Source: Streptomyces antimycoticus | GTDB taxonomy: Bacteria > Actinomycetota > Actinomycetes > Streptomycetales > Streptomycetaceae | Length of the DNA: 64,000 nt | Assembly (NCBI RefSeq): GCF_005405925.1 | Contig: NZ_BJHV01000001.1 | Coordinates: forward strand, 10,853,595-10,917,594 | Direction of reading: 5' to 3' | Part shown: positions 1 to 64,000 of the stretch, piece by piece | How positions within the stretch are numbered: the stretch's first letter is position 1 | How the letters are laid out: each line of letters begins with the position of its first letter | Notes under the pieces: generated by a model | The model's input: the letters and a program-made list of their open reading frames with translations, nothing else | Databases searched by the model: none | What the model was told of the DNA's origin: nothing | Position numbers and translations under genes: made by a program

Positions 1-603
1 GGCACAGAAACTGTAGTTGATGATCGCCGCCTGATAGCCGTCGCCCCAGACCGGGTGTCGGGGTCCAGCTGTTGCATCCCTGGCCACGGTGACCTCAAAT
101 CCCTCCTCGATGAGGTGACGCATATGGGACTCGACGCACATGTTCGCCAGCATCCCGCCAAGGATTATCCTTCCTATTCCCCGTTTGCGCAGTTGCAGTA
201 CCAAGTCGTTGGTTTCCGGTCCGAATACCTTGTGTGGGCTGGCGACCACCGTTTTGCCGTCTTCGATATAGGGCCTGAAGCGGTCCAGCCAGTCTGCGCC
301 AGAGTTTCGGAATCCGGTCAGATCGAGCGGTCCCGTCCGTGCGAACGTGCGGGTCTCGAGCTCGTTTGTCTCGAGCGGCCCGTTCATTCGCCATCCATAG
401 TCGACCGGGTAGAAGTAATGGGGCGAAATGAAGACCTCGTATCCGCCCGCCTTCGCCGCCTCGAAGATTCGCTCCATATTCTCGACGGTCCTGTTCTCTG
501 TGACGCTCGCTCCCACCGCGTCCCAGCTCGTTCCCTCCTCGCTCAACACGTCGTTCTGCGGGTCAGTGAAGACAACCGCCGTGTCGATCTTCTTGATTTC
601 CAT
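1..603 (-). CDS. Isochorismatase-family cysteine hydrolase (partial, runs off window start)
   Basis: Reading leftward from an ATG at 603, an open frame of about 200 residues continues past base 1. It starts MEIKKIDTAVVFTDPQNDVL and contains GGMLANMCVESHMRHL, the nucleophile-Cys segment of the isochorismatase-like fold. The early Asp in TDPQND and the Lys in ASPHKVFG fit the family's Asp-Lys-Cys triad. A GGAGCG ribosome site lies 4 bases before the ATG. Members hydrolyse amide or ester bonds of small metabolites; the substrate cannot be told from sequence. Base composition is visibly less G/C-rich than the neighbours, suggesting later acquisition. The 3' end lies outside the window. Confidence 0.85.
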   Translation of the reverse strand, partial: MEIKKIDTAVVFTDPQNDVLSEEGTSWDAVGASVTENRTVENMERIFEAAKAGGYEVFISPHYFYPVDYGWRMNGPLETNELETRTFARTGPLDLTGFRNSGADWLDRFRPYIEDGKTVVASPHKVFGPETNDLVLQLRKRGIGRIILGGMLANMCVESHMRHLIEEGFEVTVARDATAGPRHPVWGDGYQAAIINYSFCA

Positions 604-649
604 CTGGCGCTCCTTACGCGATAACACACCATTGGTGTGCCGGTACTGA

Positions 650-1390
650 TTCGGACTTTGAAAGTGTGCAGTCGCGCAAACCCGAGTTCGACGGATTTCT
701 TGCCGGCCGCGACGATCGGAACGATCTGGTCATCGTCACTGTGCACGATCAGCGTCGGGACGTCGGTGCTCCCCAGGTCCTCCGTCAGGTCGGTCTCGGA
801 GAATGCCTTGTCGGGGTCGTAGGCCGCCTTCAGGCCCACTGCCCACATCCGGAACATGTCCCGGACGCCCTGCGAGACCTACGAGCCCTTCCGGTAGGCC
901 CTGTAGAAGCTCGCGCTCAGGTCGTAGAACTGCGAACGGTCGGTGGGGAGCCCGTTGCGGATCTCGTCGAACACCTCGATGGGCGTGCCTTCGGGGTTGT
1001 TATTCGGCGATCTGTATGAGCCGGGGGGATCGCGCTCAGCAACAGCACCTTGCACACCCTGGACGTACCGTGCCTGCCGATGTAGCGGGTCACCTCGCCG
1101 CCGGTGGTGGGGTGGCTCACGAGAATCGCGTCTCGCAGGTTCAGTTTCTCGATCAGCTGCGCGAGGTCGTCGGCGTATGTGTCGAGGTCGTTGCCGTCCC
1201 GCGACTGGCCCGCTCGCCTGCCACCCCTCCTCGCGCGGTAGCCGTTCCTCGCGAGGAGGTGCAACTGGTCGTCCCACGCGTCAGAGTAAAGCGGCCACCG
1301 TTGGCTGAACACGACCGGCCGATCGGTGCCCCAGTCATTGTAAGTAGCTTCGCGTGTTGTCCGTTCCGTGGTACTAAAGGTTTCCCATGA
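650..1390 (-). pseudogene. Alpha/beta hydrolase (non-heme chloroperoxidase/arylesterase-like), frameshifted and catalytically dead
   Basis: Three frames together rebuild a typical chloroperoxidase-like hydrolase: [18 protein letters not shown] (about 1280-1340), [20 protein letters not shown] and [14 protein letters not shown] (about 1080-1190), [16 protein letters not shown] (about 950-1000), and a tail with AFSETDLTEDL and PTLIVHSDDDQIVPI (about 690-850). Frame changes occur near 1240, 1050 and 880. The usual oxyanion segment HGWPL is QRWPL, and the nucleophile elbow GHSTGGG is SHPTTGG, so the catalytic Ser is replaced by Pro. The C-terminal His region is missing near 650. This is decay, not sequencing error alone. 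Confidence 0.85.
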
Positions 1391-1776
1391 GCGGTTCCGT
1401 CCGGGGGGCCCGTGCGGCAAGTATTCGGTGCCTCGGATGTCCTCTCTCCGGCCGGTGCGAGGTCTTTTCCGGAGAGGTGCGGATTGTTCCGACGCTAAGC
1501 GATGCGGCTCGACGAAATACGAACCCTTCAACTCGAGTGCCGTACTCACCCTCGAGGTGTGTGCCCTGAGGACGCGCTGTCCCGGGCCGTTCGGCGCTCC
1601 AATTCACGATGCCACATCGCGGGACGTTCCGCATCAGTGAATTGCTGCGCCTCGGTCGCCATCCCTGCCATCCCCGAGGTGTGAACGGTATGCGGGGATG
1701 ATCCTTCCGCCTGCCGGGCTGATTTCGGTCCTCGAAGAGCGGGGGCGCCCTCTTGGGCTAACCTCGATTGTTCATG
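1391..1776. other. Non-coding stretch
   Basis: Short open frames exist on both strands but none has a recognisable family, a good start site or a convincing protein composition. It separates the dead hydrolase from an IS remnant. Confidence 0.5.
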
Positions 1777-1805
1777 AGGGGCCGTCGGCTTGCTGATGGG
1801 CCCCT
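1777..1805 (-). terminator. Hairpin 3' of the IS1380-like remnant
   Basis: Seven-base perfect arms (AGGGGCC at 1777-1783, GGCCCCT at 1799-1805) with a 15-base loop. It lies downstream of the decayed transposase on the minus strand, so a transcription terminator is the simplest reading. Confidence 0.45.
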
Positions 1806-1929
1806 TTGCGGTGGGGGTCGGTGGGGATTTCGGGGTCTGGCAGGTGTGCGCGGCTGTCGCGTCGGGTGTGCGCCGGGTTCCACGGTTCCGGTCGGGGTGG
1901 TGCTGCTCGCAGGGATGGGAAGGCGCTGG

Positions 1930-2171
1930 TCAGCCGGGGTTGGGGAGGGCTTGGAGTCGGTCCAGGGCAGGGTGATCACGTCGGTCCAGGGCCGATGCCG
2001 GGCAAGTCGGAGGTAGCGGCGGCTGGCGGTGACGAGCTGGGCGGCGGTGGAGAACAGTCGCAGCCGCAGGCGGCGGGGTTCCCAGAGCCGGGCTTTGCCG
2101 GTCGGGGCGAGCTCGGTCAGTTCCCGGCGGGCGGTCGCTGTACGATCCGACCTCTGGCGAACCTCGCACAC
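1930..2171 (-). pseudogene. IS1380-type transposase, C-terminal remnant
   Basis: About 60 residues remain: GKARLWEPRRLRLRLFSTAA, then LVTASRRYLRLARHRPWTDV, then a switched frame ending LDRLQALPNPG. This arginine-rich tail is characteristic of actinobacterial IS1380-family transposases. The frame changes near 1975 and nothing of the DDE core is present. No inverted repeats were found. It is a relic of an older insertion. Confidence 0.65.
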
Positions 2172-2369
2172 ACAGGCCCGGGTGTGAGCTGCCGCTTCTA
2201 CTACGCCGGCTGCATCGCCTGCCCGGCGCCCCGACCCTGACTTGGTACTCCACGTGCTCGCGGCCCGGGACTCGCCCCGGGGCCCTGTCGGCCGCGGCGC
2301 GAAGCGGTGTTCGCGTCCACCCCCGCCATTGTCTCTGCTGTGGTGCCGGCAGAGACCCGCGGCGGGTGA

Positions 2370-2765
2370 TCAGCTTGACTGTGGGCGTCCGAAGAGCAGG
2401 TCGTAGCCCGGCGGGAGTTGAAGCAGGGTACGGTTCAGCAGGTCCTCACCCGCGACATCGGCCACGACGCTGAGTACCGCGCTGACGTCCCAGGTTGCGG
2501 TCTTCTCGGTGGCGCCTTCGACCCAGGCTGCGGTCGCCCGGATGAACCGCTCGGGTGACAGCGGTTCGTGCGCCTGGAGGGGACTGAGGAGGATCAGCGC
2601 CAGAGATTCGGGCAGCCGGTCGGCCAACTCGGCGCGTACCTCACCCACCAGATGAGCGCCCAGCAGTGCCAAGACGACGCGGGAGGCTCGCTCTGCCTCC
2701 TGCGGTGTGGGATATTCGCCGCGTTCCTGGATCGTGGCGATGAACGCGTCCCAGCGGATGCGCAT
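2370..2765 (-). CDS. DUF2267 domain protein
   Basis: 131 residues starting MRIRWDAFIATIQERGEYPT. The ATG at 2765 has a GGAAG ribosome site about six bases upstream; the frame is open a further 55 residues upstream but that part is compositionally unlike protein. The pattern of an N-terminal Phe/Ile helix, AERASRVVLALLGAHL, then LPESLALILLSPLQAHEPLS and FIRATAAWVE matches DUF2267, a helical domain of unknown biochemical function. In actinobacteria such genes often sit beside small heat-shock or stress genes, and a dead hsp20 lies just upstream on the same strand. Probably cytoplasmic; no membrane segment. Confidence 0.75.
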   Translation of the reverse strand: MRIRWDAFIATIQERGEYPTPQEAERASRVVLALLGAHLVGEVRAELADRLPESLALILLSPLQAHEPLSPERFIRATAAWVEGATEKTATWDVSAVLSVVADVAGEDLLNRTLLQLPPGYDLLFGRPQSS

Positions 2766-2848
2766 AACGTCTTCCCTTCCGAATGGATGGCTGCACAGAG
2801 GCGGAGCACGCGGACGGAAGCCGCCGTGCCCATCTCCTGCTGCGGTCA

Positions 2849-3066
2849 TCAGCCGCTGATGTACGTGTACGGGTCGCCGCCGCTGACGGCGATCTTGCGG
2901 GGCTTGGCCTGATCGGCGACCGGGATACACGGCCGCAGCACGCCCGTCCCGCGCGATGCGTCGACGCGATCATGGCTTTGCTGCCTCATGCGGTGCCGCG
3001 GTGCCTGGCACCTGCTGGTGTGAACCGGTCCAGCCCACGGAAGCGGTCGGTTCGCGCGAGCATCAT
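2849..3066 (-). pseudogene. Hsp20 small heat-shock protein, internally deleted relic
   Basis: The N-terminal piece MMLARTDRFRGLDRFT begins at an ATG at 3066 with an AGGAG site. One frame over it continues as QQVPGTAAP, the usual actinobacterial Hsp20 start. About 90 bases later CIPVADQAKPRKIAVSGGDP ends at 2849, the classic Hsp20 C-terminal I-x-V and KPRKI tail. The whole alpha-crystallin core between them is missing. No chaperone can be made. It lies directly upstream of the DUF2267 gene and was probably its operon partner. Confidence 0.7.
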
Positions 3067-3176
3067 CGATCTCCTCACTTACTCCCCTCGAAGATGGGAC
3101 GGACTCCTCGACGCAGCCCTATCTTGCACCGTGGACCACGCCCGGCGGCGGCTCGACGCCGCGTGAGGTGATGCGG

Positions 3177-3601
3177 TGGTTGTGAACAGGCCGAAGGCGG
3201 CGCCCCCGGCTGCCGGCACCGGCAGGGCCGCCTTGCGTCCGGGCTCGGTGCCGATGAGCGGGGCGAGTGCCAGGGCCGTACCCGCCAGGACCAGGGCAGC
3301 GGCCGCGTCAGCACCATCGGGCCCAGGCGGTGGGAGAGGGCCGGTGCGGCGTGGCTGCCCAGGAGGGCCGCGGTGGCGAACGGCGCCGACATCAGCGCCG
3401 CGGATATCGCCGGGTGCCCGAGGGCGGACTGCAGGTGCAGGAACAGCAGATAGGTGAACGAGGGCACCCGGCGTTGAACACGAACACCAGCAGCACGCCC
3501 TGCCGCGCGGCCGGAGCGGCGGTCTGCGCGATCGTGGCGTTGAGCAGTTGCACGAAGGTCGCACTCAGTACCACTGGCAGCAGGAACCGGCCGCCGTTCA
3601 C
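3177..3601 (-). pseudogene. MFS exporter, copy 1, deleted in the middle and at the end
   Basis: The GTG start at 3601 overlaps the hydrolase stop (GTGA). The first 30 residues (NGGRFLLPVVLSATFVQLLN) match the copy-2 exporter. The sequence then jumps to RQGVLLVFVFNAG, omitting roughly 260 residues, is frameshifted within about 20 residues, and breaks off after GGAAFGLFT. Fewer than six of the expected transmembrane helices remain, so no transporter is made. Upstream coupling to the hydrolase is intact, unlike copy 2. Confidence 0.85.
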
Positions 3602-4491
3602 CGGACCAGGGTCCCGGCGAGTTCCCGCGGCCGGGCGGCGGTCGGGCTGTGGCTGCCCGGCAGGGTGCGGTGGGTCAGTGGCTGGTCCGGTACGGGCCGG
3701 CCGGTCTGCGCGGTCATCAGGTCCTGTACGGCCGCCGGCAGCGCCCGGTTCTGCGCACAGCGCAGGAGGGCGCGCCGCATACGGCCCCACGGCGCGGCGG
3801 GCAGGGTGACGGGGGCCGCCGCCGGGAGGGCCGGCGGCAGGCCGGGGCTGAGCGCGGAGCGCCGACGGTCGAAACGGTCGGCGGGTGTGTCGTGGTATTG
3901 GGTCTGCCGCAACTCCTCGGCGTAGGCGGAATCCGGCCGGAGCGGGTCGGTCCGCACCGCATCCAGTGCCTGGGGATGACCGGGGTTGAGGCTCTGCTCC
4001 CGTACGGTGGCGTTCGCGGGGGCGCCGAGGTGGTCGCAGAGGCGGGGGCGGCCGGCGGGGAGGGATGTGGAGAGGCAGGCGATGGTGTCGGTCAGTTCGG
4101 GTGCGTACGGTGTGGCCGGCGACGCGGGGGCGCCGCCCGTGCGGTGAGCGACGAGCCCGAGAGGGCCGTGGCGGCGGACCCGGCACAGCGTGTCCCGGAC
4201 GGCATCGGCGCAGTCGCCGATCGTCAGGTCGGCCGGCTGCGGCCTCCCGGTCAGCGGCCCGGCCCGGCCAGGCAGCGGGTACCCGCTGGGCAGGGGAGCG
4301 CCGAAGCCGTGCCCGGGCAGGCCGGCGGCCACACTCGCGGCACCGGCACCGGTGAGTGGGGCGTGCTGTGTCGCCGCCCGCTGCCACGAGCGGTGCCGGG
4401 CGCCGTGGACGGACACGGAGGCGGTGTCGTTCACATCGGTGTTCATGCAGGACGTCATGGCTTCCATTCCAGTCGGCGACGGCAGCGTCAT
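3598..4491 (-). CDS. Alpha/beta-hydrolase-fold protein, copy 1
   Basis: Up to 297 residues; MNTDVNDTASVSVHGARHRSW at 4446 is the likelier functional start by comparison with the fold (SVHGARHRSW is the oxyanion-hole strand), although the upstream ATG at 4491 is in frame. Related esterases have GHGFGAPLPSG at the same place, which is present. The expected nucleophile motif G-x-S-x-G is not obvious: the equivalent segment is VAHRTGGAPAS, so activity is doubtful. The stop overlaps the start of the MFS gene by four bases, implying translational coupling. Divergent from a LysR gene. Cytoplasmic enzyme of unknown substrate. Confidence 0.6.
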   Translation of the reverse strand: MTLPSPTGMEAMTSCMNTDVNDTASVSVHGARHRSWQRAATQHAPLTGAGAASVAAGLPGHGFGAPLPSGYPLPGRAGPLTGRPQPADLTIGDCADAVRDTLCRVRRHGPLGLVAHRTGGAPASPATPYAPELTDTIACLSTSLPAGRPRLCDHLGAPANATVREQSLNPGHPQALDAVRTDPLRPDSAYAEELRQTQYHDTPADRFDRRRSALSPGLPPALPAAAPVTLPAAPWGRMRRALLRCAQNRALPAAVQDLMTAQTGRPVPDQPLTHRTLPGSHSPTAARPRELAGTLVR

Positions 4492-4503
4492 TCACTGAAA
4501 GAT

Positions 4504-4520
4504 GTGACAGGCGCGGTCAC
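4504..4520. promoter_or_regulatory. Dyad GTGAC-N7-GTCAC between hydrolase and lysR
   Basis: Perfect five-base arms in the 58-base divergent spacer; also present at 45720-45736 in copy 2 despite a changed spacer base. Position and T-N11-A-like symmetry fit a LysR-type operator (inference). Confidence 0.55.
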
Positions 4521-4549
4521 GATACTTTCCGGGTGTGGAAGGGGTGGTC

Positions 4550-5484
4550 ATGGAGGCGCGGCATCTGCGGTACGCGCTCACCCTCACCCTTGCCGAGCAC
4601 GGACACTTCGGCAGAGCAGCCGACGCACTGGGCATCGCGCAGCGCTCGCTGTCCAAACGGATCGCCGACCTGGGCGCGAGAGCGGCGCCCGGCTGTTCGA
4701 CCGTAGGCGCCAGGGCGTGTTCCCGACCGCGGCGGGCGAGGCGTTCCTCACCGGGGCGCGGCGGGCGCTGGAGGAAATGGCGGCGGCCACCATCGACGCC
4801 GGGCGGGCGGCGCGCGGTGAGACGGGCCGACTGCGCCTGGGGTTCATCGCCTCCGTACTGCTCGACGCGCTGCCGGACGTCCTGGGCCGGTTCGGCCGTG
4901 AACGGCCCGATGTACGGCTGGAGTTGCGCGAGATGGCGTCCGGCCGCAGCGCCGCCGCTCTCCTGGCCGGAGAACTGGACGTGGCCGTCACCCTCGGACC
5001 GCCACGGGGAGCCGGGGTCGAGCACCTGGTGTCCGTCCCGGTCGGGCACGACCATCTCATCGCCGTCGTCAGCAGCGCGCACCCCTACCAAGGCCGGGTG
5101 TCGGTGAGTGTGGACCAGTGGCGGCGGCAGCCGCTGATCGTGGCCCCCGTGGAGGACGAGTCCGCGGTCGCCGCTGGGCTGCGCACCCTGCTCGGCGAGG
5201 ATGCCGTAGCGCTGGACGGCGCGACCGTCGCCCGGGACGTGCATACCATCATCGGCCTGGCCGCCTGCGGGGTCGGCGTGGGCCTGGGGCCCTCCCGCAT
5301 GTTGTCGGCCCCCCGCCCAGGCGTCTGGTTCTGCGAGGTGACCCCGCGCACGGCGCTCCCTGACCTGGTCCTGTCCTTCGCCGACCGGGACCGTTCCCCG
5401 GTGCTGGGCGCCTTCCTCGGCACTGTCCGCAGGAACTGCCCCGACGTCGGTGCCGCACTCGACCGCCGGTTCGGCCACGCATGA
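4550..5484 (+). pseudogene. LysR-family regulator, copy 1, single-base deletion
   Basis: ATG at 4550 with GGAAGGGG just upstream. The N-terminal winged HTH reads MEARHLRYALTLTLAEHGHF then GRAADALGIAQRSLSKRIAD. Compared with copy 2 there is an in-frame six-base duplication (TLTLAE for TLAE). One base is missing at about 4670 (GACCTGGGCGCGAG versus GACCTGGAGCGTGAG), which throws the effector domain into another frame. From RLFDRRRQGVFPTAAGEAFL onward the substrate-binding half is intact to 5484 (LDRRFGHA). About 311 residues if repaired. Divergent to the hydrolase/MFS pair, its presumed target. Confidence 0.85.
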
Positions 5485-5582
5485 GTATCGGGAACCGGTT
5501 CCGCCTGTATCCCATCGAGCCCACCGCCGACGGTTGAACCGGTGATCCACTGGGCCTTGACGGCCCGTCGGATCCTGCGGAA

Positions 5583-5951
5583 GCTGATCACCCAGCTGTA
5601 CAGCAACGTCCAGACGTTGGAGTGGGAGTTGAACCGGATCCACGGCAACAAGGAGACGGAGACCGGTGAGAAGCAGGACGCGGCGCGCTGAGCTGGGACG
5701 CGGTGGAGCTCGACCTGCGGACGTCCGTGGACACCGGGTATGCCTTCGGCACCCCGTTCCTGCCGCTCGAAACGATCAAGAATCTGCACGAGGACGCGGA
5801 GAAGGCGATCGAAGCGCTGAAGGACGACAAGGACGCGGCGCAGATGGTGCTGGCCGACCTCGGCAAGATTCGGATGGCGTGCATCGAGCGGGTCGACTCG
5901 CTGGCGTGCACCGGTCTGCCCGCGCCGGTGGGCGGCGGGCGGACGGGCTGA
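5583..5951 (+). pseudogene. Uncharacterised coiled-coil protein fragment, frameshifted
   Basis: Two frames join: LITQLYSNVQTLEWELNRIH (from 5583) and, after a shift near 5690, ALSWDAVELDLRTSVDTGYA followed by LETIKNLHEDAEKAIEALKD to the stop at 5951. The helical, heptad-like pattern suggests a coiled coil. No family recognised. It starts exactly where the duplicated block ends, so its 5' end was probably lost in that rearrangement. A strong terminator follows eight bases after the stop. Confidence 0.5.
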
Positions 5952-5958
5952 AGCCGAT

Positions 5959-6000
5959 GGTTGAGGGGAACCCGGCAAATGTGCCGGGTTCCCCTCAACC
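5959..6000. terminator. Perfect 19-bp bidirectional hairpin
   Basis: Arms 5959-5977 and 5982-6000 are exact reverse complements (GGTTGAGGGGAACCCGGCA) around an AATG loop. It sits between two convergent reading frames (stops at 5951 and 5995), so it likely terminates both. Confidence 0.85.
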
Positions 6001-7040
6001 ACGGGGGTTGTCCTCCACGATCTCGGCGTCAACGACGTCATCAGCTGGCACGGTGACCTTCGCGAGGATGCGGCCCGCCTTACGGAGCCGCTTTTGCAGG
6101 TGTTCGGCGTCGACGGCTGCCCGTCGCAGGGTGGCGCCCTCGTCCATCAACGCCTGGTTCAGTCGCTCCAGTGCCCGCTCTGCCGCGTCGGCGGCCCCCA
6201 GCACAGGGGGCCTGCTGTCTTGTTGGACTGAGAGGCCGACCGCGCGTTGCCGGGGGCCTTTGCCGGGGCCGGGATGGCCCGTTGCGGTGCATGGGGAGAA
6301 GCCGTTGTATGCCTCGACCTTGTTGGTCGTCGCGGTCACCCGGCGCCGCAGCGGGGCATCCGAAAGGTAGCGCAGCAACTGGACGGTGCGGATCACGCGG
6401 CCGACCTGACGGAACGCGGTGTAGGTGGCGTTCTTCCGCGAGCCTGAGTGCAGCCGCTTGAGCAGCGTGGACGAGGAGATCGCTCCCTCCCTGACGGAGA
6501 TGGCCACCCGCACCAGGTCCCGGAACTGCGACTCGGTCAGGTCCCAGTCGATTGTGCGCTGCCAGGCTCCGCGAACAGCGCGTCGATGTGCACGTACTCG
6601 GTGGGGCTTGCTGGGCCGGTAGAAGGTCAGGCCCTTCCAGTTCCTGATCCTGGGCATCAGGTCGAAGCCCAGCAGGTGCGCGAGCGCGAACACCGGCTGC
6701 GACTGGCCCTGGGTATCGGCGTGCACGGTGCTCGGCTTGACCTCGGAGGTGTTCTTGAGCAGGCCTTCGATGATGTGAACGGTCTCCCGCACCCCGCACG
6801 GGATGAAGTGTGTGAACAGTGCGATGTAGGTGTCGCAGATGTGGTGGTAGGCGATGCCGCGCGGCTTGCCGTATCTCACGGACGTCTCGGCGAGCAGGTT
6901 GTCGAGGTAGGTGTCCATGTGGGTGCCCTCCGCCGCGACGGTGGTGCCGTTGCCCCGTGCCTGCGGGATGTCGAGACGGACGTGGCCGCGCTGGAGGGCA
7001 TGACGGGCCCACGCCGTGCCCTTCGACGACGACCGACAAC
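5995..7040 (-). pseudogene. Tn3-family transposase fragment fused to an unrelated coiled-coil tail
   Basis: From about 7040 down to 6240 the sequence is a Tn3-type TnpA core: RLDIPQARGNGTTVAAEGTH, HMDTYLDNLLAETSVRYGKP, VHADTQGQSQPVFALAHLLG and SGSRKNATYTAFRQVGRVIR. The N-terminal half is absent, and two compensating frameshifts lie near 6545-6600. After NKVEAYNGFS similarity fades, and the frame ends in a different protein: AERALERLNQALMDEGATLR, AEHLQKRLRKAGRILAKVTV, DDVVDAEIVEDNPRG. The tail resembles small helical proteins of actinobacterial integrative elements (inference). No transposition activity is expected. Confidence 0.8.
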
Positions 7041-7191
7041 GACCGTCCGGCCGCAGGTCAGTTTTGGGCTGCGCGGCCCGATGACCGGAGGCGAATACGG
7101 GCCCGCCGGACCCAGCAGAAGAAGTAGGCGGCCGCCCGCCCGGCAGAGGTGTTCCGGGAGCTGAGGGGACAGATGCTGGCTGGCTGTCCTC

Positions 7192-7241
7192 ATTTCTGGG
7201 ACTCGCCGCAGTCTTGATTTCTGGGACTTGCCGCGGTCTTG
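7192..7241. repeat. Two tandem 25-bp direct repeats
   Basis: Units 7192-7216 and 7217-7241 (ATTTCTGGGACTCGCCGCAG + TCTTG) differ at two positions. They lie 136 bases upstream of the kinase start and could be regulatory, or an IS scar. Confidence 0.7.
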
Positions 7242-7376
7242 GGCTGCTGCAAGCGGCTCCTCCGCCCCACCATGCGGGACACGGTGTTCAGCCACCGTCG
7301 TATCTCATCTCGCCGCTGTCTGCGTACTTCTGACTGAGCGTCTACTGTGGCCTGGTCCAGATTGCGAGGGGGTCAC

Positions 7377-9407
7377 ATGCAAGGTGAAGACAGGGCCGCG
7401 GGCGGCGGTGGCCCCGACGACCACTGGGCGGGCAGCGCCCCTCAGCGTGCGGACTATGGGGCGACCCAGAGATGGCCCCGGACACCGCCCCACGGGGGCT
7501 CACCCGCGCCCGGCCGCCCGAATGTGGTGATCGAGGGTCGCTACGAGCTGCTGGAACCGATCGGCAGTGGTGGCATGGGCGAGGTGTGGAAGGCCCATGA
7601 CCGGCGGCTGCGCCGATTCGTCGCCGTAAAAGGTCTGCTCGACCGGAAGGCGATGACCGCCGGCACCCAGGCCGCGGCGATACAGCGGGCGCGCCGGGAG
7701 GCGGAGGCGATCGCCAAAATCGAGCACCCGAACGTGGTGACGGTCCACGACCAGGTCGAGACCGACAACCAGGTCTGGATCGTGATGAAGTTGCTCGATG
7801 CCGGGTCCCTGGCGGATCTGCTGCGCAGGCAGAAGGTGCTCGCCGTGCCGAGGGCGGCGGACATCGGCCATCAGATCCTCCAAGGCTTGCGGGCGGTACA
7901 CGCGGCGTCGGTCGTCCACCGCGATGTGAAGCCGGGCAACGTGCTGGTCCGGGACGACGGGCTCGTGATCCTGGTGGATTTCGGGATCGCGACGTTTGAG
8001 GGCGCCACCCCGGTGACCCGGTCCGGCGGCGTCATCGGCACACCCCCGTACCTGGCGCCCGAACTCTTCGCACCCGGCTCCCGCGGCCCCACCCCCGCCT
8101 CCGACCTATGGGCGCTGGGAATCACGCTGTACGAGATGGTCGAGGGCCGCCTCCCCTTCGGCGGCAGCGAGGTCTGGGAGGTCCAGGAGAACATCCTGCA
8201 GTCGCCCAACCCGGTCCCGCAGTACGCCGGCCCCCTCGCCCCGGTGATCCAGGGGCTGCTGCGCACAAAACCCGACGAGCGCCTGGACGCGGCCACGGCG
8301 GACGCAATGCTGCGCGAGGTGCTGGGCGACCCACCGAACGCGGCCTCGGCCAAGGCCGCGACGCACCCGCCGGCGCCCGTTCCCGGACCGGACCCTGCGC
8401 CGAGGGGCCCCGGTCCCGTCGCGTCTTCTCAGGCCTCGCCCGACCCAGCTCCACCCGCGGGAAAGCGCCTGCGGCCTGGCCTCCGGAAGAGACCGAAGGT
8501 GGTGGCGGCGGCTCTGTGCGTGGCGTTGCTGACCACCGCCGGCTGGCTCGTGGCGAACGGCTCCGGCTCGGGCAAGAAGGACAAAGACAGCAATACCACT
8601 GGCTCGGACTGCCGGGGCGGCGGCGCCGGGACGCAGACGTGGAAGAAAACGCATCCCAAACTGCGGATCGGCGTCAAAGATGATCAGCCGGGCCTGAGCG
8701 AACGGGTGAAGGGCGGGAAGGACAAGTACGTGGGCTACGACATCGACATGGCCTACAAGGTCGCCGCGTGCATGGGGTACACGAAAGATGACGTTGAGCT
8801 TGTCCCGGTCACAACCGAAAACCGGAGCAGCTACCTGGAAAGGAAGACGGTAGATCTCGTCATCGCCTCGTACAGCATCAGGATCGACAGCGAAGTCGAC
8901 TTCGCCGGCCCGTACTACATGGCGGGCCGGGGGTTCCTGGTGCGCGAGAAGTCGAGCAAGTACACGATCAACGACCCCAGCGACCTGAAAGAACTGGGCG
9001 TGGAGGTGTGTACCGCTCGGGATTCGACGTACATGAAGGTGCTGCCCGGGCTTGGCTTCACCATGATGAAGTCGCCGCCCGCCACCTACCAGCGCTGCCT
9101 GGACCAGCTGCTGAACGAGAAGACGGACGTCTACGCGGTGGCCTCGGACGACGTCATTCTCGCAGGCTACGCCAAGAAGAACCCGGGCAAGGTGCGACGG
9201 CTGGACAACATCAAAGGCACGGAGAAGTATGGCGTGGCGATGCTCCCCGGGCAGCCGGACCTGAAGAACGAGGTGTGCTCTGCAGTGAAGAAGATCCTGG
9301 CGGACAAGAAAGGCTGGGAGCTCATGTACAAGAAAAACCTGGCCGAACTGATCGGCATCAAGGACCCACCGGGCACCCCGGACCCGACGGAGTGCAAGGG
9401 CCACTGA
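7377..9407 (+). CDS. Transmembrane Ser/Thr protein kinase with extracellular solute-binding domain
   Basis: 676 residues from an ATG at 7377 with GAGGGGG four bases before it. A Gly/Pro-rich N-terminus is followed by a Hanks-type kinase domain (about 55-315): GSGGMGEV glycine loop, catalytic Lys85 in AVKG, HRDVKPGN (181-188), DFG (201-203) and GTPPYLAPE. A Pro/Ala linker leads to a basic stop-transfer flank and one membrane helix (about 374-394). A family-3 solute-binding domain (about 428-660) follows, with LRIGVKDDQPGLSERVKGG and YVGYDIDMAYKVAACMGYT, typical of amino-acid-binding proteins. The architecture predicts ligand sensing outside the cell coupled to phosphorylation inside. All catalytic motifs are present. 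Monocistronic as far as seen. Confidence 0.92.
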   Translation: MQGEDRAAGGGGPDDHWAGSAPQRADYGATQRWPRTPPHGGSPAPGRPNVVIEGRYELLEPIGSGGMGEVWKAHDRRLRRFVAVKGLLDRKAMTAGTQAAAIQRARREAEAIAKIEHPNVVTVHDQVETDNQVWIVMKLLDAGSLADLLRRQKVLAVPRAADIGHQILQGLRAVHAASVVHRDVKPGNVLVRDDGLVILVDFGIATFEGATPVTRSGGVIGTPPYLAPELFAPGSRGPTPASDLWALGITLYEMVEGRLPFGGSEVWEVQENILQSPNPVPQYAGPLAPVIQGLLRTKPDERLDAATADAMLREVLGDPPNAASAKAATHPPAPVPGPDPAPRGPGPVASSQASPDPAPPAGKRLRPGLRKRPKVVAAALCVALLTTAGWLVANGSGSGKKDKDSNTTGSDCRGGGAGTQTWKKTHPKLRIGVKDDQPGLSERVKGGKDKYVGYDIDMAYKVAACMGYTKDDVELVPVTTENRSSYLERKTVDLVIASYSIRIDSEVDFAGPYYMAGRGFLVREKSSKYTINDPSDLKELGVEVCTARDSTYMKVLPGLGFTMMKSPPATYQRCLDQLLNEKTDVYAVASDDVILAGYAKKNPGKVRRLDNIKGTEKYGVAMLPGQPDLKNEVCSAVKKILADKKGWELMYKKNLAELIGIKDPPGTPDPTECKGH

Positions 9408-9496
9408 GAGGCCAACAGAAAGCTCCTTGAGGCCGTATCCCTTTCTGAGCGTTCGTTGAACGGGTCACGGGGGAGAGGAAGAGGCCTCCGTGAGTG

Positions 9497-9557
9497 GTGC
9501 CGGATGACCTGTGGGGGCGTATGGAACCGTTACTGCCCGGCCGACCGGTCCGCGATG
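9497..9557 (+). pseudogene. IS4/IS5-type transposase N-terminal scrap
   Basis: A frame opening VPDDLWGRMEPLLPGRPVRD matches the start of actinobacterial DDE transposases (x-DDLW-x-R-x-EPLLP). After about 20 residues the similarity ends. No inverted repeats are recognisable. Confidence 0.5.
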
Positions 9558-9821
9558 CAGCCGGGAGACATCATCGCGGTGAGCGTCCCGGTGCTGCCGG
9601 ACGGCATCGTGGTCCGGGACGCGACCGACGTCGACGCGACCTCGCTGGAGCCGGTGATCCGGTCGGCTGACCCGGAAAACCCTGATGGCTCCTGGCGGGC
9701 GCTTCCCTCCCATGAGCGACCAGAGCCTCGATCCGGAGAGGCTCTCGTACGCGCCGGTGGTGGAGGAGCCCTCGTCCGGCGCGCTTGTCGGCGGCATTGT
9801 GGCTGCCGAAAACTCCAAAAC

Positions 9822-9953
9822 GTTGTGGTGTAGTTCGAACTGGCGGAGAGCATGGCGCAGGTGGCGCTCGTTCCAGACGAGGGTGCGGTCCAGGAGTTCG
9901 TGGCGGCAGGTCTGGACCCAGCACTCCATAAGGAGGCGGTGCGCGCCGCGCAT
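9822..9953 (-). pseudogene. Integrase-core (rve) transposase C-terminal fragment
   Basis: The segment CWVQTCRHELLDRTLVWNER plus HLRHALRQFELHHN is the C-terminal part of an rve-type integrase core of the kind common in Streptomyces. Both ends are cut; the flanking 9558-9821 has no recognisable gene. Confidence 0.6.
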
Positions 9954-10024
9954 GCCATTCAGAGCCGAAGCGGTCGGGCTTTGGCCCTTGCGGAGCTGGT
10001 CGGAGTGCTCGTCACAGTGCCGGT

Positions 10025-10396
10025 TCAGTCCGACAGTTCCCGCAGCCTTTCGGGGTGCAGTAGCGGCAGCCGGGCCAGGACCCGGGAGTCGAGCCGGTCG
10101 TTCTTGGCGTGCTTGGAGTAGTAGTCGCGCAGGTCAGCGGACTGCTCTGGCGGCGCTAGGACCACCTTGGCACCGTGGCACTGGAACCACGCGGCGAGCG
10201 GGACCCACGCGTTGCGGGTCGGTTCCATGATGACGACGACGGCGTCGGTGGTGGGCAGACTGCCCCATAACCGTTCCAGGTCTGTGGGTATGGTGGTGAA
10301 GCGTCGGCCGGAGAAGTGGATCTCTCCGGTGGCGTCGGTGCAGGTGGCCCGGTGTGAGGCCCGGCAGGCCACGTCGATGCCCAGAGGCAGTCTCAA
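10025..10396 (-). pseudogene. IS110-family transposase, N-terminal third
   Basis: 123 residues starting MRLPLGIDVACRASHRATC. GIDVA and VVIMEPTRNAWVPLAAWFQ give the first Asp and the Glu of the DEDD catalytic set. YYSKHAKNDRLDSRVLARLP holds the next acidic pair. IS110 transposases are usually about 400 residues; this one stops after LHPERLRELSD, so the C-terminal Ser-containing transposase_20 domain is gone. Inactive. Confidence 0.85.
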
Positions 10397-10730
10397 CAGG
10401 GCTCCCGTCTGGCGCAGCGGCGGTTGACCGTTGTCCAGACCTCCGCCACAACCTGCTTGGCACGTGTTCCGCAGGGTTGTGCTGACCGGACATTCGGTAG
10501 CAGTGGTCCACGCTGGCCGTGGCCACGGGTTCCCAACAGGGACGCACGTGCGTCGGGAGGTTCGACCAGCCGTCGATCAGCGTTAAGAAGTCGCCTGCAA
10601 GGAGACGCTTCGGTCAGTGATCCAGCCGTGCCGGAAGAACCGGACCCGACGCACCCTACCCGCAGCCCCCGAAGATCCCGCAGGGCCATGCCCCAAGCTC
10701 AATGTCAGTGTCGGCCTCTAGCGTCGCCGC
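10397..10730. other. Intergenic, no supported gene
   Basis: Overlapping open frames on both strands have no recognisable composition. It contains the upstream region of the MFS gene at 10731; no clear operator seen. Confidence 0.45.
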
Positions 10731-12017
10731 ATGAGCTACCGCGACGTCGCCTCGAGGCAGGTCCTGATCTGGTCCTGCACCACCGTCGGCGCCCGCATGC
10801 CGGTGGCCATGGCCCCGTTGGCCCTGGTCTTCCTGGTGCGCGAACGCCCCGGCGGCTATTCCCTGGGCGCGATCCTCGCGGCGGCCTACGTCATCGGCGA
10901 GATCGCCGGCGCCCCCATTCTCGGGATGCGCATGCGCCCCGACCGAGCCCGCGCTCACCTGGCCGTCGGGCTCGCGGTCGGAGCCGCCGCCTTCGCGGGC
11001 CTCGGGGTGTTCCCCGACGCGTATCCGGCGGTCCTCGCCGGGTTTGCCTGTCTCGCCGGTGCCGCCCCGGCGGCTGTCACCGGTGGCCTGCGCACGCTGC
11101 TCACCGTGCTCGTCCCGGAGCGTGCGACAGCGCAGGCGCTGTCCGTCGAGTCGATACTGACGGCCGGCATCTGGGCCGTCTCCCCGGCCGCGGTTGCCGG
11201 TCTGGCCCTCGGTGTCGCATCGCCCGTCCCGCTGTTCCTCGGCGCCGCCCTGATGGCGTCGTCGATCGCGGGTCTGTGGCTGCTTCCGGCCGGCTGGGGC
11301 GCGGACGATACGGGCGGTGAGGACCGGACGGGCGCGTCGCTGGTGCGACTCCTGACCGGCGCCTGGCCGGTGTACGTCATGGGCGCGGCCAGTCTGGCCC
11401 TGCTGGGTCTGGCCGAACTCGTGCTCCCGGCCCTGCTCGAACAGCGCGGCGTCGGCGTCGGCTGGTCCGGTCCGCTGCTGACCGGGATGGCGGTGGGTGG
11501 GGGGCTCGGCGCCTTCGTTCACGGTCTTCGGTCCTGGCCCGGGCGGCTGCGCATCCGCAGCGTGGTGCTGATGGCCGGGACATCGGCCTGCGTGGCCCTC
11601 ACGGCGCTGACGCCTCACCCGGCCGGGATCACCGCCGCGCTGGTCGTGGGGGGCACGCTCCAGTCGTGCGCGATGCTCACCCGCAATCTGTCCCTGCGCG
11701 AGGCACTTCCGCCGGGCGCTCTGGCCGCGGGTTACTCAGTGATGTACGCGGCGGCGGGTGCGGGTTACGCGGCGACAGGGTCGCTCGCCGGTGCGCTCCT
11801 GAAGGTGGTGGCACCGTCCACGGCCATCCTGGCCGGAGTCGGCCTCACCCTGGTGCTGACGGGGGTCGGCTGGTGGGGCGAGGTACGCCGGGCCGGCCGT
11901 TCAGCGCCGGGAGCCGACACCGCCGTCACTCTCGGCTCCGCCGCTTCCCATCCCGTCGTTCCCGGCCCGGAAAAGCCGGCGATAGGCGGTCGGGGTGACG
12001 CCGAGCGCCTGTTGTAG
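10731..12017 (+). CDS. MFS transporter
   Basis: 428 residues starting MSYRDVASRQVLIWSCTTVG. About 12 hydrophobic helices of MFS length can be traced, for example PVAMAPLALVFLVRE, GAILAAAYVIGEIAGAPIL, AAVAGLALGVASPVPLFLG and VVLMAGTSACVALTALTP. A central cytoplasmic loop (GADDTGGEDRTGAS) separates two six-helix halves. It resembles the small actinobacterial efflux-type MFS family; the substrate is unknown. The last 40 codons overlap an antisense AraC relic, so the natural C-terminus may have been altered by that junction. No obvious ribosome site of canonical strength. Confidence 0.8.
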   Translation: MSYRDVASRQVLIWSCTTVGARMPVAMAPLALVFLVRERPGGYSLGAILAAAYVIGEIAGAPILGMRMRPDRARAHLAVGLAVGAAAFAGLGVFPDAYPAVLAGFACLAGAAPAAVTGGLRTLLTVLVPERATAQALSVESILTAGIWAVSPAAVAGLALGVASPVPLFLGAALMASSIAGLWLLPAGWGADDTGGEDRTGASLVRLLTGAWPVYVMGAASLALLGLAELVLPALLEQRGVGVGWSGPLLTGMAVGGGLGAFVHGLRSWPGRLRIRSVVLMAGTSACVALTALTPHPAGITAALVVGGTLQSCAMLTRNLSLREALPPGALAAGYSVMYAAAGAGYAATGSLAGALLKVVAPSTAILAGVGLTLVLTGVGWWGEVRRAGRSAPGADTAVTLGSAASHPVVPGPEKPAIGGRGDAERLL

Positions 12018-12057
12018 GTGCTGCCGCATCGACTGGGCCGTGCCGAACACCAGCAAC
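11901..12057 (-). pseudogene. AraC/GlxA-type regulator, C-terminal fragment
   Basis: The frame LLVFGTAQSMRQHLQQALGV then TPTAYRRLFRAGNDGMGSGG ends at a stop at 11901. It is the second helix-turn-helix and conserved P-x-x-YRR-x-F end of an AraC-family DNA-binding domain. Upstream of 12057 similarity stops. It overlaps the 3' end of the MFS gene in the opposite direction. Confidence 0.75.
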
Positions 12058-12227
12058 CAGGCCTCCTGATAGGGCTCTTTGAAATTGGCTCTGGCCGCAG
12101 TTCCGTGAAAGCGCAGGTCAGCGACGGAAATGTGACATCCTTCGCCTGGGTGTCCGCTTCGTGGTGATCATTCGGGGACGTATGGACAGCGGTCGGCTGT
12201 CTTGCGATGTTCGATGACGTGGCCGGT

Positions 12228-12761
12228 TCACGCCTGGAACTCGGTGAGGTCGATGGTGTGAACGCGCAGCGGATAGGCATACACCGGGTGCGCCGTCTCT
12301 CGCTCGGGCACCATGCCGAGCTTGCGGATGACGTTCTCGGAGGCGTCGTCACCCACCCGGTTGATGCTGATGATGCGGTCGAGGCCGCGGTCCTGGAGCG
12401 CGAACTCCAGCGTGGCGTGGGCGGCTTCGGACGCGTATCCCTGGCCCCAGAACGGTGAGCCGAGTCGCCAGCTGATGGCCACGGCGGGCAGTACCTCCGG
12501 CAGGAACTCGGGCACGGACAGACCCGTGAAGCCTGCCAGTTCACCCGAGGCCAGCAGTTCGACGGCGAAGAGTCCGAAGCCATCCTCGTCCCACTCCTCC
12601 TCCCACCGCTCGATGGCCTCTGCCGTGTGGTCCAGGTCGCGCACCGAGCCGTCGTCAATCCAGCGCATGACCCGCGGGTCCGCGTTGATGTCCGCCATCG
12701 GCGCGAGGTCGTCGTCATGCCAGCGACGGAGGAGGAGGCGGGGTGTGCGGATCTCGGTCAT
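12228..12761 (-). CDS. GNAT-family N-acetyltransferase
   Basis: 177 residues from ATG 12761 (MTEIRTPRLLLRRWHDDDLA); an in-frame ATG at 12770 is closer to the only purine-rich site but is crowded against it. TPRLLLRRW is the RimJ/RimL-type opening. WRLGSPFWGQGYASEAAHAT is the acetyl-CoA pyrophosphate loop (Q-x-x-G-x-A), and INRVGDDASENVIRKLGM is the C-terminal N-x-x-S/R-x-x-x-KLGM segment. Expected to acetylate a small molecule or protein N-terminus using acetyl-CoA in the cytoplasm. Complete and probably functional; no operon partner. Confidence 0.9.
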   Translation of the reverse strand: MTEIRTPRLLLRRWHDDDLAPMADINADPRVMRWIDDGSVRDLDHTAEAIERWEEEWDEDGFGLFAVELLASGELAGFTGLSVPEFLPEVLPAVAISWRLGSPFWGQGYASEAAHATLEFALQDRGLDRIISINRVGDDASENVIRKLGMVPERETAHPVYAYPLRVHTIDLTEFQA

Positions 12762-12999
12762 GGCGCCCATCCTGCCGAAGGCAACGGCCGCATCGGTAAT
12801 CTGGCGCTCGCCCGTTGCTGCCGCTCCGGGACGCAGGGCATCAAGCCGCCTGCACCGCACACCGTGAAACGGATGAAACATCGAGCCGACGGCCGACAGA
12901 TGACGCGCCACTTCGGCAACGAAAGCGGGGGAGGGCCTCGTACGTGGGCACGGCGATCTCCTCCGGGAAGCACGAAGCCCCCGGGCGGCGCCGGGGGCG

Positions 13000-13549
13000 G
13001 TGCTGGTGCGCTGCGAACCGAACGCGATGCGCCGCACGCTCGTGGAGCGGGCGAAGATCCCGGCCCTGTTCCACCCGTGCGTCACGGAGGACAAGAACAG
13101 CCCGTCGGCCGTCGGCGGCTCGGGCTGTGTGTGCCACCGAGCCTTCTATGCCCCGAGTTCGGGCTGCCCGTCGTCGGCGAACACTTCAAACACGTCGGCG
13201 AGGGAGGCACGGACCAGTGGACCTACCAGACATACGCTCCGCTCGACCTGCGTCCCGACGACACCTTCAACCGCTTCATCACCGGCCGCAGCCTGTTCTG
13301 GGCCCAGACAGAGAAGGGGCTCCTGCCGATCCTGCCGCAGCGCAACGCCCTCGGCTACAACCTCGGCGGCCCGCACGCCCTGGCCGCCTACCTCACCCAA
13401 GTCGCCGACTCCGATGGAAGAACACGGCCGCTGGCGCCCCGTATGAGCAGGCGCACCCCGCGATCCTCGCCTGGACCGAGAGCAGCGCGGCCGACCGCGG
13501 CACGAACGAATTGACGCTGCGCGACCTCAAGGCCATGCAGCAAAGCTGA
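13000..13549 (+). pseudogene. Unrecognised protein, broken by frameshifts
   Basis: Three frames carry protein-like sequence in order: LVRCEPNAMRRTLVERAKIP with ALFHPCVTEDKNSPSAVGGS, then EFGLPVVGEHFKHVGEGGTD plus WTYQTYAPLDLRPDDTFNRF and FWAQTEKGLLPILPQRNALG, then KNTAAGAPYEQAHPAILAWT to ELTLRDLKAMQQS and a stop at 13549. Shifts fall near 13150 and 13425. I do not recognise the family. A strong terminator follows 13 bases after the stop, supporting a former real gene. The 5' end is not identifiable. Confidence 0.5.
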
Positions 13550-13562
13550 CCGACGCCACGCG

Positions 13563-13597
13563 CTGACGCCCACGGACCCGACGCCCGTGGGCGTCAG
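13563..13597 (+). terminator. 13-bp perfect hairpin
   Basis: Arms CTGACGCCCACGG (13563-13575) and CCGTGGGCGTCAG (13585-13597) with a nine-base loop, just after the stop at 13549. Confidence 0.8.
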
Positions 13598-13760
13598 TGG
13601 CGACACCACCTGGTACGCCGGGCCAGCGGCGCGCCCCGCCTCGCGGGACGGATGACGAGGCCGCCGGAGCACCTGCCGGGATGCGGCCGACGCGCACGTC
13701 CTGGAGGTGGCGGAGAGGGGTGAGGGTGCAGAGGACCAACACCCGAGCAGGGAGGCCCGC

Positions 13761-14075
13761 ATGGTTGACCCGGTCCCGCTGTACCTCTCGCCGGAGCGCC
13801 TGAAGCAACTCCAGCGATTCACCGACGCGATTCGGCTACGAGCGGCTCTGTACCCGCCCCCGAAGCCGCCGAAGCCGCCGAAACCGCGTAGCCGCTCGCG
13901 GCGCCACCGACCGACCGAACCCCCCCGCGGACCGCTCTGCGTCGACGCCGCCAGGGTTGAGCGCGGGACTACCGGCGCACGTCCACTCGGCGTGACGCGA
14001 GCGGTGTGCGTCCATCCGCGTCTCGGGTGTGCACCGCGCACCCGATCCTCCCGGCCCCGTCGAATAGCTCACTGA
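13761..14075 (+). CDS. Small hypothetical protein
   Basis: 104 residues from an ATG at 13761 with a GGAGG site five bases before it, a better start than the upstream in-frame one. MVDPVPLYLSPERLKQLQRF reads like a real soluble N-terminus. It is followed by a KPPKPPKP tract and an Arg-rich region, after which composition becomes random, so the 3' half may be decayed. Function unknown. Confidence 0.4.
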   Translation: MVDPVPLYLSPERLKQLQRFTDAIRLRAALYPPPKPPKPPKPRSRSRRHRPTEPPRGPLCVDAARVERGTTGARPLGVTRAVCVHPRLGCAPRTRSSRPRRIAH

Positions 14076-14206
14076 ACGCCACGGGCCCGGGGACGTGTAC
14101 GGCGTCTGCCGGGCCCGTGGGGTTGAGGACCCGGCGTTTCAACAGCGCCGCAGGCGGGTTCCAGCGTTCTGCCTCGCGCCGTCGTGGCGCACGGGAGGAT
14201 GCTGCC

Positions 14207-14722
14207 ATGCCCTCTGACCACATGATGGTGATGGAACTCCTGCACGCTTCCCACGCTGCTGCCGGCCAGCCCGAACCAGCCCGGCGCATCGATGCACCCG
14301 ACTGCCAGGTCGTCAGCCGAGCCGCGCGAGCGGACGCGGACGAAGGCGGCATGCGACGAGTGGAGTTCCTCGCGATCGGTACCGCGATCTGCGCGCACGA
14401 TCTGACGACCGTCCTGGCCGGTCACAAGAACGTCTCCACCGAACAGCTCCTGGACGAACTCTCCGCTAGCCACCGCAACGCCGGCAGCGACAATCCGTTG
14501 CTCGGCCTGCTCCGCGCCATCCATGCCCAGGACATGCAACGCATGGCTGAACTCCTGGTGGATCTCTTCGGCCGCGACCAAGGCGCGTTCTTCGACCTGA
14601 TCGTGGAACTGGGCCGCTACGCCGCCGACTGCGTGTCCATGCTGGAGATCCTCGGCATCAGCCCAGTCGCGGAGACCCTCACCGAGTTGGAGATCACCGT
14701 CAGGGAGTACGCCGACAGCTGA
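14207..14722 (+). CDS. Hypothetical protein, helical
   Basis: 171 residues from the ATG at 14207 (MPSDHMMVMELLHASHAAAG), chosen because a GGGAGG site precedes it; the frame is open further upstream but without protein character. The body is rich in Leu/Ala helices (EQLLDELSASHRNAGSDNPL, GLLRAIHAQDMQRMAELLVD, LGRYAADCVSMLEILGISPV), with no signal peptide or membrane span. I do not recognise the family. It stands alone between a small hypothetical and the split RNA-ligase-like gene. Confidence 0.65.
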   Translation: MPSDHMMVMELLHASHAAAGQPEPARRIDAPDCQVVSRAARADADEGGMRRVEFLAIGTAICAHDLTTVLAGHKNVSTEQLLDELSASHRNAGSDNPLLGLLRAIHAQDMQRMAELLVDLFGRDQGAFFDLIVELGRYAADCVSMLEILGISPVAETLTELEITVREYADS

Positions 14723-15004
14723 TGGCAGCCGGGCCGGCCCCCGCCGCGCACGCCATCGTTGGACGGGCTGCTCCTGGGAGCCACGGGCTGGACGCCGGAT
14801 GAGATCGCCACCGGCGCCGCCCTGCCCACCGAGCTCGGGCAATTCCCTGGTGGCCGTGCGCTGTACGATCTGCGACCCCGGTGACCCGCCCGCTTCAACT
14901 GGTCGGGTGGCGCCCCCTGACCACAGCACCAGGAAGCTGGGGATAGCGCAGGCCCGTGCGGCACCGGGAGGATGGGCGGGACGCCAGCCGACAGGAAGGG
15001 CGCG

Positions 15005-15359
15005 ATGGAGAGCTTCTTCGAACGCGTCGGGAGTATCTGGTCGGCGGGCTGAGGCGATCTGCACTGGCACATCCTGCCGACTCCGGATGAGCCCTCGCCG
15101 CGCCGTACAAGGGATTAGCAGCCCCGCCGGGACTGCAGAGCGTGCCGGAGCAGGGTATGCACTGCACGCTCCTGCACGTCGTCGGACTGAGCAGCACCGA
15201 CATCGACACGGACGCGCTCCTCAAGGATGTCGGGAGCTACGCGCAGGTGGTGCGGCCGTTCACCTTGACGTTCGACCGGCCCGCGGTGGGCGCTGTCGCT
15301 GTGGAAATCAGCGGATGGCCGCGAGATCCGTTCGCCGGGATCGTGGACGCCCTCGCCTA
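15005..15359 (+). pseudogene. 2'-5' RNA ligase (LigT-like) gene, 5' half of a split gene
   Basis: ATG at 15005 (MESFFERVGSIWSAG, then a stop), continuing GDLHWHILPTPDEP, the first H-x-h motif region. It then runs one frame over as GLQSVPEQGMHCTLLHVVGL (second H-x-T motif), DIDTDALLKDVGSYAQVVRP and FTLTFDRPAVGAVAVEISGW to DALA at 15357. The nonsense codon and a shift near 15110 show it was already dying. At the TA at 15358-15359 it is interrupted by an 11-kb island; the rest resumes at 26351. Confidence 0.8.
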
Positions 15360-16231
15360 AAGGGTGTTGCAGAAGGCCGTGAACTGGCAGCCTGAGCTGC
15401 GGGGGCGGCGCGGTCTGCTCATGCGGTGAGGGCGAGGTTGTGCATGTGGGCGACGGCCTGGACAGCGTGATGGAGGCCGTTGCCGTGCTGTCGGCAGTCG
15501 CGGAGGATCTTGTGGTTCTTCATCCGGCCGATCACATGCTCCACCCGAGCGCGGACCTTGCGGTGCGCGGCATTGTCCTCTTCCTCGCCCTTCAGTAGCG
15601 GCCGCCCGGGCCGTTTGCGATGAGGGACGATCAGGCCGGTGTTGATGTAGGCACCGTCACCGAGCACGGTCACACCCTCGCAGTGCTCGGCCAGACCGGA
15701 CTCACGCCAGGCCTTCGCATCCGCCGTGGTGCCCGGCACCGGGCGAGCCGTAGCAATCACCAGGCGTGTGTCCGCGTCCACGATGACCTGCACGTTCGCC
15801 GAGAACCGGTAGTTGCGCGAAGACGTGCCCACCGTCCGATCGCGGACCGGGACCAGTGTCCCGTCCACGATCCACAACCGGTCCGCCGCCTGCTGGGGGG
15901 GCCGCACCGGCTCGAGCGCAAGGAGTGGTCCAAGGCGCTGGATGACCCGGCACACAGTGGCCGGCGAGATCCCGAACAAGGGCGCGAGCTGCCGCATGGT
16001 GAGGTTCGTGCGGTAGTACACGGCCACCAGCAGCACCCGTTCCGGCAACGGCAGCCGCCACGGGCGGCCCCACCCGCAGCCCTCACCACCACGCTCCCGG
16101 ACCGCCCTCAGCAGCCGCCCGAACTGATCCACCCGCAAGCCGGTGAACGTCTCCACCCACACCCGCTCGGCCCTCAACACCCCAGCCATACACCAGAGAT
16201 TCCCAGTTCACGGCCTTCTGCAACACGCTTT
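15360..16231 (-). mobile_element. IS5-type element A, copy 1
   Basis: Ends are AAGGGTGTTGCAGAAGGCCG and its inverse (right copy carries one substitution, AACACGCTT), flanked by TA. 872 bp, one transposase. One base longer than copy 2. Confidence 0.9.
15419..16189 (-). CDS. IS5-family transposase (DDE_Tnp_4 type), element A copy 1
   Basis: 256 residues, MAGVLRAERVWVETFTGLRV. An N-terminal HTH (NLTMRQLAPLFGISPATVCR) precedes the DDE core: Asp109 in WIVDGTLVPV, Asp178 in VLGDGAY, Glu217 in RARVEHVIGRMKNHK. Full length with intact catalytic residues, so probably active; the encoded protein is identical to the copy at 17164. Cuts and joins the element's own ends. Confidence 0.93.
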   Translation of the reverse strand: MAGVLRAERVWVETFTGLRVDQFGRLLRAVRERGGEGCGWGRPWRLPLPERVLLVAVYYRTNLTMRQLAPLFGISPATVCRVIQRLGPLLALEPVRPPQQAADRLWIVDGTLVPVRDRTVGTSSRNYRFSANVQVIVDADTRLVIATARPVPGTTADAKAWRESGLAEHCEGVTVLGDGAYINTGLIVPHRKRPGRPLLKGEEEDNAAHRKVRARVEHVIGRMKNHKILRDCRQHGNGLHHAVQAVAHMHNLALTA

Positions 16232-16233
16232 AA

Positions 16234-17102
16234 AGGGTGTTGCAGAAGGCCGTGATCAGGCAGGTCGGAGTGGTGATCGGAGGTGTGTGGTCATGCGGCG
16301 ATGGCGAGGTTGTGCATGCGGGCGACGGCCTGGACGGCGTGGTGGAGGCCGTTGCCGCGTTGCCGACAGTCGCGGAGGATCTTGTAGTTCTTCATGCGGG
16401 AGAAGGTGTGCTCGACGCGGGCGCGGACCTTGCGATGCTGCGCGTTGTCCTCCTCCTCGCCCTTCAACAGCGGGCGTCCGGGGCGTTTACGGTGCGGGAC
16501 AATCAGCCCGGTGTTGATATAGGCGCCGTCGCCGAGAACCGTCACGCCCTTGCAGTGCGCGGCCAGGCCGGAGTCCCGCCAGGCTTTCGCGTCCGCCGTG
16601 TTGCCGGGCACCGGCCGGGCCGCGGCCACCACCAGGCGCGTCTCCGCGTCCACGATGACCTGCACGTTCGCCGAGCACCGGTAGTTGCGCGAGGATGCTC
16701 CGACCTTGCGGTCACGGACCGGGACGAGAGTCCCGTCCACGATCCACAGCCGCTCGGCGGCATCGGTGGCGGCCCGGGCCGGCTCGAGCGCGAGCAGCGG
16801 ACCGAGCCGCTGGATCACCCGGCACACCGTCGCCGGTGAGACGCCGAACAGCGGGGCGAGCTGCCGCATGGTGAGGTTCGTGCGGTAGTACACGGCCACC
16901 AGCAGCACCCGCTCGGCCAGCGGCAGCCGCCACGGACGGCCCCAGCCGCAGCCCTCGCCACCACGTTCCCGGACGGCTTTCAGTAGCCGGCCGAACTGAT
17001 CGACCCGCAACCCGGTGAACGTCTCCACCCACACCCGCTCGGCCCTCAACACCCCAGCCATACAGCGGATATGCCCTGATCACGGCCTTCTGCAACACCC
17101 TT
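16234..17102 (-). mobile_element. IS5-type element B, copy 1
   Basis: Ends match AAGGGTGTTGCAGAAGGCCG perfectly on both sides; TA at 16232-16233 and 17103-17104 are shared with the neighbouring A elements. 869 bp. An inverted second copy lies at 23788. Confidence 0.9.
16291..17061 (-). CDS. IS5-family transposase, element B copy 1
   Basis: 256 residues, same family and length as the A transposase but with roughly 30 substitutions (for example LFGVSPATVC, LEPARAATDAAERLW, RVEHTFSRMKNYK). Catalytic Asp109, Asp178 and Glu217 are kept. Encoded protein identical to that at 23829-24599. Full length, probably active. The near-identical terminal repeats of A and B suggest they could cross-mobilise. 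Confidence 0.93.
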   Translation of the reverse strand: MAGVLRAERVWVETFTGLRVDQFGRLLKAVRERGGEGCGWGRPWRLPLAERVLLVAVYYRTNLTMRQLAPLFGVSPATVCRVIQRLGPLLALEPARAATDAAERLWIVDGTLVPVRDRKVGASSRNYRCSANVQVIVDAETRLVVAAARPVPGNTADAKAWRDSGLAAHCKGVTVLGDGAYINTGLIVPHRKRPGRPLLKGEEEDNAQHRKVRARVEHTFSRMKNYKILRDCRQRGNGLHHAVQAVARMHNLAIAA

Positions 17103-17104
17103 TA

Positions 17105-17975
17105 AAGGGTGTTGCAGAAGGCCGTGAACTGGCAGCCTGAGCTGCGGGGGCGGCGCGGTCTGCTCATGCGGTGAGGGCGAGGTTGTGCATGTGGGCGACG
17201 GCCTGGACAGCGTGATGGAGGCCGTTGCCGTGCTGTCGGCAGTCGCGGAGGATCTTGTGGTTCTTCATCCGGCCGATCACATGCTCCACCCGAGCGCGGA
17301 CCTTGCGGTGCGCGGCATTGTCCTCTTCCTCGCCCTTCAGTAGCGGCCGCCCGGGCCGTTTGCGATGAGGGACGATCAGGCCGGTGTTGATGTAGGCACC
17401 GTCACCGAGCACGGTCACACCCTCGCAGTGCTCGGCCAGACCGGACTCACGCCAGGCCTTCGCATCCGCCGTGGTGCCCGGCACCGGGCGAGCCGTAGCA
17501 ATCACCAGGCGTGTGTCCGCGTCCACGATGACCTGCACGTTCGCCGAGAACCGGTAGTTGCGCGAAGACGTGCCCACCGTCCGATCGCGGACCGGGACCA
17601 GTGTCCCGTCCACGATCCACAACCGGTCCGCCGCCTGCTGGGGGGGCCGCACCGGCTCGAGCGCAAGGAGTGGTCCAAGGCGCTGGATGACCCGGCACAC
17701 AGTGGCCGGCGAGATCCCGAACAAGGGCGCGAGCTGCCGCATGGTGAGGTTCGTGCGGTAGTACACGGCCACCAGCAGCACCCGTTCCGGCAACGGCAGC
17801 CGCCACGGGCGGCCCCACCCGCAGCCCTCACCACCACGCTCCCGGACCGCCCTCAGCAGCCGCCCGAACTGATCCACCCGCAAGCCGGTGAACGTCTCCA
17901 CCCACACCCGCTCGGCCCTCAACACCCCAGCCATACACCAGAGATTCCCAGTTCACGGCCTTCTGCAACACGCTT
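17105..17975 (-). mobile_element. IS5-type element A, copy 2
   Basis: Same ends as copy 1, including the right-end substitution; flanked by TA at 17103-17104 and 17976-17977. 871 bp. Confidence 0.9.
17164..17934 (-). CDS. IS5-family transposase, element A copy 2
   Basis: 256 residues, identical in protein sequence to 15419-16189, with the same HTH and DDE residues (Asp109, Asp178, Glu217). The identity of two copies separated by a diverged B element means the A pair arose recently. Confidence 0.93.
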   Translation of the reverse strand: MAGVLRAERVWVETFTGLRVDQFGRLLRAVRERGGEGCGWGRPWRLPLPERVLLVAVYYRTNLTMRQLAPLFGISPATVCRVIQRLGPLLALEPVRPPQQAADRLWIVDGTLVPVRDRTVGTSSRNYRFSANVQVIVDADTRLVIATARPVPGTTADAKAWRESGLAEHCEGVTVLGDGAYINTGLIVPHRKRPGRPLLKGEEEDNAAHRKVRARVEHVIGRMKNHKILRDCRQHGNGLHHAVQAVAHMHNLALTA

Positions 17976-17977
17976 TA

Positions 17978-19134
17978 CTGATCTTTTCGTAAGTTCGGTG
18001 GGTGTGCTGGCCTTGCGAGTGGGAGGCTTTCGGGGTGGCTTATCGACCCTCGCCTTCGGCTGCCGGCTCGTCTCTTCCTCCTTTGTCGCGGCCTCAGTTG
18101 GCGGAGGCACGGCGTGTTCGGGCGGTCGAGTTGTTCGAGGAGGGCGCCTCGAATGCGGAGATCGCGCGGGCGGTGGGTGTGTGTGCCGAGAGTGTGCGGC
18201 GTTGGCGTCGGGTGTGGAAGGAAGGCGGCGTTTGGGCCCTGCGGCGGCGTGCGGCCACCGGGCGCCCGCCCAAGCTGGACGACGCCCAGGTCGAGATGGT
18301 CCGGGCCGCGTTGGCGCGAGGTGCCCGGGCTCATGGTTTCGAGGCCGACCTGTGGACCCTGGAGCGAGTCGGCGCCGTCGTGGAGCAGAAAACGGGGGTG
18401 GTGTTGTCGAGGGCGTCGGTGTGGCGGCTGCTGACCGGCCGGCTCGGGTGGAGTCTGCAACGTCCCGAGCGGAGGGCGGTCGAGCGGGACGAGTCCGAGA
18501 TCGCCCGCTGGGTCGCGCACGAGTGGCCGCGCATCAAAAAGGGGCCGTGAACACACGTGCCTGGATCGTGTTCCTCGACGAATCAGGTGTCTCCCTGCTG
18601 CCTCAGATCCGCCGCACCTACGCACCCCGTGGCCGGACCCCGCTGCTGCGGCACCGCCTGAACTGGAAGCGGGCGTCGATGGCCGGGGCCCTGGGCTATC
18701 ACTCCACCGATCCCGAACGCGGGGCCCGTCTGTGCTTCCACCTCAAGCCCGGCAGCTACGACACCCCCGCGCTCATCGAGGTCCTGGAGTAGATGAAGGT
18801 ATTCTACCGCGGCGAGCAAGTGGTGCTGGTCCGAGACGGCCTGTCGGCCCACTGGAGCCGGGCGATGCGCGCCTGGGTCGCCGAGCAGGACTGGCTCACT
18901 CTGGAGCGATTACCCGCCTACGCTCCCGAGCTGAACCCGGTGGAACTGCTGTGGTCCTCGCTCAAGAAGCGTGAACTCGCCAACCTCGCCGGCGACCACC
19001 TCGCTGACGTCACCGACGCCACCGAACAAGGCATCCACCGCATCAACCACAACCCACAACTGCCATGGTCCTTTCTCGCCCACACCGGCATGACCATCCA
19101 CCCAACACACCCACCGAACTTACGAAAAGATCAG
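17978..19134 (+). mobile_element. IS630-type element, copy 1
   Basis: 1157 bp with terminal inverted repeats CTGATCTTTTCGTAAGTTCG and its inverse, flanked by TA at 17976-17977 and 19135-19136, the IS630 hallmark. Two overlapping reading frames. Confidence 0.92.
18002..18550 (+). CDS. IS630 transposase orfA (HTH domain), copy 1
   Basis: 182 residues from a GTG at 18002. RPQLAEARRVRAVELFEEGA, SNAEIARAVGVCAESVRRWR and ATGRPPKLDDAQVEMVRAAL form the two HTH motifs that bind IS630 ends. It ends IKKGP-stop; the catalytic domain follows in the -1 frame across CATCAAAAAGGGGCC, a plausible ribosomal slip site, so orfA/orfB would be made as a fusion. WKEGGVWALRR here differs from WEQDGASGLRR in copy 2. 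Confidence 0.85.
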   Translation: MCWPCEWEAFGVAYRPSPSAAGSSLPPLSRPQLAEARRVRAVELFEEGASNAEIARAVGVCAESVRRWRRVWKEGGVWALRRRAATGRPPKLDDAQVEMVRAALARGARAHGFEADLWTLERVGAVVEQKTGVVLSRASVWRLLTGRLGWSLQRPERRAVERDESEIARWVAHEWPRIKKGP

Positions 19135-19137
19135 TAG
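18547..19137 (+). pseudogene. IS630 transposase orfB (DDE), copy 1, amber mutation
   Basis: VNTRAWIVFLDESGVSLLPQ holds the first Asp/Glu region of the IS630 D-D-E core. QVVLVRDGLSAHWSRAM (second Asp) and LNPVELLWSSLKKRE (Glu) follow. A TAG at 18790-18792 replaces the CAG (Gln) of copy 2, cutting the catalytic domain in two, so this copy should be unable to transpose itself but could be mobilised by copy 2's enzyme. The final stop TAG uses the flanking target TA. Confidence 0.9.
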
Positions 19138-19159
19138 GGCGTGTTTCGAAAGTCAACGT

Positions 19160-19200
19160 CGGGACGGCGGTTTCCGCCATAGCGGTGGTTTGCCGTCCCG
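19160..19200 (+). promoter_or_regulatory. Large hairpin upstream of the decarboxylase
   Basis: Outer arms CGGGACGGC (19160-19168) and GCCGTCCCG (19192-19200), inner CCGC-CATA-GCGG. It lies 77 bases before the start codon. It could be a leader structure, a terminator stopping read-through from IS630, or an old IS end: the 19137 flank GGGCGTGTTTCGAAAGT resembles the IS5-C terminus. Confidence 0.5.
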
Positions 19201-19276
19201 GCCGCCGTTCTGCCCGGTGCGCCGCCAGGACACTGGCCGGGGCGGCCGGGGGCCGCCGTGGAGGGCGGGAGAGCGC

Positions 19277-21688
19277 ATGGCCGACAGCAGGATCCTGGTC
19301 GCGGTACCGGAACACCCTCGGGGCGAGGGCGCCGAGTCCCAGCAGTTACGGAAGATCCGGGACGCGATCGAGGCGGGCGGCTTCGAAGTCCGGTGGGTGG
19401 TAACGGCGGAGGACGCGGACGCGGTACTGCGCACCGAGGCTGGTCTGGCGGCGGCGCTGGTGGCCTGGGGCCTTCCCAGGGCCGCCGGTGACGGGCCCGG
19501 CGCCGCGCTCGCCGCGCCGGGAGGCACACTCGCCCGGCCGGGCAGCACCCTCGACGGGACCCCAGGCGGCGGCGCTGTGCTGCGCCGGATCGGCCGCCGA
19601 TTCCGGGACCTGCCGGTCTTCTTGGTGATGGCCGACGAGGGCCTGGGGGACCTGCCGCTGTGGGTGTCCGAGTCGGTCGTGGGCTACGTCTGGCCGCTGG
19701 AGGACACCCCGGGCTTCATCGCGGGCCGCATCACCACCGCCGCCCACGCCTACCGGGCATCCGTGCTGCCGCCGTTCTTCCGGGCACTGCGCCGGTTCGA
19801 CGACGCCCACGAATACTCCTGGCACACCCCGGCCCACTCCGGCGGTGTCGCCTTCCTCAAGTCGCCGGCGGGACGCGCCTTCCACGACTACTTCGGAGAG
19901 CGGCTGCTGCGCAGCGACCTGTCGATCTCGGTCGAGGAACTGGGCTCGCTGTTCGAGCACACCGGCCCGATCGGCGAGGCGGAGCGCAACGCGGCCCGTG
20001 TGTTCGGCTCCGAACTCACCTACTTCGTGCTGCACGGCGACTCGACGTGCAATCGCCTGGTAGGCCATTTCAGCGTCACCCGCGACGAGATCGCGCTGGT
20101 GGACCGCAACTGCCACAAGTCCGTGCTGCACGGCCTGGTCGTCTCGGGTGCCCGGCCGGTCTACCTGGTCCCCACCCGTAACGGCTACGGCCTGGCGGGA
20201 CCGCTGCCCCCGGCCGAGATCGCCGCGGACGCGGTGGCGGCCCGGATCGCCGCGCATCCGCTCACCGAGGGCGCGGTGTCCCCGCACCCGCAGTACGCGG
20301 TGTTCACCAACTCCACTTACGACGGCCTGAGTTACGACGCCGTAGCCACCGCTCGCGCGTTCGCCGCCAGTACGCCCCGGGTGCACTTCGACGAGGCGTG
20401 GTTCGCGTACGCCCGTTTCCACCCGCTCTACGCCGGCCGTTACGGCATGTCGGTGGACGAGGATGCCTTCCCCGGCCCGGACCGCCCGACCGTGTTCGCC
20501 ACCCAGTCCACGCACAAGCTGCTGGCGGCGCTGTCGCAGAGCGCGATGGTGCACATGCGATCCGCACCGCGGGCACCGGTGGAGCATGACCGGTTCAACG
20601 AGGCGCTGATGATGCACGGCACCACCTCGCCCCTCTACCCAATGATCGCCTCGCTCGACGTGGCGACGGCGATGATGGACGGCCCGCAGGGCGAGTGGCT
20701 GATCGACGAGGCGGTGACCGAGGCGATCCGCTTCCGTCAGGAGACGGTGCGCCTGCGACGGCGGATCGAGAGCGCCGGGGACCGGCCGCCGTGGTTCTTC
20801 GGGGTGTGGCAGCCGGACACGGTCACCGACCCGGCGACCGGCGAACGGCTGCCGTTCGAGGAAGCCCCGCCGGAGCTGCTGCGCACCGAGCAGTCCTGCT
20901 GGCTGCTGGAGCCCGGCGCCGACTGGCACGGTTTCCCCGGGCTGACCGAGGGCCACTGCATGTTGGACCCCGTCAAGGTCACGCTGACCTGTCCGGGGAT
21001 CAGCGCCACCGGCGAGATGGCCGAGGAGGGCATCCCGGCCCGGGTGCTCACCGCCTATCTGGCCACCCGGAAGATTGTGGTGGAGAAGACCGACAGTTAC
21101 ACCACGCTGATCCTGTTCTCCATGGGCATCACCAAGGGCAAGTGGGGCACCCTGCTGGACGCCCTGACGGATTTCAAGGCCCTCTACGACGCCGACGCCC
21201 CACTGGAGCGGGTCCTGCCGGAGGCCGTCGCCGCGCATCCCCGCCGGTACGCGGGCCTGACCCTGCGCGGGCTGTGCCAGGAGATGCACGAGCAACTGCG
21301 CTCGGTGCGCCTGGTGGAGCTTCTGGACACGGCCTTCCAGCAGCTCCCGCAGCCCGTGGCGCCACCTCAGCACTGTTATCAGCGGCTGGTGCGGGGTGAC
21401 ACCGAGCGGGTCCGGATCTCGGAGGCGGCGGGCCGGGTGGCGGCCGCCATGGTGACGGTCACCCCGCCTGGCATCCCGGTCCTGATGCCGGGCGAGTCCA
21501 TCGGCGCACCCGACGGCCCGCTGCTGCGCTATCTCACCGCCCTGGAGTCCTTCGACCGCCGCTTCCCCGGCTTCCGCAGCGAGACCCACGGCGTGACCAA
21601 CGACGAGGACACGGGCGACTACCTGATCGAGTGCCTGATCCAGGGCGCGGGGCAGATGCCGGGGCACTCGCCCGGGCGTATCGGTTAG
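19277..21688 (+). CDS. Orn/Lys/Arg decarboxylase, class-I PLP-dependent
   Basis: 803 residues from the ATG at 19277 (MADSRILVAVPEHPRGEGAE; GGAG seven bases upstream). There is an N-terminal flavodoxin-like wing domain, then the large PLP domain with SWHTPAHSGG, GDSTCNRLVGHFSVTRDEI and VHFDEAWFAYARFHPLY. The PLP lysine is about residue 414 in TQSTHKLLAALSQSA. A C-terminal domain ends HGVTNDEDTGDYLIECLIQG. Length and order match inducible-type amino-acid decarboxylases (AdiA/CadA/SpeF family). It would convert a basic amino acid to agmatine, cadaverine or putrescine, consuming a proton; the substrate cannot be assigned. The stop TAG lies exactly at the IS5-C boundary, so the last residues are IS-defined. 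Flanked by inverted IS630 copies. Confidence 0.92.
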   Translation: MADSRILVAVPEHPRGEGAESQQLRKIRDAIEAGGFEVRWVVTAEDADAVLRTEAGLAAALVAWGLPRAAGDGPGAALAAPGGTLARPGSTLDGTPGGGAVLRRIGRRFRDLPVFLVMADEGLGDLPLWVSESVVGYVWPLEDTPGFIAGRITTAAHAYRASVLPPFFRALRRFDDAHEYSWHTPAHSGGVAFLKSPAGRAFHDYFGERLLRSDLSISVEELGSLFEHTGPIGEAERNAARVFGSELTYFVLHGDSTCNRLVGHFSVTRDEIALVDRNCHKSVLHGLVVSGARPVYLVPTRNGYGLAGPLPPAEIAADAVAARIAAHPLTEGAVSPHPQYAVFTNSTYDGLSYDAVATARAFAASTPRVHFDEAWFAYARFHPLYAGRYGMSVDEDAFPGPDRPTVFATQSTHKLLAALSQSAMVHMRSAPRAPVEHDRFNEALMMHGTTSPLYPMIASLDVATAMMDGPQGEWLIDEAVTEAIRFRQETVRLRRRIESAGDRPPWFFGVWQPDTVTDPATGERLPFEEAPPELLRTEQSCWLLEPGADWHGFPGLTEGHCMLDPVKVTLTCPGISATGEMAEEGIPARVLTAYLATRKIVVEKTDSYTTLILFSMGITKGKWGTLLDALTDFKALYDADAPLERVLPEAVAAHPRRYAGLTLRGLCQEMHEQLRSVRLVELLDTAFQQLPQPVAPPQHCYQRLVRGDTERVRISEAAGRVAAAMVTVTPPGIPVLMPGESIGAPDGPLLRYLTALESFDRRFPGFRSETHGVTNDEDTGDYLIECLIQGAGQMPGHSPGRIG

Positions 21689-21709
21689 GGTCTCTTGGGA
21701 AAGTGCTGG

Positions 21710-22411
21710 TCACAGCCACTCGTTGAGGACTGCGACCAGCACTGTCGCCTCGTAGCGGACGGCGAGCTTGTCGTACCTCGTGGCGACGGCCCGGTGGCGC
21801 TTGAAACGATTGATTCCGCACTCGAGGGCATGGCGCTCGCGGTAGTCGGTCTTGTCGAACTTCGGCGGCCGACCGCCTCGGGAGCCTAGCTTCTGACGAT
21901 TGCGGACGCGGTCCGCCGGGACCGGGATGGTCGCCTTGATTCCGCGTCTTCGCAGGTACGCTCGGTTGCGGCGGGAGTCGTACGCCTTGTCAGCCCGCAC
22001 CCGGTCCGGTCGACTGCGAGGCCGGCCAGGACCGAGTCGGGGCACCCGAATCGCCTCCAGGACCGGCCCGAACTGCGGCGAGTCACCCCGCTGCCCGGCC
22101 GTGATCAGTACAGACAGAGGCTTCTGCCCCTGTTCGACGGCGAGGTGGATCTTTGTGGTCAGCCCGCCCCGGGAACGTCGGAGGCCGTGGTCGGTCGGCT
22201 CGACGGCGATGCCGCCAGGCGGCTCCTTTTGCAGGCCCCCCTTTTCGACGCTCCGACGGCGTGCTGGTGAGCCCGGCACACGGTGGAGTCGACATTCACA
22301 TCCCAGGTGATCAGGCCCTTCACGTCGGCCTCGGCCTGGAGCTGGGTGACGATCCGGGCCCAGGTGCCATCGCGCTGCCAGCGCCGGAACAGGTCGTAGG
22401 CCCGGTCCCAC
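21710..22411 (-). CDS. IS5-C transposase, C-terminal (DDE) frame
   Basis: Meaningful from about 22240 downward: [40 protein letters not shown], then [20 protein letters not shown] (second Asp) and [20 protein letters not shown] (catalytic Glu). The first 60 or so codons are out of the real frame. Expected to be expressed only as a frameshift fusion with the upstream frame. Intact, probably functional. Confidence 0.85.
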
Positions 22412-22584
22412 GGCCCGCAGCGTTCTGGCACATCACGCCAGGGAACACCGGTCCGGGTCCGCCACCGTATGCCGTCTATCAGCTGCCGCCGAGTCCATAC
22501 CGGCGGACGGCCCGGCTTGATGCCCCGCGGCAACAACGGCTCCAGCCGGGCCCACTGGCCATTCGTCAGATCACCACGCCCCAC
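22159..22584 (-). CDS. IS5-C transposase, N-terminal frame
   Basis: 141 residues, [20 protein letters not shown]. It carries the DUF4096-type N-terminal domain ([36 protein letters not shown]) and reaches [15 protein letters not shown], the first catalytic Asp. After GASKRG the frame loses sense. The message has AAAA followed by GGGGGG at 22236-22245, a typical programmed -1 slip site joining it to the next frame. Confidence 0.85.
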
Positions 22585-23216
22585 GGAACGTGATCATCCA
22601 CGACCAAGATCCACTTTCGCAACAGACCCTGATCTTTTCGTAAGTTCGGTGGGTGTGGTGGGTGGATGGTCAGGCCGGTGTGGGCGAGAAAGGACCATGG
22701 CAGTCGGGGGTTGGCGTTGATGCGGTGGATGCCTTGTTCGGTGGCGTCGGCGACATCGGCGAGGTGGTCGCCGGCGAGGTTGGCGAGTTCACGCTTCTTG
22801 AGCGAGGACCACAGCAGTTCCACCGGGTTCAGCTCGGGAGCGTAGGCGGGTAATCGTTCCAGGGTTAGCCAGTCCTGTTCGGCGACCCAGGCGCGCATCG
22901 CCCGGCTCCAGTGGGCGGACAGGCCGTCCCAGACCAGCACCACTTGCTCGCCGCGGTAGAACACCTTCATCTGCTCCAGGACCTCGATGAGCGCGGTGGT
23001 GTCGTAGCTGCCGGGCTTGAGGTGGAAGCACAGACGGGCCCCGCGTTCGGGATCGGTGGAGTGATAGCCCAGGGCCCCGGCCATCGACGCCCGCTTCCAG
23101 TTCAGGCGGTGCCGCAGCAGCGGGGTCCGGCCACGGGGTGCGTAGGTGCGGCGGATCTGAGGCAGCAGGGAGACACCTGATTCGTCGAGGAACACGATCC
23201 AGGCACGTGTGTTCAC
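22566..23216 (-). CDS. IS630 transposase orfB (DDE), copy 2
   Basis: Starts VNTRAWIVFLDESGVSLLPQ. The core is uninterrupted: LEQMKVFYRGEQVVLVWDGL (second Asp; Gln where copy 1 has a stop) and LNPVELLWSSLKKRE (Glu). Because IS5-C removed the flanking TA, the normal stop is lost, and the protein runs on 17 residues ([17 protein letters not shown]) into IS5-C. Probably the functional transposase source for both IS630 copies. Confidence 0.87.
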   Translation of the reverse strand: MNTRAWIVFLDESGVSLLPQIRRTYAPRGRTPLLRHRLNWKRASMAGALGYHSTDPERGARLCFHLKPGSYDTTALIEVLEQMKVFYRGEQVVLVWDGLSAHWSRAMRAWVAEQDWLTLERLPAYAPELNPVELLWSSLKKRELANLAGDHLADVADATEQGIHRINANPRLPWSFLAHTGLTIHPPHPPNLRKDQGLLRKWILVVDDHVPWGVVI

Positions 23217-23785
23217 GGCCCCTTTTTGATGCGCGGCCACTCGTGCGCGATCCAGCGGGCGATCTCGGACTCGTCCCGCTCGACCGCCCTCCGCTCGGGA
23301 CGTTGCAGACTCCACCCGAGCCGGCCGGTCAGCAGCCGCCACACCGACGCCCTCGACAACACCACCCCCGTTTTCTGCTCCACGACGGCGCCGACTCGCT
23401 CCAGGGTCCACAGGTCGGCCTCGAAACCATGAGCCCGGGCACCTCGCGCCAACGCGGCCCGGACCATCTCGACCTGGGCGTCGTCCAGCTTGGGCGGGCG
23501 CCCGGTGGCCGCACGCCGCCGCAGGCCCGAAGCACCGTCTTGCTCCCACACCCGACGCCAACGCCGCACACTCTCGGCACACACACCCACCGCCCGCGCG
23601 ATCTCCGCATTCGAGGCGCCCTCCTCGAACAACTCGACCGCCCGAACACGCCGTGCCTCCGCCAACTGAGGCCGCGACAAAGGAGGAAGAGACGAGCCGG
23701 CAGCCGAAGGCGAGGGTCGATAAGCCACCCCGAAAGCCTCCCACTCGCAAGGCCAGCACACCCACCGAACTTACGAAAAGATCAG
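22629..23785 (-). mobile_element. IS630-type element, copy 2 (inverted)
   Basis: 1157 bp, same terminal repeats as copy 1 but in reverse orientation. TA at 23786-23787 on its outer side; the inner TA has been replaced by IS5-C. Confidence 0.92.
23213..23761 (-). CDS. IS630 transposase orfA (HTH domain), copy 2
   Basis: 182 residues, same two HTH motifs as copy 1 (SNAEIARAVGVCAESVRRWR) with local differences (WEQDGASGLRRRAATG). It ends IKKGP-stop; the -1 frame continues as orfB across the same A5G4 stretch. Confidence 0.85.
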   Translation of the reverse strand: MCWPCEWEAFGVAYRPSPSAAGSSLPPLSRPQLAEARRVRAVELFEEGASNAEIARAVGVCAESVRRWRRVWEQDGASGLRRRAATGRPPKLDDAQVEMVRAALARGARAHGFEADLWTLERVGAVVEQKTGVVLSRASVWRLLTGRLGWSLQRPERRAVERDESEIARWIAHEWPRIKKGP

Positions 23786-23787
23786 TA

Positions 23788-24657
23788 AAGGGTGTTGCAG
23801 AAGGCCGTGATCAGGGCATATCCGCTGTATGGCTGGGGTGTTGAGGGCCGAGCGGGTGTGGGTGGAGACGTTCACCGGGTTGCGGGTCGATCAGTTCGGC
23901 CGGCTACTGAAAGCCGTCCGGGAACGTGGTGGCGAGGGCTGCGGCTGGGGCCGTCCGTGGCGGCTGCCGCTGGCCGAGCGGGTGCTGCTGGTGGCCGTGT
24001 ACTACCGCACGAACCTCACCATGCGGCAGCTCGCCCCGCTGTTCGGCGTCTCACCGGCGACGGTGTGCCGGGTGATCCAGCGGCTCGGTCCGCTGCTCGC
24101 GCTCGAGCCGGCCCGGGCCGCCACCGATGCCGCCGAGCGGCTGTGGATCGTGGACGGGACTCTCGTCCCGGTCCGTGACCGCAAGGTCGGAGCATCCTCG
24201 CGCAACTACCGGTGCTCGGCGAACGTGCAGGTCATCGTGGACGCGGAGACGCGCCTGGTGGTGGCCGCGGCCCGGCCGGTGCCCGGCAACACGGCGGACG
24301 CGAAAGCCTGGCGGGACTCCGGCCTGGCCGCGCACTGCAAGGGCGTGACGGTTCTCGGCGACGGCGCCTATATCAACACCGGGCTGATTGTCCCGCACCG
24401 TAAACGCCCCGGACGCCCGCTGTTGAAGGGCGAGGAGGAGGACAACGCGCAGCATCGCAAGGTCCGCGCCCGCGTCGAGCACACCTTCTCCCGCATGAAG
24501 AACTACAAGATCCTCCGCGACTGTCGGCAACGCGGCAACGGCCTCCACCACGCCGTCCAGGCCGTCGCCCGCATGCACAACCTCGCCATCGCCGCATGAC
24601 CACACACCTCCGATCACCACTCCGACCTGCCTGATCACGGCCTTCTGCAACACCCTT
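23788..24657 (+). mobile_element. IS5-type element B, copy 2 (inverted relative to copy 1)
   Basis: Perfect ends AAGGGTGTTGCAGAAGGCCG / inverse; TA at 23786-23787 and 24658-24659. Confidence 0.92.
23829..24599 (+). CDS. IS5-family transposase, element B copy 2
   Basis: 256 residues, protein identical to 16291-17061 on the opposite strand, with DDE residues Asp109, Asp178 and Glu217. With its twin it brackets the IS630/decarboxylase core as an inverted pair. Confidence 0.93.
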   Translation: MAGVLRAERVWVETFTGLRVDQFGRLLKAVRERGGEGCGWGRPWRLPLAERVLLVAVYYRTNLTMRQLAPLFGVSPATVCRVIQRLGPLLALEPARAATDAAERLWIVDGTLVPVRDRKVGASSRNYRCSANVQVIVDAETRLVVAAARPVPGNTADAKAWRDSGLAAHCKGVTVLGDGAYINTGLIVPHRKRPGRPLLKGEEEDNAQHRKVRARVEHTFSRMKNYKILRDCRQRGNGLHHAVQAVARMHNLAIAA

Positions 24658-24659
24658 TA

Positions 24660-26348
24660 GAAGACTGATGAAGATCTTGAGGTTCTGGCCTTGCGGTGTG
24701 AGTGGCAGGCCCAGACTCGTGTCGTGGCGATGGGTGAGTGGGTCGGGGAGACGGTCGGGCCGGACGTGTGGGAGACGTGTCGGGGTTTGATCCCAGTCGG
24801 GAGTGTGTTCGCGTTTCTGGCCGAGCATCGGGGGAGGCTGTTTCCGGCTCAGATGTTCGCGGACATGTATCCGTCGGCGAACGGGCGGCCGAGTATGCCG
24901 CCGCAGATCCTGGCCGCTGCGATCACTCTGCAGGCCCTGCACGGGCTGTCGGATTACCAGACCGTGCAGGAATTGCGGTGTGACCTGCGGTGGAAGGCCG
25001 CGTGCGGGCTGGGCCTTTACGACATGGCGTTCGACCCGTCGCTGCTGGCCTACTTCCGCCGCCGGCTGGCCCGCTCCGCCCGTCCGAACCGGATCTTCGA
25101 GACCGTACGCGAAGTCGTGAAGAGCACCGGAGTACTGAAAGGCAAGCACCGTCGGGCGCTGGACTCCACCGTGCTGGACGACGCGGTCGCCACCCAGGAC
25201 ACGGTCACCCAGATCATCGCCGCCATCAGGACAGTCATCCGTGAGGTCCCACACGCGGCCGAACAAGCAGCAATCCAGTGCACCGCCCACGATTACACCG
25301 ACCCGGGCAAACCCCGCATCGCCTGGAACGACGAGCAGGCCCGAGCCGACCTCATCGACGCACTGGTCACCGACGCGGTGCGGCTGCTGGGCCACCTGCC
25401 CGACCAACAGCTCGGGGAGAAAGCCGCGAACGCGCTCGGCCTGCTGGCCCTGGTCGCAGGACAGGACGTCGAACCCGCCGAGGACTCCAACGGCCGTGAC
25501 GGGCGTTGGCGCATCACTCAGGGCACCGCCTACGACCGGATGATCTCCACCGTCGACCCCGAAGCCCGCCACGTCCACAAGACCCGCACCCACCGGCAGG
25601 ACGGCTTCAAGGCCCACCTGGCCGTCGAGCCCGAGACCGGCTTATACACCGCCCTCGCTCTGCGGCCGGCAACCGGAACCGAGCACCACGAGGCCACTGT
25701 CGGCATCGACTTGCTCGCCGACGAAGACAGCCCGGTGGACGTCTTCGGCGACAGCGCCTACTCCACTGGCGACACCTGCCAGATCCTGCACCGAGCAGGA
25801 CACCGACTCTTCCTCAAGCCCGCCCCGCTGAAGACGGCTGTCCTTGGCGGGTTCAGCCTCGACGACTTCGCCATCAACACCGCGGGCAGCACGGTGACCT
25901 GCCCCGCCGGACACACCGTCCCGCTCAGCGAGCCGTCCGGGCGGCACATGCAACGCAAAGCGCTCTTCACCGACCAGTGCGCCAGCTGCCCCCTGCGCAA
26001 GCAGTGCACCACCGCCAAGACCGGCCGGATCGTCACCATCCGCCCCCACCACGACCTGCTCACCGCTGCCCGCCACCAGGCCAGCACCGACCCCGACTGG
26101 CAAGCCGCCTACCGACGATGGAGACCACCCGTCGAACGCGCCGTCGCCTGGCTCGTCGCCCACGGCAACCGCAGACTCCGCTACCGCGGCACCATCAAGA
26201 ACAACGCCTGGCTCCACACCCGTGCCGCAGCCCTCAACCTGCGAACCCTGATCAACCTCGGACTCAACCACAACGGCGACACCTGGCACACCCCCGCTAT
26301 CACCTGACCACGGCAACCAGAATCACACCAAGATCTTCATCAGTCTTC
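24660..26348 (+). mobile_element. IS1182-family element
   Basis: 1689 bp; ends GAAGACTGATGAAGATCTTG and exact inverse CAAGATCTTCATCAGTCTTC, flanked by TA on both sides (24658-24659, 26349-26350). Confidence 0.92.
24691..26307 (+). CDS. IS1182-family transposase
   Basis: 538 residues as an open frame; MGEWVGETVGPDVWETCRGL from the ATG at 24730 is the likelier start. N-terminal DUF772 domain (MFADMYPSANGRPSMPPQIL, QALHGLSDYQTVQELRCDLR). The DDE core has RRALDSTVLDDAVATQDTV, GFKAHLAVEPETGL, VFGDSAYSTGDTCQILH and VERAVAWLVAHGNRRLRYRG. A Cys cluster (QCASCPLRKQCTTAKTG) is typical of the family. Complete, apparently intact. It is the outermost element of the island. Confidence 0.93.
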   Translation: MRCEWQAQTRVVAMGEWVGETVGPDVWETCRGLIPVGSVFAFLAEHRGRLFPAQMFADMYPSANGRPSMPPQILAAAITLQALHGLSDYQTVQELRCDLRWKAACGLGLYDMAFDPSLLAYFRRRLARSARPNRIFETVREVVKSTGVLKGKHRRALDSTVLDDAVATQDTVTQIIAAIRTVIREVPHAAEQAAIQCTAHDYTDPGKPRIAWNDEQARADLIDALVTDAVRLLGHLPDQQLGEKAANALGLLALVAGQDVEPAEDSNGRDGRWRITQGTAYDRMISTVDPEARHVHKTRTHRQDGFKAHLAVEPETGLYTALALRPATGTEHHEATVGIDLLADEDSPVDVFGDSAYSTGDTCQILHRAGHRLFLKPAPLKTAVLGGFSLDDFAINTAGSTVTCPAGHTVPLSEPSGRHMQRKALFTDQCASCPLRKQCTTAKTGRIVTIRPHHDLLTAARHQASTDPDWQAAYRRWRPPVERAVAWLVAHGNRRLRYRGTIKNNAWLHTRAAALNLRTLINLGLNHNGDTWHTPAIT

Positions 26349-27371
26349 TAGGCGATGGCCCGCACTGGCGCCGCCTTCACGGCCGCACCGAGCCGCTACC
26401 CCCACATGTCCGTCGCCTACGACCTCGGACGGCGCTGAGGACGTCGACACGGTCACCCTCGAGGCCGCTCTGGCAGACATCGCGCAGCTCTTGGCCGGGA
26501 ACGATTTCCCCGGAACCCGCCCGATCCACGGTGACACCGTCCAGCTCATCACCGATATCACCTCGGTGACGGCCACCGGGAGCATCACCTGCCAAGGTGT
26601 CCTCCGCGAGGGCCGGGGGTTCGTTGAGCTCACCCTGCCCGACGCCGACCCGCAGCAGCCGCGCTTCGGCGAGTGACGCGCAGGAGGGGGCCAAGACGCG
26701 GGCCGCTTCTTGGCCGGAGCCTTTTTGGCGGTCTTCTTCGTCGCCTTCTTGGCGGGGGCCTTCTTCTTGGGCCGCATCTCCCGGACCTCGCCTTCGCCGA
26801 CTTCCTCGCCGCGGCTCTGCTTGGCCGCTCGCACGCTGTCCTGGAGGGCGGACATCAGGTCCACGACCTTGCCCTTGGGCTCGGCCGGCGCCTCCGCGTG
26901 GGGTGGCTCGGCGCCTTCGCCGCCGTCGCGCTCGCGTCCGTGGAAGGCGAACTTCGCCACGGCCACCTTGTCGCTTCTTTTGAGTGCCTCGCGCAGCAGT
27001 ACATACGGTTTGGTGGCGACGACCCCGTTTCGCTCGAGGTAGTAGGGCTTGCCGTAGCGGATGGCATCGAGCCGCTCCTCGGGCACGAAGGCCTGCACAT
27101 CGATCGCCTTCGCGGTCGGCAGGGGGAGCTGGTCGAGGTCTTCGTCGGTGATGGGGACGAGCTGGTCGCGCGAGACCTCGTAGGCGCGGCCGATCTCTTC
27201 TGGGGCGAGTTCGCGGTCTTCGATCTCGCACACCTTGCGGTTTCGGACGAGGCCGTGGTCGGGCATGTGAATCTGCCGGAACCGGATCGAATGATCTTCG
27301 GTTGCCGAATACATCTTGATGGGAATCGTCACCAGACCAAACGACACCGCACCGCTCCAAACGGGGCGCAT
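26340..27371 (-). CDS. ku: Ku DNA-end-binding protein, internally deleted and with a replaced tail
   Basis: ATG at 27371 with a GGAGG site five bases upstream. MRPVWSGAVSFGLVTIPIKM, FRQIHMPDHGLVRNRKVCE, EEIGRAYEVSRDQLVPITDE and FVPEERLDAIRYGKPYYLER are the canonical bacterial Ku core. KRSDKVAVAKFAFHGRER then jumps to DGGEGAEPPHAEAPAEPKGK and VVDLMSALQDSVRAAKQS, so the stretch normally found there (LALLRV onward, some 60-80 residues) appears missing. A Lys/Ala tail (KKKAPAKKATKKTAKK) follows, and the frame then runs through antisense LigT DNA into the IS1182 end (HRLED-stop). The normal partner LigD is not in the window. End joining by this protein is doubtful. Confidence 0.8.
   Translation of the reverse strand: MRPVWSGAVSFGLVTIPIKMYSATEDHSIRFRQIHMPDHGLVRNRKVCEIEDRELAPEEIGRAYEVSRDQLVPITDEDLDQLPLPTAKAIDVQAFVPEERLDAIRYGKPYYLERNGVVATKPYVLLREALKRSDKVAVAKFAFHGRERDGGEGAEPPHAEAPAEPKGKVVDLMSALQDSVRAAKQSRGEEVGEGEVREMRPKKKAPAKKATKKTAKKAPAKKRPASWPPPARHSPKRGCCGSASGRVSSTNPRPSRRTPWQVMLPVAVTEVISVMSWTVSPWIGRVPGKSFPAKSCAMSARAASRVTVSTSSAPSEVVGDGHVGVAARCGREGGASAGHRLED
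26351..26676 (+). pseudogene. 2'-5' RNA ligase (LigT-like) gene, 3' half
   Basis: If the island and one TA are removed, the frame from 15357 continues directly: DALA, a TAG, then AMARTGAAFTAAPSRYPHMS and VAYDLG, the conserved P-H-x-S-x-AY segment of LigT-like proteins. A one-base shift near 26435 then gives AEDVDTVTLEAALADIAQLL and on to a stop at 26676. The last 60 residues (HGDTVQLITDITSVTATG) are less typical of the family. It overlaps the truncated end of Ku on the other strand. Confidence 0.7.
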
Positions 27372-27435
27372 GGCTACCTCCACAGGCACCCCCCTGGGGT
27401 CTCCCAGCGTATGCGAGGTATGGCGGTGATTGTCC

Positions 27436-27477
27436 TGTGCCATCGAAGTTTGAGCTTGTGCCAGCGAAGTTTGAGTG
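27436..27477. repeat. Two 21-bp direct repeats upstream of ku
   Basis: TGTGCCATCGAAGTTTGAGC and TGTGCCAGCGAAGTTTGAGT, period 21, two full helical turns; 65 bases upstream of the Ku start on its promoter side. Possible activator or repressor sites. Confidence 0.6.
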
Positions 27478-27483
27478 GCCTGG

Positions 27484-27791
27484 GTCGCTTGGACTGGCGG
27501 GGTCTGACTGACTTGGGCGCGCTGCTCGAAGGGCTCGGCCACACCCCCGCGCACGTCGCCGGCACGTCCTTCGGCGCGTCGGTCGTCCTCGGCCTGGCCG
27601 CACGTCGGCCCGAGCTGTTCCGCAGCATCGCGGTCCACGAGTCACCGCCGATGGAGGTCCTGGCCGACGGCCCGGCAGCCATGGAACAGCTGCAGCCGGC
27701 AATGGTCTCCATCGCTCCCGTGCTGGACCACCTCCGCAAGGCAGAGTCGGACTTGGCTGACCCCGCGAAGGTCGTCGCGCGGCTGCGCTGA
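27484..27791 (+). pseudogene. Alpha/beta hydrolase fragment (nucleophile-elbow region)
   Basis: LGALLEGLGHTPAHVAGTSF and GASVVLGLAARRPELFRSIA carry the G-T-S-F-G nucleophile elbow of an alpha/beta hydrolase, followed by VHESPPMEVLADGPAAMEQL and a helical segment to a stop at 27791. The N-terminal strand set and oxyanion loop, the catalytic Asp and the His are all absent. No credible start codon. Three bases separate its stop from that of the convergent TetR gene. Confidence 0.7.
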
Positions 27792-27793
27792 CG

Positions 27794-28417
27794 TCAGGTC
27801 GCCGCGTGGCGGCGCACGCGCTCGATCATCGCGGTCAGGACGGTTTCCAGGGCGACCGTGTCCTGACGGGCCTGGTTCATGAGCAGGCCGCCCTGGAGCG
27901 CGGTGAGCAGCGCGAGGGCCAGATAGCCGGGGTCGGCGTCCTCGGTCAGCTCGCCCCGGTCCCGCATCGCTTCGAGCCCGCGGCGGATGGCCTCCTCCCA
28001 CTTGCCGTACACGGCGGCGAGTTCGGTGCGGGCCCGCGGGTCGCGGTCGGAGAGTTCGGCGGACAGTGAGCCGATCGGACAGCCTGAGTGATGCCCGCGC
28101 GCGAGCTGGGCGCCGACGATCGCGTCGCGCCAGGCTTCCAGGGCCTCGAAGCTGTCGAGCCGGCTCAGCAGCGGCCGCTGGAAGCCGAGGACGGACTCCG
28201 TCTGGTGCTCGATCACAGCCTGGACGAGGGCTCGTTTGTCGCTGAAGTAGTGGTAGAGCTGCGAGGGGCTGGCCACCCGCGCGGCCTTGAGGACGTTTTC
28301 CGTACTCGTGCCCGCCACGCCGCCCTCGAACATGAGCCCGGCCGCCGCAGCCACGATGCGGTCGCGGGTTGCCTGCCCCTTGGGGGTCAGTCGTCCGGAT
28401 GTCGCACCAGTGCTCAT
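27794..28417 (-). CDS. TetR/AcrR-family regulator
   Basis: 207 residues, MSTGATSGRLTPKGQATRDR. HTH: RIVAAAAGLMFEGGVAGTST then ENVLKAARVASPSQLYHYFS with the typical YHYFSDKRAL ending helix 4. The C-terminal ligand/dimer domain contains GHHSGCPIGSLSAEL, a TetR_C subgroup often linked to redox or small-molecule stress. Divergent from the redoxin gene across 120 bases holding an AT-rich dyad, so it probably represses that operon and itself. Confidence 0.92.
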   Translation of the reverse strand: MSTGATSGRLTPKGQATRDRIVAAAAGLMFEGGVAGTSTENVLKAARVASPSQLYHYFSDKRALVQAVIEHQTESVLGFQRPLLSRLDSFEALEAWRDAIVGAQLARGHHSGCPIGSLSAELSDRDPRARTELAAVYGKWEEAIRRGLEAMRDRGELTEDADPGYLALALLTALQGGLLMNQARQDTVALETVLTAMIERVRRHAAT

Positions 28418-28436
28418 GAGACAAACGGTATCAAAA

Positions 28437-28487
28437 ATTGGAGTAAGCGATCTATATTTAGGTCACATTTAGATGGCTCGCTCTAAA
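28437..28487. promoter_or_regulatory. AT-rich dyad in the tetR/redoxin spacer
   Basis: Arms ATTGGAGTAAGCGATCT (28437-28453) and AGATGGCTCGCTCTAAA (28471-28487) are inverted repeats matching at about 12 of 17 positions. The spacer is strikingly A/T-rich for this DNA. Candidate TetR operator covering the redoxin promoter. Confidence 0.55.
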
Positions 28488-28537
28488 ATCAGGCTGCCGA
28501 CGCGGATCACCGACGCGGACCGGACGGAAACGAACTG

Positions 28538-29035
28538 ATGGAGAACTCCATGACATGGCTGAACGCGGGATCGCCCTTTCCGGATCTGACCGTCGACGTG
28601 GCCGGACGCGGCCGTGTCTCCGTACGGGAGGAACTGGCGGGGGACTACGGCGTGGTGCTGATCTATCGCGGCTCGTGGTGCCCGTACTGCAACGCCCAGC
28701 TCAGGGCCTTCGAACGGGCGCGGGACACCCTCGCGGAACTCGGCGTCAAGGTGATCGCCCTCTCGGTGGACGACGAGGCGACGACCAAGGCCCTGGTGGC
28801 CAAGCTGCGCTTGACCTTCCCGGTCGCCCACGGGGCGGACGCCGACGCGGTATCGCGGGCGACGGGGGCCTTCGTCAACGCGGACCCCCCGTACCTGCAG
28901 TCGACCGGTTTCGTGCTCGACCCCTCGGGCGAGGTGGTGGTGTCGGTCTACTCCAGCGGAGCCATCGGCCGCCTGCTCCCGGAGGACGTCGCGGGCCTGA
29001 TCCGCTACATCAGGCAGAGCGCCGCCGATGCCTGA
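28538..29035 (+). CDS. Thiol peroxidase-like redoxin (AhpC/TSA family)
   Basis: 165 residues; ATG 28538, or 28550 (MTWLNAGSPFPDLTVDVAGR), which has the better GGAGA site. Thioredoxin fold with LIYRGSWCPYCNAQLRAFER: a CxxC pair in the position of the peroxidatic Cys. ELGVKVIALSVDDEATTKAL, FPVAHGADADAVSRATGAF and STGFVLDPSGEVVVSVYS complete the AhpC/TSA pattern. Likely reduces peroxides or disulfides in the cytoplasm. Followed by an overlapping DUF417 gene (ATG inside its last codons), divergent from tetR. Confidence 0.9.
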   Translation: MENSMTWLNAGSPFPDLTVDVAGRGRVSVREELAGDYGVVLIYRGSWCPYCNAQLRAFERARDTLAELGVKVIALSVDDEATTKALVAKLRLTFPVAHGADADAVSRATGAFVNADPPYLQSTGFVLDPSGEVVVSVYSSGAIGRLLPEDVAGLIRYIRQSAADA

Positions 29036-29526
29036 CGGCCCGCCTCTGAAGGCCGTCGGCGAACGGTTGAGCGGGGCCGGGGCGATAATCGCCCCGTTAC
29101 GGTCTGGTCGTCGTCCTCGCCTGGATCGGGGCAGGCAAGTACGTGAAGATGGAGAGCCGGGTCCTCATCGAGGACAGTCCCCTGATGAGCTGGCTCTACG
29201 ACATCTTCAGCTTCACGGCACTCGCCGACGCACTGGGCACGGTGGAGATCGCGGCGGCCGCCCTGATCGCGCTCCACCCGGTCTGGCCGCGCCTCTCGGC
29301 CGTCGGCAGCGCCCTCGCGGTTGTTCTCTTCCTCGGCACCGTCAGTTTTCTGTTCACCACGCCAGGAGTCGTCGGCATGTTCGCCAACGGCTTCCCCGTA
29401 CTCTGGGCGAAGCCCGGCCAGTTCCTCCTCAAAGACCTGGTCCTCCTCGGTGTCTCGCTCTGGACACTCGGCGAAGCCCTTCAGAGGATCCACCGCGGAC
29501 GGGCAGGTGTCCCCGGCCCGGAGTAG
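29028..29526 (+). pseudogene. DUF417 (YkgB/RclC-like) membrane protein, one frameshift
   Basis: ATG at 29028 overlaps the redoxin stop. LKAVGERLSGAGAIIAP leads to a one-base shift near 29095, after which YGLVVVLAWIGAGKYVKMES, DSPLMSWLYDIFSFTALADA and PGQFLLKDLVLLGVSLWTLG give the four-helix DUF417 protein to 29526. The E. coli relative RclC is an inner-membrane protein of the reactive-chlorine response, in line with a redox operon. Whether the shift is real or a sequencing error decides if it is expressed. Confidence 0.75.
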
Positions 29527-29573
29527 AGCCCTTCCATCGTCGGCATCCGCCCGGTTTGAGCCGGGAAACAAGA

Positions 29574-29609
29574 AACCGCCCCCGGCCTGTTCGCAGGTCG
29601 AGGGCGGTT
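29574..29609 (+). terminator. Hairpin after the redoxin operon
   Basis: AACCGCCC (29574-29581) pairs with GGGCGGTT (29602-29609), with an inner CCTG-TTCG-CAGG stem. It lies 48 bases after the DUF417 stop. Confidence 0.75.
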
Positions 29610-29675
29610 CGTGGCAGTAGCGGGCTGTGACTCCCGGGCCACGGCCCCTGTACGCCGCCCTCGAAGAACCCCAGG

Positions 29676-30150
29676 TCAAACGCTCCAGGATCCGGATCTG
29701 CGTACGCATTCGCGAGCCGTCCCACCGCCACCCCTGACCATCAGCACCCCACCTTGATTGACAAGCCGGGCCCGGTGCTCGAGGTACATGCACGCCTGGA
29801 GCTCAGGGTGCTTGCCGTTCCGGAGCGCTGCCTGGTAGCTCGGGCTGTCGCTCGCGGCCGTGTGCGGGTCGAAGCCTCCCCCGCCGATTTCGCGTGCATA
29901 GCCCAGGGTCAGTTTGGGGTGCTCCCTGTATGCGTTGTAGAGAAGCGCCAGCGACTCCTCCGGGACCCTGGCGAAGAAGGTGCCGTTGTTGATCTGACGG
30001 TGGTAGGTCTTCGCAGCCTTGGCGCCTTCGCCGCCGGCTCGCTCCTTCTGGTGGATGAGCTTGACGAACTCGACTCCGTACGAGTGCCGCCACAGACCGA
30101 TGAGACGCGGTTCCGCGAAGGATCCAAACCCCTTCTGAGCGATGACGTGG
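29676..30150 (-). pseudogene. Unrecognised protein fragment joined to hyuA remnant
   Basis: One continuous minus frame reads HVIAQKGFGSFAEPRLIGLW, RHSYGVEFVKLIHQKERAGG, KTYHRQINNGTFFARVPEES, LALLYNAYREHPKLTLGYAR and GFDPHTAASDSPSYQAALRN, down to a stop at 29676. It reads as a genuine soluble protein but I do not recognise it. Base composition is less G/C-rich than the surroundings. It is entered by a frame change from the hydantoinase fragment at about 30145 and has no start of its own. Confidence 0.5.
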
Positions 30151-30358
30151 TGCCGTGCGCGATGTGATGCGTCTCGGCGAGCATCTCCTCCAGCGGCTTG
30201 CCGAGCTGCTCGGCAAGCCCACCCAGCACATTCAGCACTCCGCGGGAGTAGTCCGGCGGAGTCGACGGCGTCTTCGCCGCGATGATCGTCCCGGCATCGT
30301 CATCGAGCACAGCATCGGTGAACGTGCCTCCCACGTCCACGTCGATCACATACGCCAT
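30146..30358 (-). pseudogene. Hydantoinase/oxoprolinase (HyuA-type), N-terminal fragment
   Basis: ATG at 30358 with GGAGAG upstream. MAYVIDVDVGGTFTDAVLDD is the actin-like ATP-binding start of HyuA/acetone-carboxylase-beta proteins. KTPSTPPDYSRGVLNVLGGL and ETHHIAHGTTSSL are its next conserved segments. About 70 of roughly 700 residues remain before the sequence changes into an unrelated protein. Full proteins hydrolyse or carboxylate small molecules using ATP; this one cannot. Confidence 0.8.
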
Positions 30359-30715
30359 GGCCCACTCTCCTTGTCAAACATTGAACGACGTCAGCACGCC
30401 CATGCGGCCGGATTTAACGCTCGCGTCGATTCTTTGACGCATGCGTCGAGTCGGTCAAGACTGTGGACACGATGAATTCGACAACCCCGGCAACCTGGCG
30501 GCGTACGTACCGTGCGGGCCCACGTCTGCAGTCACGAGTCCTGGATGCGTCCCGCCATCCGCGGCGCGCGCACGCCTCCTGGTGCACGACGAAGAGGGCG
30601 ACGCGCGGCCGGCAGGGGTTCACGCCGATAGCTCTGCTCCCACGCCGGGAGACCGTAGACACATAATTGGGTTACTCCTCGCAAATGGAGCGCCCCACCA
30701 TGCCGAGGAGGCACC
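30359..30715. promoter_or_regulatory. Intergenic with a 12-bp palindrome
   Basis: No supported gene. GACGCATGCGTC at 30436-30447 is a perfect palindrome about 80 bases upstream of the hydantoinase fragment and in front of the PAS gene on the other side, a possible regulator site. Confidence 0.4.
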
Positions 30716-31413
30716 ATGAGCGCCCGCGCCGACCACACTCCCTGCCCGACTGATTCCCCTCCCAGCACTCCGGCCACCGCCGTGCTCGACAGCAAGGGAA
30801 CGATCCTGTCCTGGTCCCGCGCAGCAACGGAGCTGCTGGACCGCACCAGCAGGGAAGTCTGTGGTCACCCTGTGTGGGAGCTACTCGCCAACGTGCCCGG
30901 CAGTCCCGGGGCTCTCACTGAGGAACGGATTCCAGCGGCAGGTGAGGCACATCTTCGCCACCGATCCGGGAGCACGGTCGACGTGCTCTTCCAGGTGCTG
31001 CCACTGGAGAAGGAGAAGCTGTTCGCCCTGGCAGTCCCAAGCCACCTCACGACGGACCAGCAGTGGAACGCCTCTCCACTACGCCAACTGTTCCCACAGG
31101 ACCAGATCGCCATCTGCGTCCACGACACCAACCTAGAGGTCATCGCAATCAACGGAGCCGTGGAGATGTTCGATGGGGCGCCCGTACCCTCCGGCAGCCA
31201 CCTGCGGGACGTCATCTGCTCAGAAGACGCCGAAGCCGCCGAAGCGGCGCTCCAAGGCGTGCTCGATACGGGAACCCCACTCATCGGCCAGCAGCAACAC
31301 ATGCGGTTCCGGCCGCCCCCTGCGCGGCGGCGGACCCTGTCCCTGTCAGCCTTCCAGCTGCAAGATGCACCTGGACGCGTGTCCTTCTGCAAGGCATCGG
31401 CCCGCTCGCCTGA
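30716..31413 (+). pseudogene. PAS-domain sensor protein, C-terminus lost
   Basis: ATG at 30716 with GAGGAGG upstream. Two PAS domains: TPATAVLDSKGTILSWSRAA with TELLDRTSREVCGHPVWELL, then LFPQDQIAICVHDTNLEVIA with INGAVEMFDGAPVPSGSHLR. Actinobacterial homologues of this kind normally continue into GAF and SpoIIE-phosphatase domains. Here the sense frame shifts near residue 225 (LSAFQLQDAPGRVSF), a stop follows at 31413 in the shifted frame, and a glutamine synthetase tail comes next. Probably a non-functional relic. Confidence 0.75.
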
Positions 31414-31568
31414 GACGTCCTGCAGCCAGTCAGAGCGTCGCCCGAGCTGGGCCGTCTGTGGGCCGTCGAAGAGTGGCCCACAGCGACCATCAACCACCAA
31501 TGACCACCCCGCGAGCACAGGTCAGCGCTGCGCCCACGTCGATGGCGCGAGGTCGGTTCAGGCCGACG

Positions 31569-31658
31569 TCACTTCCTGCGCAACAAGCGCCAGGAGTGGG
31601 AGGAGTACCGGTCCGAGATCACCGCGTTCGAGCTGCGGAAGAACCTGCCGGTGCTGTA
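31569..31658 (+). pseudogene. Glutamine synthetase, last 30 residues
   Basis: RRHFLRNKRQEWEEYRSEIT then AFELRKNLPVL-stop is the conserved C-terminal end of glutamine synthetases (R-x-K-x-EW-x-x-Y ... P/A-FE-x-x-x-x-LP-x-L). Nothing upstream matches. A strong terminator follows, consistent with the original gene end having been transplanted here. Confidence 0.8.
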
Positions 31659-31697
31659 GGCGCAGGTCAGGGCGGGCTTCCGCCGAAACGATGCCTT

Positions 31698-31726
31698 GGG
31701 GCCGGCGGTCGCGGACCGTCGGCCCC
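31698..31726 (+). terminator. 13-bp hairpin after the glutamine synthetase tail
   Basis: GGGGCCGGCGGTC (31698-31710) pairs with GACCGTCGGCCCC (31714-31726) with one mismatch and a three-base loop. Confidence 0.85.
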
Positions 31727-31815
31727 GTCGCGTCTGCCGAGGGCTCGTGGGGCCGGCTGTGACTCCCCGCTCGTATCGTGAAAAGAGACAGAGTTGCGGG
31801 CAAGGCAGGGAAGTC

Positions 31816-32925
31816 ATGAAGGTACCGGCGATCGACTACGCGGCGGTGTTCCAGGCCCTTCCCGGGGCGGTGGCGCTAGTGACTCCGCAGCTGGTCTACG
31901 CGGACGCCAACGCGGAGTTCTTGCGCCTGCGGGGCCTTCCACGCGAACAAGTGATCGGTCACTTCGTGCCTGAGGACCACCCCGAAAAAGCCCGCGCCGA
32001 GCCTCTCCTGCTCAGAATCCTGGCGTCACTGCGCCAGGCGGCCGACACCGGTGAGCGCAGCATCGTAGCGTTGCAACGCCACGACAGGGAGGACCCCGAT
32101 CAGCCCGGAGTGTGGCACGAGCGGTACTTCAACATGACCAACATTCCTGTGTTCGGACCGGATGGGCGGGTGGCGTTGCTGCTGCACCGGGCGGAGGACG
32201 TCACCGAGCTCATCCGCGCCCGGGAAGTCGCGCTGACCTTGCAGGAAGCCATGCTGCCCGCTCCCCGGCCGGTCGGCCGGCATCCGGCGGCCGTACGCTA
32301 CCGGCCCGCCGCCGAAGCGCTGAACGTGGCCGGCGACTGGTACGACCTGGTTGATCTGCCCGGCGACCGCATCTCCGTCGCTGTCGGCGACGTCGTCGGC
32401 CACGGCCTGGCCGCCGCCGGCGTCATGGGACAACTGCGCAGCGCCCTCACCGCCGCCTCCCTCGTCGCCGAAGGACCCGCCCGCGCCCTGGAAGTCCTCG
32501 GGCTGTACGCCCGCACCATCGACGGCGCCGAGAACACCACCGTGGCCACGGCATTCGTCGACTGGGAGACCCGCACCATCACCTACAGCAGCGCCGGCCA
32601 CCCCCCGCCCGGGCTCCTGCAGAGGGACGGGACCGTCCAGTTCCTGGACCAGGCCACCGACCCGCCACTGGCCGCCCGCCCTCAGCACGCCCCCCGGGTC
32701 CAGGCCGTCACGGCCTTCCGCGAGGGCGCCGTTCTCGTGCTCTACACCGACGGCCTGATCGAACGCCGCCGCGAGGACATCGACACCGGCCTCGCCCGGC
32801 TCGCCGACTCCCTGGCCCGCCACCGGGCGGAGGAGCCCGAAGCCGTCGCTGACGCCGTGCTCGACGACCTGCTCCCACCTGGTGGCGCCACCGACGACAC
32901 CGCCCTGGTCATCGTGCGCCTGTGA
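31816..32925 (+). CDS. PAS-SpoIIE protein phosphatase (PP2C type)
   Basis: 369 residues from ATG 31816 (MKVPAIDYAAVFQALPGAVA; AGGGA five bases upstream, better than the earlier in-frame start). N-terminal PAS domain (about 8-135, with VYADANAEFLRLRGLPREQV and LLLHRAEDVTELIR). The SpoIIE/PP2C phosphatase follows: AGDWYDLVDLPGDRISVAVG and DVVGHGLAAAGVMGQLRSAL hold metal-binding acidic residues. YSSAGHPPPGLL, VLVLYTDGLIERRRED and GATDDTALVIVRL complete it. Such enzymes dephosphorylate anti-anti-sigma factors to control alternative sigma factors. Complete. Confidence 0.92.
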   Translation: MKVPAIDYAAVFQALPGAVALVTPQLVYADANAEFLRLRGLPREQVIGHFVPEDHPEKARAEPLLLRILASLRQAADTGERSIVALQRHDREDPDQPGVWHERYFNMTNIPVFGPDGRVALLLHRAEDVTELIRAREVALTLQEAMLPAPRPVGRHPAAVRYRPAAEALNVAGDWYDLVDLPGDRISVAVGDVVGHGLAAAGVMGQLRSALTAASLVAEGPARALEVLGLYARTIDGAENTTVATAFVDWETRTITYSSAGHPPPGLLQRDGTVQFLDQATDPPLAARPQHAPRVQAVTAFREGAVLVLYTDGLIERRREDIDTGLARLADSLARHRAEEPEAVADAVLDDLLPPGGATDDTALVIVRL

Positions 32926-33024
32926 ACCCGGCCCGCTGCGTTCGCCTCACGCCTCGGCCCGTTGGGTGATGGCTGCCTCGGTGCGGTCTCCCAGGAACTC
33001 GTACCACCGGCGTTCCAGACAGAC

Positions 33025-33723
33025 CTAGCGCACGTCCGCCTCGACGAGGCTGAGGAAACCCGCCACGGTATCGGTGAGACGTCGCCGCAGCCCGGGGTCG
33101 GCCAGCGTTCCGTCCTCGGTGAAGGCCTGGTAGCTGTTGGCCACACTGAACATGTCCGGGTAGACGCGGGTGCCCAGGTGTTCCAGGGGGATCCTCAGGG
33201 CCCACAGCCCGCGGTTGCCGCCCACCAGGGACGGCGAGGCGGACACGAGCAGCGCGTGCTTGGTCTTGAACGGCTGCGGCCGGACACGGGAGACCCAGTC
33301 GATCGCGTTCTTCAGTACTCCCGGCACGGAGGCGTAGTACTCCGGCGAGGAGATGACGAAGGCGTCACTCCGGTCGAGTCGGTCGCGCAGGGCGAGGGCG
33401 CCGCGCGGCAGCCCCTCGCGGGCCTCCATGTCGCCGTCGTACAAGGGCATGTCGAAGTCGCGCATGGCGGCGAGGTCGACGGTGGCACCGGTGTCGGAGA
33501 TGAGCCGGGCCACGAGTGAGGCGAGGCGGGCGTTGGCCGAATCGGCCCGCAGCGCCGCACCGAAGACCAGGAATCGCAGCGGTCCGGGAGACGCGTCCGT
33601 GGCATGGGTCCGTCCTCTTGTCGTGGGTACGCCCTTCCGACGAGGCGGCCCCGATGACCAGTGTGGTTCCGCGAGGGCCGACGCGCGACCGACAGCCCAC
33701 CGGCCGGACCGATGGTTCGGCAC
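33025..33723 (-). CDS. NADPH-dependent FMN reductase
   Basis: Open frame of 232 residues; the real protein begins around PGPLRFLVFGAALRADSANA (near 33590). The body has LASLVARLISDTGATVDLAA, ISSPEYYASVPGVLKNAIDW and SASPSLVGGNRGLWALRIPL, the flavodoxin-like FMN_red pattern (S-P-E-Y loop binds FMN). The best ribosome site (AAGAGGA) precedes an ATG at 33615 that is one base out of frame, so a one-base lesion at the start, or use of the poor upstream ATG at 33723, must be assumed. Cytoplasmic quinone/azo/FMN reductase; no operon partner. Confidence 0.75.
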   Translation of the reverse strand: MPNHRSGRWAVGRASALAEPHWSSGPPRRKGVPTTRGRTHATDASPGPLRFLVFGAALRADSANARLASLVARLISDTGATVDLAAMRDFDMPLYDGDMEAREGLPRGALALRDRLDRSDAFVISSPEYYASVPGVLKNAIDWVSRVRPQPFKTKHALLVSASPSLVGGNRGLWALRIPLEHLGTRVYPDMFSVANSYQAFTEDGTLADPGLRRRLTDTVAGFLSLVEADVR

Positions 33724-34101
33724 CCGCAGAGGTACGACGCGTACTCCGTGTACACGAACACAGTGGGGCCAGAGGCCCGAACAGCCCCTGTGACTTCGAA
33801 AGGAAACTGCTCAAGCAGCGTAGTTCCCCGAGCCGCCCCCGCCGGGAGAGCTTAGCCCCGGCAGGGGCGGCCCCAGTTCCAAGTACCTATGAGTGTCTCT
33901 GGCTACGGGCGCTCAGCTCCTGATATGCGAGTCAGCCGAGAACTCATTGCCGACTTCCGGCCATGAGCATCGTCATCCGGGCATCCGGGCCAAGGGCTGG
34001 TTCACAGCACTTTCCCACGCCGAGGCAACGGTGCTTCACCCGCAGTCAGTTGTGTGTGAACCCTCACGGCTACGATGCCGGGCTCGCTGGCGTCCGCGGC
34101 C
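33724..34101. other. Non-coding stretch
   Basis: Open frames only of low-complexity type; nothing recognised. Possibly decayed sequence between the FMN reductase and the NB-ARC relic. Confidence 0.45.
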
Positions 34102-34330
34102 ATGCTGGAGAGGCTGCGTACACTCGGTGCCGCCGCCTCGGGGATCCCATCCTGGCTGGAGGAGTGCTCGGAGCTGTACCGGTCGCGCTGGCGGGCAAGT
34201 ACGTCCTGCTGGTGCTCGACAACGCGGCCACCGCGGGGCAGGTCCGCCCGCTGCTGTAGACACCGTCGGCTGCTTGACGGTGTGCCGTGGCCGGAGTCGG
34301 CGTCTCGGCACAGGTCTGGCGGGAGTCGGG
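34102..34330 (+). pseudogene. AfsR/SARP-type NB-ARC regulator relic
   Basis: Three frames in order: MLERLRTLGAAASGIPSWLE with ECSELYRSRW, then LAGKYVLLVLDNAATAGQVR plus PLL (the Walker-B strand of NB-ARC NTPases), then TVGCLTVCRGRSRRLGTGL (cognate of the GCLVLVTSR-x-RL sensor strand). This order is exactly that of AfsR-like regulators of secondary metabolism. About 75 of 900 residues are left. Confidence 0.7.
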
Positions 34331-34677
34331 GCCGGCGGCTCCTCGGACCCGCTCGAGCTTGGCGCGTGGCGCCGACTTGATCTGCGTGGTGCCGGTGGGG
34401 GAGGGAGGCGGCCTCCCGTGGTGCCCCTCCGGGGGAGGCTTCGCAGGTCGCATGCTGCGGGGGCTGAGGCCCGGCCGGCGGGAGGGGCGAGCCGGTGGGG
34501 GCGGCCAGGTCGTGGTGCACGATGGTCAAGCTTCCGCCGTTCACCGTCATATGGCTTGTCATCGGGACGATGTGCACCGGTCGGCCACCGCGTCGGCGTG
34601 CCCGAACGTGTGCGGGGCCGGGGCTGCGCCGGCATCTGTGGGGGAGCGGGTGTGGCTGCGCGTGCGGCCCCGAGCGC
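34331..34677. other. Non-coding stretch
   Basis: No supported gene; lies 3' of mmsA and of the NB-ARC relic. Confidence 0.45.
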
Positions 34678-36186
34678 TCAGCGGGATGTGGGGAAACGCA
34701 GGTCCGGACCGGCCGGCGCCTCGGCCGTGTCCGGCCAGCGGGTTGTGATGACCTTGCCCCGCGTGTAGAAGTGTATGGCTTCGCTGCCGTACATGCGGTG
34801 GTCGCCGAAGGCGGAGTCTTTCCAGCCCCCGAAGGAGTGGTGGCCCACCGGCACCGGCATCGGTACGTTCACGCCGACCATGCCGGTCTCGACCTCCAGC
34901 TGGAACCGGCGGGCCGCGCCGCCGTCGCGGGTGAAGATCGAGCTGGCGTTGCCGAACGGGGAACCGTTGATGACGCGCATGGCCTCCTCGTAGGTCCCCG
35001 CGCGGAGCACACACAGGACCGGGCCGAAAATCTCGTTCCGGTAGGCCTCCGAGTCGGTGCTGACCTTGTCCAGAAGCGAGATGCCCATCCAGTGCCCGTT
35101 CTCGAGGCCGTCGACGGTGAAGTCCCTGCCGTCGAGCACCACGTCGGCTCCCTGGGCGGCCGCGCCCGCGACATAGTTGGCCACCTCGTCGCGATGTGTC
35201 TTGGTGACGAGCGGGCCCATCTGGGAGGTCGGGTCATTGCCCGGGCCGATCTTGACCTTCGTGGCCCGCTCGGCGATGCGGGATACCAGCGCGTCGCCGG
35301 CCGAGCCGACCGCGACCACAACGGAGACTGCCATGCACCGCTGGCCTGCGGAGCCGTAGGCGGCGGTCACGGCGGCGTCGGCGGCCGCATCGAGGTCGGC
35401 GTCGGGCAGTACCAGCATGTGGTTCTTCGCGCCGCCGAGCGCCTGGACACGCTTGCCGCTGGCGGACGCCCTGCTGTAGACGTGGCGGGCGACCGGCGTG
35501 GAGCCCACGAATGACACGGCCGCCACGTCCGGGTGGTCGAGCAGCGCGTTCACCGCGACCTCGTCGCCGTGGACGATGTTGAGCACACCGTCGGGCACCC
35601 CGGCCTCGGCCGCGAGTTCTGCCAGCAGCATGGACGCGGACGGGGCTTTGCTGCTCGGCTTGTGCACGAAGGTGTTCCCGCAGGCGATCGCCATGGGAAA
35701 CATCCACATGCTGATCATCGCGGGGAAGTTGAACGGTGAGATGCCGGCGATCACACCGAGGGGCTGGCGGACCGACTCCACGTCGACGTGGCTGGACACC
35801 TCCGTGGACGTGTCGCCCTTGAGCGCCATGCCGAGCCCGCAGGCCAGTTCGACGATCTCCAGGCCCCGGGCCACCTCGCCCAGCGCGTCCGCGTGGACCT
35901 TACCCTGCTCGGCGGTGATGAGCGCGGCGAGGTCGTCGCGGCGCGCGTTCAGTAGCTCGCGGTAGCGGAAGAGGATCGCGGTCCGCTGCGCGAGCGAGGA
36001 CGTGCGCCAGGTGGCGTAGGCCTCATTCGCTGCGGCGACCGCGGCGTCGACCTCGTCGGCGCCGGCCATCGCGACCTGCGCAGTGACCTCTCCGGTCGCG
36101 GGGTCGGTCACGGGGCCCCAGGCGCCGGAGGAGCCTGCAGGGTCTCCGAGGGGCTTGCCACCGATCCAGTGGGTGACGGTCTTCAT
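34678..36186 (-). CDS. mmsA: Methylmalonate-semialdehyde dehydrogenase (CoA-acylating)
   Basis: 502 residues from ATG 36186, with GAAGGAG eight bases upstream. MKTVTHWIGGKPLGDPAGSS, VRQPLGVIAGISPFNFPAMI, FVGSTPVARHVYSRA and QALGGAKNHMLVLPDADLDA are all aldehyde dehydrogenase landmarks. YGSAGQRCMAVSVVVAVG contains the catalytic Cys. MPVPVGHHSFGGWKDSAFGD is diagnostic of the MmsA/IolA subfamily. It converts methylmalonate or malonate semialdehyde plus CoA and NAD+ to propionyl- or acetyl-CoA in valine, beta-alanine or inositol breakdown. Complete. Its usual mmsB or aminotransferase partners are not adjacent, so it stands alone. Confidence 0.95.
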   Translation of the reverse strand: MKTVTHWIGGKPLGDPAGSSGAWGPVTDPATGEVTAQVAMAGADEVDAAVAAANEAYATWRTSSLAQRTAILFRYRELLNARRDDLAALITAEQGKVHADALGEVARGLEIVELACGLGMALKGDTSTEVSSHVDVESVRQPLGVIAGISPFNFPAMISMWMFPMAIACGNTFVHKPSSKAPSASMLLAELAAEAGVPDGVLNIVHGDEVAVNALLDHPDVAAVSFVGSTPVARHVYSRASASGKRVQALGGAKNHMLVLPDADLDAAADAAVTAAYGSAGQRCMAVSVVVAVGSAGDALVSRIAERATKVKIGPGNDPTSQMGPLVTKTHRDEVANYVAGAAAQGADVVLDGRDFTVDGLENGHWMGISLLDKVSTDSEAYRNEIFGPVLCVLRAGTYEEAMRVINGSPFGNASSIFTRDGGAARRFQLEVETGMVGVNVPMPVPVGHHSFGGWKDSAFGDHRMYGSEAIHFYTRGKVITTRWPDTAEAPAGPDLRFPTSR

Positions 36187-36663
36187 CGGCGGAACTCCTT
36201 CAAAGCTGGCGGCGGTCAGTGAGGCTCCTGTCGTTCACCTCACGGGCCTTGACTTCAGCCGGACGGTCCGCGGTCTCGGCCACGGATACGCCTGCACCGC
36301 CCGGGAGAGTGTGACTGCTGATAGCGAAGCTACTTCTCTGATCCGCGCATACAAGCGCTTGGGAGTCTCGCGGCCCGAAGTGCCTCCCTTGTGTCCCGGA
36401 GTGTCGTGGGGTGGATCACTCAGATGCCGAGCGCGCCGCGTTCGCCTCGACACCAGCGGCTTCGCCGTGCAGGAGTCCTCGGCGGCTCGGAAGCAGGTTG
36501 TTGGCTTCGTCCATCCCCAAGGACGGCGTTTGCCGACGGATATCGACGGCAGTTGTTGATCAACCTCGCCCAGATGTTCATGACCGATGACGGCGGTGCC
36601 GTGGCGGGCACGGCCCGATGTTTGTGCCTCAGCTGCAGTCGTCGGCCGATGCGGCCTCGCGGG
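36187..36663. other. Non-coding stretch
   Basis: Upstream region of mmsA and 3' side of a GNAT relic; no recognised gene or clear operator. Confidence 0.45.
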
Positions 36664-36948
36664 TCATATGTAGGGGGTTGGCAGCCGCCCTCGCCAGAGG
36701 TATCGCTCGCCTGTGATCTCAAAGCCGTGGCGTTGGTAGAAGCGGAGCGCGCGTTCGTCGCAGTCGGGGACCCCCGGGCGGATGCGGGCAGGTCCTGCCC
36801 AGGTGAGGAACTCGGTCATCATGTGGCCACCGAGTCCGTGACCCTGGGCGTGGTCGGGCAATACATCGGTGCGAGGGTGACCGATTCCGATTCGTCCCGG
36901 CGGCCGCAGAGACAGCCGACGATCTCCGTCCCGGACCGGACGGCTTGA
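36664..36948 (-). pseudogene. GNAT acetyltransferase, C-terminal half, frameshifted
   Basis: First frame: VRSGTEIVGCLCGRRDESES then VTLAPMYC. After a shift near 36860, LPDHAQGHGLGGHMMTEFLT (acetyl-CoA loop Q-G-x-G-L-G) and ERALRFYQRHGFEITGERYL lead to the stop at 36664. These are consecutive segments of one GNAT protein. The N-terminal third is missing. Inactive. Confidence 0.75.
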
Positions 36949-37249
36949 GAACGCCCCCTTCGTGACCGGTGAGATTCCACGTCGACGGTGATCAGAAGGT
37001 CGGTTTCTGAAATACCAGCTGCCGGGCGGTGAGACCGCCGGCGTTCCGCCTTCCAGCGACAGGAAGTTCTTCGTCTCCTGCTACGCCGACACGGGACTTC
37101 CGTCGGTCCCGTTCAGCATCGTGCTTTGCCATCTCGCCTTCGAAGCCACGGTGCGTTTTCGCGGCGGTGCTCTCCGCCGGGCTGCTCTCGCAGTCGTGGC
37201 GGCGCTCGGCACCCAAGGCGCCGTCGACTCGGTGCCGAGGGGCTCCCGG

Positions 37250-37992
37250 GAAATGGTCTGGAATTCGGCCTCAACGAGTGGGTTGTGTACGAACAGTACG
37301 AGCGGTACCTGCGCGATCCGGGCTCGGTCGACGGGACACGTGAGGGATCTCTCCACCTCTCCCGGCGACGCTGCGGAGGGGCGGGCACGGGATGACGCGA
37401 CCGTGGTGAGTGACCAGGCGGAAGAGGCGGCGGGCAAGGCGGTCCGCATCGCGGCGCTGATCCATACGTATCGCGTGGGCGGAACGCTGATGGCCGATAC
37501 CCGACCCGCGTGCGTCAGAACGGGGGGCGCACACCCGGAGACGTCACGGCGTTCCGGCTCGGCGAAGAAGACCTGGATAGAACCTTCGTCGTTGCACATC
37601 CAAAGCTCCGAAGTGGGAAGGCGCCTGTCGCGCCCTGAATGCCCGGCACCATCGCCGTCTCCGTCGTGGCGGACCCCTCGCATGTGGAGATCGTCGGTCC
37701 GGTGGCTCAGGGGGTGGTCCGGGCCGTGATCGTCCGCGTGGAGCGTCTCTACCGGTTCCCGGAGCAGGAGCTCGGCGCGGAACTCGCGCGTTTCCCCCAC
37801 GACGTTGAGGTGCGGTGGGTGCAGGAGGAGTCGGGGCCAAGGAGCCTGGTCCTTGGTGGCACCGCACGTGCACCGGGTGGCGAGCCGCCCGGTCGGATGC
37901 GTCAGCAGGCCGCCGGCGTCGGCCCCCCGGTGGGTTCTGCCCGGCGGCACGCCGGAGAGCAGAAGGATCTCGTGGCATCTGCCTTCCGCTGA
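37250..37992 (+). pseudogene. sucA: 2-oxoglutarate dehydrogenase E1 (multifunctional Kgd/SucA) relic, N- and C-termini only
   Basis: GLNEWVVYEQYERYLRDPGS (37270-37330) is the N-terminal E2-mimicking start of actinobacterial Kgd. AGKAVRIAALIHTYRVGGTL then MADT (about 37435-37500) is the opening of the E1 domain. IVRVERLYRFPEQELGAELA and PHDVEVRWVQEE (37725-37830) and SARRHAGEQKDLVASAFR at 37992 are its very C-terminus. More than 1,000 residues in between are gone and frames change several times. A fossil copy; the functional gene must be elsewhere. Confidence 0.75.
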
Positions 37993-38231
37993 CCGTGCCG
38001 CCTGCCACGGCACGGAAAGCGGGCTCCCGCGCTACAGCGCGACCCGCTGTCGTGGAGCCCTCTCGGCCGCACCCGAGGGGGCCACGTGTGTGGGGCCTTC
38101 GGCGCCAGTGCCGTGCCCCGCCAGTGCCGTGCCGCGATGGCGCCGTAACTACCCGGCGGCCGCCAGGCCGGTCCACCGCGGCCGGGAGTTCATCGCGGCG
38201 AACACCGCATGGGGCGCTGATTCGGCCGGCA

Positions 38232-39662
38232 TCACGAGTTCGCTTTCCGTGCCGTCGGGTGGATCCCGATGTAGCCGAGCACCGCGCCGGAGGCCGTCAC
38301 GCCAGCGGCGATGGCGAAGCTGAAGGCATAACCGTGTGCGGTGGCGGTCATCGGGTCGGCGCCTGCGTGCTGCAGCACGGTGGCGTGGCTGGTGCCCAGT
38401 GAGACCAGGGCGGCCAGACCGATGGCGCTGCCGACCTGCATGGACGCATTGTTCATGCTGGTGGCGATGCCCGCGTCCTCACCTGTGGCGCCGTCCACTC
38501 CGGCGACGGTGGATCCGACGAGGACCAGGCCGCCTCCCAGGGGCACGAGGATGAGTCCGGGCAGTACATCGGCCAGATAGGTGCCGTGGGTGCTCAGCCC
38601 GGCAAGGAGGATGTAGCCGACTGTGGTGATGGCAAGTCCGCCTCCGTTCAGCGCCCGCAGTCCGAACCGGGGAAGGAGGCGCGGTGCCACCATGGTGGCA
38701 CTGAACAGAATGACCGCCCCGAACGGCACAAAGGCGAATCCGGTCGCCAGTGCGGAGAAATGCAGTATGTGCTGCACATACAGGCTCAGTGAGAAAAACA
38801 GGGTGGCGAAACCGACGTAATAGCAGATACGGACGGCGTTGGCGATGCTCCGGTTGCGTGAGCGCAGGAACGTGAGGGGTACCAGGGGCTGGGCTACTCG
38901 GGCCTCGACCAGCACGAAACCGATCAAGCAGAGCACACCGATGGCCACGCAACCCAGGACCAGGAACGACAGCCAGGGATGGGTGTCTTTCTCCAGCAGG
39001 CCGAACACGACCAAAAGCAGGCCGAGAGTCACCAGGACGGCGCCCAGGACATCAGGCCGGCCGCGCTTGGCGGCCCGGCTCTCGGAGATGAGCGGGAAGG
39101 TGGCGAGAAACGCGAAGACAGCGATGGGCAGGTTGATGAAGAATATCCAACGCCAGGAGGTGATGGTGGTCAGGACGCCTGAGAGCACGACGCCCAGGGC
39201 CACGCCGACTCCGGCCAGGCCGCTCCAGATGGCCATGGCTCGTGCCCTTTCCTGCCGTTGTGTGAACAGCAGCGTCACCATCGACAGGGCTGCCGGGCTG
39301 ACGAGTGCCGCGCCGATGCCCTGGACGAAGCGGCTGGCGACCAGTACACCGGCTTGCTGGGCCACCCCGGCGCTCGCCGATGACAGCGCGAAGATCGCCA
39401 AGCCGGTCAGGAAGAGGCGCCTGCGGCCCAGTAGATCACCCAGACGCCCGCCAAGCATCAGCACTCCGCCGTAGGTGACGGTGTATCCGTTGACGACCCA
39501 CGCCAGGCCGGTGGTCGTCAGGTCAAGGTCCCGCTGGATGGGGGGCAGCGCGACATTGACCACGGTCACATCGAGCAACAGCATCACCTGTACCAGGCAG
39601 ATGATCCCGAGCGCGCGCCACCTGCGCGGATCCGGTTCGGGAGTGGGACTGATCGATGTCAT
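38232..39662 (-). CDS. MFS drug exporter, DHA2 (14-helix) type
   Basis: 476 residues from ATG 39662 (MTSISPTPEPDPRRWRALGI), chosen for the AAGGAG site seven bases upstream. Motif A lies in GGRLGDLLGRRRLFLTGLA and motif C in AGVGVALGVVLSGVLTT. Helix 1 LVQMLLLDVTVVNVALPPI has the D-x-x-x-V-N-x-A-L-P signature of DHA2 drug:proton antiporters. Fourteen hydrophobic segments can be counted. Exports hydrophobic drugs or metabolites using proton motive force. Complete; no regulator adjoins it. Confidence 0.93.
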   Translation of the reverse strand: MTSISPTPEPDPRRWRALGIICLVQVMLLLDVTVVNVALPPIQRDLDLTTTGLAWVVNGYTVTYGGVLMLGGRLGDLLGRRRLFLTGLAIFALSSASAGVAQQAGVLVASRFVQGIGAALVSPAALSMVTLLFTQRQERARAMAIWSGLAGVGVALGVVLSGVLTTITSWRWIFFINLPIAVFAFLATFPLISESRAAKRGRPDVLGAVLVTLGLLLVVFGLLEKDTHPWLSFLVLGCVAIGVLCLIGFVLVEARVAQPLVPLTFLRSRNRSIANAVRICYYVGFATLFFSLSLYVQHILHFSALATGFAFVPFGAVILFSATMVAPRLLPRFGLRALNGGGLAITTVGYILLAGLSTHGTYLADVLPGLILVPLGGGLVLVGSTVAGVDGATGEDAGIATSMNNASMQVGSAIGLAALVSLGTSHATVLQHAGADPMTATAHGYAFSFAIAAGVTASGAVLGYIGIHPTARKANS

Positions 39663-39991
39663 TGCTGATCTCCTTAGGGTCGGCCGGGACGTAGCCGTGC
39701 TCCTCAGCGGTGGTGGGAGGCAAGCCCCAGGCCGCCTGGTCCGTGGACACTTCTTGACGCGTTCAACGCAAGGGGGCTGCCTGTGCCTGGCCGCAACTGA
39801 GGACAGCGAGGGTGCACATTCGGTCCTCTCGCGGCGGACGAGCCGCATGCGCGGGGAGCCGGCCGGAGATCAGATCGCCGTTGTGTCACTGCCTGCACGC
39901 ACCGTGTCGCACCGCGTCTCGCCCGGCCGACGAAGGGCTCCACATCGACGACGTGGACCGTCTCTGGGGAGCTGCTTCTGATTCCGAAGGT
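39663..39991. other. Upstream region of the exporter, no gene
   Basis: No protein-like frame recognised; ends at an IS481 tail. Confidence 0.45.
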
Positions 39992-40291
39992 CTAGATGTG
40001 CTGACCGGACAGGTTGGTGACGCGGCTGGCTGGGGTGTGGCCGCTGATTCCGGTGTGGGGTCGGTGGTGGTTGTACCAGTCCAGCCAGTCGGGGAACGCT
40101 GCCTGGCGTTCGCTTTCTGAGGTGTAGGGCTGCTGGTAGGCCCATTCGTCCAGCAGGGTGCGGTGGAAGCGTTCGACTTTGCCGTTTGTCTGTGGTCGCC
40201 AGGGGCGGGTCCAGCGGGGGCTGATGCCCAGGTCGCGGCAGGTCTGCTGCCAGGTGTTCTTGCTGTAGGCCCAGGCGTTGTCGGTCAGCAC
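39992..40291 (-). pseudogene. IS481-type transposase, C-terminal fragment
   Basis: LTDNAWAYSKNTWQQTCRDL, then TRPWRPQTNGKVERFHRTLL (catalytic Glu of the rve core) and DWYNHHRPHTGISGHTPASR to LSGQHI-stop. About 100 of 320 residues; the two catalytic Asp are partly lost (only the LTDN Asp remains). Truncated at about 40300. Confidence 0.85.
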
Positions 40292-41082
40292 CGCTCGCCC
40301 ACGTGGTCGCGGATGCGCTCAGCTACCCGGGCCGCTTTTTGATGCAGCAAGCACCGGGCACCGGGATCGTGGCCCCCTGCCTGCCTGCCTGCCTGCCCGC
40401 CCGTGACGAACGCCGTCCAGCAGCGGGATGCTGGACGGCTTGCTACTTCTGTCCGTACGCCTGTGGTGGCACCCCTACGGGGAGAGCGTCTGCCTCTCGA
40501 TGCCGACGGCGCATACCTCGCCGGCACCTGGTCTGCGCCCCGGGATCCGTCCACGCCCGCGTGACCGCTGGCGGCCGGGGGCTGGCAGGCCGGGGGAGCG
40601 GGGCCTGCTCGGGTGGTTTCGCATCGGGGTCCGGGGCCGCCGCCCCAGGCCGCGATGATGGCGGCCCGGGGCGGACATCGCTCACCGGGCTGGTGTCTTC
40701 CGGGTCCGAGCCCTGCCAAAGGGGGTGAGGCGGGAGAGTCCCGCGGTGATCGTTCGGCTTCTGGGCGGTCCGTTCGCCGGCCGTGGGCTGGCCCACCGCC
40801 ACGGGCCGGTGGGCCAGGGCATCACGCGGTGGCAGGTTGAGGTTTCTCCGGGATGTTGGCGTGGTCTGGGTGTCTGGGTGCGCGGGTGTCTGGGTTTCTG
40901 GGTGTCTGGGTGTGTGGTGGTCGTTTGGGGCCGGGGTGGGGGGTGTCGCTGGCCCCCTTGGGGGTGCGGGGGCTGGCCCCCGGTGTGGCCGGGGTGTTGA
41001 CGCCATGGCGCGGCATGGTCTCCGGTCCGTACGTTTAAGCAGGTCAGAGCGTTGCTGCCCGATTCGCTGACCGGAGTCCTCT
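40292..41082. other. Non-coding, repeat-bearing stretch
   Basis: No supported gene. Holds five CTGC units at 40377-40396 and six 8-bp GTCTGGGT-like units at 40864-40911 (units 3 and 5 vary). Base skew is extreme (G/T on the top strand) around the octamers. Confidence 0.6.
40864..40911. repeat. Octamer tandem repeat (GTCTGGGT)n, six units
   Basis: Four exact units and two variants (GCGCGGGT, TTCTGGGT) in perfect phase, about 170 bases upstream of the desaturase start. Confidence 0.8.
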
Positions 41083-42135
41083 ATGTCTGAGACCGCCGCG
41101 CTGTCTGTGTTCACCGGACCCGGTGGCGCCACCGGGCAGCAGGGGAGTGAGTTCACCCCCCTGCTGCGGAAAGTCAAAGGACAGGGGCTGCTGGAGCGTC
41201 GCAGGGGCTGGTACGCGCGGATGATCAGCGTGAACCTCCTGGCCCTGGCCGCGGTGGTGACAGGGTTCGTCCTGGCCGGGGGCACCTGGTGGACGCTGCT
41301 GCTCGCTGTGCCGCTGGCTGTCCTGTCCGCCCGCACCGCCTACGTCGGCCATGACGCCGGGCACGCCCAGATCGCCGTCGGCCGCCGGGCGAACCGCGCG
41401 CTCGGGCTCCTGCACGGCAATCTGCTCCTGGGCATGAGTTACGCGTGGTGGAACGACAAGCACAACCGGCACCACGCCAACCCCAACCACGTCGAGAAGG
41501 ACCCGGACGTCGGTGCCGGCGCGCTGGTGTGGACTGCGGAGCAGGCGGCTGTGCGCCGCGGGTTCGCCCGCTGGGTCACCCGCCACCAGGCGTGGCTGTT
41601 CTTCCCGATGCTGCTGCTGGAAGGCATCGCCCTGAAGGTGAGCAGTGTCCGGGACCTGCGGCGGCAGCCGGTGCGTGAGCGGGCGGTGGAGGGCGTGCTG
41701 CTGGTGTTGCATGCGGCTGGTTACGGCGCGCTGCTGCTGGCCTGCCTGCCGGTGGGGAAGGCTGTCGTGTTCGCGCTGCTCCATCAGGCGCTCTTCGGGC
41801 TCCACCTGGGAATGGCCTTCGCGCCCAACCACAAGGGCATGGACATGCCCGGCCCGGCGGGGGAGCGGTGGGGTCATCTGCGCCGCCAGGTCCTGACCTC
41901 GCGTAACGTCCGGGGCGGGCCGGTCACGGACTGGCTTCTGGGCGGGCTGAACTACCAGATCGAGCACCACCTCTTCCCGAACATGCCCAGGTGCCATCTC
42001 AGGCTCGTACAGCCTCTGGTCCGGGAACACTGCCGCAGCCTCAAGCTCCCGTACGCCGAGACCGGACTGCTCGACTCCTACCGGCAAGGGCTGCGGCACA
42101 TGCACACGGTCGGCGGTGCGGCCCGGCCGGAATGA
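41083..42135 (+). CDS. Fatty acid desaturase (membrane, front-end type)
   Basis: 350 residues from ATG 41083 (GGAG seven bases upstream). The three His boxes of membrane di-iron desaturases are present: YVGHDAGHAQ, WNDKHNRHHANPNHVEKDPD and NYQIEHHLFPNMPRCHL. The Q-x-x-HH third box is typical of acyl-lipid 'front-end' or delta-type desaturases. Hydrophobic pairs (SVNLLALAAVVTGFVLAG, WTLLLAVPLAVLSA and GVLLVLHAAGYGALLLACL) span the membrane. It inserts a cis double bond into fatty acyl chains using O2 and a ferredoxin-type donor. Complete, monocistronic. Confidence 0.92.
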   Translation: MSETAALSVFTGPGGATGQQGSEFTPLLRKVKGQGLLERRRGWYARMISVNLLALAAVVTGFVLAGGTWWTLLLAVPLAVLSARTAYVGHDAGHAQIAVGRRANRALGLLHGNLLLGMSYAWWNDKHNRHHANPNHVEKDPDVGAGALVWTAEQAAVRRGFARWVTRHQAWLFFPMLLLEGIALKVSSVRDLRRQPVRERAVEGVLLVLHAAGYGALLLACLPVGKAVVFALLHQALFGLHLGMAFAPNHKGMDMPGPAGERWGHLRRQVLTSRNVRGGPVTDWLLGGLNYQIEHHLFPNMPRCHLRLVQPLVREHCRSLKLPYAETGLLDSYRQGLRHMHTVGGAARPE

Positions 42136-43409
42136 GAGCGCCGGCGGCTGCGGGGCCACGGAGCCACTCCGGGCGCGTGGCGGTCGCGTGGGGTGAACGG
42201 GGCGACCCGGCGCGGCGCTGTCCTCGCCCGTGCGGACGTGGCCGGCGAGCTGGGCGATGACCTGTCCGGGCCGGAGACGGGCTCGGGCTGCGATGGGATG
42301 GCACGCACGCATGCGGCGGCTGGTGTCGGCGGACAGCCGGGCCCGAGCCCGCAGTTGGTCTTTCACATCACGCCGCTCCCGTACCCACGGGGGCGGAGCG
42401 GAAGGTGTCCACCCGGCCCGCCCCGAAATCCGCACAGGCCCAGGTGAAATATTCCCAGTTCGGACCGGGCGCGGCCTGGCTCGCGTTGCGGTGCCCGTGC
42501 ACACCGTCCCCCCCGGCGGTGGCCGGTCCGGCACCGTGGACCACGCCCGGCGACGGCTCGACGCCGCGTGAGGTCATGCTCGACCGCCGCTGTGGTGAAC
42601 GGCTGCTCCAGTCGCACGCGGGCCTGTGGCGACGCCCCTGGCTGGAGTGGACCCCTCGAAGGCGTTGGGAGGCGTATGGTCCGACGTCCTGGACCAGGCC
42701 GAGCGTGTGCTGCCCGTCGGGTTCGAAGAGGCTGAGGCGGTCGGCGGGGACAGCCCGCTGCAGAGCATGCCGCCAATGACCGCGGCGGCCCGGCGAGCCG
42801 CGGCCGGAAGCCATCTCGGGGCGGCGGCAACACCCCTCGGCTGCGGCGAGACCCTCGCCCAGCCCCTGCAGATGCCGCCCGCTGCACCGGACCGCTGGTT
42901 CTGGTGCTGCTCGCTGTATCGGGCCGCTGCTCCTGGTGCTGCTCGTGCTCGTGCTGCTTGGCTGCTGCCCGGTGGGCCGGGCGTGCGTCGTGATCTGTAA
43001 AAAGCACGCCTGTGCCTTCACCGCGGGCGGGGGATGCGCGTGCCGCGCTGGTCGGCCTGCTCGGCAGCTGCGCCTGGTACGCGGCGGCTTCCGGCGCGGA
43101 CGGCCCGCTCGCGGATAGGGCGACGATGGTGGGCATGGCCTGCGGACGTACCGGTGGATGCGGTGTACCCGCTGCGCTGGGGTGGGGGTGGCCGTCGGGG
43201 TGTTTCACGGGGCGGCCGTTGTGTGCTTGACGCTGCGGATGGCCGGCGGCCGCTACGGGCTCAACACGCCGGGGCCGCACGGTGCCGATGGCATGGCCCG
43301 GTCCGGCGACAGTTCGTGCGATGCTCCGTCATGACCCCATGCCATGGGTTTTTGCGGCCGCTGGTTCACCTGTCCCGGCGTCGGCGCGTGAGGCAACCCG
43401 GGGTGATGT
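42136..43409. other. Decayed region 3' of the MFS gene (part of duplicated block copy 2)
   Basis: No convincing gene. A minus-strand frame ends GPNWEYFTWACADFGAGRVD then TFRSAPVGTGAA (stop near 42368), which has protein character but no recognised family. A plus frame with VLLVLVLLGCCPVGRAC looks like a membrane remnant. The segment 42574 to about 43690 is missing from copy 1. Confidence 0.45.
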
Positions 43410-44807
43410 CTACGCGCGGGGACTTCTCGTACCGCTCGGTGGTGGGAGGCTCCGGGTAGGGCTCGTGGTCTGTCGCAGTGGGAGGGCGATCAATGCCGTG
43501 AGCAGGAAGATCGCGGCTTCGTAGGCCATGGCGTGGCCGAACGCCGTGTTGGCAGTGTCCGCCGGCGCGTAGTAGGCCAGTCCGGCCGCTGTCACCCCGA
43601 TTGATCCGCCGAGTTGCTGGGCTGTGGGCAGCAGCCCGGATACCGAGTCCGCCGCGGCGCCGCGCACGCCTGCCAGTACCAGAGTGAACACGGCGGCTGT
43701 GAACAGGCCGAACGCGGCGCCCCCGGCTGCCAGTACCGGCAGGGCCGCCCGGCGTCCGGGTTCGGTGCCGATGAGCGGGGCGAGTGCCAGGGCCGTACCC
43801 GCCAGGACCAGCGCAGCGGCCGTCAGCACCATCGGGCCCAGGCGGCGGGAGAGGGCCGGTGCGGTGTGGCTGCCCAGGACGGCCGCGGCGGCGAACGGCG
43901 CCGACGCCAGTGCCGCGGATATCGCCGGGTACCCGAGGGCGGACTGCAGGTGCAGGAAGAGCAGATAGGTGAACGACGGCACCCCGGCGTTGAACACGAA
44001 CACCAGCAGCACGCCCCGTCGCGCGGCCCGATCCCGCAGGACCGATGGGTGGACCAGGGGGGCCGGGCGGTGTCTGAGGGTGAGGGTGAAGCAGGTCAGG
44101 GCGGCGGCGGCCGTGGCGAAGGAGGCCCACGTCCACCAGGGCCGGCCGGCTTCCCGGCCCAGTGCGCACGGCAGGACCAGTGCGCCGAAGCCAGTGGTGG
44201 CCACAGCTGCCCCGGCCCAGTCCACGCGCTGGTGCCCCGTACCGCGCGTGCGGGGCAGCAGGGCAGCCCCCGCCAGCGAGAGAGCTGCCACCGGCACCGT
44301 GACCAGGAAGACCGCGCGCCAGCCGGCGCCGAAGAGGTCGGCGCCGACGAGAAGTCCACCGATGAGCGGCCCGGCCAGTGAGGCCACGCCCATCGTCGCA
44401 CCGTACAGGGCCAGGGCTCGTGGGCGGCGTTGTGGGGATTCGCCGGTGCGGATGAGCGAGAGCACCTGTGGGGCGACCAGGCCGCTGCCTGCGCCCTGCA
44501 CCAGCCGGGCCGCGATCAGCCATCTGGCGTCCGGGGCGGCGGCGCAGGTCACCGAGCCGATGGTGAACACCACGGTGCCCAGCACGAACAGCCGCCGGTA
44601 ACCGTAGCGGTCGCCCAGCCGTGCGGCGGTGATGAGCAGGCACGCGTACGCCAGGGTGTACCCGGCCAGGACGAGCTGCACCGCGCCGGGGCCGGCCCCG
44701 AGGCCGGACTGGATGGCCGGAGCGGCGGTCTGCGCGATCGTGGCGTTGAGCAGTTGCACGAAGGTCGCACTCAGTACCACTGGCAGCAGGAACCGGCCGC
44801 CGTTCAC
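43410..44807 (-). CDS. MFS exporter (14-helix-type), copy 2
   Basis: 465 residues from a GTG at 44807. VNGGRFLLPVVLSATFVQLL, AGYTLAYACLLITAARLGDR and YGYRRLFVLGTVVFTIGSVT (motif A) open it. MGVASLAGPLIGGLLVGADL is motif C. GVLLVFVFNAGVPSFTYLLF and FGLFTAAVFTLVLAGVRGAA follow, ending at 43410. Resembles EmrB/QacA-like exporters of antibiotic clusters. A one-base insertion in the upstream hydrolase puts that frame directly into this one, creating a continuous open frame; normally the start would be coupled through a GTGA overlap as in copy 1. Probably the only working exporter of the two. Confidence 0.85.
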   Translation of the reverse strand: MNGGRFLLPVVLSATFVQLLNATIAQTAAPAIQSGLGAGPGAVQLVLAGYTLAYACLLITAARLGDRYGYRRLFVLGTVVFTIGSVTCAAAPDARWLIAARLVQGAGSGLVAPQVLSLIRTGESPQRRPRALALYGATMGVASLAGPLIGGLLVGADLFGAGWRAVFLVTVPVAALSLAGAALLPRTRGTGHQRVDWAGAAVATTGFGALVLPCALGREAGRPWWTWASFATAAAALTCFTLTLRHRPAPLVHPSVLRDRAARRGVLLVFVFNAGVPSFTYLLFLHLQSALGYPAISAALASAPFAAAAVLGSHTAPALSRRLGPMVLTAAALVLAGTALALAPLIGTEPGRRAALPVLAAGGAAFGLFTAAVFTLVLAGVRGAAADSVSGLLPTAQQLGGSIGVTAAGLAYYAPADTANTAFGHAMAYEAAIFLLTALIALPLRQTTSPTRSLPPPSGTRSPRA

Positions 44808-45707
44808 CGGACCAGGGTCCCGGCGAGTTCCCGCGGCCGGGCGGCGGTCGGGCTGTGGCTGCCCGGCGGGGTGCGGACGGTCAATGGCTCGCCCGGCACG
44901 GTCCGGCCGGCCTCCGCGGTCATCAGGTCCTGTACGGCCCCCGGCGGTGGCCGGGTTCTGCGCACAGCGCAGGAGGGCGCGCCGCATACGGCCCCACCGC
45001 GCGGCGGTCAGGGTGACCGGGGCCGCGGGGACGGCCGGCGGCAGGCCGGGGCTGAGCGCGGAGCGCCGACGGTCGAAACGGTCGGCGGGTGTGTCGTGGT
45101 ATTGGGTCTGCCGCAACTCCTCGGCGTAGGCGGAATCCGGCCGGAGCGGGTCGGTCCGCACCGCATCCAGTGCCTGGGGATGACCGGGGTTGAGGCTCTG
45201 CTCCCGTGCGGTGGCGTTCGCGGGGGCGCCGAGGTGGTCGGAGAGGCGGGGGCGGCCGGCGGGGAGAGATGTGGAGAGGCAGGCGATGGTGTCGGTCAGT
45301 TCGGGTGCGTACGGTGTGGCCGGCGACGCGGGGGCGCCGCCCGTGCGGTGAGCGACGATCAGGAGAGGGCCGTGGCGGCGGACCCGGCGCAGCGTGTCCC
45401 AGAGGCCATCGGCGCAGTCGCCCATCGTCACGTCGGCCGGCTGTGGCCTCCCGGTCAGCGGCCCGGCCCGGCCACGTAGCAGGTACCCGCTGGGCAGGGG
45501 AGCGCCGAAGCCGTGCCCGGGCAGGCCGGCGGCCACACTCGCGGCACCGGCACCGGCACCGGCACCGGCGAGTGGGGCGTGCTGTGTCGCCGCCCGCTGC
45601 CACGAGCCGTGCCGGGCGCCGTGGACGAGAACGAAAGCGGTGTCGCTCACATCGGTGTTCATGCAGGACGTCATGGCGTCCATCCCAGTCGGCGACGGCA
45701 GCGTCAT
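44804..45707 (-). pseudogene. Alpha/beta-hydrolase-fold protein, copy 2, frameshifted
   Basis: Near-identical to copy 1: MNTDVSDTAFVLVHGARHGS (45662), GHGFGAPLPSGYLLRGRAGP, LRRVRRHGPLLIVAHRTGGA. Here the strand before the elbow is more canonical (FVLVHGARHGSW), suggesting copy 2 was the parent. A one-base insertion near 44945 (GTACGGCCCCCGGCGGTGGC versus GTACGGCCGCCGGCAGCGCC) ends sense after CAQN, so the last 50 residues are lost and translation would run into the MFS frame. Confidence 0.75.
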
Positions 45708-45719
45708 CCACTGAAAGAT

Positions 45720-45736
45720 GTGACAGGCTCGGTCAC
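45720..45736. promoter_or_regulatory. Dyad GTGAC-N7-GTCAC, copy 2
   Basis: Same arms as 4504-4520; only a spacer base differs. Conservation of the arms between decayed copies supports function as the LysR site. Confidence 0.55.
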
Positions 45737-45765
45737 GATACTTTTCGGATATGGAAGGGGTGGTC

Positions 45766-46694
45766 ATGGAGGCGCGGCATCTGCGGTACGCGCTCACCCT
45801 CGCCGAGCACGGACACTTCGGCCAAGCAGCCCACGCGCTGGCATCGCGCAGCCCCCGCTGTCCAAACAGATCGCCGACCTGGAGCGTGAGACCGGCGCCC
45901 GGCTGTTCGACCGTACGCGCCAGGGCGTGTTCCCGACCGCCGCGGGCGAGGCGTTCCTCACCCGGGCGCGGCGGGCGCTGGAGGAGATGACGGCGGCCAC
46001 CATCGACGCCGGACGGGCGGCGCGCGGTGAGACGGGCCGACTGCGCCTGGGGTTCATCGCCTCCGCACTGCTCGACCCGCTGCCGGACGTCCTGGGCCGG
46101 TTCGGCCGCGAACGGCCCGATGTACGGCTGGAGTTGCACGAGATGGCGTCCGGCCGCAGCGCCGCCGCTCTCCTGGCCGGAGAACTGGACGCGGCCGTCA
46201 CCCTCGGACCGCCACGGGGAGCCGGGGTCGAGCACCTGGTGTCCGTCCCGGTCGGGCACGACCATCTCATCGCCGTTGTCGGCAGCGCGCACCCCTACGC
46301 AGGCCAGGCGTCGGTGAGTGTGGACCAGCTGCGGCGGCAGCCGCTGATCGTGGCCCCCGTGGAGGACGAGTCCGCGGTCGCCGCTGGGCTGCGCACCCTG
46401 CTCGGCGAGGATGCCGTAGCGCTGGACGGCGCGACCGTCGCCCGGGACGTGCATACCATCATCGGCCTGGCCGCCTGCGGGGTCGGCGTGGGCCTGGGGC
46501 CCTCCCGCATGTTGTCGGCCCCCCGCCCAGGCGTCTGGTTCTGCGAGGTGACCCCGCGCACGGCGCTCCCTGACCTGGTCCTGTCCTTCGCCGACCGGGA
46601 CCGTTCCCCGGTGCTGGGCGCCTTCCTCGGCACTGTCCGCAGGAACTGCCCCGACGTCGGTGCCGCACTCGACCGCCGGTTCGGCCACGCATGA
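45766..46694 (+). pseudogene. LysR-family regulator, copy 2, different single-base deletion
   Basis: MEARHLRYALTLAEHGHFGQ then AAHAL; one G is missing at about 45840 (GCTGGCATC versus GCTGGGCATC in copy 1), shifting the frame inside the recognition helix. GIAQPPLSKQIADLERETGA and RLFDRTRQGVFPTAAGEAFL continue in the correct frame to LDRRFGHA at 46694. At the site where copy 1 is broken, copy 2 is intact, and the reverse holds too. Confidence 0.87.
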
Positions 46695-46790
46695 GTATCG
46701 GGAACCGGTTCCGCCTGCATCCCATCGAGCCCACCGCCGACGGTTGAACCGGTGATCCACTCGGCCTCGACGGCCCGTCGGATCCTGCGG

Positions 46791-47165
46791 CGGGCCGACA
46801 AGGTCCCCCAGAGGCGGATGAGTCGGGGATGAGGCCGTCGTCCTCCGCGGCCGACCCGCGAGGCTGTACGCCACGTAGCCCCGGCGGCTGCCGACGCCGG
46901 CGTCGACGGGGTTCTCGGCCGGCGCTGAGGCCTGCGTCCGTGTCCGGCCCCGGACGCGTGTCCTGCCCGAATACGAGGACATCGCCACAGGCGCAGAAGG
47001 ACTGAGATCCACCCGCCACTTGCTACAGCGTCCCGCAGAGAAAAGCAGAGAAAACATGTTGTCCCCGGGGGCCGAGTCGGATCCTTGGCGTGTGGTCGTC
47101 CGCCTTGGTAGAACGAATTGCTGAACCTGAGCGTGCTCGACTGCGTGATGGCCGTCTTGCCCAGA
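46791..47165. other. Non-coding stretch
   Basis: No recognised gene between the duplicated block and the orphan fragment; open frames here are antisense or run-through. Confidence 0.45.
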
Positions 47166-47630
47166 TCAAAGAAGACCACTGTGCTGGGGCACGGGGCCGG
47201 CGACCCGTAGTGCCCCCGGAGAAGATCGATCTGCGGCTTTCCGCGGCCAGGCGAGCGTTTCTAACGTCTCCGTTGGAACCGGCCCGAGGATGGCATAGGG
47301 CACGGTGACGTGGACCCCGTATGCCGTTCCCCCGTCGAACTCCCCGTCACGTAACGGCCCAAGCGGAGCAAGCTGAGCGACGGCTCCTTCCACCACCGTG
47401 TCAGGCACTTTGCCTACCTGGCGTACAGTCTTGTAACGATGGATCTCGTCGCTGCCCTTCATTACGTGGTACGCGACCCGCGCTCTTACGACGTCCATGT
47501 GAGGGAGCAGCACCACCGCGTATATTTCGCTGCCCAACAGGGACTTGAGGATGTCGATCTTGACGTTCCTCGCGATCCGATTCAGGTGGCCCTTGGTGTG
47601 AGCGTTTGTAAGAGTGCACAGCCTTGAACT
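47166..47630 (-). pseudogene. Unrecognised protein, C-terminal fragment
   Basis: The frame opens just after a stop near 47632 and reads TNAHTKGHLNRIARNVKIDI, LKSLLGSEIYAVVLLPHMDV, VRARVAYHVMKGSDEIHRYK, TVRQVGKVPDTVVEGAVAQL, FDGGTAYGVHVTVPYAILGP, to HSGLL-stop at 47166. Convincing soluble protein, less G/C-rich than its surroundings. I do not recognise it. No start codon with a ribosome site; the 5' part may have been lost around the IS701 insertion. Confidence 0.5.
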
Positions 47631-47675
47631 CCACTACACCGTGCAGCGGGTCGGGGTAGCGGCGGCGGCGCTTAG

Positions 47676-49121
47676 TACTCCAGTGCGGTTTCGTGATCTA
47701 TCCAGCGGGTCCGTCGGTGGAGCGTCGTTGGTAGTGGCTGCGTCGGGCTGCGGCCTGGTGGCGTCTGCGCCAGGTGGACCAGTGCAGCAGTCTGGCGGCA
47801 GTCATGGCCGGTGGGGCGAAGACGGCGACGAGCAGGTGACGGATCTCCGGGACGGTCAGGATGATCGGGTCGTGGCTGCGGTCGGGATGTTGCGGATCGG
47901 CAGGCCGGGCGGGGTTCGCGTCGGCGGCGAGAGCGGTCAGGAAGGCCAGGGCCAGCATGGCGAGCGTGATGTGCCGGTGCCATGAGGTCCAGTGCCTGAC
48001 CTGGTAGTGATCCAGGCCGACCTGGCTCTTGGCGGCCTGGAAGCACTCCTCGACGCTCCAGCGGACACCGGCGACGCGGACGAGCTCGTGCAGGGTGATC
48101 TGGGTGGGTGACCAGCACAGGTAGAAGGCGAGTTCACCGGTGGTCCGGTTGCGGCGGATCAGCAGGTGACGATGGACGCCGGTGCCGATGTGGATCCAGG
48201 CCCAGTCGTAGTAGCGCGGGCCCTTCGCGCCGGCTCCGGCGCTGTGCCGCTGCCAGGCAGAGGCGGGCAAGCGGTCGGCGAGGACATCGGCGCGGACAGG
48301 GGTGCGGCCCTGGTTGATCCGGACCCGGGTGGAGCAGGCGACGGCCATCACGTAGCCGATGCCGATCCGCTCCAGGCGTGCGCGTAACTGCGGGTCCTGG
48401 CCGTAGGCTTCGTCGCCGGTCACCCACGATGCAGTCACTCCGGCGTCCAACGCGGCGACGATCATCTCCTCGGCCAGCCGGGGCTTGGTCGCGAAGGGTA
48501 GGTCCTCGGGCACCCCGGCAGCATGGCGGCGCTCGGGATCGGAGCACCAGGACCGCTCGGGCAGGTAGAGCCGTCGGTCGATCAGCGCGCGTCCCCGCTC
48601 AGTGGCGTAGGCGAGGAACACGCCGACCTGGGAGTTCTCGATCCGGCCAGCTGTGCCGGTGTACTGGCGTTGCACCCCCGCCGACATGCTGCCTTTCTTC
48701 ACGAAGCCGGTCTCGTCCACGATGAGAACGCCGTCGTCGCCGAGGTGGTCGACAACGTAGGCGCGGACATCGTCACGGAGGGCGTCGGCATCCCAGCGGG
48801 CATAGCGCAGCAGGCGCTGCATCGGCCCGGGCCGGGCCAGGCCGGCCTGTTCAGCCAGTTGCCAGCAGTTCTTCCGCTCGGTAGCCGACAGCAGCCCGAG
48901 CAAGTAGGCGCGGGCCGTGGCCCGAGGCTCAACTCGGCCGAACCGCCCGGCGATACGAGCCATGGCCTGGTCGAACAACACCCGCCAGCGGGCAGGGTCT
49001 ACGCTATGGTCCGCGGCCACCGCACGATCTTCGTTTGTCCACACACCAACCGATGATCACGCGGTGGCCGTACCCGTTCCCAGCCGGGTTCGCCACAAGA
49101 TCGCGAAGTCAGACTGGAGTA
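47676..49121 (-). mobile_element. IS701-type element, complete
   Basis: Ends TACTCCAGT... and inverse ...ACTGGAGTA, flanked by TTAG at 47672-47675 and 49122-49125, the 4-bp duplication expected of IS701. 1446 bp. Confidence 0.92.
47698..49044 (-). CDS. IS701-family transposase
   Basis: 448 residues, MWTNEDRAVAADHSVDPARW. ARAYLLGLLSATERKNCWQL is the family's N-terminal signature. The catalytic triad lies in LIVDETGFVKKGSMSAGVQR (Asp), ASWVTGDEAYGQDPQLRARL (Asp) and VRWSVEECFQAAKSQVGLDH (Glu). Full length, uninterrupted, with intact ends and target duplication, so likely active and recently inserted. Confidence 0.95.
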   Translation of the reverse strand: MWTNEDRAVAADHSVDPARWRVLFDQAMARIAGRFGRVEPRATARAYLLGLLSATERKNCWQLAEQAGLARPGPMQRLLRYARWDADALRDDVRAYVVDHLGDDGVLIVDETGFVKKGSMSAGVQRQYTGTAGRIENSQVGVFLAYATERGRALIDRRLYLPERSWCSDPERRHAAGVPEDLPFATKPRLAEEMIVAALDAGVTASWVTGDEAYGQDPQLRARLERIGIGYVMAVACSTRVRINQGRTPVRADVLADRLPASAWQRHSAGAGAKGPRYYDWAWIHIGTGVHRHLLIRRNRTTGELAFYLCWSPTQITLHELVRVAGVRWSVEECFQAAKSQVGLDHYQVRHWTSWHRHITLAMLALAFLTALAADANPARPADPQHPDRSHDPIILTVPEIRHLLVAVFAPPAMTAARLLHWSTWRRRHQAAARRSHYQRRSTDGPAG

Positions 49122-49206
49122 TTAGGCCGCTCGACCACCGCGAGGTACACGGCGGAGCAGTTGTGGGAGGTTGGGGCTGTGGTGGTCTCATGAGGGAAGG
49201 CGTGTG

Positions 49207-51329
49207 TCAGGTGGGTGGTCTGTGGTGCTTTGTGTGGGCGGTGGTCTGGTGGTGGTCGTCGGCGGGTTGTGTCCGGGCTATGAGGAGCGCGATGTCGTCC
49301 TCTGGGGAAGTGTTCGTGGTCATTTTCGCGATGACGTGGGAGCAGGTGTCCTCCAGGCTCGTGGAGGGGGGCTGCAGTGTGGTGAGCAGGCGGTTGAGTC
49401 CGGTGTCGATGTCGCAGTGCCGGGACTCGACCAGCCCGTCGGTGTAGAGGGCGAGCAGGGTGCCCTGGGACAGCTCCAGCTCGATGGATTCGTAGCCTCC
49501 GATGCCGGTCCCGACCGGCGGGCCCACCGGTGTGTCGGCGATATGGGCGTGGCCCTCGGGTGTCACCAGCATCGGTGGTGGGTGTCCGGCGCGTGCCAGG
49601 TCGCAGACCCGGGTGGCCGGGTCGTAGACGGCGTAGATGCAGGTACCGCCGGTGACCGATGAGTACCCGTGGGACCAGGTGGCCGTCTCGGCGAGCTGGG
49701 AGGTGACTTTGTCCAGGTGGTCGAGCAGTTGTGCGGGGGCTGGTCGAGGGTGGCGAGGGTGTGGATCGCGGTGCGCATCCTGCCCATGGCGGCGGCGGCG
49801 TTGATGCCATGGCCGACGACGTCGCCGATGACCAGGGCGATCCGGCCGCCCGGCAGCTCGATGGCGTCCATCCAGTCCCCGCCGACTCCTTCGTGGCGGT
49901 CTGACGGCAGATAGCGGCCGGCCAGGTCCATCGCGGCGCCGCCTGACAGCCTCTGCGGCAGGAGACTGCGCTGCAGGGCGAGGGCGGCGGCCCGCTCCCG
50001 TGTGTAGCGGCGGGCGTTGTCCAGGCTCAGCGCCGCTTGGACGCAGAGTTCCTCGGCCAGCAGCAGATCGTCCCGGGAGAAGGGCACGGCGTTGTCGGTC
50101 CGCGTGAACACGGCGATGCCGAGGATGGTGCCGCGGGCTCTGAGCGGGATCATCATCACCGAGTGCATACCGGTGTCATGGATGAGCTGCCTGCGCCGGG
50201 GGTCGAGCCAGGTCCCCGGGCCGGTTTTCATGGCGGGCTCGAAGTAGGACTGGTCCCCGTACAGGGCGGTGAGGAACGGCGATCCGGGGGGTACGTACAC
50301 CACATCCCCCACCAGGAAGGCGGCCTCGGGCATGTCTGCGTGGATGGAGGACTGACCCGCGCGGCGGAAGACGGGGATGCCGGAGGGGGCCTTGGACATC
50401 CGTTTCAGTGGCTCCCCGCCCAGCGGGACGGCATCGGCCAGATCCACTGTGACGTAGTCGGCGAGGGCGGGGACGGCCATGTCCGCGAGTTCTTGCGCGG
50501 TCGTCATCACATCGAGCGTGGTGCCGATCCGGTTGGCCGCTGTGCCGAGCAGCGCCAGCCGTTCGCGCTCCCCGCTCTTGGTGATCGCGGAGACGGTGCA
50601 CACGCCCAGTGGACCACCGTTCAGGGGGGCGAGCGGAAAGACGGAGGAGGAGAAGACCACCTCCCGGCCGTGCTCCGGGGGCGCCCACCGCAGCACGTGG
50701 TCGCCCACCGGCTCCCGCGAGGTCAGCACCTGCCGTATCACCGGTTCGATGGTGGCCCGGTCGACATCACACAGGGTGCGGCGCGTCGACCGGGTGGGCG
50801 GGTCCGCCTCGGAGCGGCCCGCGATCTCCCGGCAGGCTCGGTTCGACCACAGGAGCCGCGTGCGCGTGTCCCACACCGCCACGGCCAGTGGTGACCGGTC
50901 CAGGAGCGCGGCTTCGGCGTCGGCGGTCCGTACGCCGTCCGGCGCCTCCACAACGGCGACGAACCAGCAGGTCTCACCGTCTTCGCCGGTCAGCGCGATG
51001 GTCTCTACCGCCAGGCGGAGGCTCATGCCCTCCCGGTGTCTGACCTCTACGACGGCGTTGACGGCCCGCCGGTCGCCGCGCTGTCCCACGTCTCCCCGGG
51101 CCGGGGACCATCGCACCGCCTCCGCGGGGGTCTTCAGCAGCCGCTGCACCGGCAGCCTGACGACGTCCTCCGCGCGGTGGCCGAGCAGCCGCCGGCAGCC
51201 CTCCCCCCACGCCAGGATGGTGCCGTCGGAGCCCAGCAGAGCGACCGCCGGAGCGGGTGCCTCAGGCGCCTGTCCGAAGCCGGCCGGTATCCGCCTCGTC
51301 TCGGAACCGGCCCCGGGTCTGCGCGCCAT
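49207..51329 (-). pseudogene. Large PAS-GAF-SpoIIE phosphatase with one frameshift
   Basis: ATG 51329 with GGAGG seven bases upstream; MARRPGAGSETRRIPAGFGQ. First PAS (VALLGSDGTILAWGEGCRRL), second PAS (LDRSPLAVAVWDTRTRLLWS), GAF domain (NRIGTTLDVMTTAQELADMA to VQAALSLDNARRYTRE). Phosphatase domain: LPSDRHEGVGGDWMDAIELP, GGRIALVIGDVVGHGINAAA. After TLATLDQPP one C is missing from a run of five near 49737. The other frame continues to MLVTPEGHAHIADTPVGPPV, LLALYTDGLVESRHCDIDTG and SPEDDIALLIARTQP at 49207. About 707 residues if repaired; the break removes the last phosphatase motifs. Predicted anti-sigma pathway phosphatase. Confidence 0.85.
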
Positions 51330-51434
51330 CCCGACACCTCCGTAGCAACCGATATCGGTCGGTGTACCCCAAAAAGGGTAACGTGCCCGCCCGGACAGCG
51401 GTCGGGGGCTTTCCGGGGCCCGACCGGAGTGACC

Positions 51435-51466
51435 GGCCACCGATGAGTGCGGCCACCGATGAGTGC
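51435..51466. repeat. Two tandem 16-bp repeats
   Basis: GGCCACCGATGAGTGC at 51435-51450 and 51451-51466, exact, in the spacer between the phosphatase and the DUF899 fragment. Confidence 0.85.
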
Positions 51467-51530
51467 GGCGGCCGCGCGGGGTCCGCACCTGCACACCACA
51501 AGCCACCACCTGATCAGTGAGGACCATGAC

Positions 51531-51655
51531 ATGACCGCCAACGCACTGCCGTCCGTCGTGGACGCCGATACCTGGCAGCGTGAGCTCGAAGCGCTGCGCG
51601 CCCGGGGAGAGGGCCGCGACCCGCAAGCTCGGCGTGATCGCCGCCCAGCGCGTAG
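51531..51655 (+). pseudogene. DUF899 (thioredoxin-like) protein, 5' fragment
   Basis: ATG 51531 with GAGGA upstream: MTANALPSVVDADTWQRELE ALRAR, then one frame over ERAATRKLGVIAAQR, the usual opening of DUF899 proteins (LPPVV-x-x-x-x-W-x-x-x-L-x-x-L-x-x-x-EK-x-x-T). About 40 residues remain; the rest is replaced by a minus-strand gene fragment. Confidence 0.6.
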
Positions 51656-51699
51656 TGCGCGCAGCAGATCCAGGGCGGCCAGGTCCGGGCGCTCGGGCC

Positions 51700-52166
51700 G
51701 GCCGGTGGAGTCGGGGCCAGTAGAGCCCGCCTGCCTTGCGGGCATAGGGGCGTGAGGTTTCCGGTTGTGCCGGGCTTTTCTCTGGCGAGTCCAGGCTCGG
51801 GCAGTCCCATCGGTGCGGCCGGGTAGCGATGGCGTAGGCAGCTCCGTCGTCTCGCTGCCGCTTCCGACGGTCGATGTCCTTGCGGGCCTCCTCCTCGGCG
51901 CGGCCGGTTTCCTCACAGATGCGGCAGAGACCCTTGGTGTGTCCGTATGAACACTCACCGCACCGCCCGCACGGGACGCACCCGTGCGTACGCCCGTTCC
52001 TGCGACAACGGTGCCGGCGGACCAGGATGCCGGGTTGCCGACCATGGTGCGGCCCAGTCTCGGCGACCCCGGCATCGACCAGCTCATCAACGAACGGCCG
52101 TACCTGCTGCACGTCCTCCAGCCCAATCGGCCGGGCCACGTCTTCCGTGGTGATCCCGTCGTCCAC
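51700..52166 (-). pseudogene. Winged-helix / zinc-ribbon protein fragment
   Basis: From a GTG at 52166: MDDGITTEDVARPIGLEDVQ, QVRPFVDELVDAGVAETGPH (winged-helix-like), then CVPCGRCGECSYGHTKGLCR and ICEETGRAEEEARKDIDRRK. Six Cys in C-x2-C-x2-C...C-x2-C spacing could bind zinc. The frame remains open past 51700 into the phosphatase but loses protein character around there, so the end is unclear. The start follows an in-frame stop and lacks a ribosome site, so the N-terminus is probably truncated. Similar modules occur in actinobacterial plasmid and phage proteins (inference). Confidence 0.5.
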
Positions 52167-52184
52167 TCGGGCCTGTGGCAGTAG

Positions 52185-52649
52185 CTAGCTGGCTCGGGAG
52201 TCCTGAGGGTCTGCGCCGCGGCGCCGGGCGATGAGTTCGTGCTCGATGCGCCGGAGTGTGGCGTTGACGGTCTCGATGGTGGCGGGGTCGTCGACGATGC
52301 CCCGGAGGGTCTGGTCCCAGTTGTCGCGGAGGTATTGCAGATTCTGGTAGGCCTTTTCCGTGGGGTACAGGCACACGCCTCGCGCGTTGCCGCTGTCCAC
52401 CACGCGGTCCACCAGGCCCCTTTTCTCCAAGCCGCGCAGTACGCGGCTGAAGTTGCTCGAGGGGAGCAGGGCCGCCTCCGCCGCGGCACGCGCCGAGGTG
52501 CCGGGGTGGTGGTGGATGTACCGCATGACGCTGATCTCGATCGGCGTGCACGGCTCGAACGAGGGATCGGTCGGGGGGCGCAGCTGTCGCCCCACGGCGA
52601 AGATCAGGTCGGCCAGCTCGTGGAGGCCGGCGGCTTCGACATCGCTCAT
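52185..52649 (-). CDS. MarR-family regulator
   Basis: 154 residues, MSDVEAAGLHELADLIFAVG. Winged HTH: FEPCTPIEISVMRYIHHHPG, TSARAAAEAALLPSSNFSRV and LRGLEKRGLVDRVVDSGNAR (recognition helix and wing), then a dimerisation helix. Divergent from an SDR dehydrogenase with a 133-base spacer carrying repeats, so it probably controls that gene and itself. Confidence 0.9.
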   Translation of the reverse strand: MSDVEAAGLHELADLIFAVGRQLRPPTDPSFEPCTPIEISVMRYIHHHPGTSARAAAEAALLPSSNFSRVLRGLEKRGLVDRVVDSGNARGVCLYPTEKAYQNLQYLRDNWDQTLRGIVDDPATIETVNATLRRIEHELIARRRGADPQDSRAS

Positions 52650-52670
52650 ACCGTGACGACGCCCTTCCTA

Positions 52671-52698
52671 TTGCGTGATAGCTATCGCGTGATAGCGT
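52671..52698. promoter_or_regulatory. MarR operator candidate
   Basis: GCGTGATAGC occurs at 52673-52682 and 52687-52696 (14-base period), embedding the near-palindrome TATCGCGTGATA (52683-52694). It lies directly in front of marR. Confidence 0.65.
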
Positions 52699-52782
52699 CA
52701 ATGGTGAGTGTACCGAACGATCTGGCGCCATAGCCATCGCTTCTTCCGGGGAACTCCCCGGTCCACACAGGAGGAACCGTTC

Positions 52783-53520
52783 ATGGACATCAAAGGATCC
52801 GTCGTGCTTGTGACCGGAGCGTCGTCGGGCATCGGAGCGGCCACTGCCCGAGCCGCCTCCCTGGCCGGGGCGCGAGTGGTCCTCATCGCACGCCGCGAGG
52901 AGCGCATCCGGCAGCTCGCTGAGGAACTGGGCGAGGACGTGGCCCTGGCCGTGCCGTGCGACGTGACGGACCGAACTCAGGTCGAGGCGGCCGTACGTGC
53001 AGCGACCGGGAAGTTCGGGCGGATCGATGTGCTGGTGAACAATGCCGGCCAGGGGCTGCAGGCCACTGTTGACGCCATCGACCCCGACGACTTCCGGGCT
53101 CTCCTCGAGCTCAATCTCATCGCGCCCCTGGTGCTGATGCAGGCGGTCCTTCCGCAGATGCGCGAGCGGGAAAGGGGAGCCATCGTCAACGTGAGCTCTG
53201 GCATCACCTGGTCGACACTGCCCGGGTCCGGTGCGTATGCCGCATCCAAGGCGGCTCTGCAGAAGCTCTCGGCCATCGCCCGCGCCGAGGCCGCCGACGC
53301 CGGCATCGCCGTGTCGTTGATGTTCCCGTCGATCACCAAGACCGAGTTCGTCGGGACGGTCCGCGGCAGCGTCGAGGACGCGCTGCAGATGGAAGCCTCC
53401 AGTGGACTGCAACCGCAGTCGCCCGAGGGTGTTGCCGACGCGATCCTCGACCTGATCAGGAGCGGCGACGAGCAGGCCGACTTGGTTCCGGAGATGTTCG
53501 GCGGCACGGTCAAGGGCTGA
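52783..53520 (+). CDS. Short-chain dehydrogenase/reductase (SDR)
   Basis: 245 residues from ATG 52783; AGGAGGA seven bases upstream. Rossmann fold TGASSGIGAAT (G-x-x-x-G-x-G), NAG in VLVNNAGQGLQ, catalytic Ser in NVSSGI and Y-x-x-x-K in YAASKAAL. The Arg-rich segment after beta-2 (LIARREERIRQLAEEL) favours NADP(H). Oxidises or reduces a carbonyl/alcohol of unknown identity in the cytoplasm. Paired with the divergent marR gene. Confidence 0.95.
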   Translation: MDIKGSVVLVTGASSGIGAATARAASLAGARVVLIARREERIRQLAEELGEDVALAVPCDVTDRTQVEAAVRAATGKFGRIDVLVNNAGQGLQATVDAIDPDDFRALLELNLIAPLVLMQAVLPQMRERERGAIVNVSSGITWSTLPGSGAYAASKAALQKLSAIARAEAADAGIAVSLMFPSITKTEFVGTVRGSVEDALQMEASSGLQPQSPEGVADAILDLIRSGDEQADLVPEMFGGTVKG

Positions 53521-53677
53521 CCCGTCACGAGCCGGAAGCGCCCTCAGCACACGACACAGGCGCGGTGAGCCGCGCCCGCGGCCAGGGCAGATCGTCCGCC
53601 TCGCCTGCTGCTGACGAATCGCGCCTGTCAGCAGGTGCGGGCGGCATCACATCCAGGCCGATCCGAAGGAGGAAACG

Positions 53678-54570
53678 GTGGAGATCGGGATAGGGCTGCC
53701 CGGTCACGTCACAGGGGTCGAGGGACACACCTTGGCGGCGTGGGCGCGGCGGGCCGAGGAACGGAAATTCGCCTCACTGATCGCCAGTGACCGTCTGGCC
53801 TGGAGCACCCCGGAGCCTTTGATCACGTTGGCCGCGGCAGCCGGGGCCACCGGAGGCATCCGGTTGGTCACCAGCGTGCTGATCGCCCCGCTGCACACCA
53901 ACCCCGCGCTGTTCGCCAAGGCGGCGGCGACCTTGGACCGGATCGCCGGCCCCGGGCGGCTGCATCTGGGCGTTGCTCCCGGAGCCAGGGAGGACGACTA
54001 CCGGGCAAGCGGCCTGGACTTCACGGCCCGAGGACGCGCCTTGGACCTGCTGGTGGAACGCGTCGCCGCCATCTGGCGAGGCGAACAGGAGGTGGGGCCG
54101 GCCCCGGTCACCCCCGGGGGGCCGGCATGATGGTTCGGGGTACCTCCCAGGCGACACTGCGACGCATCGCCTCCCACGGAACCGGATGGATCGCCGGAAA
54201 CGGCGACATCGACGAATTCACCGCCTTCGCCGCCCGCGTCCGCGGCCAGTGGGCGCAGGCAGGCAGACAAGGCCGCCCGCGTACCAGAGCCACGGTGATG
54301 TTCGCCCTCGGCGACCACGCCCACACGTCGCTCGCTCGCGCCGTCAGCGACTACTACGCCTTCGCCGGCCCCGACTACGTCCGGCACGTCATCGACACGG
54401 CGGCCACCACCCCCGACCAGATCCGCGCAACCATCGCCGCCTACGACGCAGCCGGACTCGACGAACTCGTCTTCGTGGGCAACGACGTCAATCCCCGGCA
54501 GATCGACCTGCTCGCCGACCTCCTCGGCGACGAACTCACATCCCGGATACCCCCAGTGCGCACGGGCTGA
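53678..54570 (+). pseudogene. LLM-class flavin-dependent oxidoreductase, one frameshift
   Basis: GTG 53678 with GGAGGA upstream (MEIGIGLPGHVTGVEGHTLA). Luciferase-like TIM barrel: FASLIASDRLAWSTPEPLIT, LVTSVLIAPLHTNPALFAKA, LGVAPGAREDDYRASGLDF. Near 54115, within CCCCCGGGGGG, the frame shifts: GGPA-stop, while MVRGTSQATLRRIASHGTGW and PDQIRATIAAYDAAGLDELV continue to 54570. About 297 residues if repaired. Uses reduced F420 or FMN in this family; substrate unknown. The lesion in a homopolymer makes sequencing error a real alternative. Confidence 0.82.
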
Positions 54571-54710
54571 CCCGGCACCCCAGAGGCCCTCGGCCAATGA
54601 CAGGAGACCGGCACACCCGGCCTCGCAGCCACCGCGGACCGACAGCCCTCGGCGGCACGGTGCGCTCTCTCCCGTCGGTGCGGGCCCACTCCCACTCTCA
54701 AGGAGCCGAA

Positions 54711-55108
54711 ATGGCACATGCGTTGAACCACATCATCGTCCATTGCCGCAACCGGCGAGAGTCCGCCGCGTTTCTTGCCGACCTGATGCACGCCCCACTC
54801 CCCTGAACTGGGGTCGATTCACCCAGGTCACCACGGCGAACAACGTCAGCATCGACTTCGCCGACGACCTGGTCCCCCACGATCGAATCAACGAAAGCCA
54901 CATCGCCTTCCTCGTGACCGACGAAGAGTTCGACACGGTCCTGGCCTGCCTGAAGAAGAACGACGTCCCTTTCTGGCCGGACCCGGGCAAATCCCGTGAG
55001 GGCAAGATCAACCACAATGACGGCGGTCGTGGGCTCTACACCCTCGACCCCGGCGGAACGGTCCTGGCCGAGTTCATCACCACGCCCTACGGCGAGGGAC
55101 CGGCTTAA
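54711..55108 (+). pseudogene. VOC (glyoxalase/bleomycin-resistance fold) protein, one frameshift
   Basis: ATG 54711 after AAGGAG; MAHALNHIIVHCRNRRESAA then FLADLMHAP. One base missing near 54800; TPLNWGRFTQVTTANNVSID, ESHIAFLVTDEEFDTVLACL and GRGLYTLDPGGTVLAEFITT complete the paired beta-alpha-beta modules with metal-ligand positions (His near the start, His in ESHIAF, Glu in AEFI). About 132 residues if repaired. Role unknown; may sit in one transcription unit with the oxidoreductase upstream. Confidence 0.8.
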
Positions 55109-55251
55109 TACGCGCCGGTCGCCCGCAGTCCAGCGGGAACAGCGGCTGCTCGGTCTCGCCGGCGAAGTCCGGCGCGTCCCGTGTGCCGGGGCGTCCACGA
55201 CGGGACAGGAGGTCCGTCCTCGGCCTTCGAGACCAGGGAAGGGTGAAGGCC

Positions 55252-55713
55252 ATGGCCGGTGCAAGGGCGGGCGTTTTCGGCGCCCTGACCAAGGACCACC
55301 GCGACCAGCTCATGTCACTCGCCCGTGAGGTGTCCTTCGAGACGGGCGAGCGTGTCTTCGACGAGGGTGGCAAGGCCGACCGCTTCTGGATCATCCACAC
55401 GGGGACGGTCGCCCTCGATCTTCACGTGCCGGGTCGGCGTGCGGCGGTCGTCGAGACCCTCGGTGCCGGGAAAATGCTGGGCTGGTCCTGGTTCGTCGCT
55501 CCCCGGCGCTGGCACCTGGGAGCCGAGGCGAGCAGCCCGGCCCGTGCCTACGAGTTCGATGCGGAGGCGGTCCGTGAGCTGTGCCAGAAGGACCCGGCGC
55601 TTGATCACGTCCTGTGTTCCTATGTGGCCGGGGTGATAGCGGACCGGCTCAGGGCGGCCCGGGTGTGGTTGCTGGGCCTGTACGCGCCCTATGGCGCAGG
55701 CGACGTGTCCTGA
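55252..55713 (+). CDS. Stand-alone cyclic-nucleotide-binding (Crp-type) domain protein
   Basis: 153 residues from ATG 55252. GVFGALTKDHRDQLMSLARE, VSFETGERVFDEGGKADRFW, IIHTGTVALDLHVPGRRAAV and ETLGAGKMLGWSWFVAPRRW form a single cNMP-binding beta-roll. The phosphate cassette GEIAA...R-x-A of CRP is replaced by GWSWFVAPRRW, so cAMP binding is uncertain. No HTH follows, so it is not a transcription factor itself. Similar single-domain proteins in Streptomyces act as stress or redox sensors (inference). Confidence 0.85.
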   Translation: MAGARAGVFGALTKDHRDQLMSLAREVSFETGERVFDEGGKADRFWIIHTGTVALDLHVPGRRAAVVETLGAGKMLGWSWFVAPRRWHLGAEASSPARAYEFDAEAVRELCQKDPALDHVLCSYVAGVIADRLRAARVWLLGLYAPYGAGDVS

Positions 55714-55893
55714 AGGCGATGGGCGGAGGTCTCAGGTGCCCGAGACTCCGCCGGCGCGTCCGGCATCCCGGCCGGACCTGAGGGACGGTGGTGCCGCGGA
55801 CAGCCCGACTGACACCGTAGGAGCCATGGGAGCAGAAGGAACGACGCCGGGACCGGAAGCCCTCCTGCACAGTGGCCTGACAACTCTGGGGAG

Positions 55894-56349
55894 GTGGCGT
55901 GCCGCTATCAGGCGGATGAGATATGCCCCGAGGATCTGCCGGTGATCGCTGCTGAGGCCCTCGCGGCCGGTCTGGACAGCCCGACGCTGTGCGAACTCGC
56001 CGGTTGGCCTCGTCATGCGGATGCCCGCGATATCCGCGACGCGTTCGAGCAAGCACTCGCCGAGTCCGGAATCGAGTTGCCTGATCCCAGCCTGGCACGG
56101 CGCCACGCTCTGCGCCGGCTGGCCGCGAGACTCATCGATGGAGAAACCGCTCCCGCCGACCTGGTGACGGACGACTGGTGGGAGACCGAGGTCGAGACCG
56201 CGGCCGAGCGATCGTTCGTGGCGCTGATCCCGCAATGCGAGTGCTGCATCGAGTACACGCTGGGGCTTGACCAGCAGACGTGGACGGCCCAGCTGCGGAT
56301 TGCCGCCCTGGCCCTGACATCGTCTCCGCCGATCGGCCCCGGATGCTGA
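55894..56349 (+). CDS. Hypothetical actinobacterial protein
   Basis: 151 residues from a GTG at 55894. ICPEDLPVIAAEALAAGLDS and PTLCELAGWPRHADARDIRD form a helical N-terminal half resembling small actinobacterial regulators that lack a catalytic signature. DDWWETEVETAAERSFVALI and PQCECCIEYTLGLDQQTWTA follow, with a C-x-CC cluster. Family not recognised; good codon usage throughout. The nearest upstream gene on the same strand is the cNMP protein, 180 bases away. Confidence 0.7.
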   Translation: MACRYQADEICPEDLPVIAAEALAAGLDSPTLCELAGWPRHADARDIRDAFEQALAESGIELPDPSLARRHALRRLAARLIDGETAPADLVTDDWWETEVETAAERSFVALIPQCECCIEYTLGLDQQTWTAQLRIAALALTSSPPIGPGC

Positions 56350-56600
56350 CTCTGCCCGGCATGCTCACCGTCGACAATGCCTGAGGAGCTGAGCGCCTGT
56401 GTGCGATCTCTTGGGTTGGTGTCGGTGGTGGTGAGAGTCGGTCGCGCTGGTCCGGGGGTTGGTGTTACGGGGCTGGTCAGTGGGTGTTTGCGGGTGGGTG
56501 GTCCGCTGTCATGAGATGAGAGATTGATGGGTGGGATCGCTGTCGTGGGGCTTTATCGCATGGCAGCTGATGCGGTCTCAGGTTCGAGAGTTCTTATGCG

Positions 56601-57863
56601 GTGAGGTGGGCCGGGCCGTGTGATCGTGGGGTGGATCAACAGGTAGAGGCCGGTCGTGGGCCTGTGCTGCCCAGGGAGTTGGTGGTGCGTCGTCTGCTGG
56701 AGCGGCAGCAGGCGGGGGAGCTGGCCACGCGGCATGTGCGTGCGGTCGCTGAGACGGTGGGTGTCTCGGAGCGTACGGTGTGGCGCCGGCTGGAGCAGGC
56801 CAAGACGACCGGGCAGGTGGAGGCGCCGGTCCGGCAGGGGTATGCGGTGTCGGACGAGGTGTGGGCGCTGCCGGGCGAGGTGGGAGGGAATGTCGCTGAG
56901 CTGAGGCGCCGGCTGGCCACGGCTGGCGGCGGGGCGTCGGTTCCGCCGGCGTCGACGCTGCACCGGGTGATCCGCAGGGACCGCCGGGCGGGCCGGGCGT
57001 TGATGGTCGAGCGGGAGCCTGAGGTGGCCGGGTCACGCAGGCCCGATCCGCTCAGCGAGCTCGGCCTGAACGTCGTGGCCGGCCAAGGTACAGGCGGGCA
57101 GGTTTTTCTGCGGGAGCAGAAGCATCTGGCGCAGGTCCCGGTCCTGGTGCCGGGCGCGCAGGTGGTGCACACGCCTGCTGTGCGGTCGGTGCTGCGGACG
57201 GTCGCGCACGCGGCCGCGGTCGGGGCGGTGGCGTGTCTGTACGGCGATGCCGGCCAGGGCAAGACTGTCGCGTTGCAGTACGCCCTGTCGCAGCTGCCGC
57301 ACCCGGCCCGGGTCCGTCGGGTCCATGTCGGTGTGCACCCGACGGTTCCCGAGCTGCGCCGGGTGCTCGCGGACGCCCTGGAGCTGGGCAGGCGTCTGCC
57401 GCGCGGGGCGGGAGAGGCCGATCTGATGCTGGTGAACGCGCTACGGCAGCCTCGTGTGCTGGTGCTGGACGAGGCACAGCGCCTTCCGGGGCCTGCGCTG
57501 GAGTTTCTGCGTGGGTTGTGGGACCACCCGGACACGGACACGGCACTTGTGCTCGCGGGTGCGGGCGGCGAACGGGCGCTGCGCCGTGTGCCTGCGCTGG
57601 CCTCTCGGGTGCTGACCTGGGAGCTGGTGCCGCGCCTTGGTCCGCGCGAGGTGGCCACCGTGATGGCTGCCTTCCACCCGCTGTGGGAGGACGTGAGCGA
57701 GGACGATGTCGCGTGGGTGGACGAGCATGTGGGACACGGCAACTTCCGGACCTGGGCGAAGCTGACCTCGCACCTGACCGCCGAGACCTATGGCAAGAGC
57801 CGGGCGGTGGTGGACCGCCAGATGCTGGAGCGGGCCTGCGCACGGCTCATGGGGTCGCTGTGA
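56601..57863 (+). CDS. AAA+ ATPase (TniB/IstB-like) with transposase-type HTH N-terminus
   Basis: Up to 420 residues; GTG 56601, or GTG 56631 (VDQQVEAGRGPVLPRELVVR). Residues 15-140 repeat the N-terminus of the transposase that follows: RLLERQQAGELATRHVRAVA, ETVGVSERTVWRRLEQ and PPASTLHRVIRRDRRAGRAL. Then comes the ATPase: AVACLYGDAGQGKTVALQYA (Walker A), LRQPRVLVLDEAQRLPGPAL (Walker B), a sensor strand VLAGAGGERALRRVPALASR, and NFRTWAKLTSHL. TniB-type ATPases activate the transposase and choose target DNA. The stop overlaps the next start (GTGA). Most likely arose by deletion between a transposase and its ATPase gene. Confidence 0.82.
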   Translation: MRWAGPCDRGVDQQVEAGRGPVLPRELVVRRLLERQQAGELATRHVRAVAETVGVSERTVWRRLEQAKTTGQVEAPVRQGYAVSDEVWALPGEVGGNVAELRRRLATAGGGASVPPASTLHRVIRRDRRAGRALMVEREPEVAGSRRPDPLSELGLNVVAGQGTGGQVFLREQKHLAQVPVLVPGAQVVHTPAVRSVLRTVAHAAAVGAVACLYGDAGQGKTVALQYALSQLPHPARVRRVHVGVHPTVPELRRVLADALELGRRLPRGAGEADLMLVNALRQPRVLVLDEAQRLPGPALEFLRGLWDHPDTDTALVLAGAGGERALRRVPALASRVLTWELVPRLGPREVATVMAAFHPLWEDVSEDDVAWVDEHVGHGNFRTWAKLTSHLTAETYGKSRAVVDRQMLERACARLMGSL

Positions 57864-59471
57864 CTGGCGCAGCCGGGCGGCCGGAACAGGGCGCTTCCCG
57901 CTCCGGTGCGCATGGGGAGAGCGGGGGCGTGCGGGGAGGCCTGCCTTCTTCCTCCCTGTCGGCGCTGCGCGGCCCTGCCGTGCGCAGGCTGCTAGCCCTG
58001 CGGCAGGAACAGAGACTGACGACCCGACACGTACGGCTGATGGCGGACTCGTTGGAAGTGACTGAGCGCACGGTGTGGCGGTGGCTGGCCGCTGCCGAGC
58101 GCGATGAAGCCGCCGCTGAGGAGCCCGGGGCGCGGGCCCAGAGCCGGGACCGCTTCTCTGTCACCCCCGAAGTGCGCCGCCTGCTGGCCTTGTGGAAGGG
58201 CAACGTCGCGGCGGTCCATCGTGAGCTGACCGCTCGCGCGGCCAGGGGCGAGGGGGCCCGCCTCCGTCGATTCCGACGCTGCACCGGGCGATCCACCGTG
58301 ATCTGACGCCGGGGGAGCGGGCCGGACTTGCGGGTGGGGAGCGGGCGGCACGTAAGCACGATGTGTTCCTGGCCCGGCCGCGGGGTTGGCGCAACCAGGT
58401 GTGGGAGACCGACCACGTGCAGGCCCCGGTTCTGGTCGACGTTGATGGCAGGGCCCGCCGGCCGTGGATCACCTGGTTCACCGACTGCGCCACCAACGCG
58501 ATCACCGGTGTCGCGGTGACACCGGTGCATCCGTCGCGGGAGTCGGTGCTGTCCGCGCTGCGCTCCGCAGTCCTGCGCGAGGACCCCTACGGCCCGTTCG
58601 GCGGCCTGCCCGAGAAAGTACGTGTCGACCGTGGCAAGGACTTCCTGTCCCGGACGGTAACCGCCGCGTTCGACCTCCTGGACGTGACGGTGGAGGACCT
58701 GCCCGCCTACACCCCCACCTCAAGGGCACTGTGGAGGGGCTGAACCGGGCGGTGGAGAGCATGTTCCTGGCCGCGCTGCCCGGCTATGCCCGCCAGCCGC
58801 GCCCCGGCAAACGGCCTTCCCGCCCGAAGGACGAGGTGCTGCTCGGCTTCGAGGACTTCACCGCCCGGCTGCTGGACTGGACACGGTGGTGGAACACCGA
58901 ACACTGCCCCGCACCCCTGCGGGGCAGGACTCCACTTGAAGTGTGGCAGGACGATCCCACCCCGCTGCGGGACGTGCCGGCCGCGGATCTGTGGACGTTC
59001 ACCCTGGAGGACGCCGGCACCCGCACGCTGACCACCCGCGGCATCCGCTTCAGGAAACGCGACTACGTGGGGCCGTGGATGACCGGCCAGGCCGGAACCC
59101 AGGTCCGCATCCGCTTCATGCCCCACCACGACCACCGCATCGAGGTCTACCACGCCGCCACCGGCCGCTACCTCGGACCCGCGGACCTGGCCGACCAGGC
59201 CACTGAGGAACAGGTCAGCGCCGTACGGCGAGCCCGGGCCGCCCGCAGCCGCCGTCTGAAGAAGGACCTCGAAGCTGCCCAGCGCGAGCGCTACGCCGCC
59301 GCTACCCAGGCCGAACCCCCTCGGCGGCTCGGCGCACTGACCGGTGCACAGGCCGACACCGAACTCGCCCGGAACGCCGACACCAGCCTGTCGCAGCTCG
59401 CGCTGCCGGACGTCATCCCGCCCGCCGCGCCCCGGCCGACTGGCGTACCCCGCCATCCCTGGCCGCGCTGA
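57860..59471 (+). pseudogene. TniA/TnsB-like (Mu-superfamily) transposase, two frameshifts
   Basis: GTG 57860. HTH region AVRRLLALRQEQRLTTRHVR with EVTERTVWRWLAAA. Shift near 58265, then PTLHRAIHRDLTPGERAGLA; catalytic core WRNQVWETDHVQAPVLVDVD (Asp), EKVRVDRGKDFLSRTVTAAF (Asp). Second shift near 58722, then LKGTVEGLNRAVESMFLAAL (Glu). Mu-type C-terminal beta-barrel: DVPAADLWTFTLEDAGTRTL, VRIRFMPHHDHRIEVYHAAT, then a basic tail. All DDE residues are present if the frames are repaired (about 535 residues). Coupled to the upstream ATPase; followed by a second ATPase, as in Tn5053/Tn7-like operons. Confidence 0.85.
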
Positions 59472-59586
59472 CCACGACGGCCCGCCCCGCCCCGCTCCCG
59501 CCAGGCCGTGACTCCGCCCCCGCAGTCCCCGACGGCCCGGCCGGACGGGCCGTACCCTCCACCACCGACGAAGACGGAGACGCCTC

Positions 59587-60331
59587 GTGACCGCGGCCAC
59601 CTACCAGTACGTCGACCTGCCCGACGCCTCCGTGGTCACCACCCGCGCCCTGCTCACCGCCCGCGAGAACATCACCGACACCGTCGCCGCCCGCGCGATG
59701 ATGTGCATCCACGGCGGCGCCGGCTTCGGCAAAACCCTCGCCGTCAACACCTGCCTGCGCGAACTCGAACCCGCCGGCGAGGACGTCCGCAAGATCACCT
59801 TCCGGGCCCGGCCCACCGCCCGAGCGGTGTGCTATGAACTGTTCACCGCCCTCGACCTGGCCGGCGAGCCACCGCGCCACCCAGCGAATTCGACCGCCTG
59901 CTGAAGACCGCCCTGGCCGAACGCCCCCGCACTTTCCTCGTCGACGAGGCCCAGTGGCTCAACGGCGAGGCGTTCGAGTACTTCCGCTACCTGTGGGACG
60001 AACCCTCCACCCAGCTCGCGATCATCTTCGTCGGCGGCGAGGGCTGCCACACCGTGCTGCGCCGCGAACCGATGCTCTCCTCCCGCATCTTCATCTGGCA
60101 GCACTTCACCCGCCTCACACCCAGCGAAGTCCTCGACGTCATCCCTCTGTTCCACCCCATCTGGGCCGACGCCGACCCCGACGACATCACCTTCGCCGAC
60201 AGCCACGCCGCACACGGCAACTTCCGCGCCTGGGCCCAACTGACCGCCCACACCCGCACCGCCCTGGCCCGCACCGGCCGCCCCGCGTCGACCAGGAACT
60301 GCTGCGCTGGGCCTTCAGCCGCCTCGCCTGA
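59587..60331 (+). pseudogene. AAA+ ATPase (TniB-like), second copy, two frameshifts
   Basis: GTG 59587 (MTAATYQYVDLPDASVVTTR). Walker A MMCIHGGAGFGKTLAVNTCL; shift near 59880; Walker B ALAERPRTFLVDEAQWLNGE; AIIFVGGEGCHTVLRREPML; NFRAWAQLTAHT; shift near 60285; VDQELLRWAFSRLA-stop at 60331. It aligns motif for motif with the ATPase of 56601 but lacks the HTH extension, i.e. the normal TniB form. About 248 residues if repaired. Confidence 0.82.
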
Positions 60332-60344
60332 CCACCCCACCGCC

Positions 60345-61167
60345 ATGCCCCTCGCCGCGCCACCGCCGCCCGTCACCGTGGTCATCGACCGCCATGACGA
60401 CGCGATCCACACCCACACCGCCCTGGCTGCCCACCACCCGCCGTCCGGCAGGATCACCCTGCACCCCGGCCCGGGCACCACCAGCGAAACCGGCCTCGCC
60501 CATGACCCTCTGGCCGCTCTGGGTAAACCGCCCCTGCTCCCGGGCCGCTTTCCCGGCGGCCGTCAGCCCGCCTGGGAAGCCGCCACCGCCTGGATCGCTG
60601 CCCTGCCCGTCACCCGGCTGACTGTCCTGCGCGCCCACCGCCTCACCGCCCGCCGCACTATGCGCCTCCTGGAGCTGCGCGCCCTCACTGCCCTGGCCGA
60701 GGCCGCGAAGGACGGCTTGGAGGTCAGCGTCGCGGCCATCGCCCGTCGCGCGGGCGTCGACCGCACCTTCCTCTACCGCCACCGCGACCTGCTCGGCCAG
60801 ATCCACGCTCAGGCGGCCGAGCCGCCACGGTCCCCGGCGGCCGGGGCCGGCCGTCAGCCGGGCCTCGCTCCAGGCCGACCTGGCGGCAGCCGACGCACGC
60901 ACCGCCCGCCTCGCCGCCCAGGTCCGCCGCCTCGAAGCCCGCCTCAGCGAGATCCTGGGCGAGCTTGTCTGGCGCGAGTCCGGCGTCGGCGGCCCCGACG
61001 ACACCGAACAGCTCCAGGCCCAGATCACCACCCTCGAACAGCAAGTCGTCGACCTGGAGCTCAAGCTCCAGGACCAGGGCGACGAGCTCGCCGCCGCCCG
61101 CGCGGCCAACCGCGAGCTGATGGCCCAGCTCAACCGCGGACGCGACACGCCTCCGCCTCCCCGATGA
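60345..61167 (+). pseudogene. Chimera: transposon accessory gene joined to DUF6262 (TnpC-like) gene
   Basis: ATG 60345. The first 110 residues (TVVIDRHDDAIHTHTALAAH, PGRFPGGRQPAWEAATAWIA, LTVLRAHRLTARRTMRLLEL) belong to the accessory gene that follows the ATPase in such operons. They then run in frame into ALTALAEAAKDGLEVSVAAI and ARRAGVDRTFLYRHRDLLGQ, the HTH of DUF6262/TnpC proteins. A shift near 60840 leads to a long coiled coil (LQADLAAADARTARLAAQVR, LQAQITTLEQQVVDLELKLQ, DELAAARAANRELMAQLNRG) ending at 61167. Two different transposons met here. Confidence 0.65.
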
Positions 61168-61234
61168 AGCCCCAGGTCACCGGCCTCTTGAGCGAAAGGA
61201 CGCCATGGCGGACTCTTGAATGCGGGAGGCCACC

Positions 61235-61714
61235 ATGCCGAACAAGCGCCCCCGCGGGCCGCCCCCGCACGCCGCACTGGCGGCCCAAGCGGGAGACACT
61301 CCGGGTGCTGACCGCGGTCGACGCCGTCCTCGACCGCTATCGCGACCACCTGCCGTCTCGCTCCGCCAGCTGTTCTACGTGCTCCTGAGCGACGGCGTGC
61401 TGGAGAAGACCGAGCGCGACTACAAGCGGATGTGTGAGTACGTCGGCATGGCCCGCCGCTCAGGACGCATCCCCTGGGACGTGATCCGCGACGACACCCA
61501 GATCGCCGTGGACGCCCCACCCTCCTTCCTCGGCCCCGACGACTTCTGGACGGCCGTGGAAGCGGCGGTCGACGACTACCGCGTCGAGAGCCAGGAGGGC
61601 CAGCCCGTCCGGCTGCAGCTGCGGTGCGAGACGGCCGGCATGGTCCCTCAACTGGTACGCATCGGCGAGGAGTTCGGCATTGCCTGCTTCTCCGGGAGGC
61701 GTCTCGTATGCTGA
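61235..61714 (+). pseudogene. Uncharacterised actinobacterial mobile-element protein, frameshifted and truncated
   Basis: ATG 61235 (GGGAGG before it; MPNKRPRG). One frame carries PHWRPKRETLRVLTAVDAVL and DRYRDHLP. The next carries LRQLFYVLLSDGVLEKTERD, YKRMCEYVGMARRSGRIPWD, DDFWTAVEAAVDDYRVESQE and CETAGMVPQLVRIGEEFGIA. The layout matches a plasmid/ICE protein family with a topoisomerase-VI-A-like (toprim/Spo11-like) feel, but that is a guess. It is cut by the kinase gene at about 61690. Confidence 0.55.
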
Positions 61715-61718
61715 CCCC

Positions 61719-63191
61719 GTGGAGCGGGGAAAGCTGATCGCGGACCGTTACGAGCTGATCGGCCGTCTGGGCCGCGGTGGCATGGGCGAGGTGTGGGCCG
61801 CGCGGGATCGCGTGCTCCACCGTGAGGTCGCGCTCAAGCTGCTGGATCTCGACGGGATTGCCCAGGCTGACCTGCCCCGGCGGTTCGAGCGCGAGGCGGT
61901 GGCCGCTGCCCAGATCGTCCACCCCAACGTCGCCGCCCTGTACGACCGGGGCATCCACGACGACGTGTTGTTCCTGGTCATGGAGAAGGTCGACGGCCAG
62001 ACGCTCACAGCACGGCTCCAGGCTGAGAGTCCTTTCCCCTGACGCGTGCCGTGGCCATCGCCAGCAGCGTCTGCGCCGCGCTGGAGGCCGCCCACCGGGC
62101 CCAGGTCATCCATTACGACATCAAGCCCCACAACGTCATCGTCACCGGCGACGGGCTGGTGAAGGTCATCGACTTCGGGATCGCCGGGTTCGTCCAGGCC
62201 GCGTTCACCGTGGCGCGCTCCTCCCAACTGACCCCGGCCGGAACGCCGGAGTTCGGCGCACCGGAGCAGTTCCTCACGGAACGCGGCGACGAACGCTCCG
62301 ACCTGTACGCACTCGGTGGGATGCTCTTCGCGATGCTCGCCGGCCGGCCGCCCTTCACTGGGCACAACAGCATCGCGGTCGTGCGGCGCAAGCTCGACGA
62401 GGAGGCCCCGCCCTCGACGCGTTCCGCCCCGGCCTGCCGCCGGAGGTGACCGCGCTCGTCACCGAACTACTGGAGCGCGATCCCGACCGGCGCCCCCAGT
62501 CGGCAGAGCAGGTCCAGCAGCGGCTTCAGGCACTCCTGGCGTCGTGCGCGGCAGCGGAAGCTCCCACCGCGGCGATGCCCCCGCCCCCGCGCACCCGCCT
62601 GATGGACGACACCCGACAGGCGCCTCGGCCGCCCTCTCCCGACTCCTGGAAAAGCGCCTCCACCGACGAGACGCCGTTCACCGCGGACGCCCTGCTGCCG
62701 CGGCGGTTCACCAACGACTTGGACATCGAGTTCGCGCGGATCGCCGAGGACACCCGCCTCTCCAGTGAAGCGGGCCCCAGCGACCTGGCCGGGGAACTCG
62801 CGCGCCGTGACTGTACCGAAGTGGTCGTCGGCGTCTACGCGGAGCAGCCCGGTCCCCACGCCACGCCCGAGAACCCGTCTACGTCTCCATCCAGGTCTTC
62901 GTGTTCCCCGACGCGGCGACGGCCCGGGACGCGCACGGGTACCTGGGCGACGGGGGTGGGGCCTGGCGCCTCACCATCTGGAGCGCCCGCGACGGGGGCG
63001 GCCTTGCCCCCTGTCCGACAAGGTCCACCGCAGCTTCCGATGGCGGTACAGCCAGAGAGTCCACCGCTACGTGACCGTGGCGCTGGCCTACCGCGCGCGA
63101 CCTCACCAACGACGGCTCCATCCGGCCCTGGCTCGCCGCAGCCTCCCGCAAGGCCGCGGTCTCCGCCGGGCCGCAGAACCACCACGGTTAG
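61719..63191 (+). pseudogene. Ser/Thr protein kinase, multiple frameshifts
   Basis: GTG 61719 (VERGKLIADRYELIGRLGRG). Glycine loop and Lys in GRGGMGEVWAARDRVLHREVALK; shift near 62038. VIHYDIKPHNVIVTGDGLVK (catalytic loop, HYD in place of HRD), VIDFGIAGF (DFG), PEFGAPEQ and GDERSDLYALGGMLFAMLAG. Shift near 62405, then LLERDPDRRPQSAEQVQQRL. A C-terminal domain (LDIEFARIAEDTRLSSEAGP to DCTEVVVGVYAEQPG, then VYVSIQVFVFPDAATARDAH and RSFRWRYSQRVHRYVTVALA in other frames) ends at 63191. No membrane helix is visible. At least four lesions, so non-functional. Confidence 0.82.
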
Positions 63192-63225
63192 GCATTTCGT
63201 TCGGATCATCCGATCGTTAGGCCGG

Positions 63226-63928
63226 GTGTTGCCGTTAACCGATGTGCAGTGGGCGCGGATTGAAGCCGTTGTTGCCGGACCGGACGCCGAGGCGGGGTGG
63301 CCGCTGGCGGGATCACCGGCAGGTGATCGACGCGATCGCCTTCAAGTTCCGGACCGGGACGCAGTGGGTCCACCTGCCGGAGAAGTACGGCAACTGGAGA
63401 GGTGTCTACAACCGGCTGCGGATGTGGGCCCTGGACGGTACCTGGGAACGGGCCTTCACCGCCCTGGTCGCCCGGGCCGACGCCGATGAGGACCTGCAAT
63501 GGGCGGTCGCGGTCGACTCCACGATCGTGCGTGCCCACCGCCGGGGCCCGCAAAAAGGGGCCCCGGCCGGCGAGCCGGCCGATCACGCCATCGGACGCTC
63601 CCGCGGCGGGCTGACCACGAAGATCCACCTGGCGGCCGACGGCAACTGCCGGCCTCTGGCTTTCCGCCTCACCGCCGGACAGGCCGGTGACGCCCCCGCC
63701 TTATAGCCGGGGATGGCCGCCATCCGCGTCCCACGGGCCACCGGGCGTCCCGCACCCGCCCCCGATATGGTCCTGGCGACAAGGCCTACTCTCCCGGCAT
63801 CCGCCACCATCCGGCGCAGACGCGGCATCCGGGCCGTGATCCCCGTTCGGCCGACCAGGCCGCCCACCGCAGCGGCGCGGCAGCCGGGGCGGCAGACCAC
63901 CGCCTTCGACAACTACTCACACCCGTGA
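63226..63928 (+). pseudogene. IS5-family transposase, frameshifted and 3'-truncated
   Basis: GTG 63226: LPLTDVQWARIE, shift near 63265, then PLLPDRTPRRGGRWRDHRQV, VHLPEKYGNWRGVYNRLRMW, WAVAVDSTIVRAHRRG (first Asp) and [20 protein letters not shown], to a stop at 63706. Another frame gives RVPRATGRPAPAPDMVLATR and IRRRRGIRAVIPVRPTRPP, but similarity ends before the catalytic Glu. The rest of the window to 64000 holds nothing recognisable. Confidence 0.8.
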
Positions 63929-64000
63929 ACGGGCGGCCGAACGCGGCCAGCCTCCGCCGAGTGATTCTTCCTTTCAGGCTCCGTGCACCACACCTGTTGC

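Follow-up and report, generated by a model that had tools for sequence, protein, structure and literature searches.

An island of 10,991 bp in the genome of Streptomyces antimycoticus is probably a nest of eight TA-duplicating units that entered, stepwise, one CTAG within a decaying 2'-5' RNA ligase-like (LigT-like) gene. This reading is carried by relatives that are free of the island and co-linear across its site, by a TA at all junctions but one, by CTAG being preferred at other sites by these or related elements, and by IS427-type ends on both sides of a unit holding a decarboxylase gene. The window (the whole stretch of 64,000 nucleotides that was analysed) closes contig C1 (10,917,594 bp) in a genome of 11.17 Mb and three contigs, and the named DNA resembling the island elements is mainly from Streptomyces (2/2, 46/47 and 35/37 records).

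The island and its borders

An earlier note on this DNA had described an island of about 11 kb, which proves to be real with borders exact to the base. Read from the letters, the order is LigT-like DNA, TA, A1, TA, B1, TA, A2, TA, IS630, TA, then an IS427-type end with the decarboxylase gene, TA and the IS427-like element, then without a TA the second IS630, and from there TA, B2, TA, IS1182, TA and LigT-like DNA again. The features are as follows.

14757..15357, + strand: left flank, holding the 5' part of the decayed LigT-like gene and the DNA upstream of it (alignment to relatives)
15358..15359, no strand: TA at the left edge, making CTAG together with the right edge (letters at border)
15360..16230, - strand: IS5-like A1, 871 bp, transposase 15419-16189 (Pfam DDE_Tnp_4, HTH_Tnp_4); identical to A2
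16233..17102, - strand: IS5-like B1, 870 bp, transposase 16291-17061 (Pfam DDE_Tnp_4, HTH_Tnp_4); identical to B2
17105..17975, - strand: IS5-like A2, 871 bp; identical to A1
17978..19134, + strand: IS630 copy 1, 1157 bp, with an amber stop within the DDE part (profile match, letters)
19137..22629, no strand: IS427-bounded unit, made up of a left terminus (19137-19153), the decarboxylase gene and the IS427-like element (end consensus; homologous DNA in locus L134)
19277..21688, + strand: Orn/Lys/Arg decarboxylase gene, 803 aa, its stop TAG on the IS427 border (profile match)
21688..22629, - strand: IS427-like element of the IS5 family, its transposase encoded by two overlapping frames (NF033580, 122.7 bits, cut-off 110; ends compared with plasmid copies)
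22629..23785, - strand: IS630 copy 2, 1157 bp, no TA at its left junction (NF033545 at cut-off)
23788..24657, + strand: IS5-like B2, 870 bp; identical to B1
24660..26348, + strand: IS1182, 1689 bp, transposase 24691-26307 (NF033551, 341.8 bits, cut-off 270; six other copies)
26349..26350, no strand: TA at the right edge (letters at border)
26351..26664, + strand: right flank, the 3' part of the LigT-like gene and then part of the next gene, the DNA between them missing (relatives)

One of the eight mobile units thus listed carries the decarboxylase gene. That the island is made of IS5, IS630 and IS1182 only, as the earlier note had it, does not stand: four kinds of element are present, and the decarboxylase gene with the IS427-like element lies inside at 19137-22629. 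Nor are the transposases of IS5 and IS1182 wholly unrelated, the IS1182 protein scoring 83 bits on an IS5 model, below its cut-off. The TA that had been seen at every junction is there at eight of the nine junctions of IS5, IS630 and IS1182 elements and is lacking at 22628/22629, where three bases are missing from the length that two ends and a TA would give; the C at 22629 could be part of either the IS427-like element or IS630 copy 2. A TA stands on both sides of IS630 in copy 1 and at loci L073 and L075, and copy 2 is without it on one side; a TA-less junction was also considered for L073 and rejected, the TA being present there.

Elements A and B are called IS5-like because they match Pfam DDE_Tnp_4 and HTH_Tnp_4 above cut-off, their scores on the NCBIfam IS5 profile NF033581 (93.9 and 90.9 bits) being below the cut-off of 140. 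IS630 copy 2 reaches NF033545 barely, with 100 bits at a cut-off of 100, and DDE_3 above cut-off, and for the element at 21688..22629 we take the group name to be IS427. An Rfam scan of positions 12000-30000 gave no matches.

The host gene in island-free relatives

Both flanks do belong to one gene of the 2'-5' RNA ligase superfamily, as first proposed: PF13563 scores 37.6 bits (cut-off 27) on the open frame of L139, a relative, and the 73-aa left piece of the window by itself gave no profile match. In the left flank the open part of the LigT frame starts no earlier than about 15091. Matches to the 73-aa piece were found in 4/99 other genomes at 29-39% identity in a protein search, and a DNA search matched 51/392 genomes (own included), mostly via very short pieces. 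Nineteen relative loci were tested, both halves being matched in ten; the remaining nine, which match no more than a small stretch of the left piece, were left unaligned. Aligned across 15357/26351, all ten relatives with both halves are continuous and have two bases where the window has its TA-flanked island, one of them (L095) with 12 extra bases immediately before the insertion site. Partial stages of the nest, for which the earlier note advised comparing related strains, were not found among the relatives looked at.

Removal of the island was said to restore the reading frame, and the halves do share a frame, but the join reads GCC-TAG-GCG and so holds an in-frame stop. The codon at the join is a sense codon in nine of the ten relatives and TAG in one (L089). 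Beyond that stop, the LigT-like gene of the window carries additional stops and frame changes to the left and to the right of the join, plus the missing DNA, and therefore was probably decaying independently of the island.

To the right of the LigT-like fragment a frame at 26340-27638 (- strand) resembles, by eye, a Ku DNA repair protein.

Target preference

A landing pad used repeatedly by several families that duplicate TA, as proposed, agrees with the junctions and with the co-linear relatives, with the amendment that the shared preference is for CTAG and that the kinds of element present are four. Where both borders could be read, the reconstructed empty site was CTAG in 24 of 29 cases, TTAG in two, CTAA in two and CTAC in one; 22 of the 24 were found by script and two, both IS427 sites, by eye from the letters, a third IS427 site being CTAA. 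The 29 comprise the window island, whose outer site is CTAG, nine others in the same genome, two in named chromosomes, eight plasmid copies and nine of 29 survey loci. Left out were the other 20 survey loci, the truncated plasmid copies L146, L147 and L151, and the duplicates L148 and L190; counted once were genome G290 (L173, L186, L192) with L103 (the same dimer and flank), L168 with L148 (the same site), L162 with its repeat L190, and L170 with its repeat L191. CTAG surrounds only 11 of the 719 TAs of the window, 11 observed against 181 expected by base composition. At single element ends, those of the own genome and repeats among them, the base before the TA is C in 43 cases, T in six and G in three. 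Elsewhere in this genome one CTAG holds the triple IS5-B array of locus L074, and IS630 sits alone in one CTAG and together with IS5-B in one TTAG.

IS1272 belongs to IS1182, and the island transposase is above the NCBIfam cut-off for that family. According to the report on it, IS1272 replaces inverted repeats (PMC5678879). Unlike it, IS1182 of the island type sits in CTAG at six of six other copies, and the window copy has TTA, not CTA, at its left and TAG at its right. This left TTA fits only with a later insertion of IS5-B2 or with TTAG being accepted as a site.

The sequence TAGGGYCTGTCNNCAAAGGGG, with at most one mismatch, occurs at only two places in the genome (G000:C1:6099839-6099859 and 9380103-9380123), and both directly adjoin an inserted element, an IS1182 copy at one and a triple IS5-B array at the other. 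Across 12 plasmid regions (one unannotated) the annotated stop codon of a neighbouring gene lies across the IS border in six (L143, L145, L149, L150, L152, L154); when empty these six sites would also read TAG or TAA, and so these elements seem placed in stop codons.

The decarboxylase unit

Scored on an end consensus built from the elements of this analysis, the outer termini of the unit match the IS427 type at 14/15 positions on the left (19137-19153) and 15/15 at the other end, with the left TA present and the right one missing. Long matches to the decarboxylase gene, with E = 0 and spanning at least some 2.0 of 2.56 kb, were found in 48/294 other genomes of the genus. At locus L134, in another genome, the decarboxylase has the larger part of the same IS427-like element after it, with 95% identity over 3,318 columns up to 22430, this copy being cut short and containing unread bases, and is preceded by a TA and a similar IS427-type end. 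Homology in L135-L137 begins at 19152, the inner edge of the left IS427-type terminus; of the IS427 end L135 retains about 80 bases and L136 at most about 17. The linkage in L134 and the start of homology in L135-L137 therefore support, at the level of sequence, an arrival of the decarboxylase as an IS427-bounded unit, though the right TA is gone. Adjoining the truncated IS427-like element, positions 1-900 of L134 (G145) hold repeats that by eye are like a CRISPR array.

Alternative explanations

Sequential insertion, as the earlier note proposed it, fits the junctions, but a strict one-by-one order is unproven, A1 being the same as A2 and B1 the same as B2 letter for letter; recombination or tandem duplication among such identical copies could therefore have made part of the array, namely the head-to-tail A-B-A and the inverted B1/B2. 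Locus L074 (6125-8738) likewise holds three identical IS5-B copies head-to-tail, separated by single TAs and all within one CTAG, and five of the six distinct IS5-IS5 junctions are head-to-tail (four in the own genome, one in L102). Such an origin nevertheless seems unlikely, since exactly one TA is kept at each IS5-IS5 junction, A-B-A requires two different elements (A and B diverge by about 16%), and the sixth junction, in L103, is an inverted pair found elsewhere, as independent insertion predicts.

The inverted pairs of IS630 and of B that flank the decarboxylase, with TA outside, would also suit a composite transposon, a ready-made IS630...IS630 or IS5-B...IS5-B block moved as one. This is a rather poorer candidate, given that the two IS630 copies differ at 27/1157 positions and are each closer to a different genomic copy, and that in L134 it is the IS427-like element that accompanies the decarboxylase, with no DNA match to this IS630 at that locus; a different IS630-type transposase frame (by eye) lies there at 6884-7468, about 2.7 kb away. 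A misassembly that joined unrelated repeat copies is very improbable: identical repeats are a common cause of misjoins, yet the unique DNA on either side is co-linear in ten relatives with exact borders, and the middle of the island holds the single-copy decarboxylase DNA.

Proposed order of insertion and target renewal

In the preferred reading, stepwise entry into one CTAG, we infer a point change in the LigT-like gene, insertions made in turn and a rebuilding of CTAG that keeps the site attractive. The point change would have created the in-frame stop and the CTAG together, and elements would then have inserted one after another into the TA within CTAG or a near variant. The IS427-like element and IS1182, with first letter G and last letter C, would rebuild CTAG at both ends and so keep the site attractive, which the ends of IS5-A/B and IS630 would not do; the loss of three bases at 22628/22629 may be a small imprecision of one event.

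Enumeration from the end letters alone leaves 2,064 of 40,320 orders that keep every insertion in CTAG, CTAA or TTAG, with at least four of the eight insertions needing a weaker context than CTAG. The maximum of four CTAG events is reached in 350 of the 2,064, the first unit then being IS427 (245) or IS1182 (105); other starters among the 2,064 allowed orders are B1 (378), A2 (315), B2 (245) and A1 (133), and B2 precedes IS1182 in 1,167. The B copies are all identical and those of IS1182 nearly so, and therefore divergence gives no order.

Complete A or B copies number eight in the own genome, at three places, and another element adjoins at all three. A tandem IS5-IS5 junction occurs in 2/295 genomes (own included) and the exact IS427-IS5 junction pattern in 3/295, the own genome not among them, and therefore such arrays are uncommon. 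An IS427-type end (at least 11/15) stands directly beside an IS5-A/B end at 6/29 loci of other genomes versus 5/2,206 other TAs of L155-L184, with the consensus drawn from elements seen here, the best-scoring end counted for each of the 29 loci, and the sixth locus, L183, at only 11/15. The IS5 pairs of L102 and L103 are, by eye, also beside IS427-type ends, L103 being the L173 locus and one of the six. It may simply be that an element next to another survives better, and these counts do not separate attraction from survival of harmless insertions. It is conceivable, if somewhat short of probable, that CTAG-preferring elements with G...C ends (IS427-like, IS1182) copy CTAG to both of their own edges, each insertion so offering every CTAG family a landing site that renews itself and would explain IS nests in Streptomyces, and that the preference for CTAG guides insertions into TAG stops, where they do no harm.

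Relation to known elements

Tandem or nested IS clusters place several elements in one place, and IS870 is an element of the IS5 family. IS870 is reported to need CTAG for the stop codon of its ORF to be formed (Fournier 1993), and elements of the IS630 / Tc1-mariner family to prefer the TA in CTAG (Tenzen and Ohtsubo 1991). The island IS630 shares with the latter the TA duplication, the CTAG site and a DDE_3 transposase. IS870 is likened to the island elements by description, not by sequence, in its CTAG site and in a stop codon that arises where the element ends, although here it is the neighbours (the decarboxylase and the LigT-like piece) that gain the stop. As IS630 and IS870 were already credited with a CTAG preference, the nest is an example, well resolved, of a kind already known. 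It differs from IS clusters in general by borders resolved to the base and by a rule through which the target could be renewed. This renewal is the more novel part, and CTAG renewal by element ends had no report among the matches listed in the one open-access library searched. A repeat-rich stretch so becomes a readable record of insertion with a metabolic gene shown in the nest between IS427-type ends, and the rule is testable: where CTAG is rare in GC-rich genomes, some elements would multiply a target that they share with others.

With ISY100 in vitro, 3/39 products carried TA at one side and a lone A at the opposite side (PMC2170065). Beside IS630 copy 2 of the island, unlike in those products, three bases are missing. 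Between the HTH and DDE frames of IS630 (18535-18544) lies an A-rich run, CAAAAAGGGG, as in elements with programmed frameshifting.
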